NCBI GenBank assembly: GCA_019163175.1
Contig: JAFLKN010000016.1
Coordinates: forward strand, 124,001 to 188,000
Source: Prolixibacteraceae bacterium
GTDB lineage: Bacteria > Bacteroidota > Bacteroidia > Bacteroidales > Prolixibacteraceae
Reading direction: 5' to 3'
Length of the DNA: 64,000 bases
The notes below the pieces were generated by a model, which was given only the letters and a program-made list of their open reading frames with translations, made no database searches and was not told where the DNA came from. This document shows, one piece after another, positions 1-64,000 of this stretch. The position numbers and the translations under genes are program-made. Position 1 is the stretch's first letter. Every line of letters begins with the position of its first letter.

Positions 1-389
1 ATAAGAATTTCACGTACTGTAGTTAATTCTCCAACAGGACTAATTACAGCCAAATCAAACTTGCCGGCATTGTAATTGCTAAAAAGTAAAATGTGACTGT
101 TAATGACAATTTTCTCTACTAAACCATCACTGTTAAACCATACTGGATAAGGATCCCCGCCCTTATTGGGTTTTACCAATGCTTCAACTGGCTTTCCATT
201 GTTTTGCCTTACTGCAATGTATGAATCATCTATTCCTGAATAGACTAAGAAATCATAATCGGTTTCAGAACTAATGTCGGCGACAAAACTGGGGTTTTCC
301 TCTTTTTTATTGAAGATGTCATCGATAAAGTTACATGATGTAATTCCCATCATGAAAAGGACTAAGGTTAGAATGGCTTTTGTTTTCAT
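1..389 (-). CDS. Lipoprotein, partial (runs off left end)
   Basis: The minus-strand frame opens with ATG at 389-387 and stays open to base 1, giving about 129 residues without a stop. The N-terminus is a short basic stretch, a hydrophobic segment and a lipobox-like G-I-T-S-C, so the product is probably an exported lipoprotein. The mature part is rich in Asp, Asn and Tyr and has no catalytic motif I recognise. It points leftward, like the adjacent phage-like operon, but a strong terminator at 883-910 and about 490 non-coding bases separate them. It could be a chromosomal neighbour or cargo at the left edge of the element; the sequence does not decide. Confidence 0.6.
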   Translation of the reverse strand, partial: MKTKAILTLVLFMMGITSCNFIDDIFNKKEENPSFVADISSETDYDFLVYSGIDDSYIAVRQNNGKPVEALVKPNKGGDPYPVWFNSDGLVEKIVINSHILLFSNYNAGKFDLAVISPVGELTTVREIL

Positions 390-882
390 TATTTTGGGTT
401 TTAGAGGTTTTTAATCATAGTACCTTTTCGATACTGGATGTGACAAACTGGAAAATTATTATATGGAAACAAACTATTAGTTCATTTGCAGAAAGCTCTT
501 TAATTGCTTATAAGTTACAATTTTTTTTGAAGATTGTGAGTTTAATATTGACTTATTTAACGAACCCACCATTTTTTAGTATGAAACCCTTTTTAGAACT
601 AATAAACTGATTAAGATGTTTTTTTTAATGTTATTCTGTTTACTAAATTTCCATCTAAAATTTACTTCATTTGCCGAGATATCTTTCCAATTCAACATCC
701 TGGTACCGCAAAAGATTATTTTTTTTCGCTAAAAATAATTAAGCAACTCCTCTTTTTCCCAATCTATATGTTTTAGATACACGGACACCTTTGCTTCGCT
801 ATTTTGATAAAGCATGAAAAGCTTAGTTGACCTGTTTTTTTTAGGCTATTTTAAATTATGAACTAATAATATTTTTTCACAG
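390..882. other. Non-coding stretch at left edge of phage-like element
   Basis: About 490 AT-rich bases. The only open frame of note (380-610, + strand) starts at TTG and has the hydrophobic, low-complexity look of chance translation. I searched it for a copy of the att-like sequence at 12,836-12,869 and found none, so the left attachment site is either diverged or outside the window. Confidence 0.5.
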
Positions 883-910
883 AAAAAGCCTTGATTTCTC
901 AAAGCTTTTT
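883..910 (-). terminator. Rho-independent terminator of the phage-like structural operon
   Basis: On the minus strand a 12-bp stem (AAAAAGCTTTGA paired with TCAAGGCTTTTT, one G-U pair) closes a GAAA tetraloop and ends in a T run. The stem includes the TGA stop of the last small gene (899-901), so transcription of the structural operon should end exactly here. This argues that no tail or lysis genes follow in the same transcript. Confidence 0.75.
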
Positions 911-1138
911 CCTTCTATCTTTCTGTCCCAAAACAGAAATAGGTTGTTCTTCTTCTACAATTCCATACAATTCCTTTTTCCCCACCTCAGTCAATTCAAA
1001 ATATGGAAAACCCCTATCAAACAATTCCTTGCAGGTTTCAATTGGGATATCATCCCTGCTAAAATCAATTTCGCCGTGAGAGGGTGTGATAACCCTCCCA
1101 CGGCGAAGTTTTATGAATCTAAAATAATCAGTCCACAT
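899..1138 (-). CDS. Small hypothetical phage-like protein
   Basis: 79 residues, mixed charged and aromatic with a basic C-terminus (Asp-Arg-Arg-Lys-Lys-Leu). It starts 3 bases after the stop of the upstream 183-residue gene and its stop lies inside the terminator hairpin, so it is the last gene of the leftward structural operon. No known domain recognised. Size and position would suit a small connector or accessory protein of the capsid, but that is only inference. Confidence 0.55.
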   Translation of the reverse strand: MWTDYFRFIKLRRGRVITPSHGEIDFSRDDIPIETCKELFDRGFPYFELTEVGKKELYGIVEEEQPISVLGQKDRRKKL

Positions 1139-1141
1139 GGC

Positions 1142-1693
1142 TTATTGACCCAATGCTTCAGTTAATGGAATTGTACCTGTATAAACGTAAACATTAGCCG
1201 TTTTGTAGGTAAATTCCATAGAAATTCCCTTTCTCGCTGCTGTTTCCTTTCCGGTACCAAAACCGTCCGGAGCTCCAGCATAAACAGCGGGGCGAAGGCT
1301 GTCACCCATAATATAGGTTTGTCCATCGCTGTCTTTGACGATGAAAACCAGGTTTTCATTCTTGGCCGCATTCATGAACCCCAGAAGCTTTTTCTGCAAT
1401 CCAGGAGAAAAGAGGGTCAGATGTTCCACGAACGATTTCCCATCTATTTCTCCAACCGGTTCGATAGAAAATTCCCCGGTATCATCGGTGATATAAAGAC
1501 TGAACAGGCGTTTTCCCGCTTTCATGACCAATTCCCCGGTGAGGGCAGCATTCGCCTCCAGTGTTGTCGGGTTTAATGGTTTGGTTGGCCAGTTGAGTAC
1601 ATCGGCATGAAAGCCGAAGTACACCTCCTGGATCAACCCGCCCATGTTTTGACCATCGGGCAGATTTTTATTGATGTCAGTAAATTCAATCAT
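1142..1693 (-). CDS. Putative phage structural protein downstream of capsid
   Basis: 183 residues. The sequence alternates short polar beta-like segments with Gly-rich turns and includes a stretch reading V-F-I-V-K-D-S-D-G-Q followed by a Thr/Tyr-rich C-terminus ending in V-Y-V-Y-T-G. This layout resembles small beta-rich structural proteins that sit next to the major capsid gene in Bacteroidota prophages (from memory). It lies 12 bases downstream of the capsid gene in the same operon. It might be a head decoration, head-tail or tail-tube-like protein; the sequence does not decide. Confidence 0.5.
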   Translation of the reverse strand: MIEFTDINKNLPDGQNMGGLIQEVYFGFHADVLNWPTKPLNPTTLEANAALTGELVMKAGKRLFSLYITDDTGEFSIEPVGEIDGKSFVEHLTLFSPGLQKKLLGFMNAAKNENLVFIVKDSDGQTYIMGDSLRPAVYAGAPDGFGTGKETAARKGISMEFTYKTANVYVYTGTIPLTEALGQ

Positions 1694-1705
1694 AGTTGGT
1701 TAAGA

Positions 1706-2659
1706 TTAAGGAGTTGGCTGTATATTCGTCCATACAGCTTGATTTATTCCGAATCCAAGGCCTTCAGACCAGTCACCTAAAACAGCTACTGAACGTTTTG
1801 ATTCTTCCATTTTGAACGTGTTTTTAGTTATGGTTGCAGGTGAAATATGCAGGAAATTCTCCGATGGAGTGCAGAAAATATCATTCGTTTCCACCATGGA
1901 AGCCAGACCTTTGATCTTTAATGGTGTAAAGTCGATGCCGGTATTGATGTCCTGATCTGATTTGTTCTGATAATATCCCTGTGCCCGTTTATCCTGAAGG
2001 TATTTTTTACACCAGTACTGGCTCATGCAGATGTCCATAGAAATGCCCTGGTACACTTCAGCAATTTTGTCGGTGAACTCTTCCACCTGATCAAAAATCT
2101 GGTCTTTATCCAATGGGCCAATGTTGATCGTATTTATCGTTCCTGCATCTACACCATCCTGAAGCAGTTTCTTCAGCCCGTCCATACCGGTACCATCAGC
2201 ACCGGCAGTTCCGGCGGCAGGTGCGGCATAAACTCCCTTGTAATATTCGTTCAGTTCCATATCCTGATCGATTTGCCGGGCATAATAAACCTCGATCAGC
2301 CATTTCACGAACGGCCACTCTTTGCGGTCAGTCTGTTTGGCAGTTAAGAACCCGAGCCAGGTTGCATAGAGCTCATCGGGCATAAACTCATCGTCAATCT
2401 TGAACCGGAACTGACGAATTTCGTTGGGAACAATTTCCACCCCACCTTTTTGGGTGAATGCTTTCTGGAAAGGTTGGACCAAGGTTCTGAACGTGGCATT
2501 TGCTAAACGGAAGATTGTATCATCCGTTTTGATAGGAGTTGCCAGATTGGTGATTTGGCGACCTTGGGAGAGTAAAGAAAGTATGCGTTTCTTGTTTTGT
2601 CCGGCATCCTGGTAGTACGCACCGTACTCCTGAACAATTGCTGTAGTAGTTATTGACAT
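1706..2659 (-). CDS. Major capsid protein (HK97-fold-like)
   Basis: 317 residues, a normal length for a processed or small HK97-type coat protein. The order fits: an N-terminal helical region, a long central domain with amphipathic helices, a low-complexity Ala/Gly loop (about residues 145-157), then beta-rich segments ending with a stretch about asserting a fixed peptide region (I-D-F-T-P-L-K-I-K-G-L). It lies 12 bases downstream of a ClpP-type protease/scaffold gene, the usual maturation partner of an HK97-type coat. I assign the capsid role from fold-like pattern and context, not from an alignment. It is one of very few structural genes in the element. Confidence 0.6.
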   Translation of the reverse strand: MSITTTAIVQEYGAYYQDAGQNKKRILSLLSQGRQITNLATPIKTDDTIFRLANATFRTLVQPFQKAFTQKGGVEIVPNEIRQFRFKIDDEFMPDELYATWLGFLTAKQTDRKEWPFVKWLIEVYYARQIDQDMELNEYYKGVYAAPAAGTAGADGTGMDGLKKLLQDGVDAGTINTINIGPLDKDQIFDQVEEFTDKIAEVYQGISMDICMSQYWCKKYLQDKRAQGYYQNKSDQDINTGIDFTPLKIKGLASMVETNDIFCTPSENFLHISPATITKNTFKMEESKRSVAVLGDWSEGLGFGINQAVWTNIQPTP

Positions 2660-2671
2660 GGCTATTTGGAA

Positions 2672-3799
2672 TTAAGAATTTTGGTCGACGTGTTTATTGT
2701 GAGGCAGACTATTGATTACATCCCATTGAACTTCATCAGATACTGGATCCGATTTATCCTGATTTCCGGCAGGCTGGACAGATGGCTTTTTAGCCAGTAG
2801 CGTTCGGATTGCCTGAGCTTTCGCTTCAGGAGTCTGTGCACTGGATATGCTAGGATCAATCGAATCAAAGGGATTGTAGGCATTACTAAGTTCAGTTCTC
2901 GCAGAATCACGCTCAGTAATTGCAGCATCGCGTTGAGCAACTATTTGCTGATCCTGACTTAGTCTATCTTCAATAGATTCCAGCTGCTGTTGATTGAGAA
3001 AAACACCTTCATCGCTGGATTCCAGTTTGTCAACATTCAACACCTTATTTACATTCAAAAATTGGTTTTTCATTTCCACAGTATTTTTTGGTTTAACTTC
3101 TTTTTCATCTTCTTTTTGCTTTTTGGTGATTCGGTTCCACATCCTGTTAAAAAGAGACTCTTCGTCAACTGTTACCTGGGCATTTGTTTTCAATGATTTG
3201 CGCGGGGGATCCGGAAGTCCATTGCCGGTAATCATTGCCACCATTTGCATGTTATCCAGAAAATTGACGGCTACCTCGGGACTAAACACTTCATCCACGA
3301 ATCCCCAATCCAAAGCCTCTTCTGCTGTAAGCCAGGTTTGCTGCTTCATCAGATGGATTATTTCATCCAATGTTTTACCAGTTCTTTTTACATACATTTT
3401 AGCCAGCTGCAGGGTGATTTTGGCCAGCTGTTGTTTTTGAGCTTCCAGTTTTGCAATCAGGGTATCAATTTCATCCTCGTTCATCGTTCCCCATTCGTCG
3501 ACCCAGTTCATAGCTTTATGGATCAGGTAAAATGAGTTTTCATTCATCCGGACTGTTTTGGCACCCAAAGAAATCAAGGTGGCAGAACTGGCCACAAAAG
3601 CTGAAAGTTCGGCAGTAACATTGCCATGTTCCACGAACTGGTCGTAAATGTTAAGGGCATCATCGACAGATCCACCCAGACTTGAGATTTTAACCAGCAC
3701 CTGATTTTTGGATTGGCTGGCCAGTTCATTTCGGATAAACTGTTTCGAGTAGGCATAAGGACCTATATACCCGTCAATAATTATCGTTTTGGTCGTCAT
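2672..3799 (-). CDS. Prohead protease (ClpP/S14-type) fused to scaffold-like C-terminus
   Basis: 375 residues. The first ~190 residues match the S14/ClpP fold: an I-S-S-L-G-G-S-V-D-D-A oligomerisation/substrate-strand motif (about 38-48), a nucleophile segment F-V-A-S-S-A (Ser71 by alignment with the ClpP A-A-S-M-G motif), and the active-site His in Y-L-I-H-K (His94). The acidic third member is probably in the W-G-F-V-D-E segment (about 165-170). From about 220 on it turns into a charged, Gln/Glu-rich coiled-coil-like tail, as in fused protease/scaffold proteins that build and then clear a prohead. It directly precedes the capsid gene and is probably self-cleaved on maturation. Confidence 0.7.
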   Translation of the reverse strand: MTTKTIIIDGYIGPYAYSKQFIRNELASQSKNQVLVKISSLGGSVDDALNIYDQFVEHGNVTAELSAFVASSATLISLGAKTVRMNENSFYLIHKAMNWVDEWGTMNEDEIDTLIAKLEAQKQQLAKITLQLAKMYVKRTGKTLDEIIHLMKQQTWLTAEEALDWGFVDEVFSPEVAVNFLDNMQMVAMITGNGLPDPPRKSLKTNAQVTVDEESLFNRMWNRITKKQKEDEKEVKPKNTVEMKNQFLNVNKVLNVDKLESSDEGVFLNQQQLESIEDRLSQDQQIVAQRDAAITERDSARTELSNAYNPFDSIDPSISSAQTPEAKAQAIRTLLAKKPSVQPAGNQDKSDPVSDEVQWDVINSLPHNKHVDQNS

Positions 3800-3885
3800 A
3801 AATGCTTTATTTCCGGCAAGTTTAGAGCATAAAAAAGGTGGTCAAAAGGACATTGACCACCATGAAAAGCAGAATTTCAGTTGAA

Positions 3886-4344
3886 TTAATTGGAAAATGG
3901 ATCCTGAATAAACTGGGCCTTGCTGATCTGTTTCCCGTAAAATGATACGGTATGTCCGTTTCTATCCGGGATATCAGAACCAGTCTCAAGGTTGAAAGAT
4001 ACCCTCAATGGGATTTGTGGAGTCCCTGCCACTTTGAATTGTTCGTTCTGATCCAGGATGATGACTACCCACTTTCTCCGGCTCATACCATTGATGATTT
4101 CCTGGGCCTCCAACGAATCCTTGGGAATAAAGGCGTTGATTTCAGTTTGGTAAACCGTTCCTAAATTTTCTTTTGTTTCTTTTTCAGAAAATGAAAGGCT
4201 TCCGGAGGAACAATACAATTGAATGATATTGGCAGTTGATAAAAATGAAATTGTATTGAGGTTTATTGTAAGCTCAGCTGGAGGTATTGCCCAAATAGAT
4301 AAGAGTCCTCCAAGGTTGTCGGTTGGTTTATTCAGTTGCTTCAT
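3886..4344 (-). CDS. Conserved phage-like protein, unknown role
   Basis: 152 residues, beta-rich, no signal peptide or transmembrane segment. The opening M-K-Q-L-N-K-P-T-D-N-L-G-G-L motif is one I associate with small proteins of Bacteroidota prophage structural regions, but I cannot name a family. It overlaps the end of the upstream gene (4328-4918) by 17 bases, implying translational coupling, and is 86 bases upstream of the protease gene. A head or connector-associated role is plausible by position only. Confidence 0.45.
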   Translation of the reverse strand: MKQLNKPTDNLGGLLSIWAIPPAELTINLNTISFLSTANIIQLYCSSGSLSFSEKETKENLGTVYQTEINAFIPKDSLEAQEIINGMSRRKWVVIILDQNEQFKVAGTPQIPLRVSFNLETGSDIPDRNGHTVSFYGKQISKAQFIQDPFSN

Positions 4345-4918
4345 ACTCTTTTTTTGCCCTTTTACTAATTGTCCCTAATTCATACAGATTGTGCAAAACT
4401 ATTTTTTCAATTTTATTAAAAATTTCACCGTTGAAATCGAGCGGTTCCTTCATGCCGTTGCGATAAAAGTCCTTTTTGATGGTTTCGTACTGCCAGGAAT
4501 TCTCATCAAATTGAAATTTTTCCTGAAACCGGGCTATACTGATGAAAGGAGGCATCCCCATGGCGACATACACCCCTACGAATGATCGCATCAGACATTT
4601 GGCCCTATCTTCAAAACGCTTTCCGAAAGCTACAATGTCGGTGCGTGTCAGTTCCCATCCATAACGGTAAAAGTCATGCTGAGAGATAAAAACTTCTGCG
4701 GTTTCAGTATAAGTGCAGATTTGTTCCGGGTATTGTTTGTCACGCGAAGTATTCGGCTTTTTCAGCAGGTTGAGAAAAAAGCGGTTGGTATCCGGATCTG
4801 TCGTGAAATCGGCCGGATCGCCAAAATTGATTGAAAGAAACCTTTTAACGTAAGGCTTTACAGGAATAGAAACAATAAACTTTTCGGGCATAAAAAATCG
4901 GGTAAAATGATTTGACAC
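4328..4918 (-). CDS. Conserved phage-like protein, first gene of the structural operon
   Basis: 196 residues with a segment K-P-Y-V-K-R-F-L near the start, several Trp/Tyr/Phe residues in the middle, and a basic, charged C-terminal helix. It starts 21 bases downstream of a perfect TAnnTTTG box on the minus strand, so it is probably the first gene of the late operon. The mix of aromatic and basic residues could suit a nucleic-acid-binding or regulatory protein; I recognise no domain and do not assign a function. Confidence 0.5.
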   Translation of the reverse strand: MSNHFTRFFMPEKFIVSIPVKPYVKRFLSINFGDPADFTTDPDTNRFFLNLLKKPNTSRDKQYPEQICTYTETAEVFISQHDFYRYGWELTRTDIVAFGKRFEDRAKCLMRSFVGVYVAMGMPPFISIARFQEKFQFDENSWQYETIKKDFYRNGMKEPLDFNGEIFNKIEKIVLHNLYELGTISKRAKKEYEATE

Positions 4919-4938
4919 ATTTCCCCGGACAGCTGATG

Positions 4939-4946
4939 CAAATATA
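4939..4946 (-). promoter_or_regulatory. Candidate -7 box (TATATTTG) for the structural operon
   Basis: On the minus strand TATATTTG matches the Bacteroidota -7 consensus TAnnTTTG exactly and sits 21 bases before the ATG of the 196-residue gene. I see no clear TTG at the -33 position, so the promoter may need an activator, as expected for a late operon. Predicted start of transcription is around 4934. Confidence 0.45.
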
Positions 4947-5046
4947 CAAAAAATAAGCCCGCGGTTACGGTTTCGGTTGGTGGTTTCAGACCAATAACTT
5001 TAAGATTATTTCACACTAATTTTATAAACTTTAGGATTCCAGACCC

Positions 5047-5143
5047 TACATTTGTAATACATTTTTTTTCATAAGTTTAGGTTTAGTTAGGTTAGTTAGT
5101 TTAAGAGAGGAAAGGTAGGACAGAGGTTCTACCTTTTGTTTTT
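5047..5143 (+). ncRNA. Candidate small RNA between replication and structural modules
   Basis: A perfect TACATTTG -7 box (5047-5054) is followed by a leader with repeated GTTTAG/GTTAG units (about 5075-5102) and then a clean intrinsic terminator: AAAGGTAG (5111-5118), a 10-base loop, CTACCTTT (5129-5136) and a T7 run. No open frame fits between promoter and terminator, so a transcript of about 80 nt is the simplest reading. It runs opposite to both flanking operons. No -33 TTG is visible. Confidence 0.35.
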
Positions 5144-5232
5144 TTAACCTGGTTGATTCTCCTGGCTATCGATTCAACAATCCGGATTATATCCTATCAT
5201 ACTCCATTTTTTGCAACGATTGCATTTTTTTT

Positions 5233-5463
5233 GTTCCATTTGTTCCACCCATTATTTTTGTTTATAAATAGCAGTAGCCCAGACAAATAAAAGGCGGAAC
5301 TTTTTATTTGTGATTTGTTCCGGTTTGTTCCATTTGTTCCGGTTTTAAGAGAAATGGAACATTTGGAACTTTCAGAACTTTATTCCTAAAAAAAAATATT
5401 AAAGTCTAATGTATTGCAAACCAAATAATTTCATGCCTTTGGAACAAACGGAACTTTTGGAAC
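5233..5463. repeat. Iteron-like GTTCC/GGAAC cluster, candidate replication origin
   Basis: Eleven copies of the pentamer GTTCC or its complement GGAAC occur here, most inside 9-mers like TTTGTTCCA. GTTCC starts at 5233, 5242, 5317, 5327 and 5336; GGAAC starts at 5296, 5356, 5365, 5441, 5450 and 5459. Within clusters the spacing is 9 or 10 bases. The block is non-coding and lies just past the primase/helicase gene, a common place for a phage or plasmid origin. Family-level interpretation is inference; a packaging or regulatory site is the alternative. Confidence 0.5.
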
Positions 5464-5501
5464 GCATTTTTTTGATTTTATCAATCGGAGCAAGTTTCTT
5501 G

Positions 5502-7472
5502 TCAGATTTTTACCCAGTCCTTTCGGTAAAAGGTGCAAAACCTGCCTTTTTTATTCTCAGCTACCGCTTCTCCTTTTGAATCTTCAAATCGATACACATA
5601 CCGTTGCGAAGGCCCGGGGCAGATATTGAAATTATCAACCAACAAATCTTTAATTTTTGATTTTGGGAACCGGAACTCCGAGTACTTGTTCAATTCCATA
5701 ACAATATCGGCAAGGGTGTAATTCAGTTCAAGCTCACTGAAAGTTACAAAACAATCATTTAGCCAATCCTCCAATTCTTTTTCAAGGATAGATTTGGTCT
5801 TGTCCATAACAAGCTGCAACGCTTCAGTAATGTACACTTCATCCGGAAACCAGAACCGTGTTGTTTTAACCGGATAATGCAAGCGGCGATTTTGCAGGAA
5901 GTTCAGAAAAGCCGGGATTTCCTTGCGCATTTTCTCCAGCATATCCGGATCATCCTTAAATCCCTGCTTGCGGAAACTGGGAACTTTCAATACGGCAAAA
6001 CGGTTTTCCCCCGGATCGATCTGCATGAAGTTGCGTTCGTTGTTGGAACAAAACAGCAAGTGGGTAAAATTCTCGACCACTTCGGCATTGGCTCCTTTCC
6101 CCTCCAGCCACATCACCTTTCCGGTTGCCATATTTTTGATCATTTCCTTGGTTGTTTTATCGTGTAGCGGGATGTGCCCTTCATCAATAGCCACAAATAG
6201 TTTTCCAGCAAAATGACTTGTAAACTTGGGATTGAATCGCTGATTGTCCAGAATGGCCATGTTCGCCCCGTAAATGAGCTTCAAAAAATCCAGAAATGTA
6301 CTTTTACCCGTATTTCGTTCTGAGCTGACCAGCGCCAGGATAGGAAGACGTTGCCGTGGATTTTGATAGGAAAGTTGAATGTAGTCCAGCCCAAATTCAA
6401 AAAGCACTTCACCTTCAATGTTGCAGACCGTGAAGATGTGTTTCAGAAATTTCTCAATTGTTGGCCACTCTCCGGCCACAGGTTCCCAATCTACCGGATG
6501 GTAGATGTTGAACAGGTTGCTTACAATGCCATTGTGATTGGAGGTGATAACCCGCTGGTACTCTCCCGAGTTATTGGGTTTGTTTACAAACGAATCGTAA
6601 CGTGGAATCTGTTTGATAAAATCCTTTCCATAGTCCCTGCCAATTTCACCGATCGCCCACGGTTTTAAGACTTCCTCATATTCGTCATGGGCATTGGTGA
6701 CCATGATCCGCTTATAATAATAAGGACCCACGCGCAGATAAAGTTTGGCATCCGTGTATTGTATTTTCTCCAGCTTATCCCCGTCATGGCAATAACATAC
6801 CGATTTGTAAACAAACTCGTTTTGTTTCAGGCGGTCGGCATGGTAACTGTAAAAGGTAATAGCATCCTTTAGCCTCAGGTGAGCATACAGCCTGTTCATG
6901 CTCAGTTCAGTCAGGTTAATGCAATCAAAAAATGGGTTCTCCTGAGATTTATAGTTTTGGAGATTTTTATAAGTCCTATCCGGGTGTTTAATTTCCAGTT
7001 CATCCAGGGTTATCACACCCTCAAATTGAAACTGGTGTTTGATGTTTGCCCAGATCAGGGTGATATTCCGATCGAAAGCATTTAATAAATCCTTGAACTT
7101 TTTAACTGCATAATACACATTGAAAAGCGGTCCGGATAAATCTTTCTCACTGCCATAGGAATAACCCGGATCGAGCACATTCGAGTTGTAAACCAATACG
7201 AGGGTATTTACTTTTTTAACCTGAAGCAGTTGGGTTAATTCGGGATGCAGAACCTGAAGGTTTTCCGAGTTCTGCTGAGTGATTCCCTTGTAGGCTATTA
7301 TTGGAACACTTGCCTTTTGAGCAGACTCAGCAGTAAATGGAAGATCCGTAACAAAAAGAGAAGCGATCCTTTTTTGATCGCTTGCAGTTTTTGGAATATA
7401 GATTGTTTGATCGCCAGCTGGCTGGTTGGCCGGGTTTAGCGATTTAAAAGTAAGTTCAGTAAAAGTTGTCAT
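5502..7472 (-). CDS. Phage primase/helicase-type replication ATPase
   Basis: 656 residues. The C-terminal half holds an AAA+/superfamily-3 helicase core: Walker A-like S-S-E-R-N-T-G-K-S-T (about residue 385), Walker B-like L-F-V-A-I-D-E (about 425) and a downstream sensor-like L-F-C-S-N-N-E-R. The N-terminal half has no clear zinc finger, so it resembles the primase-helicase proteins grouped under DUF5906 in phages (from memory). It would unwind, and perhaps prime, the element's own origin; the iteron cluster lies just downstream. Its start overlaps the end of the upstream gene (7469-8047) by 4 bases, a coupled ATGA junction. This is the element's autonomous replication gene. Confidence 0.65.
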   Translation of the reverse strand: MTTFTELTFKSLNPANQPAGDQTIYIPKTASDQKRIASLFVTDLPFTAESAQKASVPIIAYKGITQQNSENLQVLHPELTQLLQVKKVNTLVLVYNSNVLDPGYSYGSEKDLSGPLFNVYYAVKKFKDLLNAFDRNITLIWANIKHQFQFEGVITLDELEIKHPDRTYKNLQNYKSQENPFFDCINLTELSMNRLYAHLRLKDAITFYSYHADRLKQNEFVYKSVCYCHDGDKLEKIQYTDAKLYLRVGPYYYKRIMVTNAHDEYEEVLKPWAIGEIGRDYGKDFIKQIPRYDSFVNKPNNSGEYQRVITSNHNGIVSNLFNIYHPVDWEPVAGEWPTIEKFLKHIFTVCNIEGEVLFEFGLDYIQLSYQNPRQRLPILALVSSERNTGKSTFLDFLKLIYGANMAILDNQRFNPKFTSHFAGKLFVAIDEGHIPLHDKTTKEMIKNMATGKVMWLEGKGANAEVVENFTHLLFCSNNERNFMQIDPGENRFAVLKVPSFRKQGFKDDPDMLEKMRKEIPAFLNFLQNRRLHYPVKTTRFWFPDEVYITEALQLVMDKTKSILEKELEDWLNDCFVTFSELELNYTLADIVMELNKYSEFRFPKSKIKDLLVDNFNICPGPSQRYVYRFEDSKGEAVAENKKGRFCTFYRKDWVKI

Positions 7473-8047
7473 TCGTTGGCATGTTTGGCTTGTTCCTGAA
7501 TGTGCAGACCAATAGCCTGCAGATTTTTGATTTTGTTTTCCGCTTTAGCATTGCTTATCCGGGGTAGATCCTGTTTAAATTGGTCGGCATGGCTCATGGA
7601 GATTTCGGAAGCAGCTCGTGCCCGTTCACAAGCGTACTGTTCGAACCAGGAGAGCACCTTCATCCCATCAATTTCAGCAAACAGTTGGCCGAATTCACCT
7701 TTTTTAATCCGTCGGAATACCAGGTTGATATCAGCAAGATTTAGGTAAGGATATTCCTGAACAATGATTGTGGCTGTTTCTTCAATTTGATCCGGAGACA
7801 TCTTTCTCAAAGCATTAACAAAATCATTCAGGTTCACAATCCAAACAGAGATATAAGCAATCTGGAAGTCTTCCGAATATTCCCTGCGAATACTTCCCAG
7901 TGTTGGAGCCGCGCTTTTCAAGGTTCTGGCCGGGGTGTTCTCCTGCTGAAATACCCGAACACATTTGGCAGGTGAGTATTCAGCAAGGAAACATTGCTTT
8001 GTTGCCGGCAACTTAGCGGTGGATTGGTGTTTTATTATTTCTCCCAT
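7469..8047 (-). CDS. Hypothetical replication-module protein
   Basis: 192 residues, mostly helical, with a disordered N-terminal segment of about 50 residues rich in Thr, Pro and Gln, then a helical domain including M-S-P-D-Q-I-E and F-R-R-I-K-K-G-E-F-G-Q. The second part resembles proteins found next to phage primases in Bacteroidota. It lies 5 bases after the 160-residue gene and overlaps the helicase gene by 4 bases. A helicase-loading or replisome-accessory role fits the position; no catalytic motif is visible. Confidence 0.5.
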   Translation of the reverse strand: MGEIIKHQSTAKLPATKQCFLAEYSPAKCVRVFQQENTPARTLKSAAPTLGSIRREYSEDFQIAYISVWIVNLNDFVNALRKMSPDQIEETATIIVQEYPYLNLADINLVFRRIKKGEFGQLFAEIDGMKVLSWFEQYACERARAASEISMSHADQFKQDLPRISNAKAENKIKNLQAIGLHIQEQAKHANE

Positions 8048-8052
8048 TGATA

Positions 8053-8535
8053 TTAAAAGCCTAATCGATTCATTAAATGATTTTTATAGTCGACTTGCCG
8101 CTTGTCAACTAAATTCTTAGTTATACTGTTTTGCTCCTGAAGTTCATAGAAGCTTTTCCATCCTTTCCGGATTGACTGGTGAACGATTGCAATAGCTTTT
8201 TCCATATTGCCACCTGAAAGTTCCACTAGATCTTTTAGGGCTCCCTGTTCTCCAATCAGTTTATACGTGAATTGAAACTGCTGCTTTTTGTAATCCATCC
8301 AGAGCTTCCAGCATTGGCTAAACTGCGGCTCATTCCACGGCAATTCCACCTTGAGGTCACCTTCTGTTTGGTTTCGAACCCAGCTGTGAAAGTTGATCAG
8401 TACTTTTTGGTATTGATTGTAGCTGTTGGCCTGACTTTCTGTTATTTTTCCTTCATCAGCGAGCACCTGAAAAAGTTCCTGGAGCTGGCCAACTGCTTTG
8501 ACGTATTCGGAGATCATAGATTCTTTTTTTTGCAA
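8053..8535 (-). CDS. Hypothetical replication-module protein (replisome-organiser-like)
   Basis: 160 residues, helical throughout. The C-terminal half contains W-M-D-Y-K-K-Q-Q-F-Q-F-T-Y-K and A-I-A-I-V-H-Q-S-I-R-K-G-W-K, a pattern I associate with the C-terminal domain of phage replisome organisers that recruit a helicase. There is no winged-helix motif at the N-terminus. It is co-directional with the next two genes with a 5-base gap. The assignment is tentative and rests on pattern and neighbourhood. Confidence 0.5.
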   Translation of the reverse strand: MQKKESMISEYVKAVGQLQELFQVLADEGKITESQANSYNQYQKVLINFHSWVRNQTEGDLKVELPWNEPQFSQCWKLWMDYKKQQFQFTYKLIGEQGALKDLVELSGGNMEKAIAIVHQSIRKGWKSFYELQEQNSITKNLVDKRQVDYKNHLMNRLGF

Positions 8536-8571
8536 TTACATCTTCGTTCCCAATGAATTAAGAAATGGCTT

Positions 8572-9096
8572 TTACTGGCCGTAATACATAGTGAAGCGGT
8601 CAAGGAATTCATGTTTTGCCTGTTCCGGGTTCATGTATCTGATGTGGCCGCCCCGGTAAAAGGCATTGTATTCCACTTCCTGGATAAAAAGGTCGGTCGA
8701 TTTGATCAGGTGCAGACTGGAATAATCCAATCCATATTTTGCACAAATGACTTTTAGTATGTTTTCCTCAATTTCAGCAAACTGCGGAATACGAACTTTT
8801 AAAGGTTTGATCATATCGCCAACATATGCTTCAGCAGCATCGTGTAAAAGAGCCAGAAGCTTTAATCCGGGATCAACCTGAGGTTCGAAAGCTGCGAATT
8901 CGTCACATACCATGACAGAGTGCTGTGCAATGGAAAAGAAAGACGGGGTTAGTCCTGAGAAATGCCCTTTATTGGCTAGTCCTGCAGCAATATCTTTAAT
9001 GTCCACCATCTCAGGCCTGGGCTCAAACAAGCTAAATTGTTTTCCTGAAAGGGTCTGGATAATTCCCGTTTCTAGTGATAGATTAAGAATACTCAT
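8572..9096 (-). CDS. HD-domain phosphohydrolase
   Basis: 174 residues with the signature of small HD hydrolases: a His in I-A-Q-H-S-V-M-V (about 60), the His-Asp pair in L-A-L-L-H-D-A-A-E-A (about 86-87) and a late Asp in K-S-T-D-L-F (about 134). These are the metal ligands of the HD superfamily. Members near this size include 5'-deoxynucleotidases (YfbR type), so a nucleotide-pool or nucleotide-signal role is possible. Its start overlaps the previous gene by 4 bases, so it is in the early operon. Such proteins are common in Bacteroidota phages. Confidence 0.7.
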   Translation of the reverse strand: MSILNLSLETGIIQTLSGKQFSLFEPRPEMVDIKDIAAGLANKGHFSGLTPSFFSIAQHSVMVCDEFAAFEPQVDPGLKLLALLHDAAEAYVGDMIKPLKVRIPQFAEIEENILKVICAKYGLDYSSLHLIKSTDLFIQEVEYNAFYRGGHIRYMNPEQAKHEFLDRFTMYYGQ

Positions 9097-9308
9097 TGTT
9101 TTGAGATTTCGGATTGAAGACTTAAATTCTGGTTATCGGAGCTCACCGCCCGTTGACTGTTGATTCGCAGAGCTGCTTGAAGAATAGCCTCCGCAAGAAG
9201 TTCATCCCTAAGTGCGCACTGGGTCAGCATTCCAGTGATATCTTCTTCTAACCCCATATAGGTAACCGCACATTTACTTCCTGATTTTATGATTGAAAGT
9301 GTTGGCAT
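9093..9308 (-). CDS. Small hypothetical phage-like protein
   Basis: 71 residues: a short beta-like N-terminus, a helical middle and a Ser/Gln-rich tail. Its last 4 bases overlap the HD hydrolase start, implying coupled translation. No known domain. A GC hairpin sits in its leader (9365-9391). Confidence 0.45.
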   Translation of the reverse strand: MPTLSIIKSGSKCAVTYMGLEEDITGMLTQCALRDELLAEAILQAALRINSQRAVSSDNQNLSLQSEISKQ

Positions 9309-9364
9309 TTTTTGAATTTTTTGGTTGGTAAATAATTTATTTGATACAATTAATAAACTAGTAT

Positions 9365-9391
9365 GGGGGCACCGATCAGGATTCTACCCCC
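9365..9391 (-). promoter_or_regulatory. GC-rich hairpin in leader of the early operon
   Basis: GGGGG and CCCCC arms (9365-9369 and 9387-9391) flank a 17-base loop in otherwise AT-rich DNA, between the antirepressor-like gene and the 71-residue gene. There is no T run on either side that would make it a standard terminator. It may be an attenuator, RNA-processing site or protein-binding site. Confidence 0.3.
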
Positions 9392-9446
9392 ACAGCTGTC
9401 CGGAGTTTTTTTCTCTGTTTTATTTTAAATGATGGAGATTGTTTTT

Positions 9447-9977
9447 TTAATAATTAAATAGTGTTTTCTCTTCAGCAAGTACCTCTGCATCCAGTTTGCG
9501 CAGAAGGGCGTTGATATGATTAACCTTAATTACGGCCTGTTTATGGGTATAAGCAACTTCCGGATTGAGCGTATTCATACACCTGTTAATTTCCAACTGG
9601 GCTTTTGCTTTTTCGCCTAACAATTCTTTGCGTCCGGTGATCGATCCGTGAAAATGCGCATAAAGTACATGGTAACATTCCCACTGAAACTCTTCCAGTC
9701 CCGGTGCGTTGGATTCGATCTGGAAAATCCATCCATAGATGGCAGATTCAGGAAGACATATCATTTTTCTCAATTTTCCGTCAGCAGCAACCATTTGCTG
9801 TTCAGCAAACAGTTGACTTAAAATCCGGTTGTTCTTTAAGTTCTGGAATTGTCGGTTGTAATTCACTTCAAGTACCTCACAGATAGGCTTTAATGCAATC
9901 CACCAAGTGCCTTCTTTGGCCAGCAAAACGATGCGTTTGCCTTTAAATTGCAGGAATTTTTCTATCTTTTTATTCAT
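9447..9977 (-). CDS. Phage antirepressor-type protein (P22_AR_N-like)
   Basis: 176 residues. The N-terminal ~110 residues follow the P22 antirepressor N-terminal pattern: a K-G-K-R-I-V-L-L opening, W-W-I-A-L-K-P-I-C-E-V-L-E-V motif, a Gln/Asn-rich recognition segment, then L-P-E-S-A-I-Y-G-W-I. The C-terminal part is a charged coiled helix. Such proteins bind DNA or repressor and can help a prophage leave lysogeny. It lies between the early replication genes and the immunity region. The C-terminal half lacks the KilA-C or ANT domain often found in longer antirepressors. Confidence 0.65.
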   Translation of the reverse strand: MNKKIEKFLQFKGKRIVLLAKEGTWWIALKPICEVLEVNYNRQFQNLKNNRILSQLFAEQQMVAADGKLRKMICLPESAIYGWIFQIESNAPGLEEFQWECYHVLYAHFHGSITGRKELLGEKAKAQLEINRCMNTLNPEVAYTHKQAVIKVNHINALLRKLDAEVLAEEKTLFNY

Positions 9978-10065
9978 AACTCCTTGATTTATAATTATTG
10001 AACTGTTTTTGGAATATGGATTTTTAACCCATTTTGAAATAGAAAGGAGATTTCATTGGCATAAA

Positions 10066-10407
10066 TTAATCCACCAACTCCTGATCCAGGGATAGATCAA
10101 TTTCATCTAATATTTTGTCTGTACGGAGTCCATTCAATCCATAATTGATTGTTGCTTTTCGAATGTATTTTGGATATTTGAACAGAATCCTGGTAATATC
10201 AGCCGGGAAAACCTCATTCAAGTTCATATCCGCCATAACCTTCCGCAAAGTTTTGTCTGTAATTCCCAATTGACGGCAGGCTTCAGTTTTTGACAATGGA
10301 GCAACTTTCTTATTGTCATTGGCGGTAATTTCTTCACGAACTATTTTTCTCAGGTTATTCAGGAAATCTTCCAAGGAAAGACCTTCCAGTATGATCGTTT
10401 TATCCAT
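10066..10407 (-). CDS. Small helix-turn-helix protein
   Basis: 113 residues. A central segment L-S-K-T-E-A-C-R-Q-L-G-I-T-D-K-T-L-R-K-V reads as a helix-turn-helix (about 38-57) of the excisionase/MerR-like DNA-binding kind. It could be an excisionase or a transcription factor for the early operon. It is 4 bases downstream of the 71-residue gene that faces the repressor, so it is early and under the repressor's control region. Confidence 0.55.
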   Translation of the reverse strand: MDKTIILEGLSLEDFLNNLRKIVREEITANDNKKVAPLSKTEACRQLGITDKTLRKVMADMNLNEVFPADITRILFKYPKYIRKATINYGLNGLRTDKILDEIDLSLDQELVD

Positions 10408-10411
10408 ACCA

Positions 10412-10627
10412 CTATTTTATGCGGGTAACTTCCAGTTGTTTTGTTTCCTTGTTTTTTCTTGTCGAGAATGACATCCCCTGTTCACACTGGATAATTTGGA
10501 CTGTTGTGCGGACTGATGACATTCTTGAAAGTGGGAAGGCCACAGTATTGAATAACTCAAGGCTCTTTAATACAGGAGAAATTGGTGCTTTTCGGGTTGA
10601 TTTTTTTGCTTTTTTTTCGTTTTTCAT
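10412..10627 (-). CDS. Small basic protein, first gene of the early operon
   Basis: 71 residues. A lysine-rich N-terminus is followed by S-R-M-S-S-V-R-T-T-V-Q and R-K-N-K-E-T-K-Q-L-E-V-T-R, a pattern seen in small phage DNA-binding proteins. It is divergent from the repressor and separated from it by a 124-base intergenic region. No specific role assigned. Confidence 0.5.
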   Translation of the reverse strand: MKNEKKAKKSTRKAPISPVLKSLELFNTVAFPLSRMSSVRTTVQIIQCEQGMSFSTRKNKETKQLEVTRIK

Positions 10628-10751
10628 ACCTTTATTTATTTATTTATCAAATAAGATTGTTAGATTTGCTTTATTACTTCTTTGATAAAAGTATAAGTAT
10701 CATTGATATTTAAAACAAGAAAATTAGAATTTTTTAGAAAAATTATTCAAC
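10628..10751. promoter_or_regulatory. Divergent immunity-region promoters/operators
   Basis: A 124-base AT-rich gap between the divergent repressor (+) and early operon (-). A perfect TAGATTTG -7 box lies at 10,661-10,668 on the + strand, about 84 bases before the repressor ATG. Short GATA/TATC inverted pairs (around 10,683-10,700) could be operator half-sites, but no long palindrome stands out. Confidence 0.4.
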
Positions 10752-11387
10752 ATGGATATAGGTGAGAAAATCAGGGAATTAAGGATCGAAAAAAGGATGT
10801 CTCAGAAAGATTTAGCCGAAAAAATGGGTTTGGCAGTCGCTACAATTTCCAGTTACGAGGTAAATAATTCGCAACCGAATATTGAGAAGCTTGTACATTT
10901 ATCAAAATTATTTGGTGTATCTATTGACGAAATTGTAGGTAATTCGGGTAATGCGATCCAATCTGTAAACAATGCGATTTCCGGTCAAACGAAAACAATG
11001 AAATATTTCGATCTGGAAGCATCAGCGGGCAATACCTCCATGTATGAGGACGGTAATGATTCTTTATACAAAGAAATAAATGTGCCAGGTTTTAGTGATT
11101 GTGATTTTGCCTTGAATGTTTGGGGAGATAGCATGATTCCCAGCCTTCATAATGGGTCAATCGCTATTTGTAAAGAGTGGAAGCAAAGTTTTATCGAGTA
11201 CGGTTATATCTATCTGATCATCACCAAAGAAAATCACCGGATGATCAAATATATAAAGCCTGGCAGTTCGCCAGAAACAATTACCTGTGAAAGTGAAAAT
11301 AAGTTTTATCAAGCCTTTGAAATCCGAAAGGATGAGATATTAAAACTATATATGGTAAAAGGCAGCATCGAAAGAAGTACTATTTGA
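10752..11387 (+). CDS. LexA/CI-type phage repressor (HTH_XRE + S24 peptidase)
   Basis: 211 residues. The N-terminal XRE helix-turn-helix spans about 5-60 (M-S-Q-K-D-L-A-E-K-M-G-L-A-V-A-T-I-S). The C-terminal half is an S24/LexA-type autoprotease: an Ala92-Gly93 scissile bond in S-A-G-N, catalytic Ser127 in W-G-D-S-M and Lys166 in R-M-I-K-Y; the Ser-Lys spacing of 39 residues equals that of LexA. It would hold the element dormant and be inactivated by self-cleavage on DNA damage. Its stop overlaps the 3' end of the convergent integrase gene by 8 bases. It is the only + strand gene in the element. Confidence 0.85.
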   Translation: MDIGEKIRELRIEKRMSQKDLAEKMGLAVATISSYEVNNSQPNIEKLVHLSKLFGVSIDEIVGNSGNAIQSVNNAISGQTKTMKYFDLEASAGNTSMYEDGNDSLYKEINVPGFSDCDFALNVWGDSMIPSLHNGSIAICKEWKQSFIEYGYIYLIITKENHRMIKYIKPGSSPETITCESENKFYQAFEIRKDEILKLYMVKGSIERSTI

Positions 11388-12681
11388 TTTCCTTCTTTTT
11401 CTGTTTTTTAGGTTTCTTTTTACTTTTTGCTTCACCATCCCATACATCATAGTCGGCTAATTGCTCCGTCATAATATCTTTCTGGACAGCAGCGGTGTAT
11501 TTGTTGAAATTTGATTCGGTCTTGTGGCCTGTAACAGCCATAATAAACTGTTTTGGAATACCACGACTTAATAAATTACTCGCAAAACTTCTTCTGGCAG
11601 TATGGGTGGTGATCAATTCGTATTTGTTTTTTGTATGCTCAATTCGTTTGTTGCCTTCGGTTCTGGTATAAATGATCACATCTTTAATTTTGGCCATTTC
11701 ACCTAATACCTTGATGTGCTCATTGAGTCTTTGTTGGGTTACGGACTTAGGGAATCCATCCTGTTCGATGATTTGACGGACCAGTTTGTGTATCGGGATA
11801 CGAAGTTTGGGACCGTTTTTATTTGCAATGGCATGAATGAATCCCTTTTCAATATCAATATGAATTTCCGGATCAATGTTTAGGTAGTTTTCAACCCTAA
11901 GACCAGTCCAGCATCCGATTACGAATAGTTTTCTTGCCTGGTCAAGTGCTTTAATCTGAAGGTTAATGCTTCGTTCAGAAAGGAATTGTTCTTTGTCCTT
12001 ATGGAACTCACGAATCATTTTTTTATCAATGACCAGATTGTAAATTGTTTCAATTTCTTCTTCAGTTAAATAAATGTTGTAGACTTCTTCAGACGGCTTT
12101 TTAAAGTTTTTGTATTCGAGATTTTTATTGTCATCGTTTTCGGTTGCATAATTTAAAATGCGTTTCAGGTTTTTAATGATTGATCCAACGTAATTCGAAG
12201 AATATTCTTTATCCATCAGGTATTGCGTAAAATCACGGTAAAACCTTTTGTCAATCTGTTCAAAAGTAAGGTTTGGACTAAAGTCTTTTATCTTATTAAT
12301 TGTAGTTAATATCTGCTGGGATCTTCTTCTTGTAAAGCGTTTACTGGCATGTTCAAAATAGATGTCGCAATAGTCAAAAAATGGGGTATATCGAGGCTTG
12401 TTTTGCATATTTTGCTCGATAAGTTCAGCAAGTTTTTCGTTCTCAAGTTTGAAGGGATCATGTGTATCCAGAACTTTATTAAAAGCAACTTCGACTTCTA
12501 ATAATGTTTTATTGAAGGCCTCCAGCTCGTTTGTTTTGGGACTAAAACGCTGGCGGTCGGGATTCCATTCATCATTGATTTGTATGCCCGGGAAATAGGT
12601 AAGGTTGATACGCCGACCGTTTTTTTGCTTTCTATATAAGGCGTAAATTGAATCTCTGTTGACGAAGAAGTTGATAGCCAT
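11380..12681 (-). CDS. Tyrosine site-specific integrase
   Basis: 433 residues, a normal length for Bacteroidota phage and ICE integrases. Domains in order: arm-binding (about 1-95), SAM-like core-binding (about 100-195) and catalytic (about 205-410). Catalytic residues: Arg262 in G-L-R-V-E-N, Lys288 in the beta-hairpin, His360 and Arg363 in H-T-A-R-R, His386 in T-G-H-K-T and Tyr395 in N-F-N-K-Y. The last 20 residues are lysine-rich. It is transcribed toward the convergent repressor gene and starts about 150 bases from the att-like sequence, so it most likely integrates and excises this element. Confidence 0.9.
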   Translation of the reverse strand: MAINFFVNRDSIYALYRKQKNGRRINLTYFPGIQINDEWNPDRQRFSPKTNELEAFNKTLLEVEVAFNKVLDTHDPFKLENEKLAELIEQNMQNKPRYTPFFDYCDIYFEHASKRFTRRRSQQILTTINKIKDFSPNLTFEQIDKRFYRDFTQYLMDKEYSSNYVGSIIKNLKRILNYATENDDNKNLEYKNFKKPSEEVYNIYLTEEEIETIYNLVIDKKMIREFHKDKEQFLSERSINLQIKALDQARKLFVIGCWTGLRVENYLNIDPEIHIDIEKGFIHAIANKNGPKLRIPIHKLVRQIIEQDGFPKSVTQQRLNEHIKVLGEMAKIKDVIIYTRTEGNKRIEHTKNKYELITTHTARRSFASNLLSRGIPKQFIMAVTGHKTESNFNKYTAAVQKDIMTEQLADYDVWDGEAKSKKKPKKQKKKEIK

Positions 12682-12835
12682 TTGGTGTTTTTTGATAGGA
12701 ACAAAGATAAAATATTCATACCATTTTCATACCACATTGCTCAAAAAATGTCCAAAATATATAGGAAATGCTAAATGAAGTTATTGCTTAAACACTTTAT
12801 ATATAAGGATTATAGATGATTTAAGTGTATATCAT

Positions 12836-12869
12836 AGGTGAATAATTCGAATCCCAGCTGGGTCACGTA
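12836..12869. other. att-like sequence resembling a tRNA 3' end
   Basis: The sequence contains T-T-C-G-A-A-T-C like a T-loop, a perfect CCCAGCTGGG palindrome (12,853-12,862) and ends GGGTCACGTA. The T-arm 5' strand does not pair, so this is not an intact tRNA gene. It lies just outside the integrase gene, where an attachment site is expected. A 13-of-16 match (CCAGCTGGGTCACGTA versus CCATAGGGGTCACGTA) recurs at 62,353-62,368. No second copy was found at the left end of the element. Confidence 0.45.
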
Positions 12870-12875
12870 AATTTT

Positions 12876-12912
12876 AAAAATCCTTCAAAGTCGTTGATTT
12901 TGAAGGATTTTT
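12876..12912. terminator. Bidirectional-type intrinsic terminator
   Basis: A 14-bp perfect inverted repeat (AAAAATCCTTCAAA and TTTGAAGGATTTTT) closes a 9-base loop and is flanked by A and T runs on both sides. It follows the att-like sequence by 6 bases, the arrangement expected of the terminator of a tRNA gene used as an integration target. Confidence 0.65.
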
Positions 12913-13010
12913 TGTGTTCTATAAATCCAGAAAATTTACTGTTTTATTTCGTAATTGATTGATATATATCGGTATCCGTGGTTCGAGTACAATCAGGGTA
13001 GCAAAGTAAC

Positions 13011-13193
13011 TTATTTTTCCAATTTATTTCCAGTTTTCATTTCTGTAATCAGCGTTGAAAGCCTTTCCATTAAAGCTTCAGATACTTCTATTAGCCGCTC
13101 CAAATAATTGGAATCTGACTTGCCACTTTCTAAAATTTCCGGACTAAGTTCCGGCGAATTTGTGGGTATGGTGGCTGATGATCCGGATTGCAA
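13011..13193 (-). pseudogene. Possible repressor-like C-terminal tail (remnant)
   Basis: A minus-strand frame of about 60 codons ends at 13,011 and opens only at TTG. It reads as a Ser/Thr-rich linker followed by a charged helix (L-I-E-V-S-E-A-L-M-E-R-L-S-T-L-I-T-E-M), like the C-terminal tail of an XRE-family regulator. No start or DNA-binding part is present, and its upstream half overlaps the opposite-strand TraG-like remnant. The family assignment is a guess from composition. Confidence 0.3.
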
Positions 13194-13389
13194 AATTGAT
13201 CTGAAAACTTTTCACTGCGAGATACTGAATGATCACGAAGCTTTGAAGAAGGAACAGGATAGTTACAAGGATATCCAGGTCATCCGGAAGCTGGACAATA
13301 CGATGGTGCAACGCAATTATCTCCATATAAAACAGGATGTTCAGGACATTATTTATTCGGAAATGGAACGATTGCCGAATGATCCGTGA
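13130..13389 (+). pseudogene. Fragment of conjugative coupling ATPase (TraG/VirD4-type C-terminus)
   Basis: The + frame reads S-G-L-S-S-G-E-F-V-G-M-V-A-D-D-P, then a charged helical stretch (K-T-F-H-C-E-I-L-N-D-H-E-A-L-K-K-E) and N-Y-L-H-I-K-Q-D-V-Q-D-I, ending S-E-M-E-R-L-P-N-D-P. I recall this pattern from the C-terminus of Bacteroidota TraG/MobC-type coupling proteins, which pump DNA during conjugation. Only about 85 codons remain: there is no ATG, no Walker motifs, and a stop immediately after N-D-P. I read it as a leftover of a conjugative element. The family call is from memory and needs a search. Confidence 0.45.
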
Positions 13390-13599
13390 AAGAGCCATTT
13401 GGTGGTGAGGAAGGGGTAGATAAACACCAAAATATTTATTTATATGTTGTACAGTAGAGCAGTGATAGGATACACAAGTCACCTAGTGGGTTGTTGTTTA
13501 AAAACTTAAATGTTTTTAATTCATAGAAAATTAAATTAGATTTTAAGGACTATATTTACATTCTCTTTTCAAAAACTAATTAACCAGATTGGATACTAG

Positions 13600-16185
13600 A
13601 TGATCGCTAAATCGAATAAAAACTGCATTGTTTCCATTCTTCAGTTTGCCCTACTTTTAGCTTTATTCGGGATAAATGATTTTGCATTTGCGCAAACCTA
13701 TGGACTAAAATTTAAGAACCATGATGTTGTTTTAGACCAACGGACAGAATTTGATTTATCTCCAAACAAATTTTTAAGTTTGCAAAATGAATTCGAAATT
13801 TCATTCGACTATAGAATTGATCTTTTAAAACCAAACGATTTCTCAGGGTTATTTGGTTATGTTTTTAGAGTTATTTCCCAAGAGAATAATAATGTTGACC
13901 TTCTGATAACGCCTACTCCTGAAATACATTTGAATCTTATTATTGGGAAAAATAACTCGATTGTTCAGGTGGGTTCTCCCCAAAATGCGATCGATAATTG
14001 GACCAATTTGCGGATAAAATTCTTATTGAAAGAAGACCGTTTGATTTTTTATACGCCGGATACCTTCTATGTTCAGAATAATATTGGATTCAAAAATGAT
14101 GATTCTTTTAAAATAGTTTTTGGGGCAAATGATTATCAAAATTTCAAGACATCGGATGTTCCTTCCATGTGCATAAAAGACGTCCGGATTTTTGAAAAAG
14201 GAAAACTGGGATACCATTGGCCATTAGACGAAGAGGAGGGTGGTATTGCTCAAAACAGATTTAGCAAAAAAAATGCGTTTGTAAAAAATCCTTTGTGGCT
14301 CAAGAACAAGCATCAGGCATGGGAGTCGATTTATCAGACTGATATTAATGGGAATATATTGGTTGCCTCGGATGCAGACAACGGAAGATTATTTCTTATT
14401 GGAGAAGGGGAAATGTATGTTTATTCGGCACATGGAAATTCTATTCAAACGATAAAATACCAGCAAAAACCTCAATTTTTAAGTTCCGAATTAAAAGCAA
14501 TTTACAATAGTCTAGATAAAAAAATATACTGTTACGAGATAGATGGTAAACTGCTGCATAGCCTGAATATCTTAACAGGTGAATGGGATGAAATTGGTAT
14601 CCCAACTAATTCAGAAACGAAATCCAGGCATCATAACAGTTATTTTTATCCTGCGGAGAATTCAATATACCTATTTGGTGGTTATGGCATGCATACCTAT
14701 AATAATCAAATAAGGAAGATTGATTTAACTAATAATGAATGGCAGGTTTTGCCGACAAACAAAAATATTTATCCCCCCAGGTATTTGGCAGGCCTTGGTT
14801 CTTTGAATGATACAGTTTATATTTTGGGCGGTTATGGAAGTGTGACTGGAAGTCAAATGGTTAACCCACAGAGCTGTTTTGACTTAGTAGGATACTCTAT
14901 AAAGAGTCAGTCTTTATTTAAAAAATTTGAAATACCTCGCTTGATCGATGATATGTGTGTTGTTAACAACATCTGGATTGATAAGAAAAATAGGAATTTT
15001 TACGCATTGGTATTTGAAAAAATCAAGTTTGAAGGAACTTTACAACTGATTAGAGGGAATATTGACAATCCTAAAGTGGATATGGTTGGGAATACAATTC
15101 CCTTTAAGTTTCAAGATATAAAATCAAATGCAGGACTTTATTATTTTCCGGTGCAAAACAAACTTTTTGCTTTTACAACCTTTGCGAAAGATTCCTCGTC
15201 AACAGAGGTTGGTATCTATTCGATTAATTACCCGCCCAACAATTCCGATAGTAATTCATTGATTGATAAAACCAAGAATAATTTTGCATTCATATATTTT
15301 GCAATGTCATTTGTTTTATTGTCAGGATTTTTCTTGTGGTTTTTTATTCGAAAAAGAAGGACAAAAAGAATTACCTCCGATTTGCCGGATGCAAATGAAC
15401 TTGCGATAGAGAAAGAATTTGAAGAATCTGTTTCAATTTTTCAAAAAGAGAAACCAAAATATCAAATGGTTCTATTTGGTGGATTTCAAGTGTTTAGTTT
15501 GAATAAGGAAGATATTACAAATAAATTCTCACCATTATTGAAAGAACTTTTTCTGCTTATATTGTTACACACTCATAAGAATAACAAGGGAATCTCATCA
15601 GAGAAACTAACCGAATATCTGTGGTATGATAAATCAGAAATAAGCGCCAGAAACAATAGGGCTGTAAATATTGCTAAATTGAAAACAATTCTAAGCGAAA
15701 TTGGTGAAATTGAATTGACAAAAAAAACAGGGTATTGGAAGATTATTTACAGTAATAAGGATATAAAATGTGACTATGCTGAATGTTTGCAAATTACAAG
15801 TTCCAAATCAAATCTTACAAAAAAAAATGTGAGCAGATTAGTTGATATTACTCAAAAGGGTGCATTCCTGCAGAATGTGAACTACGAATGGCTCGATGAT
15901 TTTAAATCAGATATATCTGACAAAATTGTTGATACTTTCGTTGCTTTTGCTGAAAGGTGCGACTTAAAATCAGATGCCGAGTTCATAGTTCAATTGGCAG
16001 ATTGTATTTTTAATTTCGATCGAAGTAATGAAGAAGCAATGATTTTAAAATGTAAGGCTGAATATTGCTTAGGCAAGCATAGTCTGGCAAAATTAACATA
16101 TGAGAAGTTCATTAGGGAGTACCAACTTTTGTACAATGAGGAATATAAAAGATCGTTTAATGAATTGGTAAGACTAGTATTTTGA
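13600..16185 (+). CDS. Transmembrane PUL regulator: LamG/kelch-like sensor with SARP-type output
   Basis: 861 residues. A signal peptide (1-31) is followed by a beta-rich LamG/concanavalin-like region (about 35-205), then a kelch/galactose-oxidase-like region (about 225-545) with repeated G-G-Y-G-turn motifs (Y-L-F-G-G-Y-G, Y-I-L-G-G-Y-G). One membrane helix lies at about 560-583. The cytoplasmic part begins with L-F-G-G-F-Q-V, an OmpR-type winged helix like that of SARP regulators (about 620-725), and ends with a helical BTAD/TPR-like domain (about 735-861). The simplest reading is a periplasmic glycan sensor joined to a DNA-binding output in one chain. It lies 1.1 kb upstream of susC on the same strand, where hybrid two-component or sigma/anti-sigma regulators usually sit. 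The upstream gap (13,390-13,599) holds only a TATATTTA box (13,551-13,558). Confidence 0.7.
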   Translation: MIAKSNKNCIVSILQFALLLALFGINDFAFAQTYGLKFKNHDVVLDQRTEFDLSPNKFLSLQNEFEISFDYRIDLLKPNDFSGLFGYVFRVISQENNNVDLLITPTPEIHLNLIIGKNNSIVQVGSPQNAIDNWTNLRIKFLLKEDRLIFYTPDTFYVQNNIGFKNDDSFKIVFGANDYQNFKTSDVPSMCIKDVRIFEKGKLGYHWPLDEEEGGIAQNRFSKKNAFVKNPLWLKNKHQAWESIYQTDINGNILVASDADNGRLFLIGEGEMYVYSAHGNSIQTIKYQQKPQFLSSELKAIYNSLDKKIYCYEIDGKLLHSLNILTGEWDEIGIPTNSETKSRHHNSYFYPAENSIYLFGGYGMHTYNNQIRKIDLTNNEWQVLPTNKNIYPPRYLAGLGSLNDTVYILGGYGSVTGSQMVNPQSCFDLVGYSIKSQSLFKKFEIPRLIDDMCVVNNIWIDKKNRNFYALVFEKIKFEGTLQLIRGNIDNPKVDMVGNTIPFKFQDIKSNAGLYYFPVQNKLFAFTTFAKDSSSTEVGIYSINYPPNNSDSNSLIDKTKNNFAFIYFAMSFVLLSGFFLWFFIRKRRTKRITSDLPDANELAIEKEFEESVSIFQKEKPKYQMVLFGGFQVFSLNKEDITNKFSPLLKELFLLILLHTHKNNKGISSEKLTEYLWYDKSEISARNNRAVNIAKLKTILSEIGEIELTKKTGYWKIIYSNKDIKCDYAECLQITSSKSNLTKKNVSRLVDITQKGAFLQNVNYEWLDDFKSDISDKIVDTFVAFAERCDLKSDAEFIVQLADCIFNFDRSNEEAMILKCKAEYCLGKHSLAKLTYEKFIREYQLLYNEEYKRSFNELVRLVF

Positions 16186-17282
16186 TGATTCCCTAATTTG
16201 TCCGCCGGTCCTAGTTATTTAAAGTATTATTTTTCGACAGTCTATTCCTTGTTTATTTATCACCAGAATAGGATTTATCCCATCCCTTAAATTTGTTGGC
16301 ATTTCAGTATATTTTAAAACGAATTTTGTGAAAGGTCATATATCTTTACAATTGAATTTAATGAGATAAGATTAAAAATTGGTAGCAGATTTTTTGATTT
16401 GACAATTGACATAATTATCCACATTCTGCATGGTATTGCCAGACCATTGTATCTATCCAGATTTTGATTCGCTTGAAAATCTAAACTCAGCTTGATTACT
16501 CTGCAAATTGGCAAAAACGCAGCTTATGTAAGTGTGGTCCTGATGGCATTCCATGTATTCGAGTTTGTTTTAAAAATCGAAGTTGGTTTATATTTGTTGG
16601 ATGTTGCATTATGCTGAAAGAAAAAATTATCGTTACCATATTAAAAATACGTGATATCAAAAATCAGATTTGAATCATTGGGCAAAATCAACACATCATC
16701 ATCCTTGAAATTGCGATATTTCCCAAATGGAATTTAGAGGCAATCCGTTTGCCCCTGTTCGTTAATTTGGATTGACTTCTGCAGCAATGCTGCTATTTAA
16801 TATGAATGAAATACCATACCCTTCCTACAGATTTGAAAATACAAACGTAGCTTCTGGAATACTGTCTGATAAAAACGATGTCAGGAATAAAATACTTTAA
16901 GCAAAAGCAAAATGTCGCATGAAAGTTGATTTGTATTAGGATGATTAAGAATGATGCAAATAAAAGACTACCCATTAATTTAATATTAATAAAGGATTAA
17001 CGAAATTCTGTTTCCATCATTAACAGGGCTTTTTGATCAGAAACATCAAACAGATTATTTTGATGTTTTTTAGCATTAGGTGAATATTCTAAATAGCTAG
17101 TTGTCAGTTGTTTGTGTTTGTTTAAGATTTTGATTTTCTTCAATATTAATCCTGTTAATGTAATATTAAGACATTATTATAGGCTTCAGAATAATATTGA
17201 GCTCGATTTATAATCATCAAACAGTACCATTAGTCAAAAAATCGATCAAAAACTTATGTATTAAATTCTAAAAAGTCTAACT
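16186..17282. other. Long regulatory/non-coding region upstream of susC
   Basis: About 1.1 kb with no convincing gene. A consensus promoter (TTG at 16,565-16,567, 21-base spacer, TATATTTG at 16,589-16,596) lies 690 bases before susC, so either the susC leader is long or a small transcript starts here. Short frames around 16,735-16,900 (for example F-R-G-N-P-F-A-P-V-R) look like decayed coding sequence. Near the susC start I see no TAnnTTTG box. Confidence 0.4.
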
Positions 17283-20200
17283 ATGAAAAAAACGAAACTT
17301 TTTCTTTTTCTGCTTTTGTTTCCGATATTTCTCTATTCTCAGAATAGGGCAGTGTCCGGAAAGATAACAGATTCTTTAGGAGAAGGGCTCCCCGGTGCTT
17401 CTGTAACTGTGAAAGGGACAACCATTGGGTCAATTTCGGATGCTAATGGCGATTATCGCTTAAATGTTCCCGAAGGAAAAGCCTCAACTTTGGTCTTCAG
17501 TTTTATTGGGTTAATAACCCAGGAAATAGAAGTTGGTAGTAAAAGCACCATTAATGTTTATTTATTCTCCGACAATATTGGTCTTGAGGAAGTTGTAGCG
17601 GTAGGTTATGGTACTCAAAAAAGGGCAACAATTACTGGATCTGTTGCTTCAATCAGAAACGAAGAGCTTATTAAAACCAAGTCCGAAAATGTTGTCAACA
17701 TGCTAACAGGTAAATTGCCGGGGGTGCGTGTTGTGCAAAAGAGCAGTGCTCCAGGAGCTTATGATTCAACGATTGATATCCGTGGTATGGGTAGCCCGCT
17801 GTTTGTAATTGATGGTATTACCCGCGACCAGGCTTATTTTGCCCGTATGGACCCACAGGAAATCGAAAGTATTTCAGTGCTAAAGGACGGTTCGGCCGCG
17901 ATTTACGGTTTGCGCGCTGCCAATGGTGTAATTCTGATTACTACGAAAAGCGGAACTTCACGAGCCGGGAAAGTAGAATTTACCTATACCGGTAACTATT
18001 CGATACAACAGGCCCTGTATGTGCCCGAAGGCGTAGGTGCAGTTGATCACATGACCTTGCGTAATGAGAATACTTTCCAAAACTTCGCAACAAACTATCT
18101 GGTTCGCCAAAACCCGGTTTTCACGCAGGCGGATATGCAGCCTTACATCGATGGAAAACCATCATACGATTGGATGGATGTTGCGTTTGAAAAAAACACC
18201 CCGCAGCAACAACACAACTTCTCTATTGACGGCGGTTCTGATAAATTGAGCTATTTCATGAGTCTTGGTTATGCGAATCAGGAAGGTAATTACAAAGGTG
18301 GAGGTTATAACTCCGATCGCTGGAACTTCCGCTCTACTGTGGATGCACAGCTTACCAAAGATTTGAGTGCAAAGGTTATAATTGGTGCAATAATAGATGA
18401 AACGAACCGGCCTAATTCAACCAGTTGGTCAACCATGAAAACAGCATGGCTTATGCGCCCAGATGCTCCATTTTATGCCAACGACAATCCCGATTATCTG
18501 AATGGTGATGCATCGACCTTGTATGTCGGACGAAATATTCTGGCAGAAATCGATCCGGCAATAAGTGGTACCAATAAAACAAATAACCGAAGACTTAACG
18601 GTACGCTTCAGTTAAAATACGATATCCCAACTATTAAAGGATTATATTTAAAAGGTTCATACGACTATGCCATGGAACTTCCAGACGAAACCCGCTTTAA
18701 AAAAAGTTACAGTCTGTTTGTTTACAATGCCGGCACAGAAAAATATACCCCCGTTGTAGTAAACTCTCCATCAAGTATTGAACGAAATGCTGATTTCAAT
18801 TTTGATACTGATTTGCAATTTGGCATACATTACGACACCAAATTTAAAGGACATGATATAAAGAGCTTTTTAATTTTCGAAGAAGCTTACAGTAAATGGG
18901 ACTATTTCAGGGCTTACCGCGAGTTATTGATTGACTCGGAATACCTGTTTGCCGGAGAAGCGCTGAACCAGGAAGGTACCGGCGGCACCCCCGGCGACCG
19001 CACCAGCCAGTCTTTAATTGGTTCGTTAACTTACGCATTCAGCGAAAAATACATGGTCGATTTTAGGTTCCGTTACGATGGATCGTCAAGGTTTCCGAAA
19101 GATAAACGCTGGGGATTCTTCCCATCGGTTTCAGCCGGATGGCGTATAAGCGAAGAAAGTTTCATTAAGGACAATCTTTCATTTATCAGCAATCTGAAAC
19201 TAAGGGCTTCTTATGGTGAAATGGGCGACGACGGTTCGGCAAGCAACTATCCTCCGGTTTTGGGCTACGGCTTAACCAATAGCATTGGATGGATGTTTGG
19301 TGATGCATTGAATGGCGGTCTTCAGCCACAGGCAATTCCTAACCCAAACCTTACCTGGTACGAGATTAAGATGTACAACTTAGGTTTGGACTTTGGTGCA
19401 TTCGACAATAAACTATCTGGTTCTTTTGAACTCTTTAAACGCGACAGATCAGGATTACTTGCAACCAGTAGTTCGGTTGTTCCTGGTACAGTTGGTGCTA
19501 ATCTCCCACAAGAAAACCTGAACTCCGACCGCAATTTCGGATGGGAATTAACTATGACATACCGCAACAAGTTTAGAGGGGTTAATTACTATATCAATCC
19601 ACTTATTTCTTCAACACGGAGTATGCGTACCGAATGGCTTGAAACAACAGCAAATAACCAATTTGACTACTGGCGCAACCGTACCAGTGGCCGGTACAAT
19701 AACATCTGGTGGGGAAACGAATCAGAACATATGTTTACAAGCCTGGAAGAAATCAGGAATTATAAACTTCCTATGGGACAAGGCACTACTCCTGGCGACT
19801 GGATTCTTAATGACTGGAACGAAGATGGGGTAGTTAATGCAGGAGATGAGCATCCGATTGCGACTACCGGTTTGCCACTCTTCAACTATGGTATAAACAT
19901 GGGTTGCTCGTGGAAGAATTTTGACCTGGCCGCGAATTTCCAGGGATCTTATGGCGTATTTGTCGAGTACGGTGAAGTTCTTATTTCTCCATTGTCTTTT
20001 GGTGGAAATAACTCCTTGTCATATTTTATGGACAGGTGGCGTCCTGCAGACCCAAATGCCGACTTTTTTAGCAGTGCAACCGATTGGATACCAGGTTATT
20101 ATCCGGTAACTGGCCATGATGGCCGCCGAACAGGAACAAATCTCGTTCAAAACGCTTCGTACATGCGATTGAAGACTTTGGAGGTGGGTTACACTTTACC

Positions 20201-20399
20201 AAAGAATTTATTTTCAAAAGCCGGAATAAAAGATTTTAGGGTTTATTTTAGCGGTTATAACTTATTGACATTTACCGGATTGAAGGATGTTGACCCGGAA
20301 CGTCCGGGAGCAGCAGGTGGTGCTTCAACCAATACTGTCGATGTCTATAATTACCCGGTCAATAAAACCTTCACATTTGGTGCAAGCATTAAATTCTAA
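17283..20399 (+). CDS. SusC/RagA-type TonB-dependent outer-membrane transporter
   Basis: 1038 residues, normal for the family. Signal peptide about 1-19; a carboxypeptidase-regulatory-like domain (about 22-100, with G-K-I-T-D-S-L-G-E-G-L-P-G-A-S); a V-A-V-G-Y-G-T-Q-K segment at about 106-114 that opens the plug domain; then the 22-strand barrel, ending in an aromatic C-terminus (Phe at the last position). No STN domain. With SusD it forms the lid-and-barrel importer of oligosaccharides, powered by TonB. It is 3 bases upstream of SusD. This is the only SusC in the window, so it probably imports the main product released by the surface enzymes. Confidence 0.92.
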   Translation: MKKTKLFLFLLLFPIFLYSQNRAVSGKITDSLGEGLPGASVTVKGTTIGSISDANGDYRLNVPEGKASTLVFSFIGLITQEIEVGSKSTINVYLFSDNIGLEEVVAVGYGTQKRATITGSVASIRNEELIKTKSENVVNMLTGKLPGVRVVQKSSAPGAYDSTIDIRGMGSPLFVIDGITRDQAYFARMDPQEIESISVLKDGSAAIYGLRAANGVILITTKSGTSRAGKVEFTYTGNYSIQQALYVPEGVGAVDHMTLRNENTFQNFATNYLVRQNPVFTQADMQPYIDGKPSYDWMDVAFEKNTPQQQHNFSIDGGSDKLSYFMSLGYANQEGNYKGGGYNSDRWNFRSTVDAQLTKDLSAKVIIGAIIDETNRPNSTSWSTMKTAWLMRPDAPFYANDNPDYLNGDASTLYVGRNILAEIDPAISGTNKTNNRRLNGTLQLKYDIPTIKGLYLKGSYDYAMELPDETRFKKSYSLFVYNAGTEKYTPVVVNSPSSIERNADFNFDTDLQFGIHYDTKFKGHDIKSFLIFEEAYSKWDYFRAYRELLIDSEYLFAGEALNQEGTGGTPGDRTSQSLIGSLTYAFSEKYMVDFRFRYDGSSRFPKDKRWGFFPSVSAGWRISEESFIKDNLSFISNLKLRASYGEMGDDGSASNYPPVLGYGLTNSIGWMFGDALNGGLQPQAIPNPNLTWYEIKMYNLGLDFGAFDNKLSGSFELFKRDRSGLLATSSSVVPGTVGANLPQENLNSDRNFGWELTMTYRNKFRGVNYYINPLISSTRSMRTEWLETTANNQFDYWRNRTSGRYNNIWWGNESEHMFTSLEEIRNYKLPMGQGTTPGDWILNDWNEDGVVNAGDEHPIATTGLPLFNYGINMGCSWKNFDLAANFQGSYGVFVEYGEVLISPLSFGGNNSLSYFMDRWRPADPNADFFSSATDWIPGYYPVTGHDGRRTGTNLVQNASYMRLKTLEVGYTLPKNLFSKAGIKDFRVYFSGYNLLTFTGLKDVDPERPGAAGGASTNTVDVYNYPVNKTFTFGASIKF

Positions 20400-20402
20400 A
20401 AA

Positions 20403-22325
20403 ATGAGAATCATGAAAATAAAACTTATTCTATTTACATTAATATTTGGGTTTGCTGTTTCCTCTTGCGAGGAGCTGGAGCTAAAACCCAAGGGTATCTT
20501 AGGCGAGCCAGAATTATTTGGCACCGCGTACGGTGTACAGAAATACTTCGTTCAACTATACATGAATCTCCCGATTGAAGATTTCATTTATTACGCAAAC
20601 AATTCTCCAAGCAACAATTCGGGTTTTAATGGCTACATGCCAGGCAATAATAATTACTGGCAGGCATACAAAAACAGCCTTGCTACCATGGGAGGTGAAA
20701 TTTATGGGTGGAATGTTGACCTAAATGAAGGCGGAGTAGGTTACTGGCCTTATGACCGTATTCGTATTGTAAATGTTTTCATTAATAGTTTTCCCAATTA
20801 CAAAAGCAAGTACGACGAGGCTATTTATAATTCATTAATGGCCGAAGCCCGTTTTCTGCGTGCTTTCTTTTACCAGGGAATGGCCAAGCGTTACGGAGGT
20901 GTGCCAATTATTTCTGAAGTTCAGGATCCGATAAATACACCAGCCGAAGAATTGCAGGTACCACGTTCAACCGAGTATGATACCTGGAAATTTATCTATG
21001 AAGACCTGAAGTTCGCGATGGAAAATATGAATCCAACCAGCGTTTCGGGTCGTGCCAACAAATACGTTGCTGCCGCCTTAATGTCGCGCTCGATGCTTTA
21101 TGCCGGAAGGGTTGCTAAATATACCCGGTATTTGGGTTTTGAAACAGAAGCTGCCATGCAGGGTGGTTTTATCGGTATGGATCCTTCGAAAGCCGAAGAA
21201 TTTTTTCAGTATGCTTATGATGCCGGATTGTTGATTAAAAACGGACCTTATGCATTATACACAAAGAATTATCCTGATAAAGCAACAAATTTTGCCAACC
21301 TGTTTTTAGACAAAACTTCTTCGGAAAACATATTTGTTAAAGGATATGATGGCTTAACTTTTGGGCATTGCTACGATGCATTGATGTCTCCAAATCCAGA
21401 CTTCTCATCGTTTGTTGGGGCTGAAGGTGGCCCGGTTTTGCAGTTTATGCAAATGTACGATTTCCCTGCTCTAACCGATGCTCAAGGTAAACCTGTACGT
21501 TTCGACAAACGCAGCGACATCAAAAATGCGATGGAACCTCGTTTGCAGGGGACTTGCTATTTCGATGGTGATGTGCTTCGCGGGAAAACGTTTAGTATTC
21601 AAAGAGGTATTTATGTGAAATATACCGGAACGACTGCTGATGCACAAAATGGAAGTAATGCTGCTCCAATCAATGCCACATCAAACCGGAAGTTAGGTAA
21701 CAAAGGCGAAAAATATAATAATGTTCTTATCACTGGTGATCATGGGATGTTCAGTGGCAGGGGAGGCGAAAACAATGCCTTTATGGGAGCCTTTATTCGT
21801 AAATACATTGATGTAAACAGGCCTACAAATCTGGTTAACGTGAATAAATCGAATCAATCATGGATTGTATTCCGATTAGCCGAAATTTATCTTAACACGG
21901 CTGAAGCAGCTTACGAACTTGGAAAAAGAACTGAAGCATTCGATTATGTTCAGGCAATCCGCGAACGTGCAGGCAGCAAGGTAACACGCCCGACCATCGA
22001 TCAAACTACAAATTCTCCCTATGGTTACCCAATTGAAGCAGGACTACAGTTTATACGCGACGAACGTGCCCGCGAACTCTATTGCGAAAACCATTACTGG
22101 TGGGATCTCAAAACCTGGAGAATTACCGATCAGGTGTTAAACAACCGCTATTTAAGGGCACTGACTTGCTATTACGTTTTTGATGAAGGCAAGTACATTT
22201 ACCTTGACGAGATCAACAGGGACAACCGTACCAAAACAGCTTCAAAACGAGCTGCTTATGAGAAAATTCCACAGGGAGAAATCAACAAGAATCCAAAATT
22301 GTTGCCACAAAACCCACTTTATTAA
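20403..22325 (+). CDS. SusD-type surface glycan-binding lipoprotein
   Basis: 640 residues. Lipobox V-S-S-C near residue 21 places it on the outer-membrane surface. It shows the RagB/SusD pattern: N-terminal TPR-like helices with A-E-A-R-F-L-R-A-F-F-Y, and a C-terminal segment with A-E-I-Y-L-N-T-A-E-A-A and R-D-E-R-A-R-E-L-Y. It caps the SusC channel and captures the glycan. Start could be ATG at 20,403 or 20,412; the first leaves a 3-base gap after susC and both give a signal peptide. Confidence 0.92.
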   Translation: MRIMKIKLILFTLIFGFAVSSCEELELKPKGILGEPELFGTAYGVQKYFVQLYMNLPIEDFIYYANNSPSNNSGFNGYMPGNNNYWQAYKNSLATMGGEIYGWNVDLNEGGVGYWPYDRIRIVNVFINSFPNYKSKYDEAIYNSLMAEARFLRAFFYQGMAKRYGGVPIISEVQDPINTPAEELQVPRSTEYDTWKFIYEDLKFAMENMNPTSVSGRANKYVAAALMSRSMLYAGRVAKYTRYLGFETEAAMQGGFIGMDPSKAEEFFQYAYDAGLLIKNGPYALYTKNYPDKATNFANLFLDKTSSENIFVKGYDGLTFGHCYDALMSPNPDFSSFVGAEGGPVLQFMQMYDFPALTDAQGKPVRFDKRSDIKNAMEPRLQGTCYFDGDVLRGKTFSIQRGIYVKYTGTTADAQNGSNAAPINATSNRKLGNKGEKYNNVLITGDHGMFSGRGGENNAFMGAFIRKYIDVNRPTNLVNVNKSNQSWIVFRLAEIYLNTAEAAYELGKRTEAFDYVQAIRERAGSKVTRPTIDQTTNSPYGYPIEAGLQFIRDERARELYCENHYWWDLKTWRITDQVLNNRYLRALTCYYVFDEGKYIYLDEINRDNRTKTASKRAAYEKIPQGEINKNPKLLPQNPLY

Positions 22326-22344
22326 TAACAAACCATTGAAATAT

Positions 22345-23082
22345 ATGAATATGAAAAATATATTGTATTTACTAATTGTGGCTTTACTGTTATCGTTCAC
22401 TGCATGTCAGAAAATCGATAACTGGGAAGAACCAACTGCCAGGTTGTATGGCAATGTGATCGATAAATATACCGGGGCAAATCTTTTGATGGATCAAAAC
22501 GACTGGCAAATTAGAATAATTGACAGAACTTGGGAGCAATCAAAAGGAGCTGTTGCTCAGTTCCAATCTTTGGCTGTAATGAAAGATGGAGTTTATAATA
22601 ATACAAAACTCTTTTCAGGAACCTACGACATGATTCCTTATGATGGACCATTCTGGCCTGTTGACACTGTTAAAGGTGTGATTTTAGACAAAGAGACTCA
22701 ACAAGATTTTACGGTTACACCGTATCTTCAGTTGTCAAATTTTAAAGCAACCCTGAATGGAACAAACCTGACACTTTCATGTAACGTGAAAGCCCCTGTT
22801 GTTGCCGGGCTTCCAAACCTGTATGAAGTAAAAGGTTTCTTAAGCCTTACCACTTTCTGTGGAAACTCAAATTATATCAACATTGCTGAGTATAATAACC
22901 TAAGGAAGAATATAAACAAAACCTGGGCTGCTGAGGTTGGTGTTGCCGATAATAAGGACTACACTTTAGGCCCATTCCTGGTAAAATCAGGCTATACCTA
23001 CTATGTAAGGATTGGTGCCAATGTAAATGCATTAAGTCGTAGGTATAATTATAGTGAAATTTTGAAAGTAGTTGTGCCGTAA
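22345..23082 (+). CDS. DUF3823-type surface lipoprotein (SusE-like)
   Basis: About 245 residues from ATG 22,345 (or 22,351). I choose this over an upstream ATG inside susD because it gives a proper lipoprotein signal (L-L-L-S-F-T-A-C). The mature protein has a short N-terminal P-T-A-R-L-Y-G-N-V-I-D segment like a carboxypeptidase-regulatory fold and an Ig-like second half. DUF3823 proteins often follow SusCD and serve as extra surface glycan-binding proteins. A terminator follows, so susC, susD and this gene form one unit. Confidence 0.75.
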   Translation: MNMKNILYLLIVALLLSFTACQKIDNWEEPTARLYGNVIDKYTGANLLMDQNDWQIRIIDRTWEQSKGAVAQFQSLAVMKDGVYNNTKLFSGTYDMIPYDGPFWPVDTVKGVILDKETQQDFTVTPYLQLSNFKATLNGTNLTLSCNVKAPVVAGLPNLYEVKGFLSLTTFCGNSNYINIAEYNNLRKNINKTWAAEVGVADNKDYTLGPFLVKSGYTYYVRIGANVNALSRRYNYSEILKVVVP

Positions 23083-23103
23083 TCGGCTATAGATTAAGTA
23101 ATT

Positions 23104-23137
23104 AAAATATCCCGCTAAACCTTCAGCGGGATATTTT
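23104..23137 (+). terminator. Rho-independent terminator after the SusCD unit
   Basis: A 12-bp perfect stem (AAATATCCCGCT with AGCGGGATATTT) closes an 8-base loop and runs into T-rich sequence. It separates the transporter genes from the catabolic operon that begins at 23,254, allowing different expression levels. Confidence 0.8.
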
Positions 23138-23253
23138 ATTCTTTCGTCTGCTTTGATGGGGGCAATAATGCTTGGCGTGAGAGCCCCGATGTTAATGAAA
23201 AATGGATTATCGAATTTAATATTAGTTTTTATTAAATAGTTTAAAATCTGGTA

Positions 23254-24582
23254 ATGAAGATATATACAAGCCTTATGTTTATTATTATTTCAGCACTAAT
23301 AATGAGTATTAACTGCTCGAATGATGTGGAACAAAAACAAGAGGACAAACCGGTGGATAAGCCTGTTGAAAAACCGTCGGAAAAAATTTACGATGAAACA
23401 GGTTGCCTTTATACTTCTTATAAAGGTCTGGTGATGGCCGGATATCAGGGATGGTTTACTGCTGAAGGTGATGGCGCCGAAAGAGGCTGGCACCATTACG
23501 AAAAAAGTGGAAAATTTGAACCGGGAATGAATACGATAGATTTTTGGCCAGATGTTACTGAATACGCTAAAACTTACAAAACAGCTTTTAAATATGCCGA
23601 TGGAAGTGATGCTTATGTATATAGCCCTTATGATGCCGAAAGCGTTGATCTACATTTCAAATGGATGAAAGATTATGGCCTGGATGGAGTTTTTATGCAG
23701 CGTTTTTTAAGCGAGATCAAAAGTGAAAAAGGGAAAAGACACTTCAATAAAGTACTTGAAAATGCACTGAAAGCTGCGAATAAATACCAAAGAGCAATAT
23801 GCGTAATGTACGACTTGAGCGGCAGTTCACCTGCCGATATGCAAAATCTGATCAACGATTGGAATGAACTTCAGAATACCTTTTCGCTTTTTGATAATGT
23901 AAAAAACCCAACCTACCTTCGACACAATAAAAAACCATTATTGGTAATTTGGGGAGTTGGTTTTAACGATGGCCGTAAATACTCAATCAGCGATGTTCAG
24001 ACAATGGTTTCACAATTAAAAGGGCCCGAAAAGAAAGTCTCCATCATGCTGGGTGTTCCTTATGGCTGGCGTACTTTAAATCGCGACACCGAAAACAATC
24101 CACTACTACATACCTTAATCAAACAATGCGAAATTATTATGCCCTGGGCTGTTGGGCGTTACAATAGTTCAAGCTATGAAAGCAATGCGGTAACCCTTGT
24201 CCCCGATATTGAATGGTGTAAAACAAACAACATTACATACATACCGCTGGTTTTTCCCGGATTTAGCTGGGGAAATCTCAAAAACGATGTGACCATTTAC
24301 AATCAAATTCCCCGAAACAAGGGTGATTTCTTTTGGAAACAAGTGGCCGGCGCCAAAATGAGTGGTGCAACATCGCTCTATATTGCCATGTTTGACGAAA
24401 TAGATGAAGGAACAGCCATATTTAAATGTGCAAAGGAAGGGTTTCTTCCATTGAACGGCGCTGGCAAATTTGTTGGAATTGAACAGGATTTAGGTACGGA
24501 TTATTATTTGTGGCTTGCCGGAAAAGCTACCGAATGGTTTCATGGAGCAGGAAATTATAATGCAACAAAACCGGTAAGGTAA
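23254..24582 (+). CDS. GH99-like endo-alpha-mannosidase, lipoprotein (copy 1)
   Basis: 442 residues. Lipobox S-I-N-C near residue 22, then a D-K-P-V repeat linker, then a GH71/99-type (beta/alpha)8 domain beginning Y-K-G-L-V-M-A-G-Y-Q-G-W-F. The catalytic Glu pair of GH99 (E-x-x-E-G-T) is present as E382-I-D-E385-G-T. GH99 enzymes cut inside alpha-mannan branches or at alpha-linked Glc/Man-Man. The lipid anchor suggests either the outer-membrane surface or its periplasmic face. It opens the catabolic unit after the terminator. It is one of four paralogues here. Confidence 0.7.
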   Translation: MKIYTSLMFIIISALIMSINCSNDVEQKQEDKPVDKPVEKPSEKIYDETGCLYTSYKGLVMAGYQGWFTAEGDGAERGWHHYEKSGKFEPGMNTIDFWPDVTEYAKTYKTAFKYADGSDAYVYSPYDAESVDLHFKWMKDYGLDGVFMQRFLSEIKSEKGKRHFNKVLENALKAANKYQRAICVMYDLSGSSPADMQNLINDWNELQNTFSLFDNVKNPTYLRHNKKPLLVIWGVGFNDGRKYSISDVQTMVSQLKGPEKKVSIMLGVPYGWRTLNRDTENNPLLHTLIKQCEIIMPWAVGRYNSSSYESNAVTLVPDIEWCKTNNITYIPLVFPGFSWGNLKNDVTIYNQIPRNKGDFFWKQVAGAKMSGATSLYIAMFDEIDEGTAIFKCAKEGFLPLNGAGKFVGIEQDLGTDYYLWLAGKATEWFHGAGNYNATKPVR

Positions 24583-24605
24583 AGAACTTTAACCCCCTTT
24601 GAATA

Positions 24606-26006
24606 ATGAAATTCATACCCTCTCACATAGCTATTGCGGCATCACTTTCTGGCATTGGTTTTCCGTTAATCGGTATCGGTTCGCCAATAGAACAGAAAAA
24701 GCCCAACGTGGTCATCATCCTGACTGACGATATGGGTTACGGAGATATTTCCTGTTACAACTCCAATTCTGTAAAAACACCCAACATTGACAAGCTGGCA
24801 AAAAAGGGCGTACGTTTTACCAATTTTTACGTACCCACCCCTTATTGTGCCCCTTCAAGAGCTACTTTATTGACAGGGCGTTTCCCGCTTCGCCACGGAC
24901 TAGTGCAAAACCCGGCACCCGATGCAGGAATCAATGATGCCGGAATTAATGCGAATGAAATTACCCTTGGAAATGTATTTCAGGATGCTGGCTACAAAAC
25001 CAAACTCATAGGTAAATGGCACCTTGGACATAAACCTGAATTTTTCCCGGTAAAACATGGCTTCGACGAATATTTTGGTATTCTTTATTCCAACGACATG
25101 CGACCGGTTCAGATCATCGAAAATATGGATACCGTTGAGTATCCGGTTGATCAGAGTTTATTAACTCAAAAATATACGAACAAGGCCATCGATTTTGTCA
25201 CAACAAACAAAGACAAACCATTTTACCTTCACCTTTGCCATGCCATGCCGCATAAGCCACTGGCGGCATCATCAAGATTTTATACTCCTGAAACTCCCAA
25301 TGATTTGTATGCCGATGTCATCCGCGAGCTCGACTGGTCGGTGGGTGAAGTCGTAAAAACATTAAAAAAACTGAAGATATTGGACAATACTATTGTCATT
25401 TTTATGTCGGACAATGGGCCGTGGTATGGCGGAAGTACCGGCGGTTTAAAAGGCATGAAGGCAACCACCTGGGAAGGCGGAATCCGGGTACCATTCATCA
25501 TTTCGTATCCTAAAGTATTTCCCGTAAACTCAAAAGTAGAAATCCCATGCTGGTCTCCTGATATTTTTCCAACCCTGCTATCGCTGACAAATGTCACCTC
25601 CAATTCCAAGAATATACTTGATGGAGACGATATTACTGAAATCATAAAAGGTAAGCAGACTACCCATAAACCGGTTTTCAGTATGCACAACAGCCAGATC
25701 ATGTCGGTTCGTAAAGGCGACTGGAAACTCTTTGTACACAATCCGGGGTATTTTAAGCCTGTTGATTTAAGCATCTGGCGCGATCCACGGGGCCCCGACG
25801 GTACAACGATTATTGCGCCTGCAGAACAATCAAATCCGGGCCATTATCCAGGAATTATTCCGACAAAAACCGAAAACGAAATTCAACTGTATAACCTGAA
25901 AACCGATCGCACAGAATCGAACGACCTTTCAGGAAAAGAAAAAGATAAAGTCGAAGAATTGCTTCATGAGCTTCAAAAATTTAAATTATCGCTCGATAAT
26001 AACTAA
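24606..26006 (+). CDS. Type I sulfatase (Cys-type), copy 1
   Basis: 466 residues, signal peptide about 1-26. The alkaline-phosphatase/sulfatase fold opens with L-T-D-D-M-G-Y-G-D, the formylglycine site is C81-A-P-S-R followed by T-G-R, and there is G-K-W-H-L-G and a late S-D-N-G-P metal segment. Cys81 must be oxidised to formylglycine by a maturase not seen in this window. It probably removes a sulfate from the mannan or its oligosaccharides in the periplasm. Sits 23 bases after the GH99-like gene and 4 bases before the esterase. Confidence 0.85.
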   Translation: MKFIPSHIAIAASLSGIGFPLIGIGSPIEQKKPNVVIILTDDMGYGDISCYNSNSVKTPNIDKLAKKGVRFTNFYVPTPYCAPSRATLLTGRFPLRHGLVQNPAPDAGINDAGINANEITLGNVFQDAGYKTKLIGKWHLGHKPEFFPVKHGFDEYFGILYSNDMRPVQIIENMDTVEYPVDQSLLTQKYTNKAIDFVTTNKDKPFYLHLCHAMPHKPLAASSRFYTPETPNDLYADVIRELDWSVGEVVKTLKKLKILDNTIVIFMSDNGPWYGGSTGGLKGMKATTWEGGIRVPFIISYPKVFPVNSKVEIPCWSPDIFPTLLSLTNVTSNSKNILDGDDITEIIKGKQTTHKPVFSMHNSQIMSVRKGDWKLFVHNPGYFKPVDLSIWRDPRGPDGTTIIAPAEQSNPGHYPGIIPTKTENEIQLYNLKTDRTESNDLSGKEKDKVEELLHELQKFKLSLDNN

Positions 26007-26010
26007 CAAA

Positions 26011-26940
26011 ATGAATATCTGGCCATTATCGATATTTTTTACTTTTCTTTTGGTTGCATCTTTTGCAAATGCACAATCACCAAAAGAAATTGAGAAACTG
26101 AAGCAATTCAACTGCAAAACAGTTATCTACAAAACTGTTGATGGCGACACTTTGGATATGCTATTGTTTTTTCCTGAAGTAGAGATTGCGACAAAAATGC
26201 CGGTAATGATCTTTATTCATGGAGGAGGTTGGGGCGGTGGAAATAAATATAAAATTCTGGGTGCTCCTTTTTTCGGAACTTTAGAATCACTCCTGAACAA
26301 TGGAATTGCCTGCGCAACCATTGAATATCGCTTAACCCGGCTGGGAAAATCGACGGCCTACGATTGTGTGGTGGATTGCAAAGATGCAGTTCGCTTTTTA
26401 ATGAAAAATGCTGATGAATATTCTTTGGATGTCAACCGGATGGGTGTTTGGGGCGATTCGGCAGGAGGTCACCTTTGCTTAATGACTGCCCTTGCCGACA
26501 ACAACAGTTTTACAGGCGATGAATCTCTAAAAAAATACAAACCCAGATTTCAATGCATTGCATCATATTACCCTTTAACATCGTTCGTTAATCCTGAATT
26601 TCTGAAAGGATCAAACTTTGAAAAGCCTGAAAGATTCATACCGTTGCTGGGAGGACTCGTATCTGAAAAACAAGATATGGCGAAATTGCTAAGTCCTGCG
26701 GAATGGATCGGTAAAAACTCACCGCCCGTTCTGCTTTTGCATGGAGAACAGGACAAGGTTTTGCCTATTCAGCAATCCATTTTTCTCGAAGAAGTTGGAA
26801 AGGCCAGGGGAGCCGACATTCAGCTTCTCCGGGTTAAAAATGCCGATCATAGTTTTAATGGCGAAAATCCTGTGCCTTCGATTGAAGAAATTAACAAAAT
26901 AGCCGCTCAATTTATAATAGAGAAACTAACAAATAACTGA
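26011..26940 (+). CDS. Exported alpha/beta-hydrolase esterase
   Basis: 309 residues from ATG 26,011; an upstream ATG would overlap the sulfatase and lose the signal peptide (F-A-N-A-Q cleavage). It has the hormone-sensitive-lipase-type pattern: oxyanion motif H70-G-G-G, nucleophile elbow G-D-S150-A-G-G, Asp248 and His280 in A-D-H-S-F. Family members include carbohydrate acetylesterases, so it may remove acetyl groups from an O-acetylated mannan. It is downstream of the sulfatase with a 4-base gap. Confidence 0.75.
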   Translation: MNIWPLSIFFTFLLVASFANAQSPKEIEKLKQFNCKTVIYKTVDGDTLDMLLFFPEVEIATKMPVMIFIHGGGWGGGNKYKILGAPFFGTLESLLNNGIACATIEYRLTRLGKSTAYDCVVDCKDAVRFLMKNADEYSLDVNRMGVWGDSAGGHLCLMTALADNNSFTGDESLKKYKPRFQCIASYYPLTSFVNPEFLKGSNFEKPERFIPLLGGLVSEKQDMAKLLSPAEWIGKNSPPVLLLHGEQDKVLPIQQSIFLEEVGKARGADIQLLRVKNADHSFNGENPVPSIEEINKIAAQFIIEKLTNN

Positions 26941-26949
26941 ATATGTATC

Positions 26950-27040
26950 CTCAGTGTAACTCTGTGAATACTCTGTTTTTCTCTGTGTTAGAAGAATAGT
27001 TTCACAGAGGTTTACAGAGGAGGCACCGAGGTTCACAGAG
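26950..27040. repeat. Palindromic intergenic element of phased CTCTGTG heptads
   Basis: Four CTCTGTG-like heptads start at 26,950, 26,960, 26,971 and 26,981; four complementary CACAGAG-like heptads start at 27,003, 27,013, 27,024 and 27,034. Both arms use the same 10/11/10 spacing, about one helical turn, so the element is a large imperfect inverted repeat with a 15-base centre. It lies in a 129-base intergenic gap inside the operon. It resembles short dispersed palindromes I recall from many bacterial genomes, and may form an RNA hairpin controlling the downstream genes. Confidence 0.65.
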
Positions 27041-27069
27041 AAAAAATATACCAATAAACTGATTAAATA

Positions 27070-29358
27070 ATGACTCTAATGAAAAATATCACATACATCC
27101 TTTCGTGTCTGTTAATGCTGTTTGCCTGTTCAGGTAAAACCGAAAAGCAGGCACAGCACGATAATACCAACTATGTGAACACATTCATTGGCACCGGCGG
27201 ACATGGACACACCTTCCCCGGGGCAACTGTTCCCTACGGAATGGTACAATTAAGCCCCGATACCCGCACTTTTGGGTGGGATGCCTGTGGTGGTTATCAC
27301 TATTCCGACAGTTCGATTATTGGTTTTAGCCACACGCATTTAAGTGGAACAGGGATCAGCGATTTGGGCGATTTTCTGTTTATGCCTTTTTCCGGGCAAG
27401 CCCAAGTGGTTCCCGGTACTCCTGAAAATCCCGACGTAGGTTATCGCTCACGTTTTAAACACGAAAGCGAAAAAGCAGAACCCGGCTATTATTCGGTTTT
27501 GCTCGACGATGATAACATTCAGGCAGAACTGACATCCAACGTCCGTGCCGGATTTCACCGTTATACCTTTCATCAGGACAAAGTAAAAGGTATTATCATC
27601 GATCTGTCGCACACCATTTATCCCGACCATAATCCATCGCACGAGTTTCAGATCATCAGCAATACTGAAATTGCCGGCTACAAAGGGTCTGGCGGTTGGG
27701 CAAAAGAACAGCATACCTGGTTTCATGCCAAATTCGACCAACCATTTCAATGTGTTTTTTACGACAATGGAAAAATCGTGCCAGATGCGAAATCGGTAAA
27801 ATCGAAAAAACTACTGGCAGTATTGACTTTTGGTACGAAGAACGATCAGAAAGTTTTGGCAAAAGTGGGTATTTCGCATGTCGATTACCAAGGAGCCAAA
27901 AGCAATCTTGAATCTGAGATTAAAGGTTGGGATTTTGATGCGACAAGAAAAGCTGCCCGGGAACTTTGGGCAAAAGAACTCAACCAAATCCAGCTTGAAG
28001 GTGGAACTGAGGATGAAAAAACCATTTTTTACAGTTCGTTGTATCATACAGCCATTTGTCCGAATACGTTTAGCGATGTGGATGGCCGCTACCGCGGAAT
28101 GGACCAGAAAATTCATCAGGCGAACGGTAAAACAATCTATACAGTGTTCTCTTTGTGGGATACTTTCCGTGCAGCTCATCCGCTGAAAACCATTCTCGAT
28201 CCGAAGCGCGACAATGAATTTATTGAAACATTACTCACCAAATACGATCAGGGCGGAACTTTACCCATGTGGGAGTTGATTGGAAACTATACCGGATGTA
28301 TGATTGGTTATCATTCGGTTCCTGTAATTGTTGATGCTTATTTTAAAGGAATCCGTGATTTCGACTTTGAAAAAGCCTACAAAGCAATGGTTGAAACTGC
28401 AAATTATGACACTACCGGAATTCTTTTCCCTTCGAAAGGTGTACAGGAAAAATTAATGCCAAAAGCTAAATTATACAACGAAACCATGGGTTTCATTCCT
28501 TGCGATCTCGAATCAAAATCGGTTTCGAAAGCATTGGAGTATGCCTACAATGACTGGTGTATTGCACAGATGGCCAAGGAATTAGGTAAAACAGAGGATT
28601 ATTCGCGATTTATGGAACGGTCGAAAAGATATATGCAGTATTACGACAAGGAAACTGGTTTTATGCGCGGAAAAAATCAGGATGGTTCATGGACTGAACC
28701 CTTTGATCCTCGAAATTCGCCACACAAAATAAGTAATTACACCGAAGGAAACGCTTTTCAATGGTCGTGGTTCGTGCCTCATGATGTAAACGGGCTGGCT
28801 GAACTGGTTGGCGGAAAAGATAAGTTCGCAGAAAAGCTGGATACGCTTTTTTCAACAAGTTCTGAATTGAAAGGAGAAGATATATCGAGCGATATTACCG
28901 GCTTGATAGGCCAGTATGCGCATGGCAATGAGCCAAGTCACCACATTACGCACCTGTACAATTTTGCAGGTCAGGCATGGAAAACCCAAAAGCTCACCAA
29001 CCAAATTATGCATGAGCTGTATTTCAACAATCCCAATGGGCTGGCCGGAAATGAAGATTGTGGTCAAATGTCTGCCTGGTACGTCTTGAATGCCATGGGC
29101 TTCTATTCATTTTGCCCCGGCAAACCTGTGTATTCCATTGGTCGTCCGGTTTTCGGCAAAGTGAATATTAATTTGCCTTCAGGTAAGACATTTACTATTA
29201 CTGCAAAAAATAATACTCCTGAAAACTGTTATGTACAGTCGGTAAAACTGAATGGAATTGCATTGGAAAAACCATTTTTTAGCCATGAAGATATTTTAAT
29301 GGGCGGAGCTCTGGAATTTGAAATGGGAGAGGTACCGAATACCAAATTGTTCAACTAA
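27070..29358 (+). CDS. GH92 exo-alpha-mannosidase, lipoprotein (classical type)
   Basis: 762 residues. Lipobox L-F-A-C near residue 20. The N-terminal beta-sandwich has the classical GH92 motifs (G-G-H-G-H-T-F-P-G-A-T-V-P-Y-G-M, then G-Y-H-Y and S-H-T-H-L-S-G). The (alpha/alpha)6 domain has the general-acid Glu559 in Y-T-E-G-N-A-F-Q-W, G-N-E-P-S-H-H and the G-N-E-D-C-G-Q-M-S-A-W loop (Asp663). GH92 enzymes are calcium-dependent inverting alpha-mannosidases that trim alpha-1,2, -1,3, -1,4 or -1,6 mannose from chain ends. It follows the palindromic element. Confidence 0.88.
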   Translation: MTLMKNITYILSCLLMLFACSGKTEKQAQHDNTNYVNTFIGTGGHGHTFPGATVPYGMVQLSPDTRTFGWDACGGYHYSDSSIIGFSHTHLSGTGISDLGDFLFMPFSGQAQVVPGTPENPDVGYRSRFKHESEKAEPGYYSVLLDDDNIQAELTSNVRAGFHRYTFHQDKVKGIIIDLSHTIYPDHNPSHEFQIISNTEIAGYKGSGGWAKEQHTWFHAKFDQPFQCVFYDNGKIVPDAKSVKSKKLLAVLTFGTKNDQKVLAKVGISHVDYQGAKSNLESEIKGWDFDATRKAARELWAKELNQIQLEGGTEDEKTIFYSSLYHTAICPNTFSDVDGRYRGMDQKIHQANGKTIYTVFSLWDTFRAAHPLKTILDPKRDNEFIETLLTKYDQGGTLPMWELIGNYTGCMIGYHSVPVIVDAYFKGIRDFDFEKAYKAMVETANYDTTGILFPSKGVQEKLMPKAKLYNETMGFIPCDLESKSVSKALEYAYNDWCIAQMAKELGKTEDYSRFMERSKRYMQYYDKETGFMRGKNQDGSWTEPFDPRNSPHKISNYTEGNAFQWSWFVPHDVNGLAELVGGKDKFAEKLDTLFSTSSELKGEDISSDITGLIGQYAHGNEPSHHITHLYNFAGQAWKTQKLTNQIMHELYFNNPNGLAGNEDCGQMSAWYVLNAMGFYSFCPGKPVYSIGRPVFGKVNINLPSGKTFTITAKNNTPENCYVQSVKLNGIALEKPFFSHEDILMGGALEFEMGEVPNTKLFN

Positions 29359-29370
29359 AACAAAAACGCT

Positions 29371-30639
29371 ATGAACCGAATTGCAATACTTTTAATCATT
29401 GTCATACTCCCGGCTTTAAATTTGAATGCACAGAATAAGCATGCAAAAAGTAGCAAATATATGAGCTATAAAGGGCTTGTAATGGCTGGTTATCAAGGCT
29501 GGTTTCGGGCACCCAAGGACGGATTACTTTATCCTGACGAAAAACAGGTACGGATTGATATGTGGCCCGATGTGAGCGAATACGAGAAAACGTATCCGAC
29601 TGGATTGAAGCTGGCCGATGGAAGTACTGCCCGCTTTTTCAGTTCAACCGATAAAAGTACGGTCGATCTGCATTTTAAATGGATGAAGCAATATGGGATA
29701 GATGGCGTTTTTATGCAGCGCTTTTTTAACATGACCAAGCCCAATGGTCCGCGTAACAGAACTACCGTCGTCCTTAAAAATGCGTTCGAGGCCGCTTCGA
29801 AATACGAACGTGCCATTGCTATAATGTATGATTTATCGGGCTTAAAAGCCACAGGAGAAGATTGTTCTTCGATTATTGAAGACTGGAAATACCTGGTTGA
29901 TTCGCTTAAAGTGACCAATCAGGAAGGTGCTAAAACCTACTTGCAGCACAACGGCAAACCGCTGGTAACCATTTGGGGCATAGGTTTCCCCGACCGATCT
30001 TATAACATTCGCAAAATCGGACTCGACCGTTTAATCGATTTTCTGAAAAATGATCCGAAATATGGTGGCTGTTCGGTGATGCTGGGCGTTCCCACATTCT
30101 GGCGCGATCTGAACGCTGATTGCAATCCCGACCCGTATTTACACGAGCTAATTAAACAGGCCGACATTGTGCTTCCCTGGATGGTTCAGCGCTTTTCTCC
30201 CTTGCTACACAACGACATGGACCGTTATCGCGATGTAATTCTTGCCGACATCAAATGGTGTCGCGAAAATCATATCGACTATGTACCCTGCGTTTATCCG
30301 GGATTTAGCTGGCATAACCTAAGTCGTTTTGAGTTTCCCGACAATGTGAAACCATCTGGCTCGATTCCCCGCCAGGGCGGACGTTTTTACTGGCAACAAT
30401 TATCTACGGCCATCAATGCCGGAGCAACCATGCTTTATGTGGCCATGTTTGACGAAGTGAACGAGGGAACTGCTATTTTTAAATGCTCCGACAACCCGCC
30501 AGTGAGCGATGTGGCAAAATTTGTGGGAATCGATGGGAAACCTTCCGACCATTATTTATGGTTGACCGGAGAAGCAGCAAAAATGTTACGAAAAGAAATT
30601 CCGGTGAATTTGGGGTTACCTGAACGGGTGAAAAAATAG
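29371..30639 (+). CDS. GH99-like endo-alpha-mannosidase (copy 2)
   Basis: 422 residues, Sec signal peptide ending N-A-Q (about 1-21). The GH71/99-type domain begins M-S-Y-K-G-L-V-M-A-G-Y-Q-G-W-F; the Glu pair is E362-V-N-E365-G-T. Periplasmic by signal. It lies 12 bases after the GH92 gene and is close in sequence to copy 3, suggesting duplication. Likely an internal or branch-point cut in the same glycan. Confidence 0.7.
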   Translation: MNRIAILLIIVILPALNLNAQNKHAKSSKYMSYKGLVMAGYQGWFRAPKDGLLYPDEKQVRIDMWPDVSEYEKTYPTGLKLADGSTARFFSSTDKSTVDLHFKWMKQYGIDGVFMQRFFNMTKPNGPRNRTTVVLKNAFEAASKYERAIAIMYDLSGLKATGEDCSSIIEDWKYLVDSLKVTNQEGAKTYLQHNGKPLVTIWGIGFPDRSYNIRKIGLDRLIDFLKNDPKYGGCSVMLGVPTFWRDLNADCNPDPYLHELIKQADIVLPWMVQRFSPLLHNDMDRYRDVILADIKWCRENHIDYVPCVYPGFSWHNLSRFEFPDNVKPSGSIPRQGGRFYWQQLSTAINAGATMLYVAMFDEVNEGTAIFKCSDNPPVSDVAKFVGIDGKPSDHYLWLTGEAAKMLRKEIPVNLGLPERVKK

Positions 30640-30656
30640 TTGAAAAAACGAAGATT

Positions 30657-31571
30657 ATGGGGCACAGGAAATATTTAAAAGACCGATTATTCATTTCATT
30701 CTTAATTCTCCTGATTTCTTTTACAATATGCGTTTCTGTTGAGGCAGCGGGTATTGATAAGAAAAATGCCTCAAAATCGGGTTGGTCTTTGGCTGCTTAC
30801 AATTTCGGAAGTCTTGGTAAACTTTCGCCTGAAGCACAAATTGACCTTCTGAAAAAAACAGGTTACAAAGGGATCATTTTAAGTTGCGAAACAAAAGAAG
30901 ACTTTCAAAATCTGGACAGGTACTTTGAAAAGGCCGGGAAGATCAAAGATTTTAAAATTGAAGCGGTTTTCGAACGGTACAACTTCACCGATTCAACATC
31001 CAGAAAAGAACGATGGAGAAAGGTAGTTGATAAGATTTCAGGTACCGGCGCCAAACTGTGGATCATTTTCGGGAAAAAGGCGGAAGGAATTACCGATGGT
31101 TTTATTGAAGCGAAATTGAGTGAAATGGTCAGCTATTCAGCGAGTAAAAAAGTTGAAGTGATACTTTACCCGCACAGCAAATGTTACATTGCCTCGGCTG
31201 AAACAGCGTTACCTTTTATTGAAAAGATTGGCCATCCCAACCTGAAACTGGCAGTGCACCTTTGCCATGAAATTCGTGCAGGAAACGGATCGCGTATAGA
31301 TCAGGTGTTTGACCGGGTTAAAGACCACATTGGCGCTGTTACGCTCGCCGGAACCGATTCTGTGGCCGATTTTTCGGCTCCAAAACTGATGGATAGCAGT
31401 ACCATTATGCCTCTGGGACGAGGAAACTACGACCTTAACCGTTTCCTTGAACCACTCCGGAATTCAGGATACAAAGGTGTTGTAGGGTTTATCAACTTCA
31501 AGATTGAAGAAGATCCGGAAACTTATCTCGATGCCTCCATGAAGGTTTGGAGGACATTAACTAAACAATGA
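30657..31571 (+). CDS. Exported TIM-barrel isomerase/lyase-like protein (copy 1)
   Basis: 304 residues with an N-terminal signal segment (about 1-31, ending V-E-A-A). The rest follows the xylose-isomerase-like/AP-endonuclease-2 TIM-barrel pattern, including repeated beta-alpha units with Y-K-G-I-I-L, K-L-W-I-I-F and G-Y-K-G-V-V. Similar exported proteins act as 3-keto-glycoside lyases or epimerases in Bacteroidota. Metal-binding residues are not obvious, so function is uncertain. It sits between a GH99-like gene and a sulfatase. Confidence 0.5.
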   Translation: MGHRKYLKDRLFISFLILLISFTICVSVEAAGIDKKNASKSGWSLAAYNFGSLGKLSPEAQIDLLKKTGYKGIILSCETKEDFQNLDRYFEKAGKIKDFKIEAVFERYNFTDSTSRKERWRKVVDKISGTGAKLWIIFGKKAEGITDGFIEAKLSEMVSYSASKKVEVILYPHSKCYIASAETALPFIEKIGHPNLKLAVHLCHEIRAGNGSRIDQVFDRVKDHIGAVTLAGTDSVADFSAPKLMDSSTIMPLGRGNYDLNRFLEPLRNSGYKGVVGFINFKIEEDPETYLDASMKVWRTLTKQ

Positions 31572-31584
31572 AAACAAGATAGAT

Positions 31585-32955
31585 ATGAAAAATTCGATAT
31601 TGCTCATGGCTGCCGTAGCCGGATCGCTAGTTGCTCACGAAGCTTCGGCGGCAAAGACAAACCGGCAAAAATCCGATAAAAATGTACTGTTTATAGTTGT
31701 CGATGATCTGACAACCACCTTGGGTTGTTATGGTCATCCAACAGTTAAAACCCCCAACATCGATCGGTTGGCCAAAATGGGTGTCCGGTATAATCATGCT
31801 TATTGCAATTATGCTGTTTGCGGACCAAGCCGTTCGTCGTTCCTCACCGGATTAAAGCCCGAAACAACCACGATTCTCGACAATCGGAAAACCCTTCAGT
31901 CGGTGCTTGGTGACCGGGTTACTTTGCCCTATTTGTTTAAGCAGAATGGTTTTTACACCATGAGTCTGGGAAAAGTTTTTCACGGCGACAAAGATCACAA
32001 CGACCCAAAAGCATGGGACGAAATTTACGGATATAGTCCAACTCCGATTGGTAAAACCGGCGAAAAACGCAATATGACCGATGGTGTACTAAAATGGTGC
32101 GAATGGATGTCTGCCGAAGGCGACGACGAAGACCAGCCCGACGGACAAATTGCCCGGAAAGCAGTTGAATTTATTTCAGCAAAGAAAGAAAAGCCTTTCT
32201 TTCTGGCAGTGGGATTTCACAAACCGCACGACCCGTTTTTTGCGCCAAAAAAATACTTCGACATGTATCCGCTCGAAGTGTGCAATCCGCCGGTTTTGCC
32301 TGAAGGATGGAAGCCTCCTTACAAGCACACTTTGCCAGGCGAATCGGATGTTTTCAATAAGTTTACCGATAAGGACAAGCGCGAATTTCTGCGATCGTAT
32401 TATGCCTGCACCAGCTTTTTAGATGCACAGGTGGGTAAACTCCTGAAAGTCCTGGAAGAAACCAATCAGCTCGAAAACACATTGATCGTATTTTTTGGCG
32501 ATCATGGCTACCATTTGGGCGAACACAACTGGTGGAACAAAGTGACCATTTTCGAAAAAGGCACAAGGGCGCCATTTTTCATGGCCGGTCAATCGGTTGG
32601 TAAAAAGGGAGTTGTATCGAATGCGATGTTCGAATACATCGATATTTACCCTACACTGGCCGAATTGCTGAAACTCAAAAATACTCCTGAATATCTCGAA
32701 GGAAAGAGCTTTGCCAAAGTGGTGAAAAATCCTTCAAAACCATTCCGTAGTTCAGTTCAGGCGGTTGTCTCTCGTGGAGATATGCTTGGCCGGATGGTTA
32801 AAAATGAGAAATGGCGATACATCGAATGGGACAAAGGCCAGAAAGGCATTGAATTGTACGATCAGCTGAATGATCCGGTTGAATATAATAATCTAGCCAA
32901 CCTTCCGGAATACGCAGAAACTATTCAGGAAATGAAGAAGTTAATGTATCATTAA
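31585..32955 (+). CDS. Type I sulfatase, iduronate-2-sulfatase-like (copy 2)
   Basis: 456 residues with signal peptide (cleaved near H-E-A-S-A-A). V-V-D-D-L opens the fold, formylglycine site C79-G-P-S-R, and G-D-H-G-Y-H-L-G-E-H-N-W-W-N-K late in the chain, the pattern of the iduronate-2-sulfatase-like group. Enzymes of this group remove 2-O-sulfates of uronic acids or related positions, but the substrate here is unknown. It is 14 bases after the TIM-barrel gene. Confidence 0.82.
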   Translation: MKNSILLMAAVAGSLVAHEASAAKTNRQKSDKNVLFIVVDDLTTTLGCYGHPTVKTPNIDRLAKMGVRYNHAYCNYAVCGPSRSSFLTGLKPETTTILDNRKTLQSVLGDRVTLPYLFKQNGFYTMSLGKVFHGDKDHNDPKAWDEIYGYSPTPIGKTGEKRNMTDGVLKWCEWMSAEGDDEDQPDGQIARKAVEFISAKKEKPFFLAVGFHKPHDPFFAPKKYFDMYPLEVCNPPVLPEGWKPPYKHTLPGESDVFNKFTDKDKREFLRSYYACTSFLDAQVGKLLKVLEETNQLENTLIVFFGDHGYHLGEHNWWNKVTIFEKGTRAPFFMAGQSVGKKGVVSNAMFEYIDIYPTLAELLKLKNTPEYLEGKSFAKVVKNPSKPFRSSVQAVVSRGDMLGRMVKNEKWRYIEWDKGQKGIELYDQLNDPVEYNNLANLPEYAETIQEMKKLMYH

Positions 32956-32993
32956 GAAAAATTACGAACCAATACTTACAAAAGATAAACCTA

Positions 32994-35249
32994 ATGAAAC
33001 CATTATTTGCAACCTTACTTATTTTGTTCTTTCTGTTGCCTCTGGCCGGAAAATCACAAACAGGCAAAGATCCTGTCGACCATGTAAATCCCTACATGGG
33101 CAACATTAGTCATTTGCTGGTACCCACCTTTCCAACCGTCCATTTGCCCAACAGCATGTTACGGGTTTATCCTGAAAGGGGCGATTTTACGGGCGACTTA
33201 TTAAAAGGCCTACCACTGGTAGTTACTAGTCACAGGGGTAAATCGGCCTTCAATCTTAGTCCGTTTCAGGGAAGCGATAAAGCATTGCAACCAGTATTAA
33301 ATTACAGCTACGATCTTGAAAAAATCAGGCCGTATTCCTATTCGGTTTACCTCGACGATCAGCAAACCACCATTGAATACGCCGTTTCGCATCAGGCAGC
33401 TATTTATAGCATGGAGTTTGCAAAAACAGAACCGGTGTCGCTCATCGTAAACTCAAAAGATGGCGAATTAAAATGGAATGGAACAGCAATATCAGGTTAT
33501 CAACAACTGGAAAACAACACACGGGTTTTTATTTATCTTGAACCCGAAACAAAGCCAGCGAAGCAAGTTGCATTGGTTAATAATCAGATCAAAGAAGAAC
33601 AAAGCACCGCAAAAGGGAGGAATGCCTGTTTGGTCTTAAAATATCCTGAAAATACAGGTTCAGTAAAAATTCGCTACGGAATTTCGTTCATCAGCGAAGA
33701 GCAGGCAGCAAAAAACCTTAGCCGCGAAATTTCAAATTTCGACCTGAAAAAAGTAGCCCAAAAAGGCCGTGAGATTTGGAACAAAGCTTTGCAGAAAACG
33801 AGTGTGAGCGGGGGAACTCCAGATGAACTATCCGTTTTTTACACCTCGGTTTACCGCACTTACGAACGTCCGGTCTGCATTTCTGAAGATGGAAAATACT
33901 TCAGCGCGTTCGACCATAAAATACACAACGACGAAGGCAAACCATTTTTCACCGACGACTGGATTTGGGATACTTATCGGGCCACCCATCCGCTTCGCGT
34001 AATTACTGAGCCTGAAATGGAGCAGAATATCATCTACTCGTTTCTCCGGATGTCGGAACAAATGGAAAACTTTTGGTGGCCAACTTTCCCTGAAATTACT
34101 GGCGACAGTCGCCGAATGAATTCGAACCACGGAGTTGCAACAGTTATCGATGCTTATAAGAAAGGGATTAAAGGCTTCGATCTGGCAAAAGTTTACGAAG
34201 CCTGTAAAATGGGCATCACCGAAAAAACGCTGGCTCCCTGGTCGGGTAAACCTGCCGGCGAACTGGATAAGTTTTACAAAGAACATGGCTACATTCCGGC
34301 ATTAAAAGAAGGCGAATCCGAAACGATTGCCGAAGTGCACCATTTTGAAAGAAGGCAGCCTGTTGCTGTAACATTGGGAACGGCCTACGATGAGTGGTGC
34401 CTTGCTCAAATTGCCAAAGAGCTCGGCAATACCAACGATTTTGAATATTTTCAGAAGCGATCGTTGAATTACCGCAACCTGTTTCATCCTGAAACTCATT
34501 TTTTCCATCCGAAAGACAAAGGCGGAAAGTTTATTCAGCCTTTTGATTATGTATTTTCAGGAGGACAGGGAGCCCGTGGATTTTACGGCGAGAACAACGC
34601 GTGGATCTACCGTTGGGACGTGCAACACAACATTGCCGATCTGATCAAATTGATGAACGGCAATCAGAATTTCATAAAAAACCTCGACGATATGTTTGCA
34701 CAGCCATTGGGCAAGGGCAAATTCGATTTCTATGCACAATTGCCCGACCATACAGGCAACGTTGGGCAATTTTCGATGGCCAACGAGCCGTCGCTGCACA
34801 TTCCATACCTGTACAATTATGCCGGTCAGCCCTGGAAAACCCAGAAACGCATCCGCACATTGCTCGATCAGTGGTTCCGAAACGATTTGATGGGTGTTCC
34901 CGGCGATGAAGATGGAGGTGGAATGTCGGCATTTGTTGTTTTTTCTCAAATGGGCTTTTATCCTGTAACTCCCGGATTACCAATCTACAACATCGGAAGT
35001 CCTGTTTTCAGCGAATCGGTGGTTCAATTGGGCAATGGCAAGAAATTTAAAATCGTTGCAGAGAATGCCGGTCCTCAAAATAAATACATACAATCGGCAA
35101 AACTGAATGGAAAGAACTGGGACAAACCCTGGTTTAGTCATGATGACCTAAAAAATGGCGGTGAGTTACAACTTATAATGGGGCCAAAAGCCAACAAAAC
35201 ATGGGGCGCGAAGCCCGAAAATGCACCACCGTCGTTTGTTTCTAATTAG
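32994..35249 (+). CDS. GH92-like alpha-mannosidase, divergent subgroup (copy 2)
   Basis: 751 residues, signal peptide about 1-22. The catalytic half matches GH92: E533 in G-E-N-N-A-W-I-Y as the general-acid equivalent, A-N-E-P-S-L-H-I, and G-D638-E-D640-G-G-G-M-S-A-F. The N-terminal half differs: the classical G-H-G-H-T-F-P-G-A-T and G-Y-H-Y motifs are replaced by H-L-L-V-P-T-F-P-T-V-H-L-P. It therefore probably has a different substrate pocket, for example for a sulfated or otherwise decorated mannose. Sulfatase genes flank it. Confidence 0.75.
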   Translation: MKPLFATLLILFFLLPLAGKSQTGKDPVDHVNPYMGNISHLLVPTFPTVHLPNSMLRVYPERGDFTGDLLKGLPLVVTSHRGKSAFNLSPFQGSDKALQPVLNYSYDLEKIRPYSYSVYLDDQQTTIEYAVSHQAAIYSMEFAKTEPVSLIVNSKDGELKWNGTAISGYQQLENNTRVFIYLEPETKPAKQVALVNNQIKEEQSTAKGRNACLVLKYPENTGSVKIRYGISFISEEQAAKNLSREISNFDLKKVAQKGREIWNKALQKTSVSGGTPDELSVFYTSVYRTYERPVCISEDGKYFSAFDHKIHNDEGKPFFTDDWIWDTYRATHPLRVITEPEMEQNIIYSFLRMSEQMENFWWPTFPEITGDSRRMNSNHGVATVIDAYKKGIKGFDLAKVYEACKMGITEKTLAPWSGKPAGELDKFYKEHGYIPALKEGESETIAEVHHFERRQPVAVTLGTAYDEWCLAQIAKELGNTNDFEYFQKRSLNYRNLFHPETHFFHPKDKGGKFIQPFDYVFSGGQGARGFYGENNAWIYRWDVQHNIADLIKLMNGNQNFIKNLDDMFAQPLGKGKFDFYAQLPDHTGNVGQFSMANEPSLHIPYLYNYAGQPWKTQKRIRTLLDQWFRNDLMGVPGDEDGGGMSAFVVFSQMGFYPVTPGLPIYNIGSPVFSESVVQLGNGKKFKIVAENAGPQNKYIQSAKLNGKNWDKPWFSHDDLKNGGELQLIMGPKANKTWGAKPENAPPSFVSN

Positions 35250-35274
35250 TCGTCAAAGTTTCGAAAAGAAAATT

Positions 35275-36858
35275 ATGAAAGAGCTAAGAAAATCTGTCGT
35301 ACTACTTGGAGGTTTGGTTGTAAGTTCAAGCTTTCTGTCTTTTTCTCAAGAGAAAGCAAAGCCTAATATCCTCCTGATAATGACCGACCAGCAAGCCTGG
35401 GATGCAGTGGGCTATTCAGGAAATAAAAAGATTAAAACGCCGAATTTAGACAGGTTGGCAAGTGAGGGTATAAATTTTAGTCATGCTGTGACACCGTGCC
35501 CTGTTTGCACACCTGCCCGTACTTCTATCTTAACCGGTCGATTAACCGAAACGACCACCATCCGAAATAACAATGATGCCAAAACAGGCGATTGTTATTA
35601 TCCCACGTTCGATGAAATTCTTACGAAAAGAGGATATGCCACCGAAGTTTATGGCAAATTCCATTCGCCCGAACACATGGCAAGAGTGTACATGAATCCT
35701 CCGGTAGAAGGAATGAATGGCACTGACCCTATTGTACACTGGGAACCCATTTACGTAAAATACATCAGAGCGAAATTTCCCAAAAGGCCTTTGAAACCAG
35801 GCGAACTATACGAAACTACTTTCTACGGAGGCACGGTTCCTTACCGACTCGATCCAACCGACCGGTACTATAAATATCTGCCTTCAGGAATAATCCCTGA
35901 AGATGAACTAAAACGGAAATTGAGTCAGGCTGATATTTATGGAGTGCTCGATTTGCCTGCTGATTATACCATTACTGCTGTACAGGGCAAGCAAACAATT
36001 GATGCTTTGGAACGATTGAAAAATGAACAGTTTATGCTGACCTGCTCTTTTCACTGTCCGCATGTGCCAATAACTCCTTCAGAACCCTTCGCTTCGATGT
36101 ACAAAGCATCCGAAATGCTGACACCCCTTTCGATCGAAGACAGCAGGAAAAACTCGCCTTACAATCCGGGTAAAATTGAGGTTCCGTACAACGAAAAAGA
36201 CAAAGTGCAGTACATGACTGCCAACTACTATGCATTTGTTACCGAAATCGATGAATGGGTTGGAAAAATTCTGAAAAAACTGGATGATTTGAAATTAACC
36301 GACAACACGCTGGTAATCTTTGTTTCCGACCATGGCGAAATGCTTGGTGCACATGGGATGCGTGGTAAATTCAATTTCTACGAAGAGTCGGTAAGGGTGC
36401 CTTTTTTATTTCGTTATCCTGGGAAGATTAAAGCAGGTCAAATCGTTTCAACTCCGGTTTCAGTTCTCAATATTTTCCCGACAATTCTCGAATATGCAGG
36501 TTTAAAAAATATTGCTTCGGATGGTTATTCGCTAAAAGGGGTAATGGAAGGAACCGCATTGCCCAAATATGATTTTGCGATATCGGAATGGGACTGGCAC
36601 AATGAAAATGTCCCGTCAATAATGATCCGTACAGAGCATTGGAAATTGATGACCACGCACCGAACCGGAGGCAAAAATGTGGAGGCGCTTTTCGATTTGA
36701 AAAACGACCCGTTTGAAATAAATAACCTTTTGGGAACAAATCCTGAACGATTCAAATACCAAAAAACGGCCGAAGATTTGCGTTCGAAATTGGTGGAATA
36801 CTTGAATGAGCTTAACTACCCGCTTGTCAAAGGGATAGAGAAAAGAATTTTGTTTTAA
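35275..36858 (+). CDS. Type I sulfatase (copy 3)
   Basis: 527 residues from ATG 35,275; an upstream ATG at 35,221 would overlap the GH92 gene and delay the signal peptide. M-T-D-Q-Q-A-W-D-A-V-G-Y-S-G opens the fold, the formylglycine site is C78-T-P-A-R, and S-D-H-G-E-M-L-G-A-H-G appears late. The T-D-Q-Q start and G-A-H-G motif are shared with copy 5, suggesting the same sulfatase subfamily. Likely periplasmic. Confidence 0.83.
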   Translation: MKELRKSVVLLGGLVVSSSFLSFSQEKAKPNILLIMTDQQAWDAVGYSGNKKIKTPNLDRLASEGINFSHAVTPCPVCTPARTSILTGRLTETTTIRNNNDAKTGDCYYPTFDEILTKRGYATEVYGKFHSPEHMARVYMNPPVEGMNGTDPIVHWEPIYVKYIRAKFPKRPLKPGELYETTFYGGTVPYRLDPTDRYYKYLPSGIIPEDELKRKLSQADIYGVLDLPADYTITAVQGKQTIDALERLKNEQFMLTCSFHCPHVPITPSEPFASMYKASEMLTPLSIEDSRKNSPYNPGKIEVPYNEKDKVQYMTANYYAFVTEIDEWVGKILKKLDDLKLTDNTLVIFVSDHGEMLGAHGMRGKFNFYEESVRVPFLFRYPGKIKAGQIVSTPVSVLNIFPTILEYAGLKNIASDGYSLKGVMEGTALPKYDFAISEWDWHNENVPSIMIRTEHWKLMTTHRTGGKNVEALFDLKNDPFEINNLLGTNPERFKYQKTAEDLRSKLVEYLNELNYPLVKGIEKRILF

Positions 36859-36877
36859 TGCTGTAATAATTTTTGAA

Positions 36878-37975
36878 ATGAAACGACGGGATTTTACAAA
36901 ATCAGCGGGGATGGGTTTGTTAGCCATGCAATCATTTCCGGCTATTGCTCTCAATGAGGTTTTGAAAAAAGCGACTTCCGGTTCTACCAGAATTCCATTG
37001 GGTTTGTGCAACCATTCATTAAGGAGTTTAAATCTCAATGCCCAACAATTAATCGAATATGCCATTGAGAAGAAACTCGATTCTGTTTTGCTAAATACCT
37101 TCCAACCCTTTGATCTTCTTGATTCCGAATACCTTGCCGGATTAAGTAGATTGGCAAAAAGTAACAATGTGAGTATTTATATTGGAGCCGGAAGCATCAG
37201 CGAAAAATCGAAAAGCTTTTCTGGTAAGTACGGAAATGCTGCGACTTTACTGAAAGAAGGAATCCGTGTTGCAAAGACTGTTGGTTCGCCAATCGTTGGA
37301 GTACGCATTGGCTCAATAGAAGACCGGTATGTGGATGGTGGAATTGAAGTACACATCGAATCGGTTATGAACCTGATGAAATCGGTTCGTTCACAAGTTT
37401 TGGATGCCGGGATAAAATTTGCATTCGAGAATCATGCCGGCGACCTTCGTTCCGAAGAGCTTCTGGCACTAATCAATGAAACCGGAACTGATATTTGCGG
37501 AGCGCTGTTCGACCCGGCAAATGCAGTTTGGGCCATGGAAGACCCCATGAAAGCATTAGAAACCTTAGGTTCAACCATTGTTTGCACCAGCGTGCGCGAC
37601 CTTGCAGTGTGGGAAACAAACGAAGGAGCCATGTTTCAGGGAATGGCAATTGGCGAAGGAATGCTGGATTTCCAGAGCTATGCAAAAACAATGGTTGAAT
37701 TATGTCCGGGAGTTCCGCTGCATGTGGAAACAATTTCAAATTCGGCCCGACCGATACCTTTTTTTAAACCTGAATTCTGGAAAGGTTTCCCCAGGCTGAA
37801 AGCTACAGATATTGTTGATTTTTTAAACCTGGCAAAAAAGGGAAAACCTCTTGAAATTAGCACACCGCCAGTGGAAATTACTCAGAAAGATTTTGATATC
37901 GGGCTTCAACGCGCAGAGCTGATAAAAAGCTTCGATTACTTGAGAAAAGATTGCAATACAGGTTTAAAATCCTAA
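36878..37975 (+). CDS. Tat-exported TIM-barrel isomerase/lyase-like protein (copy 2)
   Basis: 365 residues. A twin-arginine signal (M-K-R-R-D-F-T-K) exports the folded protein to the periplasm. The rest is a xylose-isomerase-like TIM barrel with likely metal ligands in F-E-N-H-A-G-D, F-D-P-A-N and H-V-E-T-I. This is the fold of periplasmic 3-keto-glycoside 1,2-lyases and sugar epimerases. Use of Tat suggests a metal or cofactor loaded in the cytoplasm. It is two genes from a Tat-exported Gfo/Idh/MocA oxidoreductase, which could supply its substrate. Confidence 0.65.
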   Translation: MKRRDFTKSAGMGLLAMQSFPAIALNEVLKKATSGSTRIPLGLCNHSLRSLNLNAQQLIEYAIEKKLDSVLLNTFQPFDLLDSEYLAGLSRLAKSNNVSIYIGAGSISEKSKSFSGKYGNAATLLKEGIRVAKTVGSPIVGVRIGSIEDRYVDGGIEVHIESVMNLMKSVRSQVLDAGIKFAFENHAGDLRSEELLALINETGTDICGALFDPANAVWAMEDPMKALETLGSTIVCTSVRDLAVWETNEGAMFQGMAIGEGMLDFQSYAKTMVELCPGVPLHVETISNSARPIPFFKPEFWKGFPRLKATDIVDFLNLAKKGKPLEISTPPVEITQKDFDIGLQRAELIKSFDYLRKDCNTGLKS

Positions 37976-38060
37976 TCTTTTAAAATCTGTTAATCCAGTT
38001 AATTATTTATTAATCTAAAATTATGCTTGCTCATTTACTTTTATTTTAAAAACAGAAAAA

Positions 38061-39338
38061 ATGAAGAACAACCCAGTTTTGACAGTTCTATTCATATTAT
38101 TCATCTCTATCCAAATTTCGGCGCAACCCAAACATGCTGAAAAAAGCAGGCACATGAGTTATAAAGGGCTTGTAATGGCTGGTTATCAGGGCTGGTTTAA
38201 CTGCGAGGGCGATGGAGCCGACAGGGGTTGGACTCATTACGCTTTGAATAACAAATTTGAAGACGGAAGCTGTAAATTCGACAACTGGCCCGAAATGGAT
38301 GAATACAAGGTGAAATACAAAACTCCCTTTAAATTTGCCGATGGTTCGCCGGCTTATGTTTTCAGTTCTTTTGATGAAAGTACTGTGGATTTGCATTTTA
38401 AATGGATGAAGGAATATGGAATTGATGGAGTGTTTATGCAACGTTTTTTTTCGGTGCTTACAAGTAAGGAAAGGTTAAACCACAACGATAAAGTGGTGGC
38501 TTCGGCAATTAAAGCTTCCAAAAAGTATGGAGTTGCCATTTGCCTGATGTACGATATTGGGAGCATGGACGACAGCAAATACCAATTGGTGATGGAGGAT
38601 TGGAAGCATTTGGTCGACGACCTGAAACTTACCAATCAGGGCAGGGAAACAAACTATCTTTTTCACAACAACCGACCTTTGGTGGCATTTTGGGGAATCA
38701 GCGCCGGCACCCGCGAATCAGGACACATTCCCGAAATTTTTGATATTATCGACTTCTTTAAAAACGATCCGGTTTATGGCGGTTGTTCCATTCATTTGGG
38801 AATTCCATCGCGCTGGAGAACCCTTGGATCGGATACAAAAGGCGACCCGAGATTGCACGAAGTTATTAAACAGGCCGATGTTGTTCATCCGTGGCTGGTT
38901 GGACGATACAATGAGGCAACTTACGAAGCTTACCGTCAGGAGAATATTATTGACGATGTAAAATGGTGTAAAGAAAATGGAAAGTCGTATTCCCCCACTG
39001 TTTACCCTGGTTTCTCCTGGCACAACATGAAAGGCGATCAGTCCGATAAAATCCCGCGTAATAAAGGTGAGTTTTACTGGAAACAGATTTCAGGAGCAAT
39101 TGAAAGTGGCGCCGAAATGCTTTATGTGGCCATGTTCGACGAAATTGATGAAGGTACGGCTATCATGAAATGTGCACAAAATGTTCCGGTTGGAAAAAGT
39201 GTTTTTGTTCCGATCGAAAAAGAAGTTCCATCCGACCATTATTTATGGCTTACTGGTATGGCAGGTAAAATGCTGCGTGGAGAAATACCATTTTCAGAAA
39301 AAATGCCGGAAAGAAAAAACACGATAACTAAAAAATAA
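38061..39338 (+). CDS. GH99-like endo-alpha-mannosidase (copy 3)
   Basis: 425 residues, signal peptide cleaved after I-S-A. The domain opens M-S-Y-K-G-L-V-M-A-G-Y-Q-G-W-F and carries the Glu pair E361-I-D-E364-G-T. Periplasmic. It has a G-D-G-A-D-R-G-W-T-H-Y segment near the start like copy 1 but not copy 2. A slightly larger gap (85 bases) precedes it. Confidence 0.7.
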   Translation: MKNNPVLTVLFILFISIQISAQPKHAEKSRHMSYKGLVMAGYQGWFNCEGDGADRGWTHYALNNKFEDGSCKFDNWPEMDEYKVKYKTPFKFADGSPAYVFSSFDESTVDLHFKWMKEYGIDGVFMQRFFSVLTSKERLNHNDKVVASAIKASKKYGVAICLMYDIGSMDDSKYQLVMEDWKHLVDDLKLTNQGRETNYLFHNNRPLVAFWGISAGTRESGHIPEIFDIIDFFKNDPVYGGCSIHLGIPSRWRTLGSDTKGDPRLHEVIKQADVVHPWLVGRYNEATYEAYRQENIIDDVKWCKENGKSYSPTVYPGFSWHNMKGDQSDKIPRNKGEFYWKQISGAIESGAEMLYVAMFDEIDEGTAIMKCAQNVPVGKSVFVPIEKEVPSDHYLWLTGMAGKMLRGEIPFSEKMPERKNTITKK

Positions 39339-39362
39339 CGATAAACCAATAATACTAAAACC

Positions 39363-40712
39363 ATGACTTCAAGAAGAATATTCATTAAAAACGTAGCTGC
39401 AAGTTCAGCAGCTCTGGCCATTGGGGGCCTGGTCACAGGAATGTCGGCAAAAAGTTATCGCAACATAATAGGGGCAAACGAGCGCATTAATGTAGCTATG
39501 ATTGGAGTAAACAGCCGGGGTAAAAGTATGTCAGGAACATTTGCCGGCCAAAAAAATGCCAGTGTCAGTTGTATTTGCGATGTAGACGAAAGAGCGATTC
39601 CTAAAGCTGTTAAAGCGGCGATGGATGTCAACCCTGCCTTTACACCAAAGACCGAAAAAGACTGTCGCAAAGTTATGGAAGACAAAACGATTGATGCCAT
39701 TTACATTGCCACACCCGACCATTGGCATGCCCCGCTTACGATTATGGGTTGCCAGGCCGGAAAGCATGTTTATGTTGAAAAACCGTTAAGCCACAATCCG
39801 CACGAAGGAGAACTGGCTATCGAAGCAGCACGCAAATACAACTGTGTGGTTCAAATGGGTGCTCAGCGTCGTTCGGCTCCAATTCTTACACAGGGAATTG
39901 AAGAACTGCACAAAGGAATTATTGGCCGTGTTTATACCGCAAAAACCTGGTACACCAACGCGCGCAAGTCAAGTTCCCTGACTCCCGGAAATGTTCCGTC
40001 GTGGCTCGATTACGAACTCTGGCAAGGTCCTGCTCCACGCATGCCCTACAAAGAGGGGCTGATTCACTACAACTGGCATTGGTATTGGCATTGGGGAACT
40101 GGCGAAGCACTGAATAACGGAACTCATGAAGTTGATGTGGCTAGGTGGGGGCTAGGTGTTGATTTCCCGACTCGCGTTACTTCGGTTGGCGGGCGTTATC
40201 ATTATAAAGACGATTGGGAAACTCCCGATACACAAACCGTTGCGATGGAGTATCCCGGTGGGGTTTCTCTGGTTTGGGAAAGCCGGAACTCAAACGGCAG
40301 AAAAATTGAAGGTGCCGACCGCGGAATTATTTTTTATGGCGAAAACGGAAGCTTGGATACAGGCGACGACAGCTATAAAATATACGATCTGAATGGCAAG
40401 CTGTTAAAAGAAGTAAAATCAGCTGAGCCAGATACGAATGCATTACAAGGGAGAAATTTAGCCAGTCCCAACCTGGTAATGGACAGCCAGCATGTTGCCG
40501 ACTTTTTAGATGCGATAAAAAACAACCTCCGCCCGAACTGCGACGTGGAAACCGGATATAAAAGTGTACTAGCCATGCAATTGGGGAATATTTCGTGGCG
40601 TGTTGGCCGCGACCTGAATATTGATCCCAAAAACGGGCACATCATAGGCGATAAGGATGCACAAAAATTATGTAGTAGAACCTATGAAAAAGGCTGGGAA
40701 CCTAAGATTTAA
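39363..40712 (+). CDS. Tat-exported Gfo/Idh/MocA oxidoreductase
   Basis: 449 residues. Tat signal S-R-R-I-F-I-K, then an NAD-binding Rossmann motif (V-A-M-I-G-V-N-S-R-G), the family E-K-P motif in Y-V-E-K-P-L-S-H-N and a C-terminal alpha/beta substrate domain with N-N-G-T-H-E-V-D-V-A-R. Tat export would carry a tightly bound NAD. Family members oxidise sugar C3 for 3-keto pathways or act as GH109-type NAD-dependent glycosidases. With the two TIM-barrel proteins it suggests an oxidative cleavage route beside the hydrolases. Confidence 0.75.
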   Translation: MTSRRIFIKNVAASSAALAIGGLVTGMSAKSYRNIIGANERINVAMIGVNSRGKSMSGTFAGQKNASVSCICDVDERAIPKAVKAAMDVNPAFTPKTEKDCRKVMEDKTIDAIYIATPDHWHAPLTIMGCQAGKHVYVEKPLSHNPHEGELAIEAARKYNCVVQMGAQRRSAPILTQGIEELHKGIIGRVYTAKTWYTNARKSSSLTPGNVPSWLDYELWQGPAPRMPYKEGLIHYNWHWYWHWGTGEALNNGTHEVDVARWGLGVDFPTRVTSVGGRYHYKDDWETPDTQTVAMEYPGGVSLVWESRNSNGRKIEGADRGIIFYGENGSLDTGDDSYKIYDLNGKLLKEVKSAEPDTNALQGRNLASPNLVMDSQHVADFLDAIKNNLRPNCDVETGYKSVLAMQLGNISWRVGRDLNIDPKNGHIIGDKDAQKLCSRTYEKGWEPKI

Positions 40713-40721
40713 AAAAAACAG

Positions 40722-42266
40722 ATGAAACAAATCCATCAATTATTGCTGATCCCAGGCATGATTTTCATGACCGGACAAACAGGAAATACCTTGCTGGCCG
40801 GGAACAGCGCGGGAGATAAAGGCAAACAATCTGTCAAACAACCCAATGTGATCTTTTTTTCGACAGACGATCTTTGCGACTGGGTTTCTCCGTTGGGCTA
40901 CAGCCAGGCTAAAACACCAAATTTAGACCGTTTGGCCAAACAGGGGGTGGTTTTTACATCAGCCCATGCGCCGGGTGTTTTTTGTGCCCCATCACGAACA
41001 GCAATTATGACTGGATTAAATGCATCAACTACCGGATGTTATGGTGAGGATCCGTTTCAATACGATCATCCCAACCTGGTTACCATGCAAATGGCTTTTA
41101 AACAAGGGGGATACCATACGTATGGCGCAGGTAAGATCTATCATCACCGGGGAGGATTTGTTGATCAGCGTGGTTGGGACGAATATTTCTCACGAAGTCA
41201 GGAAGAAAAAGATATGGGTTGGGAAATGAATAGTTACTACATGACCGATGCACCACGTCCGACTCCATTTCCTTATAGTCCTTATGCTGCAAAAAACAAC
41301 AAAGGAGATGGTTCCGCATTACACCTTGAATGGGGGCCAATTGCCAATGAAAAAGAAGACGATATGGTAGATGCGATTCGTACGAATTGGGCTTGCAGTG
41401 TTCTTCAGAAAAAGCACGACAAACCTTTCTTTCTCGCTCTGGGTTTGTATTCTCCTCATTATCCGAATTATGCTCCGCGGAAGTATTTCGATATGTACAA
41501 CCGCGATTCAATTCAGCTTCCTCCAATGAAGGCCGATGATTTGGATGATCTTCCGGAAGGTATCCGAAAAAATATGACAAACCGGGCAAAACAACACAAG
41601 GAACTGGAAGAATTGGGTGCCTTAAAAGATGCAGTACGCGGTTATCTTGCTTCCGTCTCGTTCGCCGATGCGATGCTCGGACGTGTTCTGGATGCTTTGG
41701 AGGCAAGTCCAGAAAAAAATAATACGATCATTGTTTTTTGGAGCGATCAGGGATTTCATCATGGAGAAAAAATGCACTGGGGAAAACATACGCTTTGGCA
41801 ACGTACTTCTCATGTTCCATTTATCTGGGCCGGTAAGGGGATTCCCCAAAATGAAAAGATTGAAACTTCTGTTAGCCTGATTGATATGTACCCGACTTTT
41901 ATTGAACTCTGCCATCTTCCGAAAGTAAAAGGCATTGAAGGTGTATCGCTGGTCTCCAACTTGAAAAAGCCATCCCAATCAAAAGACAGGAATGTCTTTC
42001 TTCCAAGTAATGATAAAGGAAGCTATGCAGTGATCAATACCAATTGGAGGTACATTTCCTATTTCGATGGAGGTGAAGAATTGTACAATGTAAAGGAAGA
42101 TCCGAACGAATGGAACAATTTGGCTGGAGATAAAAAATACCGGACGGTGATGGACAACATGAAAAAATCGGCCCCAAAAGTATTTGCTCCTGCAGTAACA
42201 CCCAAAAATGATTTGAAACTGGTAATTGAAGGGGACTCCTTTCACTGGGAAAAAAAGAAAAAATAA
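40722..42266 (+). CDS. Type I sulfatase (copy 4)
   Basis: 514 residues with a signal-like N-terminus (about 1-28). S-T-D-D-L-C-D-W opens the fold, formylglycine site C88-A-P-S-R, and S-D-Q-G-F-H-H-G-E-K late; this resembles the iduronate/choline-sulfatase side of the family rather than copies 3 and 5. One base separates its stop from the next GH92 start, so the two are probably coupled. Confidence 0.82.
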   Translation: MKQIHQLLLIPGMIFMTGQTGNTLLAGNSAGDKGKQSVKQPNVIFFSTDDLCDWVSPLGYSQAKTPNLDRLAKQGVVFTSAHAPGVFCAPSRTAIMTGLNASTTGCYGEDPFQYDHPNLVTMQMAFKQGGYHTYGAGKIYHHRGGFVDQRGWDEYFSRSQEEKDMGWEMNSYYMTDAPRPTPFPYSPYAAKNNKGDGSALHLEWGPIANEKEDDMVDAIRTNWACSVLQKKHDKPFFLALGLYSPHYPNYAPRKYFDMYNRDSIQLPPMKADDLDDLPEGIRKNMTNRAKQHKELEELGALKDAVRGYLASVSFADAMLGRVLDALEASPEKNNTIIVFWSDQGFHHGEKMHWGKHTLWQRTSHVPFIWAGKGIPQNEKIETSVSLIDMYPTFIELCHLPKVKGIEGVSLVSNLKKPSQSKDRNVFLPSNDKGSYAVINTNWRYISYFDGGEELYNVKEDPNEWNNLAGDKKYRTVMDNMKKSAPKVFAPAVTPKNDLKLVIEGDSFHWEKKKK

Positions 42267-42267
42267 A

Positions 42268-44523
42268 ATGAACCGAATAAAAAAAATAATTGGAATAATG
42301 CTTTGGGTAGGATGTTTAGCCAGTCCATCGCTGTCCCAGGACGATTTCACCAAATACATCGACCCTACGATTGGCAATGTGGCTCAATTTCTGGTTCCTA
42401 CTTATCCTACCATGCAACTGCCCAATCAAATGTTACGCATGTTTCCGGTCAAACAGGATTATATCGCCGATCAGGTTGAGGCTTTTCCGCTGCAGGTGGT
42501 AACGCATCGTACGGCCGGGATTATGCAAATGAAAGTAACACTTGGCGATATCACCCCTGAATCGTGGAAACAAAAAATGAATATCGACCATGATTTGGAA
42601 GTGGTTCATCCCTGGTTTTATTCTACTTATTTAATTGATGACGACATCCGGATAAGTTTTGCTCCCGCGAAAAAAACGGCAGTCTATAAAATTGACTTCC
42701 CCAAAGGGAAAAAGAAGAACATCCTGATTCGTGGAAATGGAGAAATGACCGGCACAATCAACGCCGATCAATCATTCAACCTAAAAGAAAAAATCGATTA
42801 CAAAACCCGTGGAATTTTTCCCGAAACGCGGACCATGTATGCCTTTGTTTATGCAGTTGTTACCGATGAAAAAAATCAACCCGTTCCTGGGGTAGAAATG
42901 AAATTGGAAGAACAAAAATTCGCTGTTGTTTTGCCTCCGGCTACAAATTCAACTGTATTTCTGAAATATGCCGTTTCCTACATCAGTTATGAACAGGCAA
43001 AAATTAATTTCGAAAAAGAACTAAGCCGTATTTCATTTGAAGCGTTAATTGCTTCGGGTAAAAAAGCCTGGGAAAAAGTGACCAACCAAATTGAAGTTGA
43101 AGGTGGAACGGAAGCGCAAAAAAGAACCTTCTACACTTCCTTATACCGCACTTACGAGCGAATGCTCGATGTAAACGAGTATGGCAAATATTTCAGCGGT
43201 TACGATGGAAAAGTACACGAAAGCACCCGCCCGTTTTTTGTTGACGATTGGATTTGGGATACCTATCGCGCCACGCATCCTTTGCGCACCATTTTAAATC
43301 CTGAACTTCAAAACGACATGCTCAATTCCTACACGTTAATGTACGAACAAATTGGTTGGATGCCTACTTTTCCACAGGTACACGGAAATCACATGTGCAT
43401 GAACGCTTATCATTCGGCTTCAATTTTTATCGATGGCTACCGAAAAGGATTACGCGATTACGATATTGAAAAAGCTTTCGAAGGCATTGAAAAAAATCTG
43501 ATGGAAGGAACTTTTATTCCCTGGCGTCAGGGAACTTCGCGTCGGCCAATCGACGATTTTTATCACCAAAAAGGATATTTCCCATCTCTGAAAATTGGGC
43601 AGGCAGAAACCGAACCACAAATGGATGGTTTTGAGAAACGCCAGCCGGTTGCGGTAACGCTTGGAATTAGTTACGATTTCTGGTCGTTGGCTGAATTGGC
43701 AAAAGAATTGGGAAAAACCGAAGAGTACCAAAAGTACGCACCCAAGGGCAAGGATTACAGGAACCTTTGGCACTCCAAACATCGTTTGTTTATACCCAAA
43801 GACGAAGAGGGTAACTGGCTGGACATTGACCCCAAATTGGCTGGAGGCAAAGGCTACCGCGAGTATTACGACGAAAACAACGGCTGGACTTATGCCTGGG
43901 ATGTTCCACACGATATTGCTGGCTTAACTGAACTTTTGGGTGGAAAACCTGCTGCTGAAGCGCGTCTCGACCAGCTATTCAGAGAGCCATTGGGAATGCG
44001 TAAAAGTGAGTTTTATGTGGATGGTTCAAATTCAACAGGAATGATCGGGCAGTTTTCCATGGGCAACGAACCATCGTTTCATATTCCGTATTTGTACAAC
44101 TATTTGGGTGCTCCCTGGAAAACCCAGAAACGTACCCGGTTTCTGCTCGATGTATGGTTCAAAGACAATATTTTCGGGATTCCGGGCGATGAGGATGGAG
44201 GCGGAATGTCTGCCTTTGTAGTTTTCTCATCGATGGGGCTTTACCCTGTAACTCCGGGATTGCCATTTTACGATATCACCAGTCCAGTTTTCGAAAAAAC
44301 AACCATTAACCTAACCAGCGGGAAGAAATTTACCGTACTGGCCAAAGGTGCCAGCCGAAGCAAAAAATACATTCAAAAAGCCTATCTAAACGGAGAAGAA
44401 ATTTTTTCACCATTTATTACCCATCGGCAAATTATGGATGGAGGAATTCTGGAACTTATTCTGGATGAATTACCAAATAAAGCCTGGGGAAAGAATGCTA
44501 CCATTCCTATAAATTCTAAATAA
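42268..44523 (+). CDS. GH92-like alpha-mannosidase, divergent subgroup (copy 3)
   Basis: 751 residues from ATG 42,268, chosen because it gives a signal peptide (cleaved after S-L-S-Q region) and avoids overlap with the sulfatase. Same divergent subgroup as copy 2: F-L-V-P-T-Y-P-T-M-Q-L-P at the N-terminus in place of the classical motifs. Catalytic residues kept: Glu536 in D-E-N-N-G-W, and G-D641-E-D643-G-G-G-M-S-A-F. Probably periplasmic and specific for a different linkage or decoration than the classical copy. Confidence 0.75.
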   Translation: MNRIKKIIGIMLWVGCLASPSLSQDDFTKYIDPTIGNVAQFLVPTYPTMQLPNQMLRMFPVKQDYIADQVEAFPLQVVTHRTAGIMQMKVTLGDITPESWKQKMNIDHDLEVVHPWFYSTYLIDDDIRISFAPAKKTAVYKIDFPKGKKKNILIRGNGEMTGTINADQSFNLKEKIDYKTRGIFPETRTMYAFVYAVVTDEKNQPVPGVEMKLEEQKFAVVLPPATNSTVFLKYAVSYISYEQAKINFEKELSRISFEALIASGKKAWEKVTNQIEVEGGTEAQKRTFYTSLYRTYERMLDVNEYGKYFSGYDGKVHESTRPFFVDDWIWDTYRATHPLRTILNPELQNDMLNSYTLMYEQIGWMPTFPQVHGNHMCMNAYHSASIFIDGYRKGLRDYDIEKAFEGIEKNLMEGTFIPWRQGTSRRPIDDFYHQKGYFPSLKIGQAETEPQMDGFEKRQPVAVTLGISYDFWSLAELAKELGKTEEYQKYAPKGKDYRNLWHSKHRLFIPKDEEGNWLDIDPKLAGGKGYREYYDENNGWTYAWDVPHDIAGLTELLGGKPAAEARLDQLFREPLGMRKSEFYVDGSNSTGMIGQFSMGNEPSFHIPYLYNYLGAPWKTQKRTRFLLDVWFKDNIFGIPGDEDGGGMSAFVVFSSMGLYPVTPGLPFYDITSPVFEKTTINLTSGKKFTVLAKGASRSKKYIQKAYLNGEEIFSPFITHRQIMDGGILELILDELPNKAWGKNATIPINSK

Positions 44524-44553
44524 ATTTAAATTCTACCATAACTACAAACCTAC

Positions 44554-47500
44554 ATGATAAAACAAACGATAACATATCTTTTAGTCCTGATTGGGATAAT
44601 CACTTTTTTGCCTGCTCGTGCACAGGTTGTAATTCAACGCTGCGACGTAACAACCGGCTGGAAAGGCAACTGGCCTTTTTCAATTGACTATACCGACAAA
44701 AAAGAAGGCGATGGATCATTAAAAATGATCGCACAAACCGGAACTTCCGATTGGTTTAGAAAGTCGTTTTCCAGAACCCACACAGGTATTTCTTCTTCGG
44801 GTTATTTGCTGTTTTGGTTGTATGTGTCGGATGCCTCCAAATTGGAAGGTGGACAAATTGAAATTTCAAGTTCAGGAGAACCCGACAAAATGGAATACAA
44901 CTGGGCTTTCGATAAAAACAATGTATCAACCGGGTGGAATCTAATGCAACTAAAAATAAGTGACGCCAACCAAACCGGAGGTGGCGCAGATCTGACAAAC
45001 ATAAATTTTTTCAGGATTTATCAAACCTCATCAGGTCCGGTAACCGCGAAAATTGATTTTGTCAGGTTTGCCCCTTCACCTGGTATTCCAAACTGGCCCG
45101 TGTTAAATACACCCAAAGTCGACAACTCTTCACTCGATGGGAAAGTGATGTTTGGTTACCAGGGCTGGTTCAATCATCCCGACGACGGTGCCGGTTTAGG
45201 CTGGGTGCATTGGGGAAGTCTTTACGAACCCATCAGATTAAGTTGTGACATGTTCCCCGATATGAGGGAATATGGTCAGGATGAAAAATACCCGTCTCAT
45301 TTTACTTATCCCAATGGTTCCATGGCTTCGGTGTTCTCTTCATACAACGAAAACACCGTTGTAAGGCACATGAAATGGATTCGGGATTACAATCTGGATG
45401 GAGTTTTCATTCAGCGTTTTATATCGGCTGCCGGAAATCAGGCCCAAATGAAACACAAGGACGTGGTGGCTCAAAACGTCAGAAAAGGTTGCGAAAAGTA
45501 CGGAGGTGTTTTTGCCATGATGTACGATGGATTAGCCGGCAAGGTGAATGAAATCAAAAGTGATTGGATCCATCTGGTCGACAATATCAAGGTAACCGAA
45601 AGCGATCGATACCTGCATCATCGTGGATTACCGCTTGTTTCGTTGTGGGGCTACACCGTTCGCGAAGATGCACCAGTTGACCAATTGCTGGAATTAATAG
45701 AGTTTTTTACCAATAACCCGAATCCCAAATACAAGGCAACACTTAAAATAGGTGTTTCGGCAAATTGGTACAACGATCAGGCCTGGTTAAATGCATTTAA
45801 AAAGGTAGCTGTCGTGAGTCCATGGTTTTCGGGTACAACGGATTATAACCGTGGACAGGCCTGGTGCGACGAAAACAATGTGGATTTCCATCCGGTGGTA
45901 CACCCTGGTTTTTCATGGCATAATCTGGCAACTGATTATTCACCTAAACCGGGTTCTGATCAGCTAAACAAAGACCCGCGCAACAATGGGAACTACTTGT
46001 GGTCAGAGGTAAATGATGTAGTGAAAGTAAATCCCAAAAGTGTTTACATCGCTATGTTCGACGAAATTGATGAAGGAACGGCCATGTTTAAGTTGAGTGA
46101 AACCAAAGCTGACACACCTCGTGAACGCGATTGGGTTACTCTGGATATAGACGGCTACAAAGTGCCAAGTGATTTTTACCTGCGATTAGCCAGTCTGGCA
46201 TCGAATGTGGTTCGTGGTTACGACGACAACAAAATGAATCTTGCCAGCATGCCCCAACCACCCAAAGGAAGAATGACCATTCATATTATCGACGAAGTGA
46301 ACGACGATAATAACGGAGGTATGAATTTCATTTTTCCTGATTTCCCCAATGAATCGAAGCTTGAAATAAGTATCGACGGAGGTCAGACTTTCCCATATTC
46401 AGCTGCGGATAACCTTGGAAATTACAAGATTGAAGGTTTGAATGAAGGGAAATACAAAGTGTTTGTCAGGCACAGCACCGCTTCACCTATGGTTGACATG
46501 GGCAATGTGAACATCTCCAACATTACGGCAAGTATTCCAAAACAAGCCAGCAATCCTTTTCCTGAGAACAATGCGACAGATATTCGCTTAAAACTATCAC
46601 TTGGCTGGACAAAAGGAGAACACACCATTTCGAACTACATTTATTTTGGCACCAGCAGCAACCCCGATTCCATCAAATACCAGGTATCTACATCATTTAA
46701 TCCGGGCGATTTGAAACCGAATACGAATTACTATTGGCGCATCGACGAGGGGAATGGCCTGGGAATTACCAAAGGGCCGCTGTGGAAATTTACAACCGGC
46801 AGTGCCGATGGACCAGCAGAAGGAGTTGTTCTCGATTATTGTGATGACATTACTGGCTGGAGTTCATCGAATAGTTTAAAACTAAATTCAACCGAAAAGA
46901 AAGAAGGATTTGCCTGTTTGGTATCTACCGGAGGAGCAACGCCAAGATTGGTAAAAACTTTTCAAACGCCGGTTAACAGCAAATGTACAACAAGTGGATA
47001 CCTGAATTTATGGCTTTATGTTTCAGATGTTAGTAAATTTGTTGGGACTGGCCAAATAGAAATTACCAGCAGTGGTAAAAATGATTCCGATGAATATAGC
47101 TGGCCTACCACAAATACAAATCTTGTAAATGGATGGAATAACCTAAAGCTTCCCATTTCAGGAGCAGGTAAAATTGGTAATCCGAATTTAAACGCTATAA
47201 ATTTCTTTCGCTTTTATCAGAACACAGGCGGAGCAGATGTAGAGTTCCGGATTGATTACATCTGGTTTTCGCAAACACTTACCGCAGTAAATGAAACTTC
47301 AATTTATGGGGATAATGAGGTGAAACTGTTTCCAAACCCTGCAAGTTCGGTTTGTCAGCTTCAATTAAAACTCAAAAGTGCTGCCAGTGTAACTATTAAT
47401 GTGTTTGATGTTTTAGGCAGAGAATTAAAAGGATTTACTCATCAGGAAAATATGAATGCCGGAACTCATTTAATTAATTTGCCGCTAAATCAATTAAATG

Positions 47501-47568
47501 CCGGAACCTACATTGTAAATACAAGGATAAATAATACGATAGAATCAGAATTGCTAATCATTCAATAA
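44554..47568 (+). CDS. Secreted multidomain GH99-like enzyme with two CBM-like modules and T9SS tail (copy 4)
   Basis: 1004 residues. Signal peptide about 1-24; CBM-like module A (about 25-172); GH99-like domain (about 194-560, M-F-G-Y-Q-G-W-F, Glu pair E504-I-D-E507-G-T); an Ig/Fn3-like part (about 660-757); CBM-like module B (about 757-910); T9SS sorting tail (about 922-1004, L-F-P-N-P-A). The sorting tail implies export across the outer membrane and attachment to the surface or release. It is probably the enzyme that makes the first cut in the polymer before SusCD import. The Q-G-W-F and E-x-x-E motifs agree with the other three copies, but the module set is unique. Confidence 0.75.
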   Translation: MIKQTITYLLVLIGIITFLPARAQVVIQRCDVTTGWKGNWPFSIDYTDKKEGDGSLKMIAQTGTSDWFRKSFSRTHTGISSSGYLLFWLYVSDASKLEGGQIEISSSGEPDKMEYNWAFDKNNVSTGWNLMQLKISDANQTGGGADLTNINFFRIYQTSSGPVTAKIDFVRFAPSPGIPNWPVLNTPKVDNSSLDGKVMFGYQGWFNHPDDGAGLGWVHWGSLYEPIRLSCDMFPDMREYGQDEKYPSHFTYPNGSMASVFSSYNENTVVRHMKWIRDYNLDGVFIQRFISAAGNQAQMKHKDVVAQNVRKGCEKYGGVFAMMYDGLAGKVNEIKSDWIHLVDNIKVTESDRYLHHRGLPLVSLWGYTVREDAPVDQLLELIEFFTNNPNPKYKATLKIGVSANWYNDQAWLNAFKKVAVVSPWFSGTTDYNRGQAWCDENNVDFHPVVHPGFSWHNLATDYSPKPGSDQLNKDPRNNGNYLWSEVNDVVKVNPKSVYIAMFDEIDEGTAMFKLSETKADTPRERDWVTLDIDGYKVPSDFYLRLASLASNVVRGYDDNKMNLASMPQPPKGRMTIHIIDEVNDDNNGGMNFIFPDFPNESKLEISIDGGQTFPYSAADNLGNYKIEGLNEGKYKVFVRHSTASPMVDMGNVNISNITASIPKQASNPFPENNATDIRLKLSLGWTKGEHTISNYIYFGTSSNPDSIKYQVSTSFNPGDLKPNTNYYWRIDEGNGLGITKGPLWKFTTGSADGPAEGVVLDYCDDITGWSSSNSLKLNSTEKKEGFACLVSTGGATPRLVKTFQTPVNSKCTTSGYLNLWLYVSDVSKFVGTGQIEITSSGKNDSDEYSWPTTNTNLVNGWNNLKLPISGAGKIGNPNLNAINFFRFYQNTGGADVEFRIDYIWFSQTLTAVNETSIYGDNEVKLFPNPASSVCQLQLKLKSAASVTINVFDVLGRELKGFTHQENMNAGTHLINLPLNQLNAGTYIVNTRINNTIESELLIIQ

Positions 47569-47601
47569 AGTATATATAAAATCGTCATAACATTTTGCTT
47601 C

Positions 47602-50343
47602 ATGCGTCAATTAACAAAAAACATAAACCATATATCTGTAAAAGCTAAAATTCCGTTCCTGTTTTTCAATTTGGTTCTGGGTGGTATTCAAAACACAGGG
47701 GCTGCATCAATTTCAGGAGAAACGGGCAGCAGCGGAAGCAAACCAAATTTGCTGTTTATAATTACCGACCAGCAACGTTTTGATGCATTGGGTTATGCCG
47801 GCAATAAGGTAATAAAAACACCTAATCTCGATCGTCTTGCAAAAAAAGGGGCATTTTTCAGAAATGCCTATGCTCCGTGCGCTGTTTGTGGCCCTTCACG
47901 GTCTTCAATGCTTACCGGAACACGCATTGAAACAAACGGTGTAACATCGAATACCGAGACCTACGATTACAACGAAAAGGCAGTGATGACAATGCCAACT
48001 TTCGACGAAATATTGGCTCAAAATGGCTACCACTGCGAGTACTATGGCAAATGGCATGCGCTGTCGTCTCGTGCAGGCGTTTATAAAAATCCTGTTCAAT
48101 ATGCCGAAAATGGGAAATATGTCTTTGGTTCGGGCGGGCAAAACCATATTTGGGAAGGGTATCTTAATGCCCTTGGAACGAAACCGGAACCGGGCGTTGG
48201 GCAATTTAAAGACGGAATGTCGAAGTACCCTTATATCGCGAATCCGCTCGATCGTTTTTACGGAAAGTCATATCAGGAATTAATAGCTTCAAATTTGGTG
48301 CATACACAACCCGATCAGCATGGAAAACTCTTATTGAATGTTGAACATACCTTGACGGCTTTTCAGGCCAAACAAACACTTGAAGCGCTTGATCGTTTGA
48401 AAGATAAAACCTTTAGCCTGACCTGTTCTTTTCATTTTCCACACTCGCCCATGTTGGTGCCCGAACCCTATTACGGAATGTACCCTGTAGATCAAATGAT
48501 TCCTCCGGTTAGCATTAACGACCCAATGAATAACTCGCCTTACGCGAACTCCAATAGTAGAACAAGCAGAACAGAATATGCCGATCCTGCGAAAATTAAA
48601 TACATGATTTCGGAGTACTACGGCATTATTACTGAAATTGACGATTGGGTTGGAAAAATTCTGGATAAGCTTGATGCGCTTGGTTTAGCGGATAATACAC
48701 TCATAATTTTCACAAGCGACCATGGCGAAATGCTGGGTGCACACGGCATGCGCGAGAAAAATATATTTCTTGAAGAGTCGTCACACATTCCTTTATTAGT
48801 CAGTTTTCCGGGTAAGGTTAAGGCTGAAACAACCGTTAACGGATATGTTTCTTTGGTTGATTTATTCCCTACTATTTTAGATTATTTAAATGTGCCTGAA
48901 GCAAAATCAGATGGAAAAAGTCTACGCGGCTTAGTTGACGGTACAGATACAAAACATGGAAAGTATGTGGTTACCGAGTGGGAAAGGGAAAATAACCCCA
49001 ATTACATGGTGGTTAAAGATGGCTGGAAACTTATTATTCCGTACACGATTCAATCAACGGTAATAAATGTCCTATATGATTTAAATACCGATCCTTATGA
49101 AATGAACAATTTGCTTGGAACGAATCCTGGACGTGAAAACTATAAGGTAAAAGCAGAAGAATTACGTGCCAGTTTGTTGGAATGGCTGGCAGAGCAAAAC
49201 TCGGTTCATTACTACAGTGTGTCAAAAAGAGATTTAATGAATGGTGGAAAAGCCACAGGAAATAACGCGATTTTTGTTTCACAGCAAGTGCCGAAGTTTG
49301 TTCCGGGGCAAAAACATACCGTTAGCCTGACCGTAAAAAACACGGGCACAACAACCTGGACAAAAGAAGGCAATTTTAAATTGATTAGTCAAAGTCCTGA
49401 AAGGAATCTTGTATGGGGGCTGAATGAAGTAAATTTGAAAGATGGGGAACAAATTGCGCCAAACGCTGAAAAAACATTCACTTTCGATATTACCGTTCCA
49501 AATTTTGATGGCAATTACCAGTTTCAGTGGCAAATGATGCAGGTAGCCGAAGAATGGTTTGGCGAAAAATCAACATTAGAGAAAGTAGTTGTTGGTGATC
49601 CGGGCAGCTATCTAGATGACTGTGACAATAAATCGGGCTGGCTGTCGTCGCAGCCATTAACGTTAAACGCTGAAGCCCAAAAACAAGGAGCAGCTTGTAT
49701 CGAGTATTCAGGAAGTAGTACCGATGAGTTTAAAAAATCATTCTCAACTCCTTTTAACTCCGGACTTACAAAAGCCAATGGCGTGCTTCAGTTCTGGTAT
49801 TATATTTCTGATGCCTCGAAAATGGGAACCTCAAACCAGGTAGAGTTAGGGAGTGCCGGCAAAAACGACATTGACGAATTTAGTTGGAAATTAACGAATA
49901 TTAGTTCAGGATGGAATTATCTGCAATTCAATATCAGCGATGCAAATGCCATTGGTAATCCTGATTTGAATGCCATCAATTGGTTTCGCCTGTACAGTTC
50001 TAAAACAGCAGTGGTTTCAACAAGGATAGATGCCATCCAAATACAGAAAAAAACAGCAGTAATTTCTCCATTCCTGAAAAACAGTTCTTCTCTGAACCCA
50101 AAAGTTGTTATTTACCCGAACCCGTTAAATGGTAACATATTATCTGTTAATCTTGAAGGCTTTGAACATACAGATTCCTTAACGATAACCATTTCGAACC
50201 TATTGGGGCAAATTGTCTATCAGAAGAAAATTGAAAGCAAAAACAATTTTGTTATAGACACCGGGATTTTACCAAAATCAATCTGTTTGTTTACTGTAAA
50301 ATCCGGAGAATCAGTGGTTACCACTAAACTAATTGTAGAATAA
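47602..50343 (+). CDS. Secreted multidomain sulfatase with FW-like, CBM-like and T9SS domains (copy 5)
   Basis: 913 residues. Sulfatase domain (about 48-545) with I-T-D-Q-Q-R-F-D, formylglycine site C96-G-P-S-R and S-D-H-G-E-M-L-G-A-H-G. An Ig-like domain follows (about 563-670) with four spaced Trp (T-T-W-T, V-W-G, Q-W-Q, E-W-F), like the NBR1/FW fold. Then a CBM-like module (about 672-816) homologous to those of the adjacent GH99-like protein, and a T9SS tail (about 831-913, Y-P-N-P-L). It is likely secreted or surface-attached and removes sulfate before import. Confidence 0.8.
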   Translation: MRQLTKNINHISVKAKIPFLFFNLVLGGIQNTGAASISGETGSSGSKPNLLFIITDQQRFDALGYAGNKVIKTPNLDRLAKKGAFFRNAYAPCAVCGPSRSSMLTGTRIETNGVTSNTETYDYNEKAVMTMPTFDEILAQNGYHCEYYGKWHALSSRAGVYKNPVQYAENGKYVFGSGGQNHIWEGYLNALGTKPEPGVGQFKDGMSKYPYIANPLDRFYGKSYQELIASNLVHTQPDQHGKLLLNVEHTLTAFQAKQTLEALDRLKDKTFSLTCSFHFPHSPMLVPEPYYGMYPVDQMIPPVSINDPMNNSPYANSNSRTSRTEYADPAKIKYMISEYYGIITEIDDWVGKILDKLDALGLADNTLIIFTSDHGEMLGAHGMREKNIFLEESSHIPLLVSFPGKVKAETTVNGYVSLVDLFPTILDYLNVPEAKSDGKSLRGLVDGTDTKHGKYVVTEWERENNPNYMVVKDGWKLIIPYTIQSTVINVLYDLNTDPYEMNNLLGTNPGRENYKVKAEELRASLLEWLAEQNSVHYYSVSKRDLMNGGKATGNNAIFVSQQVPKFVPGQKHTVSLTVKNTGTTTWTKEGNFKLISQSPERNLVWGLNEVNLKDGEQIAPNAEKTFTFDITVPNFDGNYQFQWQMMQVAEEWFGEKSTLEKVVVGDPGSYLDDCDNKSGWLSSQPLTLNAEAQKQGAACIEYSGSSTDEFKKSFSTPFNSGLTKANGVLQFWYYISDASKMGTSNQVELGSAGKNDIDEFSWKLTNISSGWNYLQFNISDANAIGNPDLNAINWFRLYSSKTAVVSTRIDAIQIQKKTAVISPFLKNSSSLNPKVVIYPNPLNGNILSVNLEGFEHTDSLTITISNLLGQIVYQKKIESKNNFVIDTGILPKSICLFTVKSGESVVTTKLIVE

Positions 50344-50382
50344 TAGATTGATTGTGAACCGAAAAATTTAATACGCTGACTT

Positions 50383-51615
50383 ATGAAACTAAACTTATTT
50401 TTAAGCTTCCTATTTTTTGCTTGTTTCAGTGTGCTGCAAGCCGCTGGTGAAAAAAGTATTCAGGATTTTGACGTAAAACCCGGCAACAGCGCGGCCGTGA
50501 ACAAAGTCAATCTGCAAAAAGCAATCGACTGGGCTTCGGTAAGCGGTGCAGCTTTGTTTGTTGAACCCTCCGACGAACCGTACTTTGTGGATGGCGGACT
50601 CGTCCTGAAAAAGAATGTTTCGCTTGTGGGCGTGCATGGCCCAACTCATCGTGGGACCGTTCATGCAACCAAAAAACAACCGGTTGGGAGTGTGTTTGCC
50701 ATTACCGACAAGGAAAATGCTTTTATTACTGTTGAAACTGGTACTCAAATTAAAGGCATTCAGTTTTGGTATCCCGAACAAACCATTAAAGATCCGGCTG
50801 CCATCATCCCATACAAGGCAACCATTCAGGTTTCGCAAACCAGCAGGGCGCAGGGCGTGTTTCTTTCGTGCCTCACTTTTTACGGCGAATACCTGGCATT
50901 CGATTTTAACGCCACCCGGAACAATCCCTGCGAATTAATGACATTTGAGCATTGCTACGGTTATCCGCTAAGTGGTGAATTTATCCGGATGGACTATTGC
51001 TACGATGTTCCAAGGATTCTGCATTGCCACGTAAATCCTGCCGCACAACGCTACATCGGCGGCCAGTACAGCCGAGCAGTTGTGGATGCCGTGATTGCAA
51101 AAAAAACGTTTGCCTACACCATCAACCATACGGATAATGCGCAGATTATCGACCTTTTTACCTTCGGAACGTATGGCGGAATTTTGCTCGATAGCGAATC
51201 GTACGGTCAGCTCACCAACTTTAATTTCGACTGTGTTGCTGTGGGTATTTTGAAACGTGGGAGCAATACGAAGAACCGTAACTGGCAAATTGCCCAAGGT
51301 TCAATTATTGCCAATACCGGCGAAAAAGTAGAAAATATTCATCCAATAATTATTGAAGGACAAGGCCACACTTCGCTAAGCAATGTAGAGGCATTTTCAG
51401 GCGGAAACGGTGCACTTACCACTGTTCCTGAAAACCAATCGTGGGATTTTATGCTGGTTCGGGGCGACAAAAAATTAACCGTTTCGGTGTGGGGAAGCCG
51501 CATGAGAAATTACGTCTCAAATTCGCCGGTAACGGTTGAAAATAAACAGGCAATCATCTACTTGTCAGGTTGTTTCGACAAGGATGAGAATTTATACAAC
51601 AAGACTTTTAATTGA
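50383..51615 (+). CDS. Exported right-handed beta-helix protein, function unknown
   Basis: 410 residues, signal peptide about 1-20. The body has the short repeated beta/turn pattern of a right-handed parallel beta-helix, and the opening N-L-Q-K-A-I-D-W-A-S is typical of pectate-lyase-3/GH28-like folds. I see no clear catalytic Asp triad of GH28, so it could be a lyase, glycosidase or binding protein. The PUL context (sulfated mannan) makes it a candidate for an unknown linkage. Confidence 0.55.
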   Translation: MKLNLFLSFLFFACFSVLQAAGEKSIQDFDVKPGNSAAVNKVNLQKAIDWASVSGAALFVEPSDEPYFVDGGLVLKKNVSLVGVHGPTHRGTVHATKKQPVGSVFAITDKENAFITVETGTQIKGIQFWYPEQTIKDPAAIIPYKATIQVSQTSRAQGVFLSCLTFYGEYLAFDFNATRNNPCELMTFEHCYGYPLSGEFIRMDYCYDVPRILHCHVNPAAQRYIGGQYSRAVVDAVIAKKTFAYTINHTDNAQIIDLFTFGTYGGILLDSESYGQLTNFNFDCVAVGILKRGSNTKNRNWQIAQGSIIANTGEKVENIHPIIIEGQGHTSLSNVEAFSGGNGALTTVPENQSWDFMLVRGDKKLTVSVWGSRMRNYVSNSPVTVENKQAIIYLSGCFDKDENLYNKTFN

Positions 51616-51636
51616 TTTCATATATACCTGACTAAA

Positions 51637-52569
51637 ATGCTGAAGAATCAATCCCCAAAAAGGTGTCGGAGTTTAAGTTTTCTAATTCTCTTTTTCGCAC
51701 TTTGTTTAAACCTACAGGTTGCCGGACAGACAGATACACAACCGGCAAACGCAGGTAAAACGCTGAAAATGATGACCTATAACCTGAAGTTTGCCAGCCC
51801 AGATTATAAACCATCGTGGGAAGTGCGGCGCGAAATGCAGGTGGAATTGATACGAAAATACAATCCTGACATTATCGGGACACAAGAAGGGCTGAAGGAA
51901 CAAATTGACTGGCTGGCCGATCATCTTCCTGAATATGTGGTAATTGGTGAAGGCCGCAAAGGCGGTGACGATGATGAACACATGGCCATCTTTTTCAAAC
52001 GCGATAAATTCCGGCTACGCGAAATGCAAAGTTTTCAGCTTTCCGAAACGCCTGAAATCATCGGTAGCGGACCCGAAGTCAATCCACGCATGGTTACCTG
52101 GATGCGTCTGGCTGTAATCAACCGTCCAGCTGATGGCGAAAAAAGCCAGCACCCGCAGGATTACAGGGGACATTGGGAAAACACAAAGGAATTCTACGTT
52201 TTCAATACCCATTACTTCAACGGGCGGATTGATACGCTGGCCAGGCTGAATGCCTCAAAATTAATCCTGAAAAGAGTTACTGCCCTGAATCGGTTTGGCT
52301 CCTGGACACCCGAACGTCCGGTATTTCTGATGGGTGATTTCAACTGCCGTCCGGGCAGCGCTCCTTATAAAGTGTTAGTGGGCGAGAAGAATTCGACAAA
52401 TCCCGATTTGTTTAAAAACTCATTTGAAGATCCCGGAAAAATCGACTGGATTTTGTACAAAGGAGCTGTAAAAGTCTTGAAATACGAAGATGTTGATTTC
52501 AATGTAACCGGGGTGTATCCATCTGATCACAAACCGATATACGTTGAATTTGAGGTTAAGGATAAATAG
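51637..52569 (+). CDS. Exported EEP-family phosphatase/phosphodiesterase
   Basis: 310 residues, signal peptide cleaved near V-A-G-Q. The endonuclease/exonuclease/phosphatase fold is complete: Asn49 in M-T-Y-N, Glu84 in T-Q-E-G, His192 in T-H-Y-F-N, Asp234/Asn236 in G-D-F-N and Asp297-His298 in S-D-H-K-P. I recall that a similar EEP protein in a gut yeast-mannan PUL is a mannoside phosphatase, so this one may remove phosphate from phosphomannan. It precedes a second phosphatase-like gene by 15 bases. Confidence 0.75.
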   Translation: MLKNQSPKRCRSLSFLILFFALCLNLQVAGQTDTQPANAGKTLKMMTYNLKFASPDYKPSWEVRREMQVELIRKYNPDIIGTQEGLKEQIDWLADHLPEYVVIGEGRKGGDDDEHMAIFFKRDKFRLREMQSFQLSETPEIIGSGPEVNPRMVTWMRLAVINRPADGEKSQHPQDYRGHWENTKEFYVFNTHYFNGRIDTLARLNASKLILKRVTALNRFGSWTPERPVFLMGDFNCRPGSAPYKVLVGEKNSTNPDLFKNSFEDPGKIDWILYKGAVKVLKYEDVDFNVTGVYPSDHKPIYVEFEVKDK

Positions 52570-52584
52570 AAAAAATATGCGATC

Positions 52585-53955
52585 ATGAAAAAATCTGCTG
52601 CCTTACTGTTTTTGCTGATAAGTTTCAATATAACAGCGTTTTGCGGGAGAATAATTTATCCCTGGAGGGCTACAACTGCCATCGTAAAAAGTGGCGAGAG
52701 TTTTGAAGTCTGGTTCAATGCCGACCCTGGGCAAACGGTTAGTTCAGCACAATTAAATGGTCCATACAATACTATCGTAGCACCTATAAAAATTAATACC
52801 GGCAATTGGATTTACGATGTTACATCTCAAAACACTTATAATACAAAAATTACGGTTAAAGTCCCGAAATCGGCGCCAGCCGACCGTTACGATATTGTGC
52901 TGAATACTTCCACCGGAATGGTTGAATCGCAGGCTGGCGTGAAAGTTATAAAAGAATATAAATCAAATTATTATATTCTTCATTTCTCTGACATTCATGC
53001 TTTTCAGAATGGATATGCAACCACTTTGAACCGGCTTTCAAATATCATTAATATTGCCAATATCATCAATCCTGAAATTGTATTCAATACAGGTGATAAT
53101 TTGTATCGGCCCACGGAAGAACGAATGAACCAACTATTTTCCGGTAACAACCCCAAAGGGCACAAAGGTTTGAACCAGCTTAATGCAGCAGTATTTTCGG
53201 TAGCTGGCAACCACGATATAGATTTTGACAAAATACCAGAAGAAGGATTTTACAAAGAAAAGTCGGATTGGTGGAATAACTGGTGGGGATTACAAGCTTA
53301 TCATTTTAGCTACGGAAATGGGCGTTTCATGGTGATTAATAACGGATGGAATGGATTTAATCCTGCCCAACAAATAACTGAAATACAATCCTGGCTTCAG
53401 GAAGCAGGTACGGGTAATTTCAGGCTTGGAGCAGCACATATCAGGAACAAAGAAATGTTGCCTTTCGACAGCATCGCCAATCTGGAATTGGTGTTGATTG
53501 GTCATAACCACAACATTGCAAATCAAAATCCCACGCCCCTGAAAAATAAACCCATTCAATATATTGTAAATTCGGTTAGGGATCACATGGAATTCAACCT
53601 GTTTAAAGTGAATGATAAAACAGGTGAATCTACTCCTGTCAGCGGACCAACAGCGCAGGTTGTGTATGTCGAAAACCCTGATGATAGCAAAACGCCGGCT
53701 TTGTATCGGCCAAAACTCAGGTTAACCTATGCTGAAACCAATGACGGTTCATTTGCAACCAATTCTGCTACCATTGTCAACAATTTTGATTTTGCGATTG
53801 AAGGTGCAAGAGTGCGTTTTGTAATGCCATTGGGTAGGAAATACAAAGTTACGAATGGGAAAGTCGAACAAGCGTTTGTTGGCGCCTCGGTACACGTGGT
53901 TGATGTACTGATTGATCTTAAACCGAACAGCACCACACAGATTAAAATTTTATGA
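52585..53955 (+). CDS. Exported calcineurin-like metallophosphoesterase
   Basis: 456 residues. Signal peptide about 1-20, an Ig-like N-terminal domain (about 25-125), then a metallophosphoesterase domain with all motifs: D-I-H, G-D-N, G-N-H-D, a lone His in A-A-H-I, and G-H-N-H. A C-terminal beta domain follows (about 350-456). It probably acts on a phosphoester or phosphodiester in the periplasm. Its TGA stop overlaps the ATG of the symporter, so the two are coupled. Confidence 0.75.
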   Translation: MKKSAALLFLLISFNITAFCGRIIYPWRATTAIVKSGESFEVWFNADPGQTVSSAQLNGPYNTIVAPIKINTGNWIYDVTSQNTYNTKITVKVPKSAPADRYDIVLNTSTGMVESQAGVKVIKEYKSNYYILHFSDIHAFQNGYATTLNRLSNIINIANIINPEIVFNTGDNLYRPTEERMNQLFSGNNPKGHKGLNQLNAAVFSVAGNHDIDFDKIPEEGFYKEKSDWWNNWWGLQAYHFSYGNGRFMVINNGWNGFNPAQQITEIQSWLQEAGTGNFRLGAAHIRNKEMLPFDSIANLELVLIGHNHNIANQNPTPLKNKPIQYIVNSVRDHMEFNLFKVNDKTGESTPVSGPTAQVVYVENPDDSKTPALYRPKLRLTYAETNDGSFATNSATIVNNFDFAIEGARVRFVMPLGRKYKVTNGKVEQAFVGASVHVVDVLIDLKPNSTTQIKIL

Positions 53956-56153
53956 TGAATTTAACCTTCTGGGGGCTATCCCTTCTCGATATTGCAATAG
54001 TGGTAATCTATTTTATTGCCATTGTAATCATTGCCTTTCGCGCAGCCCGATTGGTAAATAACCGTGAAGATTATTTTATGGCCGGAAGGCGGTTTGGTAA
54101 GTTGATTCAAACTTTTGCTGCTTTTGGACAGGCTACTTCTGTTGAAAATGTTACCACCACTACCACCATGGTAAACTCCAATGGGGCATCAGGAATTTGG
54201 GCGATGCTGGCTGGTGGGTTGGCAAACCTGCCGGTTTTCTGGATGACATCCATTTGGTACCGCCGCCTTCGAATGCTAACACTGGGCGATTTCTTTGAAG
54301 AACGCTATGCCTCAAAACGTATGGCTGCGTTTTATGCGCTGTGTCAGACTATTTTCTTTGTTTTAATTGCCGCGATTGGTTTGGTTGCCATGTCCAAAAC
54401 CATATCAGCTATTGCGTCAAAACCTGTATCTGAATTAAATGCAGTTGAAAGGCTTGAGTATGAAAAAGCGGCTGAAAAGGAAAAGCTGGAAGCGGCTGAT
54501 TTTGCTTTGCTTTCAGCCGATCAGCAATCGCGTTTGGTTGAATTGCAGTTGCTGAATCCTAAAAAAGAATATTCCTACGTTAACGAAAACTGGCTGATCA
54601 TGATTGTTGCCCTTATTACCTTGCTGTATGCCAGTATTGGAGGACTTGCGGCAGCATTTATCGTTGATCTGATTCAAGGCGTGTTTATCATTTTGCTTTC
54701 CATTTTGCTGATTCCTTTTGCGATGGCTAAGATAAATCTGCAATTTGGCAGTACGGGTTTTCTGGGCGCCTTCGAAACCATGCACAAGGTTTTGCCGGCT
54801 TCGTTTATGGAGATTTGGGGCTCACCAAGTCTGATTGAGTTTTCTTGGTTCTGGATTGCTGGCTTTTCGGTCATGATAATTTTCACAACGGCTGTGCAGG
54901 CCAACCAAATGACAGCCTGTGGATCGGCAAAAAACGACTATACCGCCCGTTATGGTTTTGTTTCAGGAATGCTGCTCAAGCGCTATTCAAGCGTCATGTG
55001 GGGAGTGGTGGCATTAATGACAGTAGTGCTGTACGGTGGCTCAATTTCCGACCCCGACTATGTTTGGGGCCATGCCACCCGTGATTTGCTCGGGCCATTA
55101 AATCTTGGATTAGTTGGGTTGATGATTGCCTGTCTGATTGCTGCACTAATGGCTGCAAAATCGGCTTTTATGCTTACCGCTGCTGCGCTGATTACTAATA
55201 ATTTGTACCGTCCGTTTCGTCCGAACTGTTCAGAGACCCATTACATTTGGGCCGGGCGAATATTCAGTGCTTTTTATATGTTTTTTTCGGCATACATTGC
55301 CACACAGTCAAAAGGGTTATTCGAGCTCTTTAAAATGACCATGATGTTCAATTGCATACTGGCTGCCGCTTTTTGGCTGGGCATGATTTGGCGTCGTTCC
55401 AACCGCGCAGGGGCATGGGCATCGATGGTTGTAATGTTTATAGCTACTGTGATATTACCCTTTGGTATGCCATGGTTTCCGGGTATGCATTCTTCGGAGT
55501 ATTTAAGCAAAACAACCCAGACAATTCCGGTAACCAGAGCCTACACTGCCCGTGAAATGGATGTTCAGCAACGCAATGAAGCCATTCTTACATGGGATAA
55601 ACTGAATGCCATCGGAAAATCCGAAGGAGAACGTCCCTCGGTTCTTAAAACAGGAGAAAAATTTGAAAAAAAGGTGCTGCTTCCCCAAAAATCTATTTTC
55701 TGGAGTGAAGGTATAAATTACTCAAGCGGACAGGCTGTCGGAAAAGGTTATTTGAAGGTAGAATTAATTGCGCTGGATCGCATGGGATGGGATTTATCCA
55801 AAAACTCTTATTCGCTGAACGAAACGCTGACTTTCCTTTTCCGCATCATTTTCCCATTTATGATACTGATGTTGGTGGCTTTTTTCACTAACCCAATTGA
55901 GAAAGAGCGATTAGACCAATTCTACGGAAAGTTGCTTACACCTGTGGTTGGCGAAAGCAGTGAGGAAGATGATCGTGAAATGGTGCTGACCCGTGCCAAT
56001 CCGACACGCTTTAATCACCTGAAGATCTTCCCCGGCTCGAACTGGGAATTTCGCAGGTGGAACCGCGAAGATTGGACCGGCGTTGTCGGATCATGCATCG
56101 CAGTTGTAAGCGTTGTGGCTTTGTTGATTCTGATTGTGAGTTTAGGAAGTTAG
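53952..56153 (+). CDS. Sodium/solute symporter (SSS family)
   Basis: 733 residues, long for the family. The SSS pattern of about 13-14 membrane helices is clear, with R-N-R-E-D-Y-F-like (N-N-R-E-D-Y-F-M-A-G-R-R) near residue 37 and a soluble charged insert around 150-200. The C-terminal third has another soluble part before the last helices. It probably imports a released monosaccharide, perhaps mannose, into the cytoplasm, with GH130 directly downstream. Four-base overlap with the upstream gene. Confidence 0.8.
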   Translation: MMNLTFWGLSLLDIAIVVIYFIAIVIIAFRAARLVNNREDYFMAGRRFGKLIQTFAAFGQATSVENVTTTTTMVNSNGASGIWAMLAGGLANLPVFWMTSIWYRRLRMLTLGDFFEERYASKRMAAFYALCQTIFFVLIAAIGLVAMSKTISAIASKPVSELNAVERLEYEKAAEKEKLEAADFALLSADQQSRLVELQLLNPKKEYSYVNENWLIMIVALITLLYASIGGLAAAFIVDLIQGVFIILLSILLIPFAMAKINLQFGSTGFLGAFETMHKVLPASFMEIWGSPSLIEFSWFWIAGFSVMIIFTTAVQANQMTACGSAKNDYTARYGFVSGMLLKRYSSVMWGVVALMTVVLYGGSISDPDYVWGHATRDLLGPLNLGLVGLMIACLIAALMAAKSAFMLTAAALITNNLYRPFRPNCSETHYIWAGRIFSAFYMFFSAYIATQSKGLFELFKMTMMFNCILAAAFWLGMIWRRSNRAGAWASMVVMFIATVILPFGMPWFPGMHSSEYLSKTTQTIPVTRAYTAREMDVQQRNEAILTWDKLNAIGKSEGERPSVLKTGEKFEKKVLLPQKSIFWSEGINYSSGQAVGKGYLKVELIALDRMGWDLSKNSYSLNETLTFLFRIIFPFMILMLVAFFTNPIEKERLDQFYGKLLTPVVGESSEEDDREMVLTRANPTRFNHLKIFPGSNWEFRRWNREDWTGVVGSCIAVVSVVALLILIVSLGS

Positions 56154-56184
56154 AAGTACATAAGAATTTCAAAAAATATTTAAA

Positions 56185-57201
56185 ATGATGAAGACTGATG
56201 ATAATGTGGTAAGAAAAACAGCTTTAATTGCGGATGCTGTTCCCAATATGCCGTGGGAACCAAAACCGGCCAATTGCAAAGAAGTAGTCTGGCGACACAG
56301 TACCAATCCGATAATCGATTTACACCCAATGCCAAAGGCTCGCAGTGTTTTCAATAGCTGCGTAATGCCCTGGGAAGATGGTTTTATTGGCGTTTTTCGG
56401 GTCGATTCGCTATCAATGGATCCAAATCTGCATTTGGGAAAAAGTCCCGACGGAATTAACTGGACCATTGAAGAAGATCCTATCAATTTCATTTCGTCCG
56501 ATCCGGCGTTGGGCAAAATAACAGTAGCCTACGATCCGCGTTTGTGTAAAATTGAAGACAAGTATTACATCACCTGGTGCAATGCCTATTATGGCGCTAC
56601 CATCGGTCAGGCATGGACAACCGATTTCATAACTTTTCATCAGATGGAAAATGCCTTTTTGCCATTTAATCGCAACGGGGTGTTATTCCCGAAGAAAATC
56701 GGTGGAAAATATGCCATGCTTAGTCGCCCGATGGGCTTGGGAATGGCGGTAAACTACGGTGATATTTTTTACAGCGAAAGTCCCGATTTGACTTATTGGG
56801 GAAAACACCGCATTGTTTTCACACGCGGTCCCGGCAAATGGGAACGTGTGAAAATTGGCCCGGGACCCATCCCAATCGAAACTACCGAAGGTTGGTTGTT
56901 ACTGTATCACGGGGTAACTGATACCTGCGACAGCTTTGTTTACAGCATGGGAGCAGCCATTTTGGACATTAACGAACCATCAAAAGTGCTTTATCGTTGC
57001 AAATTCCCGCTTATGACTCCCGAAAAAATTTACGAAACTGCCGGTTACGTAGGAAATGTGATATTCCCTACAGGTGTAGTGGCCGACGGAGCAACTGGTC
57101 GCTTAGCTATATACTACGGTGCCGCTGATACTTACACAGCGATTGCCTATGCCAATATAGATGAGATTATTGCTTACGTGAAAGAGAATGCTTGGAAGTA
57201 A
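56185..57201 (+). CDS. GH130 beta-mannoside phosphorylase
   Basis: 338 residues, no signal peptide, so cytoplasmic. A five-bladed propeller pattern with the catalytic Asp117 in Y-D-P-R. The phosphate-binding residues expected of GH130 phosphorylases are present: Arg72 in F-R-V-D, Arg163-Asn164 in F-N-R-N-G, Lys223 in V-K-I-G-P-G-P, His242 in L-Y-H-G and Asp315 in G-A-A-D-T. It therefore should phosphorolyse a beta-mannoside to mannose-1-phosphate, rather than hydrolyse it. This implies that the target glycan carries some beta-linked mannose, or that an intermediate does. Confidence 0.78.
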   Translation: MMKTDDNVVRKTALIADAVPNMPWEPKPANCKEVVWRHSTNPIIDLHPMPKARSVFNSCVMPWEDGFIGVFRVDSLSMDPNLHLGKSPDGINWTIEEDPINFISSDPALGKITVAYDPRLCKIEDKYYITWCNAYYGATIGQAWTTDFITFHQMENAFLPFNRNGVLFPKKIGGKYAMLSRPMGLGMAVNYGDIFYSESPDLTYWGKHRIVFTRGPGKWERVKIGPGPIPIETTEGWLLLYHGVTDTCDSFVYSMGAAILDINEPSKVLYRCKFPLMTPEKIYETAGYVGNVIFPTGVVADGATGRLAIYYGAADTYTAIAYANIDEIIAYVKENAWK

Positions 57202-57232
57202 TCCTTGTTACAACAAAACACAAAATAATTAT

Positions 57233-59494
57233 ATGCAAAAAATAGATGATTTTTCGATGGAGTTAAACTTCACCGAAACCTACCGGAGAAATATCAATGA
57301 GCACATTGCCATTCGGGAAGCAAGATGCCATCAGGCACAGTTCCCGGCCGTTCTTACCGAAATTCAGGACAACGACCGTCTGGCAGGACGTACATTCTGG
57401 GGATGGGTCGGTTTTAGTCCACACAATGCACCCAATGGTGCTGCCTACGGTTATTTCTGCCACGAACAAAAGATCATCGAAGCCATCGAACGTGGCAATA
57501 TTCCTTTGGAACAGCGTGATGGGGTGCACGAATTGCTTCACTTCTGGAAAAAAGAAACCTCGAAAGCTAAAGTGGAAGCAGCTTTTACCGAAAAAATGCT
57601 TCCCGTGCTTTTTCGCGATGAAATAGTTTCGCTGCCATACAATTTCAAGCCTCTGATTGCTAATCCTATTTATCGTATGGCCGGCGTTTTTGTTGATTAC
57701 GAAAAGCTACTTCGTTTGGGTATTCCGGGATTAAAGACTGAAATTACGGAATACATGGAAAAATCGAAAGCATCAGGTGGCGATTACAAATTATATGAAG
57801 GTATGTTGATTGCCCTGGATGTATTTACTGAATCTTGTCGTCATTACGAAAAACAAGCACTTGAAAAAGCACAAATAACTAATGATCCAAAAAGGGCAAA
57901 AGAGCTTTTTCAACTTGTGAAAGTCTTGAAAAAAATTACGGTATCTAAGCCCGAATCATTCTACGAAGCCCTTCAATTGTCATGGCTTTATACCTTAATT
58001 TGCGGCTCCCTGGAATTGGGTCGGGTGGATGTTTATCTGGGCGATTTTTATGTAAATGATATTGATAACGGCATAATTACAGAAAAAGAAGCGCTCTCGC
58101 TCATGCATTCGTACTGGCGACTGATTAACGAACTGTTCCGCGATGTCGACGGTCGGGTGATTATCGGTGGTCGTGGTCGCAGAAACGAAGCCAATGCTGA
58201 CCGGTTTGCATTGTTGGTGCTCGAAACCATGCGTACCTATGGACGTGCAATTCTGCCACAAACAACGCTGCGCTTTTACGAAGGGATGAATCCGGAATTG
58301 ATGGAAAAATCCATCTCGCTCATTGGAGATGGACACACGTTCCCTTTGCTATACAACGACGATGTGCTTGTTTCGGGCGTGGCGGCTGCCCACGATGTTC
58401 CGGTGGAAGATGCAGAGCAATACATGCCACTCGGGTGCGGTGAAATTGTAATTGACCACATGGGATTTGGAACACCAAGTGGCTCGCTGAATGTATTGAA
58501 AGCGCTGGATGTGACCCTGCGCAATGGTGTGGATCATATTTCAGACAAGCAACTCGGACTTCAAACCGGTCATTTGAAAGATTTTAAAACCTTTGATGAG
58601 TTTTTTGATGCCTTCAAAGAACAACTGGCTTTCTTTATTGAAATTTTGGCCGATCACGAAGAATTGGAATATTTAGAGTCGGGCAAACAAGCTCCTTACC
58701 TTTATTTGAGCATATTGTACGACGATTGTATCGCACGAGGGAAAGCCATTTTCTCCGGAGGAATAAAATACCTGGGTGGTTCGTTGGAATCGTTTGGTAG
58801 TGTAAATACAGCCGATAGTTTAACTGCAATCAAAAAAATGGTTTTCGACGAAAAGCTGATTTCGGCTGAAGGGTTACTAGAAGCGCTCAACAACAATTTT
58901 GTGGGCTTCGAAAAAGAACACAAACTGCTGAAGGAATGTCCGAAGTATGGAAATGACGACAAGTACGCCGATGATATGATGGTCGAGTTGCATGACTATA
59001 TGTGCAACACTATACGCGACCAGCGCGATAGAACAAACCTCGACTGGTATCTGAATGTGTTGATTAACAACAAGCAAAACACCATTCTGGGTCGTTGGGT
59101 GGGCGCTTCTGCTGACGGACGAAAAGCTGGGCGCGAAATGGCGAATGCCAATACTCCGGCCGGAGGAAACGACAAAAAAGGGGTTACAGCGCTTATCAAT
59201 TCATTGGTTAAACCAAGTCATGCAATACATGCCGGAACAGTGCAAAATATGCGGTTTGGACGAGATTTCTTCACCAATGACCGTACAAAATTTGAAGTCA
59301 TTCTTCATACTTACTTTAAAAAAGGAGGGGCACAGGCCATGATTACGGTGATTAACCGGGGTGATTTGGAAAATGCACTGGTTGAACCCGAAAAGCACCA
59401 GGATTTGTTTGTGCGTATTGGTGGTTTCAGTGCCCGCTATATCGATTTGCCGCGCGATGTTCAGTATGAGATACTTAGCCGTGTAACTTATTAG
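57233..59494 (+). CDS. Glycyl radical enzyme (eliminase type)
   Basis: 753 residues from ATG 57,233, chosen because it clears the GH130 stop. Two hallmarks are clear: the thiyl Cys402 in M-P-L-G-C-G-E-I, with Glu404 (C-x-E, as in dehydratases and C-N/C-S lyases, and not the C-C of pyruvate formate-lyase), and the glycyl radical Gly731 in R-I-G-G-F-S-A-R-Y near the C-terminus. It is paired with an activating enzyme 9 bases downstream. It should eliminate water, an amine or sulfite from a small, oxygen-containing substrate in the cytoplasm without oxygen. The active-site surroundings (C-G-E rather than C-V-E) do not let me assign a known subtype. Confidence 0.78.
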   Translation: MQKIDDFSMELNFTETYRRNINEHIAIREARCHQAQFPAVLTEIQDNDRLAGRTFWGWVGFSPHNAPNGAAYGYFCHEQKIIEAIERGNIPLEQRDGVHELLHFWKKETSKAKVEAAFTEKMLPVLFRDEIVSLPYNFKPLIANPIYRMAGVFVDYEKLLRLGIPGLKTEITEYMEKSKASGGDYKLYEGMLIALDVFTESCRHYEKQALEKAQITNDPKRAKELFQLVKVLKKITVSKPESFYEALQLSWLYTLICGSLELGRVDVYLGDFYVNDIDNGIITEKEALSLMHSYWRLINELFRDVDGRVIIGGRGRRNEANADRFALLVLETMRTYGRAILPQTTLRFYEGMNPELMEKSISLIGDGHTFPLLYNDDVLVSGVAAAHDVPVEDAEQYMPLGCGEIVIDHMGFGTPSGSLNVLKALDVTLRNGVDHISDKQLGLQTGHLKDFKTFDEFFDAFKEQLAFFIEILADHEELEYLESGKQAPYLYLSILYDDCIARGKAIFSGGIKYLGGSLESFGSVNTADSLTAIKKMVFDEKLISAEGLLEALNNNFVGFEKEHKLLKECPKYGNDDKYADDMMVELHDYMCNTIRDQRDRTNLDWYLNVLINNKQNTILGRWVGASADGRKAGREMANANTPAGGNDKKGVTALINSLVKPSHAIHAGTVQNMRFGRDFFTNDRTKFEVILHTYFKKGGAQAMITVINRGDLENALVEPEKHQDLFVRIGGFSARYIDLPRDVQYEILSRVTY

Positions 59495-59503
59495 ATGGTT
59501 TAA

Positions 59504-60412
59504 ATGAGCAAAAAAGCGATAGTTTTTGACATTCAGCGGGCATCCTTGCACGATGGACCCGGTATTAGGACAACAATCTTTTTAAAAGGTTGTCCGCTGA
59601 ATTGTCTTTGGTGCCACAATCCTGAAGCTACTTCTGCTCATCGACAGTTGTTCTTTCATTTCGACAAATGCACGCAATGTGGCGATTGTGAAAAAGTATG
59701 CAAGGAAGGTGTAACCCATTTTAATGATGGGAAGCATACGATAGATTACCATAAATGTAAGTTTTGTGGGAAATGCGTTGATGCCTGTAATTTCAATGCC
59801 TTGAAGATTACAGGTACAGAAATGAGCATAGAAGAGGTTATGCTTGAAATTATGGCCGATGTGGATTTTTATACAAATTCAGGAGGTGGAATGACCCTTA
59901 GTGGGGGAGAACCCTTAATGCATTTTTCCTTCTCGTTGGAACTCCTGAAAAAATGCAAAGAGATGTGTGTGAATACATGCGTTGAGACTTCCGGATTCGT
60001 ATCGACCATTCAGTTTAATCAGATTCTGCCTTATGTAGATCTTCTGCTTTTTGATTACAAAGTTACAGGCACAAGCGATTATATGAATTTTACAGGAGTA
60101 CCAAACAAACTTATACTGGAAAATCTCGACATCGCCTATCATCATGGAGTCCCGATAATACTTCGTTGTCCCATTATTCCGGGAATTAATGATACGGATC
60201 TACATTTTAAGGGTATACATGCTCTTAATGAGGAGTACCCGAATCTAATTGGTATCGAAATATTGCCTTACCATACGATGGGCAACAACAAAAGAACTAG
60301 CATCGGTTCAGAAGAAACACTTACTCATCTGAAAACAGTACCTCCTGAAGTTTCAGATAAATGGATCGAACTCTTGAAAAATTTAGGATGCGAAAAGGCT
60401 AAAATAGGTTAA
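59504..60412 (+). CDS. Glycyl radical enzyme activase (radical SAM)
   Basis: 302 residues. The radical-SAM cluster motif is C30-x3-C34-x2-C37, followed by two ferredoxin-type clusters (Cys 56, 59, 62, 66 and Cys 85, 88, 91, 95). Two extra clusters are typical of activases of non-PFL glycyl radical enzymes. It uses S-adenosylmethionine to make the Gly731 radical in the gene upstream. A 9-base gap links the pair. Confidence 0.9.
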   Translation: MSKKAIVFDIQRASLHDGPGIRTTIFLKGCPLNCLWCHNPEATSAHRQLFFHFDKCTQCGDCEKVCKEGVTHFNDGKHTIDYHKCKFCGKCVDACNFNALKITGTEMSIEEVMLEIMADVDFYTNSGGGMTLSGGEPLMHFSFSLELLKKCKEMCVNTCVETSGFVSTIQFNQILPYVDLLLFDYKVTGTSDYMNFTGVPNKLILENLDIAYHHGVPIILRCPIIPGINDTDLHFKGIHALNEEYPNLIGIEILPYHTMGNNKRTSIGSEETLTHLKTVPPEVSDKWIELLKNLGCEKAKIG

Positions 60413-60417
60413 GTCTA

Positions 60418-62067
60418 ATGAAAAGGAACAATGTGTATATGAATACAATTCGAAACTTGGCAACCGGATTAGCAATGTTGTCAATCAATACCGGCACAAC
60501 AGTAGCCACCGAAAATCAAACTAATCGTTTGAAGAAAAAACCGAACGTGATCATCCTTTTTTCCGATCAGCACAACAAGGACGTGATGGGATTTGAAGGT
60601 CATCCGGATGTGTTGACACCCAATCTGAATAAACTGGCAAAGCAGTCGGTGGTATTCGACCGTGCCTATTGTTCGGTTGGAATATGTGCACCCTCCAGAT
60701 CATCATTAATGTCGGGTATTTATCCCCGAACGATGGGATTGCTTTCCAATAGTGAAAGAACAACTGTTATGGGGGAAGTAGTTTCACTAGCATCTGTTTT
60801 CCAGCAGAACAACTATCGAACCTTTGCTTTTGGGAAACGACATACACATGGAGGTGTTGATGGTGGCTGGGATGTGCAGCGAAGCCATTTATGCGATGAG
60901 ACTCCGGGGAACAGTTATACCGAATGGGTCGAAAAAAAAGGTTATGCTAAAGAGTTTGCCATGGACTGGGCCGCCGAATTCGGAAAAGGTTCACCATGCT
61001 CATCACTATCCAATGAAAAATATCCAACAGCTGATCTGGGAACACGCATCTCGGTCCTTCCCGAAAATATGACAATGGAGGCTTTTACAACCCAACTAAC
61101 AGTTCAGATGATAAAGGAACAGGCTAAAAGCGATCAGCCATTTTTTTGCTGGACTACCTTTTACCGGCCGCATCAGCCTTATACTCCACTGAAAAAGTAC
61201 ATGGATATGTACAATGTTTCTTCATGGGGAGAGGGCAGAAAGAATGGAAGTTCAATTCGAAAACCTGCCAGTCTTTACGAACCGAAGGAGAATATTCCTC
61301 CAATGATGCAATCGATCCGAAATGGCGACAACATGGTTTGGAATATTAACAAAGCCTTCGTTGATGAGCAGATCTGGCGCAATTACATTGGAGCATATTA
61401 TGCGCTGGTAACCGAAATCGATCATTGTGTGGGTGAAATACTCCAGACGCTTGATGAGGCCGGCATTGCTGAAGAAACAATCGTAATATACACTTCCGAT
61501 CATGGCGATTTTGTTGGTAATCATGGCATGGTTGAAAAAGCTGCACTCGGGCAAAATGTGTATGAAGACATTTTAAATATTCCTTTGATTATCCGTTATC
61601 CGGGAAATAAACAAAAGGGCAAGCGAACTGCAGAGCTTGTCAGTTTGGTGGATATCTATCCAACGCTGGTTGATTTGCTCGGCCTAAAAATGCCAAAATT
61701 GAAGTATCCGATTCAGGGACAATCAATTGCTGCAACGCTCACCAAAGGGAAGCCGATGAAAAGGGAGTATTTTGTATCCGAAAGCTGGTCGCAGGCAACG
61801 GTGATTACCAAAGACTACAAATTGGGAATCATGCTTGACCCCACTGATTATGCACGCAAATTTGACTACCGGTCGTTTGGCGATCAGTTTTTTATCCGGA
61901 AATCTGATTCCCTCGAGATTAAAAATCAAATCAATAACGATGGTTATAAGGCTGAAATAGAGAAGCTAAGACGATACTATCAGAATTTTACCTCCCAAAT
62001 GCCGGACATCGGTAAACAGGAAGTAATAACTACTTCAGTGGACCCCAAAAATCAGGAGAAAAAGTAA
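60418..62067 (+). CDS. Type I sulfatase (copy 6)
   Basis: 549 residues, signal-like N-terminus (about 1-31). L-F-S-D-Q-H-N-K opens the fold, formylglycine site C90-A-P-S-R-S-S-L-M-S-G, and S-D-H-G-D-F-V-G-N-H-G late. It is the last gene of the catabolic operon, 6 bases after the activase gene, and no terminator is seen immediately after it; one lies 314 bases downstream. The closest relation in the window is not obvious. Confidence 0.82.
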   Translation: MKRNNVYMNTIRNLATGLAMLSINTGTTVATENQTNRLKKKPNVIILFSDQHNKDVMGFEGHPDVLTPNLNKLAKQSVVFDRAYCSVGICAPSRSSLMSGIYPRTMGLLSNSERTTVMGEVVSLASVFQQNNYRTFAFGKRHTHGGVDGGWDVQRSHLCDETPGNSYTEWVEKKGYAKEFAMDWAAEFGKGSPCSSLSNEKYPTADLGTRISVLPENMTMEAFTTQLTVQMIKEQAKSDQPFFCWTTFYRPHQPYTPLKKYMDMYNVSSWGEGRKNGSSIRKPASLYEPKENIPPMMQSIRNGDNMVWNINKAFVDEQIWRNYIGAYYALVTEIDHCVGEILQTLDEAGIAEETIVIYTSDHGDFVGNHGMVEKAALGQNVYEDILNIPLIIRYPGNKQKGKRTAELVSLVDIYPTLVDLLGLKMPKLKYPIQGQSIAATLTKGKPMKREYFVSESWSQATVITKDYKLGIMLDPTDYARKFDYRSFGDQFFIRKSDSLEIKNQINNDGYKAEIEKLRRYYQNFTSQMPDIGKQEVITTSVDPKNQEKK

Positions 62068-62332
62068 ATTTGGACAGAAAATGGTATACATTAAACTCTA
62101 TTACGTGCTTTTATTTTCGGGTTAATCGAATCCAAATACAATCAAGATTTTTACTTACTATTAATCAAACTTTTATTTTTATACCGTGATTATACAACTA
62201 TGGCTCACATGAAGTGACTTTTTTCGTTTAATTAGCAATAGGAAACAGATAAAGTATAATAAATTGTTTATTTCAATTTTCATCTCTAATCTAAGCGGCA
62301 TAAATATCCCATAGAAGTTTCAAATCCTCAAG

Positions 62333-62368
62333 AAGGTGGTTCGAGTTTTGTACCATAGGGGTCACGTA
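62333..62368. other. Second att-like sequence
   Basis: GGTGGTTCGAGT is followed by CCATAGGGGTCACGTA. The 16-mer at 62,353-62,368 matches 13 of 16 bases of the att-like sequence at 12,854-12,869. GTGGTTCGAGT also occurs near 12,979. Not an intact tRNA gene. Together with the terminator just after it, the arrangement mirrors the right edge of the phage-like element. Confidence 0.35.
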
Positions 62369-62380
62369 TTAAAAACACTA

Positions 62381-62415
62381 AAATGCTGTAATCTTAATGA
62401 TTGCAGCATTTTTTG
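62381..62415 (+). terminator. Intrinsic terminator downstream of the PUL
   Basis: AAATGCTGTAATC pairs with GATTGCAGCATTT (13 bp, one G-U pair) around a 5-base loop, followed by T-rich sequence. It probably ends the long catabolic transcript or served a lost tRNA gene. Confidence 0.65.
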
Positions 62416-62481
62416 TTGTAAGATATATGATGGCGTATTGGATACCAGAAGATAAAATCGTCACCAGCAACAAACCTTTCT

Positions 62482-62708
62482 TTATACTAGTTGCCAACGT
62501 TGTTTTTCTTGTCTTGCAATGTGGGATTCCAAATTATTTGCTAGAAGAGCCAATTGCAAATTCGCCTTAGCAGTTGTAAACTTTGTAGTATACCAGAAGA
62601 GGAAAGTGGGTTTAGTTAATTGATCAAAGTTTCTGTCAAAATCTGATTTATCTTTTTTGAATTGGTCATACCACTTTAAATTTTGTATTTTTAGTGACCG
62701 AAATCATT
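62482..62708 (-). pseudogene. C-terminal gene remnant, family unknown
   Basis: A minus-strand frame of about 75 codons without an ATG, ending in TAA at 62,482. The translation is protein-like (F-D-Q-L-T-K-P-T-F-L-F-W-Y, then A-N-L-Q-L-A-L-L-A-N-N-L-E), with helix-like hydrophobic spacing, unlike most shadow frames here. An upstream in-frame stop is present, so it is at most a leftover tail. I cannot name the family. Confidence 0.3.
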
Positions 62709-62720
62709 ACTGAAAGTCTC

Positions 62721-64000
62721 ATGCTTAGCGGAAATTACGCACTTCTATATCAACAACTTATTCAGGTTGTGGATCCCAAACGAATCTTTCACGATCCGCT
62801 TTATACACTTGCTTTTGGAACCGATGCCAGTTTTTACCGGCTGATCCCGAAAATGGTGATTAAGGCCAGGAACGAGGAAGAAGTGTCGCTAATTCTGAAA
62901 GAAAGTTCAAAACTGGAAATTCCGGTTACTTTTCGTGCGGCCGGAACAAGTCTTTCTGGTCAGGCGATTTCCGATTCGGTTTTGGTCATTGCCGGTAACC
63001 ACTGGAAAAAATTTAGCATTGATACGGATGGTTTGAAAATCAAGCTGCAACCTGGATTGACCGGCGAAAAGGTGAATAATTTACTGGCTCCTTATGGGCG
63101 GAAAATAGGACCAGATCCGGCCTCGATCAACGCAGCTATGATTGGCGGAATTGCAGCAAATAATGCCAGTGGCATGTGTTGCGGAACGGCTGAAAATTCC
63201 TACAAAACGCTCGATACGATGCGCATCATTTTAGCCGATGGATCTGTGTTAGATACCGCATGTTCTGATAGTAAAGAACAATTTCGGAAAAGCCATCCGC
63301 AACTGATTCAGGAGATTACAAAAATGGTGGCGGAAGTAAAAGCCAATCCGGAACTGTTGGCCCGAATTGCCCACAAGTTCAAGATGAAAAATACAACCGG
63401 CTATAGCCTGAACGCACTGGTTGATTTCGTTGATCCGTTTGAAGTGATTCAGCACCTGATGATTGGTTCTGAAGGCACGCTTGGGTTTATTGCTGAAATT
63501 ACATACCGCACAGTGGTTGAGCATCCGTTTCGCGCAAGTTCGTTGATGATTTTCCCAGATATTGAAAAAGCCTGCCAAGCCGTTTCGCTGCTGAAATCGG
63601 CGCCAGTTGCTGCAGTTGAGCTGATGGATCGCGCCGGATTGCGATCGGTTGAAGATCAGGCCGGGATGCCAGCTTACCTGAAAACGCTGAGTGCAACCGC
63701 CAGCGCCATTCTGGTGGAAACCCGAGCCATACAATATGAACAGCTAAACCGTCAAATTACTGAGATTTTACAAACACTACAGCCTATACCGGCTGAACTA
63801 CCGATTCAGTTTACTGATGTACCTGCTGAATGTGCCTTGTTCTGGAAAATCAGGAAAGGATTATTTCCCTCGGTGGGAGCCATGCGTAAAACCGGAACGA
63901 CAGTTATTATTGAAGATGTGGCTTTCCCCGTTCCGCGTTTGGCTGAAGCAACACTCGATTTGCATCAACTGTTTGAAAAATGGGGCTATCATGAAGCAGT
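62721..64000 (+). CDS. FAD-linked oxidase, glycolate/D-lactate dehydrogenase type (partial)
   Basis: 426 codons from ATG 62,721, open to the right end of the window. The N-terminal part is an FAD-binding PP-loop domain with R-A-A-G-T-S-L-S-G-Q and the P-D-P-A-S loop followed by G-G-I-A-A-N-N-A-S-G-M-C-C-G; then S-E-G-T-L-G-F-I-A-E-I-T, typical of the FAD-linked oxidase C-terminal domain. Longer members carry a C-terminal iron-sulfur reductase part, which would lie beyond the window. It oxidises a 2-hydroxy acid such as D-lactate or glycolate. GTG at 62,694 is an alternative start. It probably lies outside the PUL. Confidence 0.8.
   Translation, partial: MLSGNYALLYQQLIQVVDPKRIFHDPLYTLAFGTDASFYRLIPKMVIKARNEEEVSLILKESSKLEIPVTFRAAGTSLSGQAISDSVLVIAGNHWKKFSIDTDGLKIKLQPGLTGEKVNNLLAPYGRKIGPDPASINAAMIGGIAANNASGMCCGTAENSYKTLDTMRIILADGSVLDTACSDSKEQFRKSHPQLIQEITKMVAEVKANPELLARIAHKFKMKNTTGYSLNALVDFVDPFEVIQHLMIGSEGTLGFIAEITYRTVVEHPFRASSLMIFPDIEKACQAVSLLKSAPVAAVELMDRAGLRSVEDQAGMPAYLKTLSATASAILVETRAIQYEQLNRQITEILQTLQPIPAELPIQFTDVPAECALFWKIRKGLFPSVGAMRKTGTTVIIEDVAFPVPRLAEATLDLHQLFEKWGYHEA

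Follow-up and report, generated by a model that had tools for sequence, protein, structure and literature searches.

Among solved structures, the B12-independent glycerol dehydratase (GDH; PDB 1r8w) is the best sequence match (E 4.9e-80) to the glycyl radical enzyme (GRE) encoded in the 64,000-nucleotide stretch of Prolixibacteraceae DNA analysed here (the window). The GRE belongs to the same eliminase family as the glycerol and 1,2-propanediol dehydratases (PDD), with Cys-x-Glu common to both, whereas in the tree it falls outside the GDH/PDD clade, in a separate clade, and its gene lies in a mannoside context. At the equivalents of GDH H164, H281, Y339, and D447, which we take to be substrate contacts, the alignment places gaps or Pro in the GRE. 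Isethionate lyase IslA, marked by Q193 and sulfonate-binding residues (PMC6386719), is a weaker sequence match (3e-49) than GDH.

A precedent for sugar-derived substrates is provided by Escherichia coli YbiW/PflD, for which Ma et al., as cited in PMC12441222, are reported to have identified glycyl radical conversion of 1,5-anhydroglucitol-6-P and 1,5-anhydromannitol-6-P to 1-deoxyfructose-6-P. The likeness would lie in carbon catabolism by GREs whose substrate is a polyol derived from a sugar; however, YbiW/PflD is PTS-linked, whereas the GRE here is linked to a sodium:solute symporter (SSS) and a GH130 phosphorylase. Sequences labelled YbiW/PflD share 26% identity with the GRE and occupy separate branches, and the tree does not place the GRE beside L066, which we read as YbiW; no YbiW equivalog model appeared in the NCBIfam scan of control GREs. 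At the level of the locus, a Polaribacter system for diatom sulfated alpha-mannan likewise contains GH92, sulfatases, and a GH99-distant endo-enzyme, but both "GH130" and "radical" are absent from the main text (PMC13063451).

Comparison with known GRE subtypes

The GRE reaches none of the NCBIfam equivalog cut-offs. The top-scoring equivalog is HypD, trans-4-hydroxyproline dehydratase (NF043068; 308.7 bits against a cut-off of 1100, with HypD controls at 1175 and 1220), yet HypD sequences, which account for two of the three GREs scanned from the order, form another clade apart from the subfamily of the GRE. The PFL2-3 subfamily model TIGR01774 gives 316.9 bits against 678.2, a cut-off that two HypD controls also miss (662.9 and 608.4). 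Scores fall far below the cut-offs for the choline TMA-lyase CutC (TIGR04394; 246.2 bits versus 1050, CutC control 1612), the sulfopropanediol dehydratases HpfG/HpsG (NF048009/NF048011; 277.2/263.1 versus 1000), and the arylacetate decarboxylases HPAD/IAD (NF033715/NF033718; 187.6/196.2 versus 1150/1100), as well as for NF007437, which we take to be the PflD model (222.1 versus 1109, control L067 1489). Pyruvate formate-lyase is distinguished by its Cys-Cys motif, which is absent from the GRE with its GCGE, and by TIGR01255 (77.4 of 994 bits). For the X-succinate synthases the tree contains a single XSS-labelled chain (8iof), and the subfamily lies outside it. The preliminary description had set the enzyme outside familiar subtypes, and for those tested the missed cut-offs, the separate clade, and signature motifs found in 26/26 members versus 0/38 other GREs bear this out; placement in the choline or 1,2-propanediol subtype, named beforehand as the outcome that would speak against that view, did not occur by either cut-offs or tree.

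The GRE–activase pair and its subfamily

Positions 57233–60412 of the forward strand hold a complete GRE and radical-SAM activase pair, as originally observed, the anatomy of which is established at the sequence level. The GRE (57233..59494, 753 residues, unassigned subfamily) runs from an ATG at 57233 to a stop at 59494. A second in-frame ATG at 57188 overlaps the GH130 gene, and from the 57233 start all 13 relatives (78–90% identity) align to residues 1–753. Both the PFL-like domain (PF02901, 380 bits; cut-off 24.3) and the Gly_radical domain (PF01228, 55.8 bits; cut-off 22.2) are present, together with the thiyl cysteine, the radical glycine, and the adjoining activase. The thiyl cysteine C402 and the glutamate E404 of the CxE motif lie in G401-C402-G403-E404 (58433..58444), in which Gly replaces the Val/Ile of other eliminases, and the glycyl radical loop RIGGFS carries the radical site G731 (59414..59431); D266 is also retained in the family alignment. 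The Cys-x-Glu motif supports assignment to the eliminase class, as first proposed. In the source genome (assembly 96% complete), this is the only PF02901 gene found. An AlphaFold model of the GRE was set aside, without a fold search, because its mean pLDDT was only 54.5 (alignment of 15 mostly close sequences).

The activase (59504..60412, forward strand) scores 321 bits against TIGR02494 (cut-off 174.35) and carries a CX3CX2C motif at residue 30 plus a pair of CX2CX2CX3C clusters, marking it as a GRE activase of the radical-SAM type that has motifs for two additional 4Fe-4S clusters. It adjoins the GRE in 13/13 relatives of the close clade (clade A), in two of which, L048 and L049, it was located by tblastn.

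Sequence comparison reveals that the GRE belongs to a discrete subfamily, set off in the tree by a long stem. GCGE, GTP[SN][GA], and an INN motif each occur in 26/26 members and 0/38 other GREs, so the C-G-E noted earlier in place of C-V/I-E is subfamily-wide. The RxGGFS glycyl loop is found in 25/26 members, the 26th ending at a contig edge, and in none of the 38 others, 36 of which have R[VI][AST]GY[SAT]. The N-terminal half, described initially as unusual, is so in having a diverged sequence and shortened loops. The subfamily is patchily distributed among records labelled Bacteroidota, Planctomycetota, Verrucomicrobiota, and Kryptoniota; a scan of viral_contigs returned 4 distant loci, too few to deepen the alignment.

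The mannoside locus and the GH130 partner

The transporter, GH130, GRE, activase, and sulfatase genes form one tight operon on the forward strand, with gaps of 31 nt (GH130–GRE), 9 nt (GRE–activase), and 5 nt (activase–sulfatase), and the pair indeed lies between GH130 and sulfatase as first reported. The transporter is a sodium:solute symporter (53952..56153; PF00474) whose nearest solved relatives, at weak similarity, are SGLT1/SGLT2 (SGLT1 E 6.7e-9), and the sulfatase (60418..62067; PF00884, 168.6 bits) is the last gene. Upstream are a calcineurin-type phosphoesterase (52585..53955; PF00149), with relatives in 7 clade-A loci by clustering, and an endonuclease/exonuclease/phosphatase-family protein (51637..52569; PF03372). 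The remaining polysaccharide locus (17283..50343, forward strand) comprises a SusC/SusD pair, three GH92, five sulfatases, and four GH99-like proteins that score below the Pfam cut-off; by our own reading, its Gfo/Idh and TIM-barrel proteins carry export-type leaders. The surrounding locus is of the sulfated alpha-mannan type. No microcompartment genes were found among the window genes scanned.

The order transporter–GH130–GRE–activase is repeated in clade A, where the cassette stays constant while flanking genes vary between records. A GH130 gene precedes the GRE in 12/14 clade-A loci, window included, the other two having only 394 and 0 bp of upstream contig, and a symporter relative (67–85%) lies upstream in 9/13 relatives. 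Exceptions are L044, where the terminal part of another gene directly precedes the GRE, and L039, with 2.4 kb between GH130 and GRE. The GH130 linkage crosses phyla, and most of the distant subfamily members have a gene for GH92, GH130, or a GH2 of mannosidase type in their vicinity: mannoside-enzyme genes are found near 2/3 clade-C and 6/7 clade-B members (GH92 in 6/7 clade-B loci), a GH2 with mannosidase domains lies 13 kb from the GRE of L060, and a GH130 (54%) is near that of L059. Together with the altered GH130 loop, this context points to mannoside breakdown and away from choline or propanediol, in keeping with the preliminary description. Genes for GH92 and GH130 occur frequently in such bacteria, which counts against the weight of neighbourhood evidence.

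The neighbouring GH130 (56185..57201; PF04041, 218 bits) is by similarity a mannoside phosphorylase of the beta-1,4 type, with 54–55% identity to TM1225 and Uhgb_MP. It shares the phosphorylase motifs of TM1225, Uhgb_MP, and RaMP2, and all of the GH130_2 basic motifs NRNG, SRP, and KIG are kept in the alignment; the assignment of phosphate-binding residues within them is partly presumed. In contrast, MGLGMAVNY (56731..56757) replaces the S-D-x-G-H-T loop, such that RPMGxG.A..Y stands in place of RPSDxGHT in 12/12 cassette GH130s versus 0/20 other GH130s. The altered loop is more apolar than the ordinary one. As the basic residues are kept, the loop is distinctive, and an identity gap sets the cassette copies apart (72–94% versus <=57%), the aglycone of this GH130 is probably unusual. 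A uronic acid, erythritol, or another polyol was considered; a GH130 Man-GlcA phosphorylase is known (PMC8950772). Genome scans starting from GH130 (295 and 395 genomes) found the cassette type in the window's own genome only.

Proposed function and alternatives

We propose, with a probability of about 0.5, that the GRE works in the cytoplasm as a C-O eliminase (dehydratase) and that its polyhydroxylated substrate, a sugar or polyol, would come from mannoside breakdown, most likely as the aglycone freed by GH130. We infer the radical steps from the family, and the substrate class and leaving group from gene context. GH130 would phosphorolyse an imported beta-mannoside to mannose-1-phosphate and the aglycone, the likeliest GRE substrate in the cassette. 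The activase, with SAM, would generate the radical on G731, which would pass to C402; this residue would abstract hydrogen from a hydroxyl-bearing carbon of the substrate, and the adjacent C-O bond would break to release water. By analogy, E404 and D266 would presumably move protons, and the product would be a deoxy aldehyde or ketone. The loss of a sulfo or amino group, also raised earlier, is not favoured over water by anything in the sequence, nor is loss of sulfate or of ammonia from GlcNAc. Beside the clade-A cassettes, no enzyme recurred that could handle a deoxy-sugar product; an aldo/keto reductase like those of clade B was found in L048 only. The aglycone idea fails to cover the whole subfamily, as GH130 is absent nearby from all 7 clade-B loci examined and that of L059 keeps the ordinary loop.

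The recurrence of this oxygen-sensitive enzyme next to a mannoside phosphorylase in different bacteria suggests an unknown, oxygen-free step in the breakdown of a mannose-rich, probably algal, polysaccharide. The finding would bring a radical reaction into polysaccharide catabolism and establish a further GRE subfamily, one whose partner is clear and testable: whichever aglycones the paired GH130 accepts should reveal what the GRE acts on, a clue rarely available for orphan GREs. If correct, it would indicate how unusual sugars from mannose-rich glycans are used by bacteria living without oxygen, for which others may use oxygenases. The earlier statement that a glycyl radical step in glycan catabolism would be new may hold for the link to a polysaccharide locus, as no report of a constant pairing of a GRE with a glycan phosphorylase in such a locus was found in searches of open-licence PMC ("glycyl radical" occurs in PMC8950772 and PMC13027841 in the reference lists only); it was too strong for radical sugar breakdown, because sugar-derived radical chemistry is already reported for YbiW/PflD.

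Action on mannose or mannose-1-phosphate itself is unlikely. Mannose-1-phosphate would be the other GH130 product, the mannoside-enzyme genes of clades B and C would fit, and anhydrosugar radical chemistry has its precedent in YbiW/PflD (PMC12441222); hydrogen removal at C2 with expulsion of phosphate from C1 could give 1,5-anhydrofructose, for example, and loss of OH-2 a 2-deoxy lactone. However, the changed GH130 loop would be left unexplained, cheap ordinary routes exist for mannose, and the subfamily stands apart from the YbiW/PflD-labelled sequences and misses the PflD cut-off. Slightly less likely is that the subfamily cleaves a sugar C-O-C bond (an O-methyl ether or the aglycone bond) by radical elimination instead of dehydration, coupled to phosphorolysis; this would be an oxygen-free counterpart of oxygen-using algal-sugar demethylation, with both halves of the imported mannoside kept under anoxia. 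A shade less probable again is an alkoxide leaving group, in the simplest case methanol lost by an O-methyl sugar, which would make the GRE an oxygen-free O-demethylase. Genes for Fe/2OG dioxygenases (PhyH) occur close to the GRE in L051, L054, L058, and the Persicobacter plasmid L061, as if oxygen-using and oxygen-free enzymes shared a substrate, the apolar loop would suit such a group, and CutC and IslA illustrate that the leaving group of a GRE need not be water; but PhyH families are functionally diverse and no PhyH relative was found in the clustered clade-A loci.

A coincidental location, with activity on one of the established GRE substrates (glycerol, 1,2-propanediol, choline, hydroxyproline, sulfonates, or arylacetates), is improbable: the fold family is shared and glycerol dehydratase is the best solved relative by sequence, but no equivalog cut-off is reached, the four presumed GDH contacts are lost, signature positions differ in 26/26 members, and the GH130 linkage crosses phyla. 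That the protein is not a GRE, or is a decayed copy, is extremely improbable; identity to other GREs is low (~24–31%), but the catalytic motifs are present (thiyl 26/26, glycyl loop 25/26), the activase is intact, and comparison with the Verrucomicrobiota copies, 78% identical as proteins versus 69% as nucleotides, points to purifying selection. The GC content of the GRE gene tracks the flanking DNA and its GC3 spans 22–81%, so the gene appears to be resident and not mis-binned.

The polysaccharide locus and its radical enzyme

The 5.92-Mb genome that carries the window, probably of Bacteroidota as judged by its SusC/SusD genes and closest relatives, has a polysaccharide locus at 17283 to 62067 (+ strand). 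It encodes SusC/SusD, four GH99-like proteins (each below the Pfam cut-off), three GH92 enzymes, and six sulfatases in total, as well as a calcineurin-type phosphoesterase, an endonuclease/exonuclease/phosphatase-family protein, a sodium:solute symporter (SSS), a GH130 mannoside phosphorylase (56185–57201), the glycyl radical enzyme (GRE; 57233–59494), its activase (59504–60412), and the final sulfatase (60418–62067). This make-up resembles that of diatom sulfated-mannan loci, for which GH92, sulfatases, and a GH99-distant endo-enzyme are described (PMC13063451). The 3′ part is operon-like, with spacings of 31 nt (GH130–GRE), 9 nt (GRE–activase), and 5 nt (activase–sulfatase), which bears out the preliminary description of a GRE/activase pair between GH130 and the last sulfatase in one operon. 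Two TIM-barrel proteins and one Gfo/Idh protein (30657–31571, 36878–37975, and 39363–40712), which carry export-type leaders by our reading, are reminiscent of oxidised-sugar pathways. A 410-residue protein at 50383–51615 has no Pfam match, appears β-helix-like by eye, has a 90% relative in the related locus L042, and is possibly a new carbohydrate enzyme.

The GRE comprises 753 residues, with both GRE domains present in a Pfam search, a thiyl cysteine, C402, accompanied by E404, and G731 in the radical loop; no other PF02901 gene was found in the genome. The activase has a radical-SAM motif and two ferredoxin-type clusters. Glycerol dehydratase is the best match to the GRE among solved structures, and the predicted structure was too poor in quality for use. 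The GRE had been placed outside the known subtypes, and this placement held: none of the NCBIfam GRE equivalogs was reached (bits/cut-off: HypD, 308.7/1100; HpfG, 277/1000; HpsG, 263/1000; CutC, 246/1050; PflD, 222/1109; decarboxylase models, <200 against 1100 or more), and positive controls passed the same library (CutC, 1612 bits; HypD, 1220 and 1175; PflD, 1489).

A separate GRE subfamily

Relatives were gathered from a related-locus search (14 loci), whole-genome searches, and one Persicobacter psychrovividus plasmid, whose GRE is 39–40% identical to that of the window. Two of 295 genomes drawn from the order, the window's own among them, carry a GRE at ≥40% identity; matches occurred in 8/395 genomes from the phylum (E 1e-90, own included), 8/79 from one family (1e-110), and 1/395 from the class (the window's own). 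These draws overlap, overlaps being kept, and in the large ones only some first-look candidates were scored per genome. Removal of repeat gene copies left 64 GREs, 26 in the family (≥40% identity to the window GRE) and 38 others (~31% or less). The motifs GCGE, GTP[SN][GA], and INN are present in 26/26 family members, RxGGFS in 25/26 (the remaining one ends with its contig), and QAM, by a strict pattern, in only 18/26; all five are found in 0/38 of the others.

A quick 37-row tree recovers the family as one clade with an SH-aLRT of 100 and a stem length of 2.47 changes per column. The rows included 19 of the 26 family members, 7 of 28 order GREs, plasmid rows labelled CutC, CutC-like, PDD (propanediol dehydratase), YbiW, PflD, and PFL plus two more, a partial glycerol dehydratase, and a chain labelled X-succinate synthase, but not IslA, HpsG, HPAD, or proven BSS; the YbiW and PDD labels come from annotation and our own reading. 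The order of the deep branches is tentative, since several deep forks stay open and the PFL outgroup carries a long-row flag. Judged by sequence, the window GRE belongs to a separate GRE subfamily.

A conserved cassette with an altered GH130

The 14 loci of the related-locus search are all from MAGs. Thirteen of them, at 78–90% GRE identity, belong to records that carry the labels Bacteroidota (or genera of this phylum), Planctomycetota, and Verrucomicrobiota (or a genus of this phylum); the remaining one, at 50%, is labelled Kryptoniota. The GC content of the GRE tracks that of its flanks, GC3 spans 22–81%, and copies from Verrucomicrobiota share 78% protein identity versus 69% at the nucleotide level, which together argue for resident, transferred, strongly constrained genes rather than mis-binned contigs.

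In the close relatives (clade A), the activase adjoins the GRE in 13/13, at an activase identity of only 57–72%, and GH130 lies upstream in 12/14 loci, window counted. Of the two others, L045 has zero upstream DNA, and L044 has 394 bp, which contain the tail of a different protein that is probably secreted. GH130 and GRE are 2.4 kb apart in L039, with two other genes in between. An SSS symporter (67–85% identity) lies upstream in 9/13 relatives and a 45% relative downstream in L047, with none seen in L044, L045, or L049. With four GH130 matches in the genome and one gene per 1.2 kb, we estimate the chance of a GRE adjoining a GH130 at about one in a thousand; clade-A loci are not independent draws, because they are related by descent or transfer.

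The neighbouring GH130 shares 54–55% identity with TM1225 and Uhgb_MP, both of which split β-1,4-mannosides (PMC8950772), and retains the YDPR, NRNG, SRP, and KIG motifs. After RP, however, 12/12 cassette GH130s carry MGxG[ML]A[VI][ND]Y, whereas TM1225, Uhgb_MP, and RaMP2 carry SDxGHT. SD.GHT is kept in 20/20 non-cassette GH130s (L076, the second copy of the window's own genome, and L082–L100), a set that leaves out eight further matches from the genome search. In Uhgb_MP, the loop histidine is reported to pack against the sugar at +1. Cassette GH130s are 72–94% identical to one another, and their nearest others in the 295 and 395 genomes reach ≤57%. The GH130 +1 subsite is described as not highly conserved, likely reflecting the acceptor (PMC4599007). 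The changed loop, the identity gap, and this variability suggest that the aglycone handled by the cassette phosphorylase is probably an unusual one.

Proposed chemistry and distant members

We propose that the aglycone from the cassette GH130 is most naturally used by the GRE, and the following mechanism is favoured chiefly because that aglycone is probably unusual. By general GRE chemistry, the activase would generate a glycyl radical on the GRE, C402 would become a thiyl radical, hydrogen would be abstracted from a C–OH carbon of the substrate, and the neighbouring group would then be expelled. The same order of steps, drawn from an analogy to propanediol dehydratase and CutC, was proposed for isethionate (PMC6386719). 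We choose water as the putative leaving group, but it may instead be methanol, phosphate, or some other alkoxide.

A glycyl radical step in glycan catabolism had been presented as new. That claim is too broad, as the sugar-linked YbiW and PflD precede it, with GRE chemistry on 1,5-anhydrohexitol 6-phosphates (Ma et al., via PMC12441222); the apparent novelty is the fixed pairing of a GRE subfamily with a specialised glycan phosphorylase within polysaccharide loci, of which no published case was found in a search of open-licence PMC papers, few of which were read. Many abundant GREs are described as lacking an assigned function (PMC11574389).

Among distant members, the neighbourhoods of seven clade-B loci (L051, L053–L058) were read, with L074 and L075 taken as sequence only. 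An AraC-type regulator adjoins the GRE in 7/7; aldo/keto reductase and GH92 relatives each occur in 6/7, nucleoside-hydrolase-like and ABC sugar-binding genes in 5/7, and PhyH in 3/7, with representatives of these genes confirmed, and these seven stretches contain no GH130 relatives. In clade C, an MFS sugar transporter and a GH130 with the normal loop lie within 6 kb in L059, and in L060 DeoC is 3.5 kb away and a GH2 carrying mannosidase domains 13 kb away. L061, on Persicobacter plasmid pPP4 (NZ_AP025296.1, 188339–226438), has PhyH immediately ahead of the GRE as well as GH20 and sulfatases, and deoC/rbsK follow some 15 kb further along. Mannoside enzymes lie near the GRE in 20/24 loci (12/14, 6/7, and 2/3), a raw count with no chance baseline. 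The reductase, kinase, and deoxy-sugar aldolase genes near distant members are compatible with a product that is a deoxy sugar or a deoxy polyol; no recurrence of them was seen beside the clade-A cassette.

In L051, L054, L058, and L061, oxygen-using and oxygen-free enzymes are neighbours, as genes for Fe/2OG dioxygenases (PhyH) lie close to the GRE. The contig-truncated GRE frame of L060 (3–1961, − strand) opens with a leader of twin-arginine-like type (MNNQSRRRFLKQS...), which one would not expect on a radical enzyme of the cytoplasm; among 23 related genomes, this leader-bearing GRE was found in one, its own. Four IMG/VR viral contigs (L104–L107) encode distant GREs at 23–24% identity.
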